From the IMG/VR virus record IMGVR_UViG_3300044530_000269, positions 1-27,906 of that record: 27,906 bases of DNA; one strand, written 5' to 3'. The notes below the pieces were generated by a model. The model ran no database searches. It saw nothing but the letters and a program-made list of their open reading frames with translations, and was not told where the DNA came from. The DNA comes from a virus. The position numbers were made by a program, and so were the translations under genes. Of this stretch, positions 1-27,906 are shown one piece after another. Within the stretch, counting starts at the first letter, position 1, and the number at the start of each line of letters is the position of its first letter.

Positions 1-572
1 AGAATGGGTCAAATGGCATAGCTCTTGGAAGTAGGTGTACTACATCTAATGGAGGTGTGTCAATTGGTTCTAGCAATAATGCCGTTGCAGATAAAACATT
101 CTCCATTGGACACTATTCACAAACAAATCAGTATGGTAAGTACGCATATGCTTCTGGGCTATTTGCAGCAAATGGCGATTCACAATTTGGCAAACTCGTT
201 CTTCGTGCAGCAACCACAACCACAACAGCCGTAGTGTTAACTTCAGACGCAGCAGCAGCATCAACAACTAACCAACTCATTGTAGCAACCTCACAAGCTA
301 TGACTTTCTTTGGCACTCTAATTGCAAAGCAATCTGCATCAAATAACATGGCTGCTTACAAAGTATCAGGTGCTATTTCAAACAATGCTGGAACAATAGC
401 GTTAGCCGCTGTGACAATTGAAAAAATAGTAGATACTATAGTTTTAGGTGCTGAACCAACATTTACTGCAGATAGTACGAACAAAGCACTTGCCATTACA
501 TCAGGTTACAAAGCAGCAACTAACATACGATGGGTGATGAACATTGATACTGCTGAAGTCACATACGCATAA
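1..572 (+). CDS. Tail fibre / adhesin-like protein, 5' partial
   Basis: The frame is open to the left edge (first full codon at position 3), so the N-terminus lies outside the window; a GTG at 57 is only an internal codon. The visible N-terminal part has short repeats of the kind SIGSSNNAVADKTFSIG, resembling the beta-roll head repeats of YadA-type trimeric adhesins and of phage fibres. The last ~120 residues carry VLRAATTTTTAVVLTSD, AAASTTNQ and the ending TNIRWVMNIDTAEVTYA. I recognise this as a common C-terminal beta domain of phage fibre and virion proteins. The likely role is a trimeric fibre or appendage in host recognition. The stop codon overlaps the Shine-Dalgarno site of the next gene. 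Family placement is recall from pattern; the exact receptor is unknown. Confidence 0.75.
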   Translation, partial: NGSNGIALGSRCTTSNGGVSIGSSNNAVADKTFSIGHYSQTNQYGKYAYASGLFAANGDSQFGKLVLRAATTTTTAVVLTSDAAAASTTNQLIVATSQAMTFFGTLIAKQSASNNMAAYKVSGAISNNAGTIALAAVTIEKIVDTIVLGAEPTFTADSTNKALAITSGYKAATNIRWVMNIDTAEVTYA

Positions 573-581
573 GGAACAATA

Positions 582-935
582 ATGTCAATAATTAAAAATA
601 CATCAAGCGTATACGAAATTACCTCACTAGCTGAAACCAAAATTGCTATGGCTGCTAATGACATAAATATGTTACTGGGTAATGTGTTTACCAAAACAAT
701 AACAGCAGCGACTACATTAACTGTGAGCAACGTACCTACAACTGGAACATTTGTTAGTTTTGTTTTAGACCTAACTAATGGTGGCGCAGGTACGATTACA
801 TGGTGGAGTAATATTAAGTGGGTTGGTGGAACTGCACCCACATTAACTGCAGCTGGTAGAGATGCATTAGGGTTCTTCACACATGATGGTGGAACTACTT
901 GGTCAGGCGTAGTTATCGGCAAGGATATTAAATGA
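582..935 (+). CDS. Small beta-sandwich tail fibre protein
   Basis: This 117-residue protein starts at an ATG six bases after AAGGA (571-575). Almost the whole chain is one domain. It has the pattern TFVSFVLDLTNGGAGTITW, then KWVGGTAPTLTAAGRD and FFTHDGGTTWSGVVIGKDIK. I know this pattern as a recurring terminal domain in phage tail fibre and appendage proteins, where it is often fused to longer fibres. Here it stands alone. Its TGA stop overlaps the next start by four bases (ATGA), so it is probably translated together with the fibre that follows. It is likely a virion fibre component; binding of a surface glycan is possible but not shown. Confidence 0.7.
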   Translation: MSIIKNTSSVYEITSLAETKIAMAANDINMLLGNVFTKTITAATTLTVSNVPTTGTFVSFVLDLTNGGAGTITWWSNIKWVGGTAPTLTAAGRDALGFFTHDGGTTWSGVVIGKDIK

Positions 936-2005
936 GCGCAAAAGATATAGTCTTAGGTGCTGCTGGTGCTAGTGCTGTTGCTACACAGACTTATGTAGAC
1001 GATGTGTTTAGTACATATTTATATACGGGCAATGGCTCAACGCAAACTATTAACAACGGCATCGATTTGGCTGGTAAGGGTGGGATGGTTTGGGTAAAAA
1101 GTAGAGGTGCTGCTTTCAATAATTGTCTTGTTGATACTGTGCGTGGCGCAAATCAAACATTATTTTCAAATGATACTGTTATAAATCAAAACTATTCAGG
1201 TTCAGGAACAATAAATAACTTTTCCTCAACTGGTTTTAATGTAGGAACAAACGCTAGTACAAATGCAACTATTGCCCAAGGTGGAACTTATGCAGCATGG
1301 ACATTCCGCAAAGCCGCGAAGTTTTTTGATGTTCAAACCGTAAGCCACACGGGGGGCTTAATAGATACCAATATCAACTTATCCGTACTGGGTACAGTTG
1401 GAATGGTTATTATTAAACGAACAAACCTAACAGGTGATTGGATAGTTTGGCAAAGAAGTTTAACGGCTGGTAATAATCTTGTTCTAAATACCACGGCAGC
1501 ACAAAGTACAACCAACGCGTGGCTTTCTGTATCCGACACAACTGCAACGCTTTCTGCTGCTGCACCTAGTGGCACTTATGTCATTTACGCTTTCGCTCAC
1601 GACACGTCAGCAACTGGGATGATTCAGTGTGGGTCATTTACAACGAATTCCAGTGCAAATAGCAATATACCACAAACACTCGGATGGGAACCTCAGTTTT
1701 TACTCATAAAACGAGCTTATCATGGCGCTGAAGATTGGAAAATAATAGATACTATGCGAGGATGGAGTACAACTTCATCCGGAAGTGGTTCTGCAAATGT
1801 ATTATACCCAAACAGTTCTGTTTCTGAAGCTGCTGCTGGACTTGGTATAAGATTATTGTCAAATGGTTTTTGGGGATATCCAACTGGATTATCGCCATCG
1901 AGCAACTACATCTACATGGCAATCCGCAGACCTAACAAACCACCAACGAGTGGGACGCAGGTGTTTAAGCCATTAGCATTTGCTTATGTAGGAGGTATTG
2001 GATGA
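932..2005 (+). CDS. Tail fibre protein, N-terminal half of a split fibre (DUF7483-type repeats)
   Basis: A 357-residue protein starting at an ATG preceded by AAGGA (921-925, spacer 6). The N-terminus TYVDDVFSTYLYTGNGSTQ and the blocks LAGKGGMVWVKSR, YAAWTFRKAAKFFDV, LGWEPQFLLIKR and YIYMAIRRPNKPPTSGTQVF are hallmarks of a fibre family common in aquatic phages. Its repeated unit (hydrophobic strand, IKR, W, DTMRG, NGF) is, I believe, annotated as DUF7483. At least three such units are visible. In the homologues I recall, the text after GTQVF continues without a break into the part encoded here by the next gene, so this looks like the front half of a longer protein. A frame change from 2 to 1 and an ATGA overlap separate the halves. 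The role is probably host adsorption. Confidence 0.75.
   Translation: MSAKDIVLGAAGASAVATQTYVDDVFSTYLYTGNGSTQTINNGIDLAGKGGMVWVKSRGAAFNNCLVDTVRGANQTLFSNDTVINQNYSGSGTINNFSSTGFNVGTNASTNATIAQGGTYAAWTFRKAAKFFDVQTVSHTGGLIDTNINLSVLGTVGMVIIKRTNLTGDWIVWQRSLTAGNNLVLNTTAAQSTTNAWLSVSDTTATLSAAAPSGTYVIYAFAHDTSATGMIQCGSFTTNSSANSNIPQTLGWEPQFLLIKRAYHGAEDWKIIDTMRGWSTTSSGSGSANVLYPNSSVSEAAAGLGIRLLSNGFWGYPTGLSPSSNYIYMAIRRPNKPPTSGTQVFKPLAFAYVGGIG
1991..2004 (+). promoter_or_regulatory. Shine-Dalgarno GGAGG deciding the downstream half-fibre start
   Basis: GGAGG at 1991-1995 is followed by a six-base spacer and the ATG at 2002. It lies inside the coding sequence of the upstream half-fibre. This is one of the strongest ribosome sites in the window. 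It argues that the second half is initiated independently, coupled through ATGA, rather than made by frameshifting. Confidence 0.75.
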
Positions 2006-2880
2006 GTACTGACGCAGGTAATGTTGGTTTTCCACCTGATTTAGTTATAACTAAAAAAAGACAATTGACGGGCGGTGCGACCTTTATGGATAGACTTAGA
2101 GGTAATAACAGAGCTCTCCTTTCTTCAGGGATTGCGATAGAAGCTACCGTAAACTCGGTTGGTGTTCAATTCAATTCTGATACAAACGTAGGTGTTGATA
2201 TTAATGGTGGTGCGGGTACGAGTAGCTGGGTAGCTTATTGCTTCAAACGCGCAACTGGATTTATGGATGTGGTTTGTTATACTAGAACTACGGCAAGCCC
2301 TCAAACAATCAATCATAATTTAACCGTATTACCAGAATTAGTCATTTGTAAAGAAGCAACAGGAACTACATGGGGATGGTGCGTTGCATCATCTAAAACT
2401 ATAATAGGCTCAGAACCATGGTACGCTGATTTACGCTTAAATACCAACGCAGCAGCAGCAGGTCAGCAAGGAGCTACCATTGCACTAGCTTCGTCTGTAA
2501 CTACATCGTCGTTTGCAAGTTATTTTGGCGCAACTGGCGTTACTTGTATTGCCTACCTATTCGCCACACTAGCTGGCATATCCAAAGTAGGTTCTTACAC
2601 AGGCAACGGCTCAAGCCAAACAATCGCGTGTGGCTTTGCAGCAGGCTCAAGGTTCGTGATGATTAAGCGCACTGACTCTACAGGTGATTGGTACGTATGG
2701 GATACATCTATGGGCATTCTTGCAGCTAATGACCCGCATTTGTCATTAAACACAGTGGCATCTCAAGTCCTTACAGACGATTCAATCGACCCAAACAGTA
2801 CAGGCTTTATTGTGAATCAAGTTGCAGCGACTAACATCAATGTAACATCAGCAACTTATATCTTCTTAGCAATAGCTTAA
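2002..2880 (+). CDS. Tail fibre protein, C-terminal half of a split fibre (DUF7483-type repeats)
   Basis: A 292-residue protein whose ATG overlaps the previous stop (ATGA). It begins almost at once with VGFPPDLVITKKRQ and FMDRLRGNNRALLSSG, which in related fibres is the middle of the polypeptide. It continues with SSWVAYCFKRATGFMDVV, ATLAGISKVGSYTGNGSSQ and FVMIKRTDSTGDWYVWDTS, and ends YIFLAIA, the usual end of the family. Together with the upstream gene it rebuilds one fibre of about 650 residues. The two chains may assemble together in one fibre, or the split may have made a separate cap subunit; neither can be told from sequence. The next gene follows after a 9-base gap with an AAAGGA site. 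Confidence 0.75.
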   Translation: MSTDAGNVGFPPDLVITKKRQLTGGATFMDRLRGNNRALLSSGIAIEATVNSVGVQFNSDTNVGVDINGGAGTSSWVAYCFKRATGFMDVVCYTRTTASPQTINHNLTVLPELVICKEATGTTWGWCVASSKTIIGSEPWYADLRLNTNAAAAGQQGATIALASSVTTSSFASYFGATGVTCIAYLFATLAGISKVGSYTGNGSSQTIACGFAAGSRFVMIKRTDSTGDWYVWDTSMGILAANDPHLSLNTVASQVLTDDSIDPNSTGFIVNQVAATNINVTSATYIFLAIA

Positions 2881-2889
2881 AGGAACAAC

Positions 2890-3372
2890 ATGGAAATTTT
2901 ATTATTAGATACACAAGAAATAATTAGTGACAATGAGCTACGTCAACGCAATCCGAATATTTCGTTTCCAGAAGTGTTGTCACCAGAGATATTAAGTGAG
3001 TTCAACGCAGTTGCTATTATGGAAGGACCGCAGGCTACAGTGACACCACCATACGAATATTCACAGCGCAGTGGCATCGAAGAAATTAATGGAAATTACT
3101 TTACAAAGTATATAGTCGGTCCTATGTTTACAGATAATGAATCGCAAACAGCAGCTGAGCAATTGGCTAATTATAAAAATAATATAGATACACAACAAGC
3201 TAATAATGTGCGTCAACAACGTGACCAATTATTACAAGCTTCAGATTGGACGCAAACAAAAGATAGCCCTGATGCAGTAGATGTATTATGGCAACCTTAC
3301 AGACAAGCACTACGGGATATAACATTACAGGACGGGTTTCCTCATAATGTGATATATCCAGATAAACCGTAG
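2890..3372 (+). CDS. Tail fibre assembly / APC-type chaperone protein
   Basis: A 160-residue protein with AAAGGA just upstream of the ATG. The C-terminal ~55 residues have the pattern QRDQLLQASDWTQ, then WQPYRQALRDITLQDGFP and NVIYPDKP. That matches the phage tail assembly chaperone family I know as Phage_tail_APC. Such proteins usually sit directly after a fibre gene and are thought to help fold or attach the fibre. The N-terminal half (YFTKYIVGPMFTDNE) varies between phages. Position straight after the split fibre supports the call. It is small, soluble, and has no signal peptide or membrane segment. Confidence 0.7.
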   Translation: MEILLLDTQEIISDNELRQRNPNISFPEVLSPEILSEFNAVAIMEGPQATVTPPYEYSQRSGIEEINGNYFTKYIVGPMFTDNESQTAAEQLANYKNNIDTQQANNVRQQRDQLLQASDWTQTKDSPDAVDVLWQPYRQALRDITLQDGFPHNVIYPDKP

Positions 3373-3382
3373 TATAAAGAAT

Positions 3383-3398
3383 TTGGGGAGTTCCCCAA
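3383..3398 (+). other. GC-rich hairpin 1 downstream of fibre cluster
   Basis: Perfect inverted repeat TTGGGG / CCCCAA with a 4-base AGTT centre (GGGGA-GT-TCCCC if the loop closes fully). It is unusually GC-rich for this AT-rich genome. It lacks a following T-run, so it is not a standard terminator. It may be an RNA-processing or mRNA-end-protecting structure. Confidence 0.55.
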
Positions 3399-3405
3399 TA
3401 ACCTA

Positions 3406-3425
3406 GTCAAGTGGTGATACTTGAC
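3406..3425 (+). other. Hairpin 2 upstream of the Gly/Ala-rich gene
   Basis: Perfect 7-bp inverted repeat GTCAAGT (3406-3412) and ACTTGAC (3419-3425) with a 6-base loop, only seven bases after hairpin 1. It ends 19 bases before the ATG at 3445 and just before the GGAG ribosome site (3434-3437). No T-run follows. It may influence translation or transcript processing. Confidence 0.55.
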
Positions 3426-3444
3426 AAAAACCCGGAGTTTCAAG

Positions 3445-4392
3445 ATGGCTGATTTAACAACTGGTATGCCTAATATTTTCACAATGCCTTCTAATGGCAA
3501 TAACAATGATATGGGTATGGGAGCAATCACACCTTTAATTTTAGGTGCTGCTCTTTTCGGTGGTAAAGGTGGCTTATTTGGTAACAACAATGGTGATGCA
3601 GCAGCGGCAGCCGCTGTAGCTCATGGTGCTACCGTAAATGAAGTACAGGGTATAGTGAATGGAATCAACACCATTCAAGATATTGGAGCTGTAAGACGTG
3701 AAATTGCAGATGTTAACAAAGAAGTTTGGAAAGCAGAAGGTGATTTGCAAACAGCAATTACTGCCAGTACTGGCTCACTTGCTAATGATGTTTTGCAATC
3801 TCAAATTGCATCTATGCAAGGTCAAGCTAATATCATCAATGCTATTGATTCACATGCAAATGATATATCTTCGCAAGTAGCGGCTAATGCTGCTTTAAAC
3901 AGCACACAGTTTGCAGCAACTGCAGCAGCATCAGCAGCTCAGTTTGCAGTGACTAATGCAGCTGTTGCTAGTGCAGCTTCTGCAGCAGCAGTCGCTTCTA
4001 AAGATGCAGTAATTGATGGTCTTCGCAATACACAAATCATTACAGCTACAGTTGTAGCGGACGGTAATGTGACTCGTGCAGCAATTGCAGATTTAAAAGA
4101 TTCATTGCCTAATGCGCGTGAATTAGATTTACAACGCCAAGTAGGTGTACTACAAGGTGAAGTATTCAAATCACAAACACTTGACGGTGTGCGTTCAGGT
4201 AATATTGAAGTTACTACTAATGTAAATCAAAACAATTTACAACAACAGCAACAACAGCAGTTCCAGTATCAAAATGGTGTGTTAGCGCAAATTTTAGCAC
4301 ATAGTATTACTCAAACCGCTACTGCTTCGAATATGAATATTCTTGGCACTCAAGCAGGAATTGCACAAACTCCTGTTAATGTAGCTCGGTAG
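3445..4392 (+). CDS. Gly/Ala/Gln-rich helical phage protein, unknown role
   Basis: I choose the ATG at 3445 (315 residues). GGAG stands seven bases ahead of it, and the TTG at 3421 lies inside hairpin 2. The N-terminus has a hydrophobic glycine-rich stretch, ITPLILGAALFGGKGGLFGN. It is followed by a long, almost uninterrupted helical region rich in Ala, Ser and Gln (around residues 60-220), then DLQRQVGVLQGE and a run of seven Gln. Many phages carry a protein of this build (Gly-rich hydrophobic head plus long Ala-rich helix) near their structural genes, and its function is not established as far as I know. It has no recognisable enzyme motif. A virion or membrane-associated role is a guess. 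It is followed at short distance by two small genes that appear to share its transcript. Confidence 0.6.
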   Translation: MADLTTGMPNIFTMPSNGNNNDMGMGAITPLILGAALFGGKGGLFGNNNGDAAAAAAVAHGATVNEVQGIVNGINTIQDIGAVRREIADVNKEVWKAEGDLQTAITASTGSLANDVLQSQIASMQGQANIINAIDSHANDISSQVAANAALNSTQFAATAAASAAQFAVTNAAVASAASAAAVASKDAVIDGLRNTQIITATVVADGNVTRAAIADLKDSLPNARELDLQRQVGVLQGEVFKSQTLDGVRSGNIEVTTNVNQNNLQQQQQQQFQYQNGVLAQILAHSITQTATASNMNILGTQAGIAQTPVNVAR

Positions 4393-4403
4393 CACGTCAA
4401 AAT

Positions 4404-4772
4404 ATGGACTTATTGACAATACCAGAGCAAATAGCAAAGATACAATCACAGCTTAGCATGAGTGCGCCACAGTACCAGCCACAGGAAAGAATGCCTGTGA
4501 CAGTAATGGAACTGGAGGTTGTGATAAAGAGAGTATTCAATGCGCAAGTAGCGGAAATGTCAAAGGGTCAAGTTACAGAACAAGTTAGTGTAGGGTCTGC
4601 TGGTAACGATTTTATCGTTGCCGTAGGCTCTGCCTTAAACGAAGACCAGCAAGTTTGGTTATCTAATCCAGCAAATCAGGATAAGATTATAGATTTTTTA
4701 ACTTCACCAAATGGACAAGCTTTGACTAGACGGTTCTTTACAACATACAAAGATTATAAGGAAACAAGATGA
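4404..4772 (+). CDS. Hypothetical protein, 122 aa
   Basis: The ATG lies 11 bases after the previous stop with no good ribosome site, so translation probably depends on coupling. The first ~30 residues (IPEQIAKIQSQLSM) are a short amphipathic helix, followed by a linker and a second helix. The C-terminus has SNPANQDKIIDFLTSPNGQ and RRFFTTYKDYKE, a compact helical module. Small proteins ending this way often follow the Gly/Ala-rich protein in related phages, by my recollection. I do not recognise a function. Its stop overlaps the next start (ATGA). Confidence 0.6.
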   Translation: MDLLTIPEQIAKIQSQLSMSAPQYQPQERMPVTVMELEVVIKRVFNAQVAEMSKGQVTEQVSVGSAGNDFIVAVGSALNEDQQVWLSNPANQDKIIDFLTSPNGQALTRRFFTTYKDYKETR

Positions 4773-5032
4773 AAGTAATACACAGTGTTGAATTGTCACA
4801 TGAAGAATGTGATGAAATCTACCAATTGGCAAAAGAAGCAGGTGAGATTTATGAAAGCACAGCTTATGCTATGGAAGAAAAACCAGCTTTGATTGAAGAA
4901 GCTAAGCGTAAATTCAAAGCCACTTTAGCTTCATATATACATGAAGCTTTTGTATATGGTTATAACGAAGGTTTGAATAAAGCTAACGATAAAGATACAG
5001 AAATGTATAAACCAGCCGCTAAAGGTTATTGA
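4769..5032 (+). CDS. Hypothetical small helical protein, 87 aa
   Basis: The ATG overlaps the previous stop by four bases and has AAGGAA (4758-4763) upstream. The sequence is charged and predicted largely helical (LSHEECDEIYQLAKEAGEIY, then YIHEAFVYGYNEGLNKAND). It has no cysteine pair, membrane segment or known motif. It is the last gene before a terminator, so it closes this transcript. Function unknown. Confidence 0.6.
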   Translation: MKVIHSVELSHEECDEIYQLAKEAGEIYESTAYAMEEKPALIEEAKRKFKATLASYIHEAFVYGYNEGLNKANDKDTEMYKPAAKGY

Positions 5033-5038
5033 GGAATT

Positions 5039-5072
5039 GAGCTACCTGCTAAATGTGGGTAGCTTTATTTTT
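5039..5072 (+). terminator. Rho-independent terminator
   Basis: Stem AGCTACC (5040-5046) pairs with GGTAGCT (5058-5064) around an 11-base loop and is followed by TTTATTTTT. It begins seven bases after the stop of the 87-aa gene and ends just before the next promoter, so it separates two transcription units. Confidence 0.85.
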
Positions 5073-5073
5073 G

Positions 5074-5102
5074 TTGACAAACTATTAAAAATAGTGTAGT
5101 AT
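5074..5102 (+). promoter_or_regulatory. Sigma70-like promoter for the head-tail connector operon
   Basis: TTGACA at 5074-5079, a 17-base spacer and TAGTAT at 5097-5102. The -35 box is perfect, the -10 matches 4 of 6. It lies directly after a terminator and 35 bases before the first connector gene. Confidence 0.75.
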
Positions 5103-5136
5103 GTTTAAATTGGTAGTATTGTAAAAGGAGATATGG

Positions 5137-5643
5137 ATGTTCGTTGCTGAAGATGGCACAGGGTTAATAGATGCTAACGCATATTGCACAGTTTCCTATG
5201 CTAATGATTATTTTACAGAACGTGGGAATCTGACATGGGACGATGCATTTAATGATGCAAAAGAAGTGGCTTTAATTAAAGCAACTGATTACATCGAGAT
5301 GCGTTTTGCAAATAAGTTTAAAGATAGTACCCTATTTCCAGATACACCACAAGCATTATCTTTTCCTAGAACTGGAAAAATAGCAATACCTGTGCAATTA
5401 TTACGTGCAACATGTGAATACGCATTACGTGCTTTATCTGCTGAATTATCTACTGACATATCAAATGACCTCGTTGTTGATACTACTACCGAAAGAGTTA
5501 TCGGACCTATTAAAACTGTAGACAGTATATCACATGCTGGTAATGATGTGCAATACAAAAAAACATTTAATCGTTACCCAGCTGCAGATAGTTTAATAAA
5601 ACAATTATTAAAAATAAGCTCTGGTGGGGTAGTAAGAACATGA
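5137..5643 (+). CDS. Head-tail connector / adaptor protein (DnaT-like family)
   Basis: A 168-residue protein with an excellent AAGGAG site (5125-5130) six bases before the ATG; another ATG at 5133 is out of frame. The start MFVAEDGTGL, then ANAYCTVSYANDYF, the helix ALIKATDYIEMRF, and LSFPRTG followed by LLRATCEYALRAL are typical of a phage family often annotated as putative DnaT-like ssDNA-binding protein. By position between head genes and tail genes it is much more likely the adaptor that docks on the portal (comparable to HK97 gp6), and the DnaT label is probably historical. It acts in the virion neck. The next gene overlaps by four bases. Confidence 0.7.
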   Translation: MFVAEDGTGLIDANAYCTVSYANDYFTERGNLTWDDAFNDAKEVALIKATDYIEMRFANKFKDSTLFPDTPQALSFPRTGKIAIPVQLLRATCEYALRALSAELSTDISNDLVVDTTTERVIGPIKTVDSISHAGNDVQYKKTFNRYPAADSLIKQLLKISSGGVVRT

Positions 5644-6002
5644 GCTTTGATTATGCATCAATTGCAACAGTCGCTGATAATATTATAATTAATTTCGGTG
5701 TACCTGTAATTGTAACAACAAAAGGCACTCCTACATATAATGTGGACACAGGTACAGTAGTATCAACTACTACAACTGAAACCACATCGGGTGTTATAAC
5801 AAACTATGATAAAAAAGATATTGATGGTTCATTGATTCAACGCGGTGATAAACAATTAATATTATCGCCAATAGGAATAACAACAATTAAGCCAGATGCT
5901 ATTGTTACTGTGAGTGGAATATCCTATGCAGTAATATCAGTAAACGAAACAAATCCAGCTGGCGTAGCACTTGTGTATGACTTACAAATACGTGGTGTGT
6001 GA
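5640..6002 (+). CDS. Putative head-closure / stopper protein
   Basis: A 120-residue beta-rich protein starting in an ATGA overlap. The middle has GVITNYDKKDIDGSLIQRGD followed by ILSPIGITTIKPDAIVTV, and the C-terminus has NPAGVALVYDLQIRGV. This pattern is typical of small phage neck proteins placed between the adaptor and the gp10-type protein. The role would be to plug the connector after DNA packaging. Assignment rests mainly on gene order, size and the NPAG...LQIR ending. A related head-tail joining role is equally possible. Confidence 0.55.
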   Translation: MSFDYASIATVADNIIINFGVPVIVTTKGTPTYNVDTGTVVSTTTTETTSGVITNYDKKDIDGSLIQRGDKQLILSPIGITTIKPDAIVTVSGISYAVISVNETNPAGVALVYDLQIRGV

Positions 6003-6580
6003 TGGGTGCTTTTGCTGATGCGTTTGCTAAAGAACTAAATACGCAAGTAGAAAAGGCTGAACATAAAGCAACAAAAATTGCACACACTGCTGTTTTTTTT
6101 CTAGTAAAAGATGTGGTAGAAAATTCACCAGTACAAATGCCAGAAAGATGGTATAAAAACTATAAAAAAGGACCAGCTGGACATTATAAAAATAATTGGC
6201 AAATTGGTATAAATGTTGAACCAGAAAATGATATTCCAGAAGGTGATATTACTGGGCAAGATGCTGAAAACAGAGCATACCATTCATTATTTTCAAATAT
6301 GAAACTTGGTAAAAAAACTATTTATTTAGTAAATAATGCTAAATCAATAAGTGTTAAAAAGAATGGTCCATCAATGCGAACAATGGATATTGAAGATGAA
6401 GGTACTATTTTATCTCAATTAGAATCATATGCATTAGCTATTGAAGATGGTATAGGTTTTGGTCGTAGTACATGGACATATCAATTGCAAGACCGAGGTA
6501 TAGCTAGACCTGGTGCAGTATTAGGTAGAACAAAGCTTAATTGGTGGTATCACGTACAAGAAGCTAAAGCAGAAGGATAA
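6002..6580 (+). CDS. HK97 gp10-like head-tail / tail completion protein
   Basis: I choose the ATG at 6002, which overlaps the previous stop as TGATG; the GTG one codon earlier is less likely. It gives 192 residues. The N-terminal helix (ADAFAKELNTQVEKAEHKAT) followed by VVENSPVQMPERWYKN and the conserved block around GPAGHYKNNWQIGINVEP is the pattern of the HK97 gp10 family (ENSPV-x-TG-x-x-R-x-x-W). That family helps complete the neck and join head to tail. The C-terminal region (RGIARPGAVLGRTKLNWW) is longer than the short gp10 forms. It sits, as usual, just before the tail terminator. Confidence 0.65.
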   Translation: MGAFADAFAKELNTQVEKAEHKATKIAHTAVFFLVKDVVENSPVQMPERWYKNYKKGPAGHYKNNWQIGINVEPENDIPEGDITGQDAENRAYHSLFSNMKLGKKTIYLVNNAKSISVKKNGPSMRTMDIEDEGTILSQLESYALAIEDGIGFGRSTWTYQLQDRGIARPGAVLGRTKLNWWYHVQEAKAEG

Positions 6581-6584
6581 CTAA

Positions 6585-6992
6585 ATGAGCATGATAACCA
6601 TACGCTCCATATTAGAGAGCGCACTCCGAGCAGTAGACACAACAATGCAAACTGCCTATGAAAATGTCAAATTTGTGCCAACTGTAGGTGTACCTTTTCA
6701 AGTACCTTATATCATAACATCAAGACCACAGAATCCAACTATAGGTGGTGACTTTTACCGTGAAGTTGGATATATGCAAGTAAATTTATATTATCCACTA
6801 GGTGAAGGTTCGTTAGCCATAACTACTAGAGCAGAGCTGATAAGAAACACATTCAAACGTGGAGCTACGTTCACTAAGAATGACACAACTGTTGTAATTA
6901 CTGGTACACCAGATATGCGGTTTGTGACAGAGCTAGACCACTACGTAGCGATACTAAAAATATATTTTTTCAGTGACATTTTTCAATCTTAA
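6585..6992 (+). CDS. Tail terminator protein (DUF4128-type)
   Basis: A 135-residue protein with AAGGA (6573-6577) seven bases before the ATG. It has an N-terminal helix (IRSILESALRAV), then a beta-rich core with PTVGVPFQVPYIITSRPQ and VGYMQVNLYYPLGEG. It ends with ITGTPDMRFVTELDHYVAIL. This is the alpha/beta fold pattern of the DUF4128 / phage tail terminator family, which caps the tail tube and fixes its length. Position between gp10 and the tube gene is exactly where the terminator normally lies. Confidence 0.7.
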   Translation: MSMITIRSILESALRAVDTTMQTAYENVKFVPTVGVPFQVPYIITSRPQNPTIGGDFYREVGYMQVNLYYPLGEGSLAITTRAELIRNTFKRGATFTKNDTTVVITGTPDMRFVTELDHYVAILKIYFFSDIFQS

Positions 6993-7008
6993 TTAAGGAA
7001 ATAATAAC

Positions 7009-8865
7009 ATGGCAAACATTGCAAATGGCGTATTTAAACAGCTTATCTACGCAAAAGAACAAGCGAACCAAATCGGTGTATTACAGTCAGTAACTGGTGA
7101 AGGCTTAACTTCTCCTGTATCAACAATTTCATTAAAAGCAGCTGTTACAATTGGTGCTACTATAAGTGATACTAACATCGCTGTCAATGGATTTTTAATT
7201 GTTGGTCAACAAATGACTATCGGTAATGATACATATACTGTTGCAACAGTAACACAAAACCTAGGTGGTGTTTCAACTGCCTTTACCTTAGCTCCAGTTG
7301 CAGTACGTACTTATGCTACTACAGTTGCTGTTAAATTAATTCAATCAGCTGAAGCATCAAATGGTGGTTCATTATTAAGTACTGGTGCTACACCAACACA
7401 AGGTCAAACTTTCACACCTGTTACTTTCCCAATTGGTGATTTTAATTTAGCTGGTTCAGTTGGTACTAATACATTAACTGCTGGTGGTACTAAAGCAGCC
7501 GCAGCTACTATTGCACTTGGTCAAAAATTAACATTTGCTGGTGATGCGACTGTTTATTCAGTTACAAGTTCTATTGGTACATTAGTAGGAACATCTTCTA
7601 TTACAGTATTTCCTAACTTACTATCTGGTAAAACAGCAACTACAGTTGTTACATTTATCGCTGGTGAAACTGCTAAATATCTAAGACGTGTATCAAGTAA
7701 CTTAGACTTGAAAAAAGCTACTTTCAAATCAAACGAAATCAGAACTGATATGCAACGTGCTATTCTTGCTGTTGGTGCTAACTCAGTTGATGGTACAATT
7801 TCTGGTGAATTGTCAAACAAAACTTATGCAGACTTTATGGCATCTGTTGTTAGACGTGAATTCGCAGCCCCATCTGCGGCATTAACTTTAGTTGGTGTAG
7901 CTACTCCATCTGGTATGACTGTTGGCGGAACAACTCTAGTTTTAACCGCTGCTACTTCAGTATCTGCTGCTAGTAATGCAAGTAACTTAATTAAAGTTGG
8001 TGACGTTGTGTCTTGCCCATTTGCAGGTTCATTAGCTGCATATGCTAATTTCAATTTCATTGTAACAGGTATTACAGGTACTGTGTTAACTTTAGAATTA
8101 TTAGTCGATACATTCACAACAGTAGTAACTGCAGCTGAAGCAGCTGGCTTAGTATTCTCATTACGTGGTAAAAAAACCTTCGTACCTAAAACTGGTCATT
8201 TGAAAAATTCATTCCAAATTGAACATTTCTTCAGTGATGTGTCATTGTCTGAATTATTCATTGGTTGCCGTCCAACACAATTAGCTCTTAAATTATCTCC
8301 ATCTGCGATGTCTACAGTAGACTTCACATTCATGGGTCAAGATATGAAAGTTAATAACAATACACCAACACCTGTACTTGCTTCAATTCCACAAGCGGCT
8401 GGTAATGATGCGGTTGTATCTGCTAACACAGGTGCGCTTTATTTGAAAGACAGTACAACTGGTGCATTAGAAAAAGTTGGTTTAGTTACTGCATTTGATG
8501 CTACAGTAAATGGCAACGGTACAGTTGCTCAAGTAGTTGGTTCAACAATCACACCAGATGTATTCTTAGGTGCTATTGACGTAACTGGTAACATGAGTAT
8601 TTATTTTACAAGTCCTCTTTACCGTGATTCATTCTTCAATCAATCAGATGTTTCTATTATTGCTGTATTCCGTTCTGATTCTTCACCAACAGGTAACTTC
8701 ATTTCAGTTGTTATTCCAAAAGCTCGTATCACTACAGCTACTAAAGATGATGGTGAAAAAGGTTTGATTTTGACTACTCCATACAGCGCATTGGTTTATG
8801 ACCAATCTGTAGGTGGTACATATTTCGAAGAAACAACTATTCAGATTCAAGATTCAGCTCTTTAA
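7009..8865 (+). CDS. Major tail tube protein, enlarged by inserted domains
   Basis: 618 residues, with AAGGAA (6995-7000) before the ATG. The tube core is recognisable in pieces: RRVSSNLDLKKATFKSNEIR (~residues 225-244), SGELSNKTYADFMASVVRR, KTGHLKNSFQIEHFFSD and VDFTFMGQDMKV. They match the tube family I know as Phage_tube_2, usually close to 300-330 residues. Three extra beta-rich segments interrupt or extend it: about residues 40-115 (IVGQQMTIGNDTYTV), 145-220 (ALGQKLTFAGDATVYSV) and 280-385 (IKVGDVVSCPFAGS). They resemble each other loosely. Such insertions would decorate the outside of the tail. The gene ends its transcript: a strong terminator follows 20 bases later. Confidence 0.8.
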   Translation: MANIANGVFKQLIYAKEQANQIGVLQSVTGEGLTSPVSTISLKAAVTIGATISDTNIAVNGFLIVGQQMTIGNDTYTVATVTQNLGGVSTAFTLAPVAVRTYATTVAVKLIQSAEASNGGSLLSTGATPTQGQTFTPVTFPIGDFNLAGSVGTNTLTAGGTKAAAATIALGQKLTFAGDATVYSVTSSIGTLVGTSSITVFPNLLSGKTATTVVTFIAGETAKYLRRVSSNLDLKKATFKSNEIRTDMQRAILAVGANSVDGTISGELSNKTYADFMASVVRREFAAPSAALTLVGVATPSGMTVGGTTLVLTAATSVSAASNASNLIKVGDVVSCPFAGSLAAYANFNFIVTGITGTVLTLELLVDTFTTVVTAAEAAGLVFSLRGKKTFVPKTGHLKNSFQIEHFFSDVSLSELFIGCRPTQLALKLSPSAMSTVDFTFMGQDMKVNNNTPTPVLASIPQAAGNDAVVSANTGALYLKDSTTGALEKVGLVTAFDATVNGNGTVAQVVGSTITPDVFLGAIDVTGNMSIYFTSPLYRDSFFNQSDVSIIAVFRSDSSPTGNFISVVIPKARITTATKDDGEKGLILTTPYSALVYDQSVGGTYFEETTIQIQDSAL

Positions 8866-8884
8866 TCTAAAAGTTAATTAAGAG

Positions 8885-8920
8885 AAACCTAGCCGCTGGA
8901 ACAGGGCTGGGTTTTTTTTT
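8885..8920 (+). terminator. Rho-independent terminator after the tail tube gene
   Basis: CCTAGCC (8888-8894) pairs with GGCTGGG (8905-8911), seven pairs with one G-U, extended by AAA/TTT, and nine T residues follow. It is the strongest terminator in the window and fits a highly expressed tube gene. Confidence 0.9.
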
Positions 8921-8941
8921 GATTTTATTTTCATATTGCTA

Positions 8942-8970
8942 TTGACATTTATGTCTAAATATGTAACAAT
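8942..8970 (+). promoter_or_regulatory. Sigma70-like promoter for the chaperone / tape measure operon
   Basis: TTGACA at 8942-8947, 17-base spacer, AACAAT at 8965-8970 with an extended TG at 8962-8963. The -35 overlaps a 12-base dyad, GACATTTATGTC (8944-8955), which could be an operator. The promoter follows directly after a terminator and is 55 bases from the next gene. Confidence 0.6.
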
Positions 8971-9024
8971 AATGAGTGCAAACTTGTTTGCTAAAAATAA
9001 ACTAACCAACCAAAGGAAAATATT

Positions 9025-9429
9025 ATGGCTATTTCACTTAGCGATTTAAACGTAGAAGCTCAATCAGAAAAACCTTATGAATTTGAAGTTGTTGATGATA
9101 ACAATGGAAAAGGTACAGGTATCTTCTTATCAGTATTGGGTTCACATAGTAAAACAATCAGTGATTTCGTTGCAAAAACTTTAAATGCTCAACGCAGAGT
9201 TGCTGCTTTAAAAGCTCGTAAACGTGATAACAAAGATACCGACTATACACCAGTAGAAGATGATATTGACTTTTCTATTGAACTTGCCGCTATCCGTATT
9301 GTAGCATGGCGTGGTATTACTGAAAACTTTAGTCCTGAAAATGCACAATTATTGTGCCGCACTAATCCAATCATCAAGCAACAAGTAATTGAAGCTTCTG
9401 ATGACGTAAAAAATTTTACGAAGGGTTAG
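9025..9429 (+). CDS. Tail assembly chaperone, lambda gpG-like
   Basis: 134 residues, with AAAGGA (9012-9017) seven bases before the ATG. It lies between the tube gene and the tape measure gene, the conserved place for this chaperone. Acidic N-terminus (EVVDDNNGKGTGIFLSVLG), a mostly helical body and RIVAWRGITENFSPENAQLL fit the family, whose sequence conservation is low. It ends DDVKNFTKG just after a slippery heptamer. The protein is expected to coat the tape measure with the longer frameshifted form and to leave the finished virion. The identification is by position, length, the frameshift signal and the WRGI-type motif. Confidence 0.8.
   Translation: MAISLSDLNVEAQSEKPYEFEVVDDNNGKGTGIFLSVLGSHSKTISDFVAKTLNAQRRVAALKARKRDNKDTDYTPVEDDIDFSIELAAIRIVAWRGITENFSPENAQLLCRTNPIIKQQVIEASDDVKNFTKG
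9411..9417 (+). promoter_or_regulatory. -1 programmed frameshift heptamer AAATTTT
   Basis: The heptamer is XXXYYYZ in the correct phase: zero-frame codons AAT TTT (9412-9417) can re-pair as AAA TTT. Ribosomes then read TAC at 9417 and continue in an open frame to 9785. The zero frame meets TAG at 9427-9429. Confidence 0.85.
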
Positions 9430-9785
9430 TTCAAGGTCTTCTTAAATATGCTGAGAATGAACTAACCCTATCGTCTAAGCAGAAAGATGGATGCTCATTG
9501 AGAGAGCATTTAGTAAGAGTCATGGAAATGACTGGACAAATCCCACATGAATTACAGCCTGTCGAGGTTAGCGACATTGTGATGTACATGTGGGAGTGGT
9601 TCTTGCAATTAAATGCAGCACGTCAAAATAATGGGATGGCAATCAGCCCATTGAGTTATTCCGAAATACTCGCGTGGGTTACTTTAATGCAAATCAACAT
9701 ATCCCCGTTTGAAATCACCGTTATAAAAGCATTGGACAGTATGTTCATTAATCACATTAACAATCAAAGCAAGGAAGATAAATAA
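9417..9785 (+). CDS. gpT-like extension of the tail assembly chaperone (made by -1 frameshift)
   Basis: This frame has no credible start: the first candidate, TTG at 9498, has no ribosome site, while the frame is open back through the slippery site. Fused to the first 131 codons of the G gene it gives about 253 residues, with the junction reading VKNF then YEGLVQGLLKYAENEL. The T part is helical and contains LREHLVRVMEMTGQIPHELQ, MYMWEWFLQLNAARQNN and EILAWVTLMQINISPFE. The small fraction of fused protein should bind both the tape measure and tube subunits during tail assembly. Its TAA overlaps the ATG of the tape measure gene. Confidence 0.8.
   Translation, partial: YEGLVQGLLKYAENELTLSSKQKDGCSLREHLVRVMEMTGQIPHELQPVEVSDIVMYMWEWFLQLNAARQNNGMAISPLSYSEILAWVTLMQINISPFEITVIKALDSMFINHINNQSKEDK
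9422..9469 (+). promoter_or_regulatory. Frameshift-stimulating stem-loop
   Basis: AGGGTTAGTTC (9422-9432) and GAACTAACCCT (9459-9469) form a perfect 11-bp stem with a 26-base loop. It begins four bases after the slippery heptamer and contains the zero-frame TAG. This is the expected arrangement of a stimulatory hairpin. The loop is long enough to allow a pseudoknot, but I found no convincing partner. Confidence 0.8.
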
Positions 9786-12700
9786 TGAGTACTGAAGGTT
9801 CAGTTGGCGTAGCAATTAAAATTACCGATAATTTTGAAACAATTAAAAGTAACATAACAAAATTAAATGAATCTATTGGAACTTTAGATACAAATATAAA
9901 TAAATCTAGAACTATTAATGTAAAGGCATTATTAGTTACAACGGACTTTGATAAAAAAATTGCTGAAGTTGAAGCAAAAGAACATTCAATAAAAATAAAA
10001 GTAAATGCTAATGAAATAGAAGCGATGGTTGCTGGGGCAGTTACTGGTGGCACACCGCATACTATTCGCACAACTGTTGACCTAGCTAATGTAAAAGAAA
10101 TAATCAATACTACATTAAACGCTGAACATCAAATTAATGTGACTGTTAATTCAGCTGGACTTGAAACAAAAGTTGCAGCTGCTATGAAAAACAAATCATA
10201 CCCAGTTCAAATAGACTTCACTCCAGATTCAGCAGTGGGTAATTCATTGTCTGGAATTTCATCAGCTATGAAAGATATAACTAGATTAACAGGTGAAATA
10301 AACAAATTAACAAAAACAGCATTGGGTGATTTAAATGCTCAAATGGCTACTTATTTTAATGACCTTAATCATATTATTGATTTAACAAATAAAGTAGCAG
10401 CTACTGTAGAAACAAATGAAAATAAAAAAGCTGAAGCTGCAGATAAAGCAGCTAAAAGAATGGAAGATGCTGCTCAAAAATTAGCAGACAAAACTGCAGA
10501 ACTCGAAAATAAAAAAGCAACTCAAGCAAAAAAATCTGCAGATGATGCAACTGCTTTAGCTGAAAAAATAAAAACAGATACAATAGCTAAAGCTCAAGAA
10601 TTAGCAGACAAACAAAAAGAAATTTCAGCTAAAGCCGAAGCTGCTATTTTAAAAGATAAACAAGAATCATTTGCCCAATATCTTAAAGGTACTGAAGCAA
10701 TGATTACTCAAAGAATTGGAATTGAAGAAAAACAAGTTCAAGCATTAAAAGACCTTAATCAAAGAGCAGCTAATAATTTTAAATCATCTTTAAATGTTAT
10801 ATTAGACGGTATGAATTTAATTGTTGAAGGTCATAAAAAAGAAGAACAAGCAAAACTTTCTTTAATAGATGCTGAAAATAAATTAGCTGAAGCTAAAAGA
10901 AAAACAGCAATGTCTTCTGCAAATCTAGGTGCAGATACATTCCAAAACAAAGGTCTTACTGGTTCTAAAACACAAGGGATGGATACAGGTTTTCCAATTG
11001 CATTAGGTGGAACAGGTAAACCAAGTAATCAAGTAGAGCAATCGGTTAGTGATGCTGCAAATATGGATAAGCAAATCGCTGCTTTGCGTAAATATAATGC
11101 TGAATATGAACAAGCATATAAAATGCAATATGATATGGAAAAGAAAATCCATAATGATACTGCAGCCGCATATGCTGAAAACACAGCTCGTGATAGAAAA
11201 ATGTTCCTAGACCGTGAAGCTGCGTATAATGAAAACACCTCCCGTGAAAGAAAATATGCTATTGATTTAGAACAAGCATATAAAATGAATTATGAAATAG
11301 AAAAGAAAAGTCACTTGGATATGCAAGCCGCATATGCTGAAAACACAGCTCGTGATAGAAAAATGTTCCTAGACCGTGAAGCTGCATACAAAGAAAATTA
11401 CGAAATGGAAAAACGTAATCACATGATGCTCAAAGAAGCTTATGCTCAAAATGAAAGTTTTGATAAGCAAAAACGCATGGATAGAGGTAAGGCTATTTAT
11501 AGCGGTGATGCTATTATGACATCACGTCAAGATATAGCAAACCTAAGAGAATATGTGGCAGAACATACAAGATTGCATGATACGCTTGGTATGGTACAAA
11601 ATTCAATAGGTATGGTGACTAATGCTCTAATGCAAATGGGTGTGTATCTATCAGTCAAACAGCTTATGGATTATGCTGACCATTGGATGCATTTCACATC
11701 AACTGTGAAGGTAGCAATGCATTCAATGATTGATACAATGCAGCGTTTATCAGGAGAAACTGATATATTGACAAAAGACCAACAAAAATTATTAGTTGAG
11801 TCTAAAATAGACGAAGTGTTTAAAATATCACAAGAAACTAGAACATCTATTGAAGGTACTGCTACGTTATTTGGTCGCATGTCAAGAGCAGCTGAAGCAA
11901 TGGGTATGAGTAATAAAGTTGCCATGACATTGACAAAAGAACTTGGTCAAGCTTTGATGATTTCTGGTTTAAGTACTAATTCAGCTCGTGGTGCATTGTT
12001 GCAGTTAGAACAAGCATTGGGTGGTGTGATTGTTCGTGGTCAAGAATTTAAATCAGTCAATGATGGTTTACCTATTGTAATGCAAACTATTGTGAAACAT
12101 TATAATGAAGCTAAAGTTTCTATTGAAGCATTAAATCTAGGCTATGAAAGAGGAACAGAAGCTTACGAAAAATATATGGCAGCTAATAATAAAGTGCGAG
12201 CATTGACTATGCCAGAAGGTCGTACTTTAATGCTAAAACAAGAAATGATGTCAGCTGTTTCAGCAGAAGCTTTATTGCTTGGTCAAAAAGAATTAGATGA
12301 GTTATCAAAAGATGTTGAAAAAACATTTGAACAAAGTTTCAATTATATTGGAAATGCTTTTTCAAAATATATAGGTACATTGAATGAAGCTTCAGGTGCA
12401 AGCAAATCATTTTCTGAAATTGCAAAAGTTATTGGAGATAATTTTGATGCAATTGGTAATGTTGTTCTAGGAGTAGGAACAGCACTAGGTACTTATATGG
12501 TAGCAATTGGTTTAGCAACGGTTGCTACAAAATTATTTGCTGGTGCATTATCAACAAATATATATGCAACAACGCTTGCAGTGATAGTTGCGCTTGGTGT
12601 GGAAATGTATAGTTTTGCACAAACATCAAAAGATACAACAAGTGAAGCAAATGTGGCTTGGCAAGCATTTTGGAAAACATTTGATGAATCAGATAACCCA

Positions 12701-15700
12701 ATGCTTACAATATTTAAATTAATTGCTGCTGAATTTGAAGGATTAAAAAATACAGTACTTTGGATGGTTGATAAAGTAAATGAATTAAAAGGTAGTGTTG
12801 CTGAGGATAGCATGCTTGGTAAAATTGGCAGCGGTGTGTCAAAAGTATTGCACATAGCATCACCTGTTGCTGGTGCAGCATACGATGCATTATCAGGAGC
12901 TAACTCTGAAAAAGGAAGTTTTGGTGACAGTTATGACAAAAATAAAGAACTAATAAAACAAAATCTTAAAAATGAAGAACTACAAACAAAAGCCAAGCTA
13001 TTAGGTATAGATAAAACTTTAGAAGGTTTAGAAAAAAGAATAGAAGCTGAAGAACAAAGACTTAAAGTAGTTGGTATGAAAGAAAGCACGAGTAGCTTTG
13101 GTTCTATTGCTATGGATAAAGTAGCAAGAGATGCTGCACATGATGCAATGTCAAATAGAGATAAATATATAGACACAGCTATAAATAAATTTCAATCGAG
13201 TTTTATTACAGAATTAGGTAAGTCTGGTACTAATGAAAAAAAGATAACGCTTGATGATTTATTAAAAATGGAACAAAAAAATCTTAGAGCTACTGAACCC
13301 AATACAACACTTTTGGCTATTGTATATGATGAGTGGAAAAAACAAAAAGAAGCTTTAGTTTCTATAGAAGGAAAAGCATACGATTTAAAATTAGAGCAAG
13401 ATAAAATTAATGCTGCACAAAAAGAGCAAGATACTTTTAAATCTAATTTACCAAATATTCAAGAAGGTAATCTTGTTTATATGGAAGGTCAACAATCTAA
13501 AATAGAAGATACTTATAAAAAATTAGGTGTAACTCTTAAGAAAACAATGGTTGAATCCTATGTTGAAAGTGTCAATGATATTAATACAAAATCAGCAGAA
13601 ATTAAACCACGCGTTGCTCCACCATCATCTAAAGAAGTATTAGCTCTTATTGAAAAATACTCAAAAGAATTTAACGTAGATTCAAATCTAGTTAAAGGTG
13701 TGATTCAACAAGAATCCGCTTGGAAACCAAATGCACATAATAAATCTGGTGCAAGTGGTTTAATGCAAGTTATGCCAGCTAATTTTTCTGCTTATGGTAT
13801 TACTGACCCAAGCAACGTAGACCAAAATTTAAAAGCTGGTATTAAAATATTATCTGAAGATATAAAATCTTTTGGTGGTAATGTTAAATTAGCATTAGCT
13901 GCATATAATTATGGTGGTGGTAATGTAAGAAAAGTAGATAAAGACATTTCAAGAATGCCAGCTGAAACTCAAAATTATATTCCAACAGTAATGGGATACG
14001 CTAAAGAATTCGCTGCAGGAAAAACTGGTCGTTTATCAGCAGAAGATAGTGCAGACCTTAAAGAAAAAGCAACTGAAGTTAAAAAAGTAATGACAGAAGC
14101 AATCACACCAGATTTTAGTACTCTATCACAACCATTGAGAAAATTAATGGATGAGGAATTAAAACTAGTAAATGAAATGCAAGCTAAAAAAGATACCATT
14201 AAAACAAAAGAAGAACAGCAAAATTTTGAATTAGATAAAAAACGTTTAACATCGATAGAAGGTGAAATAACTAGACAAGTAGATTTAGAAAAAACTACAG
14301 ATGCTAAATTTGAAAAAGAAATTCGTCAAGAAATGTCAATAGATAAAATTAGAAATAAGTATGGCGATTCGATGAAAAATTTCAAAGAAGAACAACTGCA
14401 ATCAGCAAAGATGGCATCTATGATTTCTGAGAAAGGTGCGTATGCAGTTGACGAATTAAATCAAATGGCTGCTGCTAATTTTGAGAATGCTGATGCAGCA
14501 AAACAACTTGAAGCTAATTTACGTGAAATTCTTGACGCAGAATTAAAACGCTCAGTCTATAATGAAGATGCAAATATTCAAGCACAAAATGAACTTGAAA
14601 AGAAACAAAAAATATTAGGCATAGTAGAACAAATCAACGATGCATCTGCTGCTGCAAAGCAAAGTGAAAAATTAGGTAAAGATGCTGAGTCGTCTGTTAA
14701 GAATGTGACCGCTAATGCCTATAAACAAGTTGATAAATTAAAAGCTGAAAACCAATCTATCTTTGCTGCTACTGGAACAGGTAAGGCATTTGCTGTTGCA
14801 GATAAACGCATGGAACTTGATAAAGCTGTAGGTAATATTTTAGACCCAGAAGCTAAAAAGAAATTCCAAGCAGAAGCAGATGCCTTGTTAAAATCAATGC
14901 AATTAAAACTAGATGTGGAATTGCGTGTGGCTAACATTGAAGAATTTAAAACAGGTTTATCTACGTTAACACAATCATTAGGTGAAGACCTTGGTAAAGT
15001 TGGTGAAGCTCTTACAGGTATCGCTAGTCATTTTGCTGACATTGCTTTAAGCAATGAAAAGCTTGCTGGACAAGCGGAGATGGAGAAAAATGCGTATGAA
15101 GAAAAACTTAAAACAATTACAGGTACAGATGAAAAAGCTAACAAACAAAAATTAGAACTTACAGAAGCTTACAATAAAGAAAAAGAAAAAATTGAACGTA
15201 AAGGAACTAAAGCACAAATAGATGGATTTGCAAATATTGCTGGCGCAGCTAGTACAATGTTTGGTGAACAAACTCGTGGTCGCAAAGCATTGCATGCTTT
15301 AGAAATCACATTACACGCTACAAGCATGGCAATGACATTAGTTGAAACAGCGGCTAACGTGGCTTCTGGTGCGGCTAAATTCTTTGCACAATCTGGTTGG
15401 GCTGGTTTTGCTGGTGTGGCTGCTATGTTAGCACTTATGGGTACATTGGGTTATGCGATAGGTGGTGGAGGTGGTAGTAGTAAACCACAAGATACTTCTG
15501 CACCAGAAACAAAATCAACAGGTTCAGTATTTGGTGATAAAGAAAGTAGTTCTAAATCAGTAGAAAACATTGTGACTACTTTAAATGATATTCACTATAG
15601 AGAATATGATGCATTACTTTCTATTGGTGATAGTTTTAAAATGCTAAGTAAAGATGTGAATGGTGCAGTTATTCTTGCAGTTAATCAACAAGGTGGTTTT

Positions 15701-18700
15701 GCTGGTTCAACTAAACAAGCAAGCGCATCTGCATTAAACCCTGCTGGTTCAACTGCAATGATTGGTGCTGGTTTAGCTGGCTCTGTGGCTTTAGGTGCTA
15801 CAGGTGCATTATCACAGGTAGGTTTGCTTGTTGGTGCGCAACTTGTGAATGCTGGGGCAACAAGCTTAGGCATAGGTATGTCAACTGCTGCAGCATCTTC
15901 TGCTGCAATGTCAACAACGGTAGGCACAGCATTGGGAGCAGGTAGTGGTGCTATGGCTTCTGCATTAGGTGGAGCTGTATTAGGCTTAGCTGGTGGTTTA
16001 GTATTTGCAGCATTACAATATGGTCTTGGTAAATTATTAGGTATTGGTAAAACTAAATTCGAAGTAATTGGTGCTGGTATTATGACAAAAGCAACTGATG
16101 TTATTATTGACGGTGCTGCAAAATCATTGATGGTTTATGATTATTCAAAAATCAAACAAACTACAAAAGGTTGGTTTAGTGATACAGTGAAAATTTATGA
16201 TATAGTTAATGGCATAAATTCAAATATGACAAGTACGTTCACATCTATATTTGTAAATTTCAAAAATATAATTGGTGGAATGGCTAAAGAATTAAACATA
16301 TCTGAATTTTTTGATAAAGCATTCACAATACCTAAAATGAAAATATCATTAAAAGGTTTAAAATCTGAAGAAATAAATAAAAAAATAACAGACACTCTTA
16401 ACACGGTGATGGATGATATAGTAACCAGTGTACAAAATGGTTTCTTAACTCAATTCCAACGTATGGGCGAAGGGATGCTTGAAACATTCAATCGTGTTGC
16501 AACAGATGCACTTGTAGTAAAAGCTACATTTAAAAACATGGGAATGGACATATCAACAACTGGCTTTGGGTTAATTACTTTCTCAGAAGCATTAGTTGAC
16601 GTATTTGAATCTTCAGCATCAGCGAAAGATGGTTTGAAAAACTTTGTAAAAACTATGAATGACCTTTATAAAGTTGCTACAACAGGTGGTCAAAAAACAG
16701 CTGATACTGCTGGACAACTTGCTGCTAAAATAACAGCTTTAAATACACAATCTACAACAATAACTACAAAATCAACAGGTATTGCTTTAACCTCTAATTT
16801 CGCTAATGATGTTGCAGATTTAAAAGCAAGCACTACTGCGGTTGTTGCTGATGTAGCCAAAGCAGCAAAAGCATTGCCAGCAGCAAATTTGAAAACACTT
16901 GCAGCTGATGTAAATAAAGATATAAGAGGAAAAGATTTCTCCAACGATGTGTTACTAAAAAGAATTGGCATGGCATTTGGTACAGATAGTGATAGATATA
17001 AAACAGCGGAAAAAAATCCAAATGCTTTAAAACTTACCACAGCTGATATTTTAAAAGTAACAAAATCAGATATTTTTGACAATACTCAAGCATCTGTATC
17101 TCTAAGTGCTTATAGAAACTCATCAAGCGGTGAATCACAAAAAATAGCAGATAAAACATTAGCTTATGCCAAAGCATTAGACGCATCTACATTAGTTTTA
17201 ACAAAACGAGAAACAGCTTATACTAATTTAACAAAAGCAACAGATATAAATGCTCCTGCAGGTATGGATAGATATGCAACAGGTATGTCAACAAATACAG
17301 TTGCTAATCAAACAATTGTTTCTAGTTTAATTACTAAAGCAATAGCAGATAAAACATTACCAAATACATCAGCACTTATGTCAAAAACAATAAGTGTCAC
17401 TTTACCAACATTGCCAACAGACCCAACTCAATTGACACAAGCAGTTGTATTAGCCGCACAAAAAGAACTTACACCTGTAATAAATACAATGGGTAATATA
17501 ACAAAAGGGTTAACATCATTACAAAATCTAACAACTCCAACTACTGTATTAGCTGATTTATCAAAATTAGATAAAAAAGGTAGTATTGATTGGTTGCTGA
17601 AAGGGGCAAATTCTCAAGCTGACAAAATGAATATAACAAAAGAGCAATTAATGCATCTTACCTCTAGTCAATTGAATGCAGATGTAGCTCAAAGAGTCAT
17701 GGGTGAAATTAGAGATAAGAAAACTGGTGCAGTTACTGGATATGACCAAACAAAAGCTACATTAACACAAGATAAAACATCAGGACTTTTCTATACAGAA
17801 CTTGCTAAAATTATTAAGCATAATGATGAAGCTGATGCACAATTAAAAGCTATAAAAAAATCACCAACTGGTGCTGCTGATTTTGTTACACAAACTTTTG
17901 GTACTGCAGAAACATTAGGTGGAAAACTTAATTTTGATAAACTTGTTGAACAGGTTAGTAAAATTGTAAATATGTCAGATGCTGTAGCAAGAGATGATGC
18001 ATTTGCTTCGCTAAACGGTTCATATATTGACTTAAACAAAACTGTTGCAACCTATCAATCAGATTTTGCATCAATAGCACAAAATTTTGGCGATACATTA
18101 GCGTTTACAAAATCAATAGCTGATATTCAAGAATCTTATTTATCAAAAGTAACAACTGAGCTTGAAACAAAAAATCGTGCTTATGCTGAATCATTAAAAG
18201 ACCTTAATAGTGAAACAGATATTTCTAGTTTGTTAACAAAACAAACTACAACAGCTGTGACAACATGGATAGGAACATTAAATGAAGAAAGAAAAGCGTA
18301 CTTAGGTATAAAAGAAGTTACTAGTGATGTTGTTGATGAGCAAGGAAATCAAATTAAAAGTCTTGCTATTACAGAAATGGCATTAAAAGCATTTGACAAT
18401 ACTGTGACTTCTTTATCAGGAAGTTTACAAGCAGCGTTGACAGCATTAAAGAATTTCCAATCAAGTATATCTGATTGGGTAAGAAATCAAAAAACTACTA
18501 ATGTTGGAAATACTAAATCACAAATGGATGAAGCAAGTAGACAGTTTGATTCATTAATGTTAAAAATTAAAAACCCAGCTGTATCTGCTGAAGATAAAAA
18601 TTTAGCCATGACAAAAATCACAGGTTCAGCTGATTCATTATTAAATGCGGTTAGAAACTATTACGGTACATCTAAAGCTGGTGCAGATATTACTTCTGAA

Positions 18701-21700
18701 ATAATAAAACAAATGGACACATTACCTGATTCATTAACTACACAAGAATTGATGTTAGGTGAGTTACAAAAAATTAAAGATAACACAGCAGTGTTACCTA
18801 CATTCGTAGGTATGACACAAGGTAGCACTGATACCATTGATACATTATCAAAAGCAATTGCAGCTGCAATGGCATTAGACAAGTCTAATCCATCATTAGC
18901 TAATACCGCTATATTAGATGCTAAAGCAAATATACAATTAGTTTTACAAAAAGCTGTTGTAGGTGCTACAGGTGCTGACGCTGTATTCTTAAATAATCTA
19001 GTTTCAGCTATCGGTGGCGATAAAGGTTTATCTGCTACTATTGATGCAGTAGTGAATGCTAAGCTTGGAACAACAACAACAGAAGATGTGCTTAATGCTT
19101 TGAAAACATCTTTTGCTGGATTAGAAGTTGAAATTGAAAAAGTTAAATTGAATCCAACTGAAGCTAATATCAAACAGATGCAAGCTGATATTGATAACTT
19201 CAAAGTTTTAACTATGAAAATAAATGGTAATGTGGAATCATTAAAACTCAATCCAGATGACCCTATATTGAGAAGACAGTTGCAGGATTCATTAGATGAG
19301 ATGAATGATTTTACAGCTAAAGTAACTGGTATAGATATTACAAGTACAGCTAAACGTTTAGCCATTGGTGATTTAAAATCAACATTTGCTGATAGCACTT
19401 TCAAAGTTAATCCTACTGTTAGCAATGCAAGCATGTATGAAATGATGTCTACATTACGTGAAAAATTTGCAGCCCTTATTGCTAAAGTAAATGTAACTGA
19501 TAATCCTGTGGCAACTGCTACTTTAAAAGAAAGCTTTAGAAAATCATTCGGTACTATTGATTCAAAAGTATTTGCTTCTCTTAATCAAGATAGCAAACTA
19601 GCAGTATTAAGTGCAATGGATGCTGCATTTGACCATATCGAAGCTACTGTAGACAGTACATTAAATGAGTCTAAAAAAGCAACTGTATTAACATCACTCA
19701 ATCGTGCATTTGGTATTATACCTTCATTAGTTACTACAGGTATAAATGAATCTGCTAGAATCGCAGCAGTTGAAGCTTTAAAAGTATCGTTTAAAACAAT
19801 TACCACTGGTATTGCTCCAATGGTTAATGAAGATTTAAAACTCAAAGCACAAGGGATATTAGATAAGGCTTTTGATACTGTAGAAGCTACTATTAATAGC
19901 ACTGTTGGTGAAGCTACTAAGAAAACTACATTCAATGCATTAAAAAATGCATTTTCTACAATAACAGCTTCTATTAGTTCAGATGTTAATGAAACGTCAC
20001 AGGGGCTTGCTTTAACTGCATTAGAAAAAGGATTTAAAGCAGTTAATGCTAATATAGTGAGTGATTTAGATGATGGTGCTAAATATTCTGTAGCCAATGA
20101 ATTAAAAGCAGCATTTGGTAAAATGACTGATATTATTTCAGTAGAACTAGACCCAAAAACTATGGACAAAGCATTGACTGCTATAGATAGAGCTTTTGGT
20201 AGTATCGATGTATTAATTTCATCTAATGTTGAGCCAAAAACAAAACAAGCTGCCATAAAAGAAATAACAGCTGCATTTGGTACTATCAAAACATTGGTTG
20301 AAAGCGATGTTGATGAGGAATCAAAATACAATGCTATTGCTGCATTAGAACGTGGATTTGCTACAGTTGAAGCTGTTGCCTATGCTAGTATCTCACCTGC
20401 ATCTAAAACAGCAGCAGTTAATAGTTTGAAAAATGCTTTATCTGGAATTCAAGCCTTAATTAATGATGTAGCATTGAATCCAACTGATACTAATATCAGA
20501 CAGCTTAATGATAAGATTAAAAAGTTTGGTAATCTAACTGCACAAGTTGAAACCACTATCAGTGGAATAGCGATATCAACTAGTACTGAAGCTCAATTAG
20601 GTCGTGATATTTCTGCAATAGATGATTTAACAGCTGATGTTGGTTTAGGTGTTAAGAGTGGTGCAGCAACTGATTTGAATTCTCAAATAGCTGCTCTAAC
20701 TAGTGCTATAAAAAATATTAAAGTTACTTTAAAAATTGATTTTGATGCTGTATCTGATGAAGCTGTTTCAAGAGTTGAGGGTATTCAAGATATATCACAA
20801 GACCCAATGGTATTTAAAATTCAAGTTCCACAAATAAGTACAGCTACTGTTGATAATTTAACAAATGCTCTTAAAGAATCAACAGCTGAAGCTGCTAAAA
20901 TGATTACAACTTTTGATTCTATGTTATCCAATGCCCAACAAGTTCAATCAGCTATTGATATATTTGCCAATGGTAATACAATGATTGCTGCTTATATACC
21001 TCTTGCTGGTGAAGTTAGAGGTAGAGAAGGTTATCAAAAATTAGCAGACCTTACTGAAATCGAAGCTCAAATGCAGTTGACTACTACAGAGAAACAAAGA
21101 CAAACTTATACTGATTTTGGACAAGATAAAATAAAAACAGAAAAGGATGCGTTGAAACTTGGTTCACAACTTTATTATGATTTACAAACAGGAAGTAGTA
21201 AATATAATATTGCATTGAGTTATGTTGAAGGTTACAACTCAACACATACACCGGATATTCCACAAAAGGTTCATGTATTAGATGGTGCAAAGAATGAAGA
21301 ATCGTATGCTGCTGGTGCAGTGTTAGGTAAAAATCCAAAAACAGATGCGAATAATGCATTAGCTGCTTATAACAGAGCATTGGCTATTATAAAATCTAGT
21401 TCTGATGAATACTATAAATTAATTGGCTATAATCAAGGTGGACAAAGCCCTTCATTCTTCGCAATGGGTGGTGCATTTACAAATGGCATAGTTAACACAC
21501 CTACTGCATTTAACATGGGTGTTATGGGTGAAGCTGGTCCAGAAGCTATTATGCCATTAGTGCAAACAAGTGGTGGTCTTGGTGTTCGTGCAATGACACC
21601 AGCATCTAATGACAATAACAATAATTCTGAAGAAGAATTACGTGAAGTTAAAAAACAAAACCAAATCTTAATGGCACAAAATGCAATATTGCAAGAAGGG

Positions 21701-21784
21701 TTCAAACAACTAATTAGTGTTAATACTAAACAAGCTGATAGCCTAGATAATATTGAAACAACAAATCGGAGAGCTGCTGCATGA
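9785..21784 (+). CDS. Giant tape measure protein with SLT transglycosylase domain
   Basis: 3,999 residues, with AAGGAAG seven bases before the ATG. Parts seen in order: Lys/Ala-rich coiled coil (~209-299); seven 18-residue repeats (443-568); a tape-measure N-terminal domain (~590-776) with ARGALLQLEQALGG and RGQEFKSVNDGLP; a hydrophobic stretch (~886-945); and a lysozyme-like SLT domain (~1285-1408) with catalytic Glu1310 in QQESAW, GASGLMQVMP (1322-1331) and AYNYGGG (1373-1379). After these come hydrophobic segments (~1819-1898 and ~1979-2085), long helical regions, fourteen 27-residue repeats (3188-3565) and the usual C-terminal block GVMGEAGPEAIMPL. It sets tail length and should open the cell wall and help DNA cross the membrane. 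The length suggests an exceptionally long tail. Confidence 0.95.
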   Translation: MSTEGSVGVAIKITDNFETIKSNITKLNESIGTLDTNINKSRTINVKALLVTTDFDKKIAEVEAKEHSIKIKVNANEIEAMVAGAVTGGTPHTIRTTVDLANVKEIINTTLNAEHQINVTVNSAGLETKVAAAMKNKSYPVQIDFTPDSAVGNSLSGISSAMKDITRLTGEINKLTKTALGDLNAQMATYFNDLNHIIDLTNKVAATVETNENKKAEAADKAAKRMEDAAQKLADKTAELENKKATQAKKSADDATALAEKIKTDTIAKAQELADKQKEISAKAEAAILKDKQESFAQYLKGTEAMITQRIGIEEKQVQALKDLNQRAANNFKSSLNVILDGMNLIVEGHKKEEQAKLSLIDAENKLAEAKRKTAMSSANLGADTFQNKGLTGSKTQGMDTGFPIALGGTGKPSNQVEQSVSDAANMDKQIAALRKYNAEYEQAYKMQYDMEKKIHNDTAAAYAENTARDRKMFLDREAAYNENTSRERKYAIDLEQAYKMNYEIEKKSHLDMQAAYAENTARDRKMFLDREAAYKENYEMEKRNHMMLKEAYAQNESFDKQKRMDRGKAIYSGDAIMTSRQDIANLREYVAEHTRLHDTLGMVQNSIGMVTNALMQMGVYLSVKQLMDYADHWMHFTSTVKVAMHSMIDTMQRLSGETDILTKDQQKLLVESKIDEVFKISQETRTSIEGTATLFGRMSRAAEAMGMSNKVAMTLTKELGQALMISGLSTNSARGALLQLEQALGGVIVRGQEFKSVNDGLPIVMQTIVKHYNEAKVSIEALNLGYERGTEAYEKYMAANNKVRALTMPEGRTLMLKQEMMSAVSAEALLLGQKELDELSKDVEKTFEQSFNYIGNAFSKYIGTLNEASGASKSFSEIAKVIGDNFDAIGNVVLGVGTALGTYMVAIGLATVATKLFAGALSTNIYATTLAVIVALGVEMYSFAQTSKDTTSEANVAWQAFWKTFDESDNPMLTIFKLIAAEFEGLKNTVLWMVDKVNELKGSVAEDSMLGKIGSGVSKVLHIASPVAGAAYDALSGANSEKGSFGDSYDKNKELIKQNLKNEELQTKAKLLGIDKTLEGLEKRIEAEEQRLKVVGMKESTSSFGSIAMDKVARDAAHDAMSNRDKYIDTAINKFQSSFITELGKSGTNEKKITLDDLLKMEQKNLRATEPNTTLLAIVYDEWKKQKEALVSIEGKAYDLKLEQDKINAAQKEQDTFKSNLPNIQEGNLVYMEGQQSKIEDTYKKLGVTLKKTMVESYVESVNDINTKSAEIKPRVAPPSSKEVLALIEKYSKEFNVDSNLVKGVIQQESAWKPNAHNKSGASGLMQVMPANFSAYGITDPSNVDQNLKAGIKILSEDIKSFGGNVKLALAAYNYGGGNVRKVDKDISRMPAETQNYIPTVMGYAKEFAAGKTGRLSAEDSADLKEKATEVKKVMTEAITPDFSTLSQPLRKLMDEELKLVNEMQAKKDTIKTKEEQQNFELDKKRLTSIEGEITRQVDLEKTTDAKFEKEIRQEMSIDKIRNKYGDSMKNFKEEQLQSAKMASMISEKGAYAVDELNQMAAANFENADAAKQLEANLREILDAELKRSVYNEDANIQAQNELEKKQKILGIVEQINDASAAAKQSEKLGKDAESSVKNVTANAYKQVDKLKAENQSIFAATGTGKAFAVADKRMELDKAVGNILDPEAKKKFQAEADALLKSMQLKLDVELRVANIEEFKTGLSTLTQSLGEDLGKVGEALTGIASHFADIALSNEKLAGQAEMEKNAYEEKLKTITGTDEKANKQKLELTEAYNKEKEKIERKGTKAQIDGFANIAGAASTMFGEQTRGRKALHALEITLHATSMAMTLVETAANVASGAAKFFAQSGWAGFAGVAAMLALMGTLGYAIGGGGGSSKPQDTSAPETKSTGSVFGDKESSSKSVENIVTTLNDIHYREYDALLSIGDSFKMLSKDVNGAVILAVNQQGGFAGSTKQASASALNPAGSTAMIGAGLAGSVALGATGALSQVGLLVGAQLVNAGATSLGIGMSTAAASSAAMSTTVGTALGAGSGAMASALGGAVLGLAGGLVFAALQYGLGKLLGIGKTKFEVIGAGIMTKATDVIIDGAAKSLMVYDYSKIKQTTKGWFSDTVKIYDIVNGINSNMTSTFTSIFVNFKNIIGGMAKELNISEFFDKAFTIPKMKISLKGLKSEEINKKITDTLNTVMDDIVTSVQNGFLTQFQRMGEGMLETFNRVATDALVVKATFKNMGMDISTTGFGLITFSEALVDVFESSASAKDGLKNFVKTMNDLYKVATTGGQKTADTAGQLAAKITALNTQSTTITTKSTGIALTSNFANDVADLKASTTAVVADVAKAAKALPAANLKTLAADVNKDIRGKDFSNDVLLKRIGMAFGTDSDRYKTAEKNPNALKLTTADILKVTKSDIFDNTQASVSLSAYRNSSSGESQKIADKTLAYAKALDASTLVLTKRETAYTNLTKATDINAPAGMDRYATGMSTNTVANQTIVSSLITKAIADKTLPNTSALMSKTISVTLPTLPTDPTQLTQAVVLAAQKELTPVINTMGNITKGLTSLQNLTTPTTVLADLSKLDKKGSIDWLLKGANSQADKMNITKEQLMHLTSSQLNADVAQRVMGEIRDKKTGAVTGYDQTKATLTQDKTSGLFYTELAKIIKHNDEADAQLKAIKKSPTGAADFVTQTFGTAETLGGKLNFDKLVEQVSKIVNMSDAVARDDAFASLNGSYIDLNKTVATYQSDFASIAQNFGDTLAFTKSIADIQESYLSKVTTELETKNRAYAESLKDLNSETDISSLLTKQTTTAVTTWIGTLNEERKAYLGIKEVTSDVVDEQGNQIKSLAITEMALKAFDNTVTSLSGSLQAALTALKNFQSSISDWVRNQKTTNVGNTKSQMDEASRQFDSLMLKIKNPAVSAEDKNLAMTKITGSADSLLNAVRNYYGTSKAGADITSEIIKQMDTLPDSLTTQELMLGELQKIKDNTAVLPTFVGMTQGSTDTIDTLSKAIAAAMALDKSNPSLANTAILDAKANIQLVLQKAVVGATGADAVFLNNLVSAIGGDKGLSATIDAVVNAKLGTTTTEDVLNALKTSFAGLEVEIEKVKLNPTEANIKQMQADIDNFKVLTMKINGNVESLKLNPDDPILRRQLQDSLDEMNDFTAKVTGIDITSTAKRLAIGDLKSTFADSTFKVNPTVSNASMYEMMSTLREKFAALIAKVNVTDNPVATATLKESFRKSFGTIDSKVFASLNQDSKLAVLSAMDAAFDHIEATVDSTLNESKKATVLTSLNRAFGIIPSLVTTGINESARIAAVEALKVSFKTITTGIAPMVNEDLKLKAQGILDKAFDTVEATINSTVGEATKKTTFNALKNAFSTITASISSDVNETSQGLALTALEKGFKAVNANIVSDLDDGAKYSVANELKAAFGKMTDIISVELDPKTMDKALTAIDRAFGSIDVLISSNVEPKTKQAAIKEITAAFGTIKTLVESDVDEESKYNAIAALERGFATVEAVAYASISPASKTAAVNSLKNALSGIQALINDVALNPTDTNIRQLNDKIKKFGNLTAQVETTISGIAISTSTEAQLGRDISAIDDLTADVGLGVKSGAATDLNSQIAALTSAIKNIKVTLKIDFDAVSDEAVSRVEGIQDISQDPMVFKIQVPQISTATVDNLTNALKESTAEAAKMITTFDSMLSNAQQVQSAIDIFANGNTMIAAYIPLAGEVRGREGYQKLADLTEIEAQMQLTTTEKQRQTYTDFGQDKIKTEKDALKLGSQLYYDLQTGSSKYNIALSYVEGYNSTHTPDIPQKVHVLDGAKNEESYAAGAVLGKNPKTDANNALAAYNRALAIIKSSSDEYYKLIGYNQGGQSPSFFAMGGAFTNGIVNTPTAFNMGVMGEAGPEAIMPLVQTSGGLGVRAMTPASNDNNNNSEEELREVKKQNQILMAQNAILQEGFKQLISVNTKQADSLDNIETTNRRAAA
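11111..11488 (+). repeat. Seven tandem 18-residue (54-nt) repeats in the tape measure gene
   Basis: Residues 443-568 fall into seven units of exactly 18 residues. Each starts with AY after one residue (QAYKM, AAYAEN, AAYNEN, QAYKM, AAYAEN, AAYKEN, EAYAQN) and is rich in Arg/Lys and Glu/Asp. Units 2 and 5 are identical. At DNA level 60 bases are identical between 11164-11223 and 11326-11385, a distance of three units (162 bases), pointing to a recent block duplication. Confidence 0.85.
19346..20479 (+). repeat. Fourteen tandem 27-residue (81-nt) repeats in the tape measure gene
   Basis: Residues 3188-3565 divide without gaps into 14 units of exactly 27 residues. Positions 7, 10, 14, 17 and 21 are hydrophobic in nearly all units; position 14 is Phe in thirteen of the fourteen (AF, GF, SF, KF, TF). 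Most units end in a short acidic or Asn/Pro turn such as VNE, LNE, VDE or VEP. The DNA is strongly diverged, so the constraint is on protein. Weaker related units flank the array on both sides (LNPTEANI near residue 3122 and LNPTDTNI near 3564). Confidence 0.85.
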
Positions 21785-23670
21785 GTAGTTGGATAGCGAC
21801 AATACAGGTACTGGATACAAATTCAGTACCCAAAACACTTTACTTTTCAGATGATGGATATACAACAGCAGATGGTATTTATTATGAAGCCCGTATGCGT
21901 CAACCCGCTATTATAAACATAACTGGTAATGATGGTGGATTATTAAATGTGATGGCTAGTAATTCTGTTGGTGAAATTGAATTAGATAATACAGATGGTT
22001 ATTTAGATTTCATGGCAGATTATTACATAGATGGTCGAGATTGTATATTGCAACTTGTAGACGACAATAATATATTTACCACATGGTTTAGAGGTATTGT
22101 GACAAGACAATATCAAAAAGGCAATAATGTCTATCTAACTGTGAAATCTTTATCTGAAGCATTAGATACACCTTTTTCACTTAACCGTTATGATGGTTCA
22201 GGTGGTACACATGGCGTAGAAGGTTTGGCTACTGACATACGTGGTAATGTGAAACCCCGTATATATGGACGTGTAATAAATGCTACGCCTATATTGTGCA
22301 ATGCTGCATTAGGTATATATCAAGTATCTGACTTAAGTACTTGTACTATCACAGCTGTGTATGATAAAGGTGCATTGTTAACACCAGAAGCATCACCTAG
22401 AGCTTCATTAGATGCTTTAGCTGGTTACACTTCTGGTGGTACTGATTATGATACTCCACCAGCAGATGGATATTATGCATATTATCAAGGTTACTTTAGA
22501 ATAGGCTCAATGCAAACTCAACAAGTCACTTGCTCAGCAGAGGATACTGTGATAAATGCAGGTGATGTATTTTTAAAAGTATGTCAAAGTATTTTATTCT
22601 CTAGTGGGGCTAGAACGATAGGAGAAGTTCCAGTAACGCTAAGTGATGTGCTTTATAAATACCAAGCGTCAGCATCAACTACAATCAAAATAAACAATGT
22701 GTTTAATGATGGCGCACCATTAGATTATGCAGGAACACCTTATGCGAGTTTATCTGAATTTAATAGTACAGCTCCTCCTGTTGGAACATGGCGTGACTTT
22801 CAAGGTTATTTTAGATTAACACCTCCTATTGATGACCAATCTTACGATAGCATTAATGACCGTTGGAATTCAATAATAATTAACAATGTGACATATAATT
22901 CAACTGACACAGCGATTACTTATGCGACTACACAAACTGTAGCTGTAAACACAGATTCAACTTATGGCATCGCTGCTGTATTAAATCCACTTGGACCGAT
23001 TGGAATATATATAACAGCTGATACTACAATTAGACAGTTACTTGATAGTATTGTTTTATCTGGTGGAGCTTATTGGTGGTTTGGTGATGCTGTTAGTACT
23101 ACTAACTATGCATCAAATAAAATTAACGTAGCCCTATATCAAGAACCTAGTTCTACTGCTGATATAACTATTGAAAATTGGCAAATTATTTCTGTTGAGA
23201 GAACATCAACAGGTGTTGGTCAAAACGGCTTACCTATATATTCTGCTATGGCAAAATATGATAAAATAGAAACTATACAAACTGATGTATATGGTGTAGT
23301 TAGTGATAACTTTAGAAGTTGGCAAGCGCGATTATTAATAGGTTCGCTTATAAATGAATCTGCTGATTTAACTGTTAAAGCCAAACACCCACAAAGTACT
23401 CGTTTAGAGTTTAATAGTTTATGTCGTAACCAAACAGCAGTCAATACACGGACAACTGCTCTGCTATCTTACTTTAAGAAAAGATGTGACATAGTTGATG
23501 CGGTAGCTTACTTCGATGAGCTTCCAAGAATAACATTAAATATGACAGTTAGACTTTACTATGACAGATTAGGTTATACCAATGGAGTTAACTTTAGATT
23601 AGTTGGTTATGAGATTGACATTAAACGTAAGCGTGTGACTATGCGACTAATGGGGTATAAACTAATATGA
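21781..23670 (+). CDS. Tail hub-like structural protein
   Basis: 629 residues, starting in an ATGA overlap with the tape measure gene, with GGAGAG (21768-21773) upstream. The N-terminus (~1-130) is a beta-rich virion domain (MSSWIATIQVLD, GEIELDNTDGYLDFMADYY, WFRGIVTRQY). The middle contains KPRIYGRVINATPILCN followed by LGIYQVSD, the signature of hub proteins that I know from many siphophages. The strand set appears twice: IYQVSD...AVYDKGALL near 180 and YKYQASAS...NVFNDGAPL near 300, each ending YQGYFRI or FQGYFRL. The C-terminus (~540-629: RITLNMTVRLYYDRLGY, LVGYEIDIKRKRVTMRLMG) looks like a hub barrel. It probably closes the distal end of the tail around the tape measure tip. Confidence 0.65.
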   Translation: MSSWIATIQVLDTNSVPKTLYFSDDGYTTADGIYYEARMRQPAIINITGNDGGLLNVMASNSVGEIELDNTDGYLDFMADYYIDGRDCILQLVDDNNIFTTWFRGIVTRQYQKGNNVYLTVKSLSEALDTPFSLNRYDGSGGTHGVEGLATDIRGNVKPRIYGRVINATPILCNAALGIYQVSDLSTCTITAVYDKGALLTPEASPRASLDALAGYTSGGTDYDTPPADGYYAYYQGYFRIGSMQTQQVTCSAEDTVINAGDVFLKVCQSILFSSGARTIGEVPVTLSDVLYKYQASASTTIKINNVFNDGAPLDYAGTPYASLSEFNSTAPPVGTWRDFQGYFRLTPPIDDQSYDSINDRWNSIIINNVTYNSTDTAITYATTQTVAVNTDSTYGIAAVLNPLGPIGIYITADTTIRQLLDSIVLSGGAYWWFGDAVSTTNYASNKINVALYQEPSSTADITIENWQIISVERTSTGVGQNGLPIYSAMAKYDKIETIQTDVYGVVSDNFRSWQARLLIGSLINESADLTVKAKHPQSTRLEFNSLCRNQTAVNTRTTALLSYFKKRCDIVDAVAYFDELPRITLNMTVRLYYDRLGYTNGVNFRLVGYEIDIKRKRVTMRLMGYKLI

Positions 23671-23676
23671 TAGACA

Positions 23677-23705
23677 TTGACTATTTTATAATATTGTGCT
23701 ATAGT
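23677..23705 (+). promoter_or_regulatory. Sigma70-like promoter for the distal tail / tip genes
   Basis: TTGACT (23677-23682), a 17-base spacer and TATAGT (23700-23705) with an extended TG at 23697-23698. It starts seven bases after the previous stop. An imperfect 18-base dyad (ATTG..CTATAG..CAAT, 23693-23710) covers the -10 box and could be an operator. Confidence 0.75.
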
Positions 23706-23737
23706 GCAATGTGTTCTTATGATGAAGGGAAGTATTA

Positions 23738-24922
23738 ATGAGTAATATAATGTTGTGTCATCCAAATAGATTATTGGAAAATACTGCTTTGTTATCTGTG
23801 TCAGCTGATTGGTCTACAACATTACCATTAGTAAATATATTATCACCGATATTACAAAAAAAAGCAAGAACAAAAACTTTTGCAGCTAATGTTCCAGCAA
23901 CAGCTTGGTTTGCTGTGAATCTAAATAAAGTACCAGATAGATACATGGGTGCAGCTGCTATTATAAATCATAATATGTCAACTGAAGGATTGATTAAATT
24001 TACTGTATATAAATCCAATCCGTATTTTTATAGCAATACTACTGCTACCATTAGTTCGTCAATGACATTCACTGTTCCAGCTGGAACTATTATACCTTCA
24101 GGAACTACCGTAACAATTTATCCACATAGCTCTGACCCAAATACAAATACTAATTATAAATTAGTAGGTACAGTAAACGGTGGATTAGCTATTGGTGGAA
24201 CATCATTGACTGTTAATATAACATCAATGCCAACAGGTGCTTCTGGAAAAATATTTAGTAAATGGTACATTGGTGATGTGAAAACTTCTCAAATCAATAC
24301 ACCCGCTTGGGTGAGAGTTTGGACTAGAGTTTTTAGTACATCTGGTACACAGGCTATTTGGAATAGTACTAATTTTTGGAATGGTTTAGTTGAAGAAGAA
24401 CAACGCACTAGTTTTACTGGAATTCACATATCACAATTATATACATCTGGTGGTACAGGTTCAGTAAAAGAACAAGCTTACGGTACACACATGAGTGTTG
24501 AGATGTATGACCCCAGTCAACCAGCTGGATATAATTTTATTGATTTTGGTAGATTATTTATAGGTCAATTTACAGCTCCAGTTGTAAACCCAGAATATGG
24601 TTCTGTTGAATTTGGTTATGTTGATAATTCAGAAATGCAACAAGCTAATAATGGAACAAAGTATTTTTATGAAAAAAGAAAAACAAGAACTGTGTCAATG
24701 AGTTGGAATCACCTAGATGTTGATGAAGCATTGGGTGGCATCTATGATGCCTATCGTGCGCAAGGCATATCTCGTGAAATATTATATGTGTATAGCTTAG
24801 CACCATTTGAACCGTACATTTATGCAAAATCATTCTTAGGTCGATTCACATCCCTAAATGCAATAAACCAACCTAACCCTGGATTATATTCAGCTTCAGT
24901 AAATATAGAGGAAATTTTATAA
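23738..24922 (+). CDS. Distal-tail-like structural protein with inserted beta domain
   Basis: 394 residues, with AAGGGAAG upstream of the ATG. The N-terminus (MLCHPNRLLENTALLSVSAD, then WSTTLPLVNILSP, then WFAVNLNK) and the end pattern TVSMSWNHLDVDEALGGIYD and ILYVYSLAP belong to a phage tail protein family placed at the distal end of siphovirus tails. Residues ~95-165 (ISSSMTFTVPAG, TTVTIYPHS, LTVNITSMPTGASGK) form an extra beta domain of the type found in fibres, splitting the structural core. It likely links the tail tip to adhesins. The stop overlaps the next ATG (TAATG). The exact ring position is inferred from gene order. Confidence 0.6.
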   Translation: MSNIMLCHPNRLLENTALLSVSADWSTTLPLVNILSPILQKKARTKTFAANVPATAWFAVNLNKVPDRYMGAAAIINHNMSTEGLIKFTVYKSNPYFYSNTTATISSSMTFTVPAGTIIPSGTTVTIYPHSSDPNTNTNYKLVGTVNGGLAIGGTSLTVNITSMPTGASGKIFSKWYIGDVKTSQINTPAWVRVWTRVFSTSGTQAIWNSTNFWNGLVEEEQRTSFTGIHISQLYTSGGTGSVKEQAYGTHMSVEMYDPSQPAGYNFIDFGRLFIGQFTAPVVNPEYGSVEFGYVDNSEMQQANNGTKYFYEKRKTRTVSMSWNHLDVDEALGGIYDAYRAQGISREILYVYSLAPFEPYIYAKSFLGRFTSLNAINQPNPGLYSASVNIEEIL

Positions 24923-25755
24923 TGGCAAACTCAGTAACCTTCCCAATAACAGGACACACATATACTGACGACTCTGACCCTAATACTGGATTAGATGGTG
25001 GTGGTCACGTACTTAGATTTGTGCCAGCATTATCTGATGTAGTAACTGCAGCAGCAGGTGTTGTGAATACTATTAATCAAGGTATTTCACAAATTAATTC
25101 AATTGCAGCTACTGTGACACAATCAGCTAGTACAGCTGGAACATTTGTTTCTACATTGACTTTAGCTAAAGGTTCTTTATCTTTTACATTAGGTCAAACA
25201 TACAAAGCATTTTCAATTGGTCAAACAGTCAATATAGCTGATGAAACTGGTCTACATGTTATGTCTGGAACAATAACAACATTTGTTTCATCAACTGGTG
25301 CTATGTCTGTAAATGTGACTACATTACTTGGTTCTGGTACTTATACAAGTACATGGACTGTATCTGTTGGTGCAGCAATGCCTGGTACAATGACATTCCC
25401 ACCAGACATTGACCAAGTTGGTTATATGAATATGCCACAGAATATTCAATCAGCTAATTATACTTTAGCCTATAGTGACCAAGGTAAACATATTTATCAT
25501 CCAATGGCTGATACTACACCTAGAACATTTACGATACCCACACATGCTTCAATGGCTACCAAATATCCAAACGGAACTGTAATAACAATCATCAATGACA
25601 CCAATGCAGGTGTGATTACAGTAACAACAGCCGATTCATTGGTTTTGGCAGGAACTGGTACTGTAGGCGATAGAACCATCTCAGCTAATGGTATCGCCAC
25701 TATAACCAAGATGACGGACACTCGTTGGATTATTGCTGGTTCTGGTGTTCTATAA
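24922..25755 (+). CDS. Tail fibre / appendage protein
   Basis: 277 residues, with GAGGAA (24908-24913) before the ATG. After a virion-anchoring N-terminus (FPITGHTYTDDSDPNTG, HVLRFVPALSDVV) comes a beta module of ~70 residues (FSIGQTVNIADETG, SSTGAMSVNVTTLLGSGTYT) that recurs in phage fibres. The C-terminal part (DIDQVGYMNMPQN, YTLAYSDQGKHIYH, NGTVITIINDTNAGVITV, TKMTDTRWIIAGSGVL) is a widespread fibre domain. It is likely part of the tip or a short side fibre. It shares a promoter with the distal-tail-like gene and overlaps the tip gene by one base. Confidence 0.7.
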   Translation: MANSVTFPITGHTYTDDSDPNTGLDGGGHVLRFVPALSDVVTAAAGVVNTINQGISQINSIAATVTQSASTAGTFVSTLTLAKGSLSFTLGQTYKAFSIGQTVNIADETGLHVMSGTITTFVSSTGAMSVNVTTLLGSGTYTSTWTVSVGAAMPGTMTFPPDIDQVGYMNMPQNIQSANYTLAYSDQGKHIYHPMADTTPRTFTIPTHASMATKYPNGTVITIINDTNAGVITVTTADSLVLAGTGTVGDRTISANGIATITKMTDTRWIIAGSGVL

Positions 25756-27620
25756 TGACTGGTATATTATTAACCTTGGTATCTCGTGGTAGTACTACTT
25801 TGTCTTATACAGCAGTTCCTGTTATTAGCGGAACAGTTACTGAACGTTCTGTATTAACCACAACAAATGGTATATGGCTTGGTGCTGTACCTATTACATT
25901 TAGTTATCAATGGTTCGCAAATGCTGTACCAGTATCAAGTGGTTCAAATTCATATACAGTGCAAACTTCAGATATAGGAAAATCATTTACATGTAAGGTT
26001 GCAGCTACTAATTTTTATGGAACTATTGTAGCCGAATCATTGCAGACGACTGTTGTTACACAAGGAGTTCCAACTAAACCAGTTGTTACTTATAATGGAT
26101 TATCAACAACAGGGGTTACTCTAAATTGGTCAGCTAGTGAAAGCGGCATAACAGGTTATGATGTTTATAACAATACTACAAAATTAACACCATCTCCTAT
26201 AACAGCATTGACATATGCTGTAACAGGGTTAACGGCACAATCAAGTTATCCATTTTATGTGAAAGCTATTAATGCAATAGGTACTACATCATCAGATGTT
26301 TTGAATGTGATAACCGATGCCAACGCACCTACTGGTTTAACACAATCGTCTATTACAAGTACTGGGTTTACATTATCTTGGACTGTGACAAGTGGTGTGT
26401 CATACACTATTTTTAATGGTAGCACACAATTTGGTAGCGCACAAACAACTGGTAACGTAGCTATAACGGGTTTATCACCACAAACAGCATATACGTTCTA
26501 TGTTAAAGCTACAGCAACTGGAAGCACTAATGCTATATCATCATCTGCATATAATATAACAACAGCTCCAGCAGTACCAACTGGAGTAAGTGCAACATCA
26601 ATTACCACAACAACATTTACTTTAAATTGGACTGGTGTTTCTGGTGTAACGTATGAAATCATAAAAGGTTCAACTTCAATAGCAAGTAGTATAGCTGGAA
26701 CTAACGGCAACATGACATACAATGTTACTGGATTAACAGCTCAAACATCATATAATTTTTATGTGAAAGCTACTACAACAAGTAATTCAGTAGTATCGTC
26801 AGCAACATCACAACCATTATCCATGCAAACATTGAAAAACACATTAATCTTAACATTGTCGGGTGGTTCAACACCAAATAATGATACTTGGTCAACATCA
26901 ACTCTGTTTGTTCCAAATGGTGCATCAACAACACAAGCTACTGATATTACTTTGAATGTAACAGGTAGTTATTCTGCAACTGGAAATAATGCAAACGGAA
27001 GTGGTACATTTTTATTAACTGTTGATACAGCTGGTATGGTTGCAGGTTCAACATTAACACTTATTATTGCAAGTGGTGTCACTATTAGTGGTAGACCGGG
27101 AGCTGGTAAGAATGCATCTGGAACAACAAATAATAATGCTTCTGGTGCTTTAAGGTTGCTTGGTTCTTCAGCCTGTCCAATAACTTTAAAAAATTATGGA
27201 ACGATTCAAGGTGGTAGTGGTGGCGGTGGTTCTGGTGGTTCTGGTATGGGAAGTAGTTACGGTGGAGATGGTAAACCTGGTGGTAGTGGTGGCACTGGTT
27301 TACTGAGAAATTCGTATGTAACTATAAATACACAAGGTTCAATTTATGGCGGTGGCGGTGGCGGTGGCGGTGCTGGTACTGGTACAGCAACAACAGGTAG
27401 TCAAACAGGTAGCGGTTCATCTGGAGCAGAAGCTTCTAATGGTTCTGGTGTAGGTGGTAATGGAGGTGATGGCTATTTACCATCTGGTACAGTTAGTACG
27501 CCAAGAGGGTCACCTGGAGCTGGAGGTAGTAGGGTTAATGGTAATAGTGGAACTGGTAATTATCCGTATAGTGGTGGAGCAGGTGGCGCGGGTGGAATAG
27601 CTATTGACTCATCAGGTTAA
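25755..27620 (+). CDS. Receptor-binding tip protein with Ig-like, FN3 and glycine-rich domains
   Basis: I choose the ATG at 25755, which overlaps the previous TAA (621 residues); an ATG ten codons earlier lies inside the upstream gene. Domains: an Ig-like domain (~20-110; SYQWFANAVPVSSGSNSY, FTCKVAATNFYG); three fibronectin type III domains (~110-365) marked by LNWSAS, LSWTVT and LNWTGV and by TGLTAQSSYPFYVKA-type loops; and a beta region with NTLILTLSGGS. The last ~130 residues are extremely Gly/Ser-rich, with GTIQGGSGGGGSGG and GSIYGGGGGGGGAG. Such Gly-rich ends form stacked polyglycine II helices in known phage adhesins (for example phage S16 gp38) and bind the receptor. The protein is probably the primary host-range determinant. 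Confidence 0.75.
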   Translation: MTGILLTLVSRGSTTLSYTAVPVISGTVTERSVLTTTNGIWLGAVPITFSYQWFANAVPVSSGSNSYTVQTSDIGKSFTCKVAATNFYGTIVAESLQTTVVTQGVPTKPVVTYNGLSTTGVTLNWSASESGITGYDVYNNTTKLTPSPITALTYAVTGLTAQSSYPFYVKAINAIGTTSSDVLNVITDANAPTGLTQSSITSTGFTLSWTVTSGVSYTIFNGSTQFGSAQTTGNVAITGLSPQTAYTFYVKATATGSTNAISSSAYNITTAPAVPTGVSATSITTTTFTLNWTGVSGVTYEIIKGSTSIASSIAGTNGNMTYNVTGLTAQTSYNFYVKATTTSNSVVSSATSQPLSMQTLKNTLILTLSGGSTPNNDTWSTSTLFVPNGASTTQATDITLNVTGSYSATGNNANGSGTFLLTVDTAGMVAGSTLTLIIASGVTISGRPGAGKNASGTTNNNASGALRLLGSSACPITLKNYGTIQGGSGGGGSGGSGMGSSYGGDGKPGGSGGTGLLRNSYVTINTQGSIYGGGGGGGGAGTGTATTGSQTGSGSSGAEASNGSGVGGNGGDGYLPSGTVSTPRGSPGAGGSRVNGNSGTGNYPYSGGAGGAGGIAIDSSG

Positions 27621-27632
27621 CAATACTATAAA
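27604..27632 (+). promoter_or_regulatory. Sigma70-like promoter inside the 3' end of the tip gene
   Basis: TTGACT (27604-27609), a 17-base spacer, TATAAA (27627-27632). The -35 box lies in the last codons of the tip gene. It would drive the small basic gene and the following membrane-type gene. Confidence 0.7.
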
Positions 27633-27660
27633 TTTTATTTAATACAACTGGAGAATAAAG

Positions 27661-27840
27661 ATGCCATCAAAATCAGCAGCACAACATAAAACAATGCTCG
27701 CAGCAGCACACAACAAAGCCTTTGCTAAAAAAGTTGGCATACCAATGTCAGTAGCAATTGACTTTATGAATGCTGATAAAAAAGCTGGCAAATTTAAATC
27801 CAAAGCCAAACCAAAGGCTAAGTCGAAGTCTAAGGGCTAA
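27661..27840 (+). CDS. Small basic phage protein, PSKS motif
   Basis: 59 residues, with GGAG (27650-27653) seven bases before the ATG. The N-terminus PSKSAAQHKTMLAAAHNKAF followed by AKKVGIPMSVAIDFMNADK is a pattern I have seen in many small phage proteins (PSKS, spaced Gln and Met, AAAH). Its function is not known to me. The C-terminus is a Lys/Ser/Ala tail (KSKAKPKAKSKSKG), strongly basic, suggesting nucleic-acid binding. It lies between the tip gene and a likely membrane protein. Its stop lies in the first copy of a 17-bp tandem repeat. Confidence 0.8.
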   Translation: MPSKSAAQHKTMLAAAHNKAFAKKVGIPMSVAIDFMNADKKAGKFKSKAKPKAKSKSKG

Positions 27841-27866
27841 TGGACATTTAGGGCTAATGGACATTT
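27833..27866 (+). repeat. 17-bp perfect tandem duplication at a gene junction
   Basis: The unit AGGGCTAATGGACATTT occurs at 27833-27849 and again at 27850-27866 without interruption. Each copy holds a stop TAA overlapping an ATG (TAATG). Because 17 is not a multiple of three, only the second copy opens into a long frame. Confidence 0.95.
27840..27851 (+). other. Three-codon mini-ORF (ATG GAC ATT TAG) made by the duplication
   Basis: The ATG at 27840 overlaps the TAA of the small basic gene. After Met-Asp-Ile the frame stops at TAG (27849-27851), five bases before the ATG of the next real gene. It begins with the same three codons as that gene. It could be a relay for translation reinitiation, or a passive by-product. 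Confidence 0.6.
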
Positions 27867-27906
27867 TGACATTTGCTGGTGAGGTTGGTTTTCCAATAGC
27901 AATAGC
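27857..27906 (+). CDS. Start of a small membrane-type protein, 3' partial
   Basis: Only 16 codons are visible: MDILTFAGEVGFPIAI and on. A short acidic start followed by a turning hydrophobic stretch (GFPIAIA) is typical of small single-pass phage proteins with an N-terminal membrane helix that often lie just after tail genes, next to lysis genes. A holin or holin-like role is possible but cannot be shown from this fragment. The ribosome site is poor (AGGG only three bases before the ATG), so expression probably depends on coupling to the upstream small gene through the duplicated junction. Confidence 0.55.
   Translation, partial: MDILTFAGEVGFPIAI

Follow-up and report, generated by a model that had tools for sequence, protein, structure and literature searches.

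A duplicated TAATG gene junction in a phage genome: a decoy three-codon ORF with a likely damping effect on reinitiation

Among the closest described systems is the coat/lysis junction of the RNA phage GA together with its variants that carry short upstream ORFs (PMC9955659). The locus reported here resembles this junction in the UAAUG/TAATG overlap of stop and start, and it resembles the variants in a three-codon ORF with a Shine-Dalgarno (SD) sequence ahead of the next ORF. In addition, the downstream gene in GA is a lysis gene, and a possible lysis gene lies downstream here. In the E. coli experiments that the source describes, UAAUG-joined upstream ORFs that carry an SD sequence abolish expression of the next ORF when they are three to five codons long, whereas those of at least six codons allow it. 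The authors propose that the SD sequence pulls released ribosomes back (PMC9955659). GA differs in being an RNA phage whose native junction is described without a minigene, and the blocking short ORFs were built on plasmids. In the phage studied here, the decoy ORF stems from a duplication, and the real start, which is equipped with its own SD-like site, is located 5 nt past the end of the decoy. Distance has a strong influence on such couplings: For three gene pairs of E. coli, reinitiation is reported to drop by 5, 20 and 70% at +2 nt, and drops of 40-80% are given for +14 nt (PMC10666635).

A second group of related systems comprises the minigenes axe-txe mg2, LEE1, baxL and argL, very short cis-acting ORFs located just before a gene (PMC8708949). 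The decoy shares the position just before a gene and may likewise act in cis. Of these minigenes, mg2 has two codons, is located 15 nt before txe and is described as raising txe expression, with distance setting the size of the effect (PMC8708949). By contrast, the decoy begins within the stop codon of the gene before it and is itself a copy of the start of the gene that follows.

A natural duplicated TAATG junction was not noticed in the literature, as far as titles and the beginnings of abstracts reveal. The bar minigenes of phage lambda have reportedly been studied for their toxicity via peptidyl-tRNA and not within a coupled junction. As few-codon ORFs of a phage they are comparable to the decoy (PMC9955659). 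If the decoy works as proposed below, it would be a natural counterpart of the plasmid-built short upstream ORFs tested in E. coli.

Layout of the duplicated junction

The window, i.e. the whole stretch of DNA that was analysed, is an entire virus record of 27906 bases, and the repeat stands in its last 250 bases. The 17-bp unit AGGGCTAATGGACATTT is present in two exact copies that adjoin without a gap (27833-27849 and 27850-27866; these and all other features of the junction are on the + strand). The first copy holds the stop codon of a small basic protein gene (27661-27840; 59 aa, MPSKSAAQ...SKSKG) and the decoy start, and the second copy holds the start of the real gene. This stop codon, TAA at 27838-27840, shares one base with the decoy ATG (27840-27842). 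This TeRe layout, the TAATG at 27838-27842, is also found in the related contigs L002, L005 and L006. The decoy itself, ATG GAC ATT TAG, occupies 27840-27851 and encodes MDI. The original prediction had described a 17-bp duplication, a coupled TAATG junction and a Met-Asp-Ile-stop decoy, and all three can be read directly at these positions. Between the decoy stop and the real ATG (27857-27859) lie 5 nt (27852-27856). From this ATG, the frame is open for 16 residues (27857-27906) up to the record end, which cuts the gene, a 91-aa phrog_18771 protein gene. Readthrough of the decoy's TAG would lead to the TAA at 27855-27857 as the next in-frame stop, which again overlaps the real ATG.

Both starts are preceded by SD-like sites, TAAGGG at 27831-27836 for the decoy and the weaker TTAGGG at 27848-27853 for the real start, the latter overlapping the decoy stop codon. 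Their duplex energies are -4.8 and -3.4 kcal/mol, respectively, calculated with a generic anti-SD sequence, from which that of the host may differ. The site with -4.8 kcal/mol is the one that serves the single real start in L002, and the junction of the more distant L005 has hardly any SD sequence (-0.9). Since the spacing from AGGG to ATG is short in both copies (3 nt), neither SD may matter much.

With one copy, the junction reads TAAGGGCTAATGG. Here, the small basic gene and the 91-residue gene are coupled through a stop/start overlap of one base, which is a common coupling layout. The 17-bp unit contains an SD-like site, a stop and a start, and its length is not a multiple of three. Whenever a copy is added, a three-codon ORF with its own stop results, and the coding frame of the real gene is unharmed. 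With two copies (window and L004), the small gene's +1 frame continues without a stop into the real gene; in L002, with its one copy, it does not. A fusion of both proteins by frameshifting was rejected and is regarded as no more than a curiosity.

Chance does not explain the 17-bp duplication. In a total of 40 sequences simulated with the length and the dinucleotide transitions of the window, perfect tandem duplications with a period of 10-60 arose 2 times, and never with a period of at least 17. In the window alone there are 2 with periods of 10-60, the 17-base one and one with a 12-base period at 27347, which sits in Gly-rich coding repeats.

Copy number in sister phages

Among the relatives of the small basic protein in viral_contigs, five contigs also bear the second gene, and these belong to three lineages. 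A comparison with relatives, proposed along with the original prediction, revealed both forms. Two copies with the same boundaries as in the window are present in L003 (dataset 3300046011) and L004 (3300046028). Here, two of the 17 bases in the first copy are changed, which now reads ATG AGC ATT TAG (Met-Ser-Ile-stop), and the changes add a second stop to the small gene (TAA TGA). One copy is found in L002 (3300044655), where both the small gene and the 91-residue gene are present. One copy is likewise found in L005 and L006, which are identical to each other over 4394 bases and, with their more distant sequence, form the outgroup. The layout of a regulatory minigene directly before a gene, with MDI-stop in the window and MSI-stop in L003/L004, is therefore not conserved among the relatives, as it is absent from L002, L005 and L006. 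The retention of start and stop of the decoy in L003/L004 despite two changed bases is compatible with a retained function, and it would also be expected by chance often enough. An exact-pattern scan of viral_contigs for the two-copy form, which may leave out records very near the window, yielded 2 contigs, those of L003 and L004. The start sequence of the real gene was found in 3 contigs by the same kind of scan, and the one-copy junction had 0 matches in genome_contigs.

Judged by their DNA similarity, the phages represented by the window, L002 and L003/L004 are sisters. The window matches the record of L004 (G003) at 94.4% over 7899-25316 and that of L002 (G001) at 95.4% over 18440-26865. 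G001 and G003 agree at 97.1% over a stretch of 3300 bases that begins at the small gene, and at 88.8% farther upstream. In the alignment of the junction, L002 and the window share 15 variant sites (columns 6-152), L002 and L003 share 8 sites (columns 5, 8 and 131-197) as well as a 12-base stretch that is missing from the window, and 4 sites join the window and L003. Because its variant sites are shared partly with the window and partly with L003, L002 is seen from this alignment to be a mosaic with a single copy on an L003-like backbone. This means, one-copy and two-copy forms stand on nearly one backbone beside the repeat.

Since the third sister and the outgroup have one copy, copy number varies in this lineage. 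The identical boundaries in the window and in L003/L004 favour one old duplication, which would have been followed in L002 by loss or by replacement through recombination. Alternatively, the unit may have been gained twice independently at identical boundaries. Both histories require at least two changes in copy number, or one change in combination with one recombination event.

Proposed reinitiation at the junction and competing explanations

The best explanation, with a probability of roughly 0.6, is damped termination-reinitiation at a short tandem duplication of a phage-operon junction that arose by replication slippage and was tolerated, not selected. Ribosomes that end the small gene would restart first at the decoy ATG, synthesize MDI and stop at the TAG. 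Afterwards, the stronger TAAGGG would draw them to the decoy once more, or they would leave the mRNA, or they would advance by 5 nt to the real ATG with its weaker TTAGGG. Less of the 91-residue protein would then be made, perhaps severalfold less, and the same would hold for the TAATG-coupled 82-residue protein encoded next. Fewer ribosomes are expected on both genes because short coupled upstream ORFs block the next ORF (PMC9955659) and reinitiation depends steeply on distance in E. coli (PMC10666635). The block may be weaker than in the constructs described in PMC9955659, as the real start keeps its own SD-like site, unlike in these constructs, and lies 5 nt past the decoy stop instead of overlapping it. 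By analogy, damping of the 91-residue gene by the decoy is likely. The decoy may even have the opposite effect, since the minigene described for axe-txe raises expression (PMC8708949). If damping occurs, the one-copy and two-copy sisters would provide a natural comparison of the extent to which a duplicated start site lowers expression of a coupled gene.

Three other explanations were weighed. An assembly or sequencing artefact would mean that the true sequence has one copy and that the repeat was made near the contig end. This would agree with the record stopping 40 bases past the repeat, with the identity of the two copies in the window and with the single copy in the sister L002. It is nevertheless improbable because the duplication occurs with the same boundaries in contigs from two other datasets, away from contig ends and with a first copy that can be told apart (15 of 17 bases the same), although L003 and L004 are identical over the 6230 bases compared and hence represent one virus, a single sequence witness assembled in two datasets. 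The original prediction had considered both an artefact and a recent slip. The former has become unlikely by virtue of the same duplication, with a diverged first copy, in contigs from two other datasets. The latter fits the identical copies of the window and fits less well the diverged ones of L003/L004. Somewhat less remote than an artefact, but still doubtful, is a neutral change: The post-termination ribosome would find the real ATG equally well from 16 nt, or initiation would occur afresh at TTAGGG, and the locus would be an ordinary small duplication. The SD-like site of the real start is in line with this. So is the observation that outside the lineage most family members start the gene after an intergenic stretch and not at an overlap (among the best 80 of 580 relatives, with the upstream gene assigned by a rough rule), which indicates that the gene can start without coupling. 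The weaker SD-like site of the real start, the strong distance dependence of reinitiation reported for E. coli (PMC10666635) and the block of the next ORF by the short coupled ORFs described in PMC9955659 argue against neutrality.

It is quite unlikely, too, that the self-closing unit acts as a translational rheostat. Here, slippage would tune a lysis-related membrane protein and the coupled next gene stepwise and reversibly without ever destroying either of them. Frequent gain and loss of the unit would yield a population with differing levels of the membrane protein and possibly differing lysis times. Such a role would fit the different copy numbers on almost one backbone, the fact that the unit closes its own frame, and the position of the gene in a lysis cassette of one relative (L183, see below). 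If it were true, a coupled junction could change gene dose by slippage without harm to a protein. However, only one and two copies were found in three sister lineages and one outgroup, and the diverged copies of L003/L004 point to a repeat that is more stable, not less. Furthermore, among the best 80 of 354 relatives of the small protein (L002-L081), all of which were inspected at the stop of the small gene, 0 of 80 show perfect tandem repetition there with a period of 8-60. Damped reinitiation at a tolerated duplication is thus preferred, and the repeat is most likely an unstable, tolerated slippage product. Its presumed origin by slippage is weakened by the lack of microhomology at the repeat ends beyond the unit itself, as slippage usually leaves such microhomology. 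The original prediction had suggested a crude timing control. This suggestion finds no backing, as the sister L002 possesses both genes with one copy, and there is no support for the repeat as a deliberate control.

The wider family was surveyed for start codons ahead of the gene in an alignment of the best 80 of 580 relatives of the 91-aa protein. The 45 nt before the gene contain fewer ATGs than dinucleotide shuffles do (25 in 65 distinct upstream stretches versus 36.4, sd 3.0), and 0 of 300 shuffles had a count as low as observed. Here, two duplicated loci were dropped and related sequences are unweighted. Complete short ORFs are also scarcer, with 13 in the 65 distinct stretches versus 19.5 (sd 3.2; 6 of 300 shuffles as low) and 16 in all 80 loci, the best of 580, versus 27.4 (sd 4.1). 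Recurrent leader ORFs in the family were therefore rejected. The counts suggest that stray starts before the gene are usually avoided. As the survey covers this one gene, the scarcity of ATGs may be a general trait. A hairpin that hides the start was rejected as a special feature as well: The predicted stem pairs GTC(A/G)AAGTC with GGACATTTTGAC in the window, L002 and L004 and was not found in L005, and the folds are no better than those of shuffles (z -0.60, -0.34 and -0.37 for the window, L002 and L004).

The genes on both sides of the junction

The downstream frame had been predicted to be a real gene, and it is complete with 91 aa in L002, L003 and L004. From 27850 to the record end, the DNA of the window is identical to these three contigs in the alignment. 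The 91-aa protein of L002 matches phrog_18771 (function unknown; E 5.5e-22) as its sole phrog family, and it has, by eye, one long hydrophobic stretch near the N-terminus. Its match to Pfam YvrJ (E 0.11) is below the cut-off. The next gene, with 82 residues in L002, is joined by a further TAATG. Its product belongs to the same family (phrog_18771, E 3.5e-23) with 20% identity to the 91-aa protein, and both genes (L002:4192-4715) are, from this similarity, an old tandem pair of related genes. Searches with the 91-aa and the 82-aa protein yielded 5 and 6 loci, respectively.

A lysis role of the 91-aa protein is plausible from gene neighbourhoods. The distant relative L183 contains a compact cassette (L183:2520-3626) with overlapping stops and starts, in which two phrog_18771 homologs are located between an XhlA-like protein and a phage lysozyme (E 1.6e-27). 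The 70-residue XhlA-like protein is a holin candidate (Pfam E 3e-6, below the cut-off; phrog_689 holin, E 2.5e-5). The 91-residue homolog of L183 matches phrog_4898 holin (E 7.4e-4) in addition to phrog_18771; the L002 protein has no phrog_4898 match. This cassette suggests that the phrog_18771 family belongs to lysis. Furthermore, in Methylophilales phage Melnitz-3 and Pelagibacter phage HTVC008M a homolog is located shortly before csgF and csgG, pore genes for which a part in lysis timing is proposed (PMC9004378). In the ORF lists of L002, L004 and L005, there is no lysozyme-sized frame on the + strand directly after the gene pair. Of the predicted membrane protein near a lysis region, the link to lysis is thus backed by the gene order of one relative, L183, and the ORF lists of these three contigs show no lysozyme beside the pair on the + strand.

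The small basic protein upstream (59 aa) matches phrog_16759 (unknown function; E 1.6e-17), and its N-terminal 49 residues match phrog_22033 (virion structural protein; E 1.3e-10). In Pfam, no family is above the cut-off. Its N-terminus, MPSKS.AQH...AHNKAFAKKVGIP, is common to at least 354 viral loci and also occurs in jumbo phages such as PhiPA3. The C-terminus of the relatives is often long, quite different, and rich in Lys/Gly or in His (22 loci inspected by eye).

Elsewhere in the record, the neighbouring genes at 932-2005 and 2002-2880 each show similarity to phrog_19943 (virion structural protein) in its C-terminal part and constitute another tandem pair of related genes. The gene at 25725-27620 encodes a protein of 631 aa that contains fibronectin type III domains (Pfam E 8.7e-21) and whose Gly-rich end shows a weak resemblance, below the cut-off, to the tail fibre adhesin Gp38 (E 0.0022). 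Between 25316 and 27653, the window and G003 do not match at the DNA level. One reading frame (9785-21784; 3999 aa) accounts for 43% of the record.
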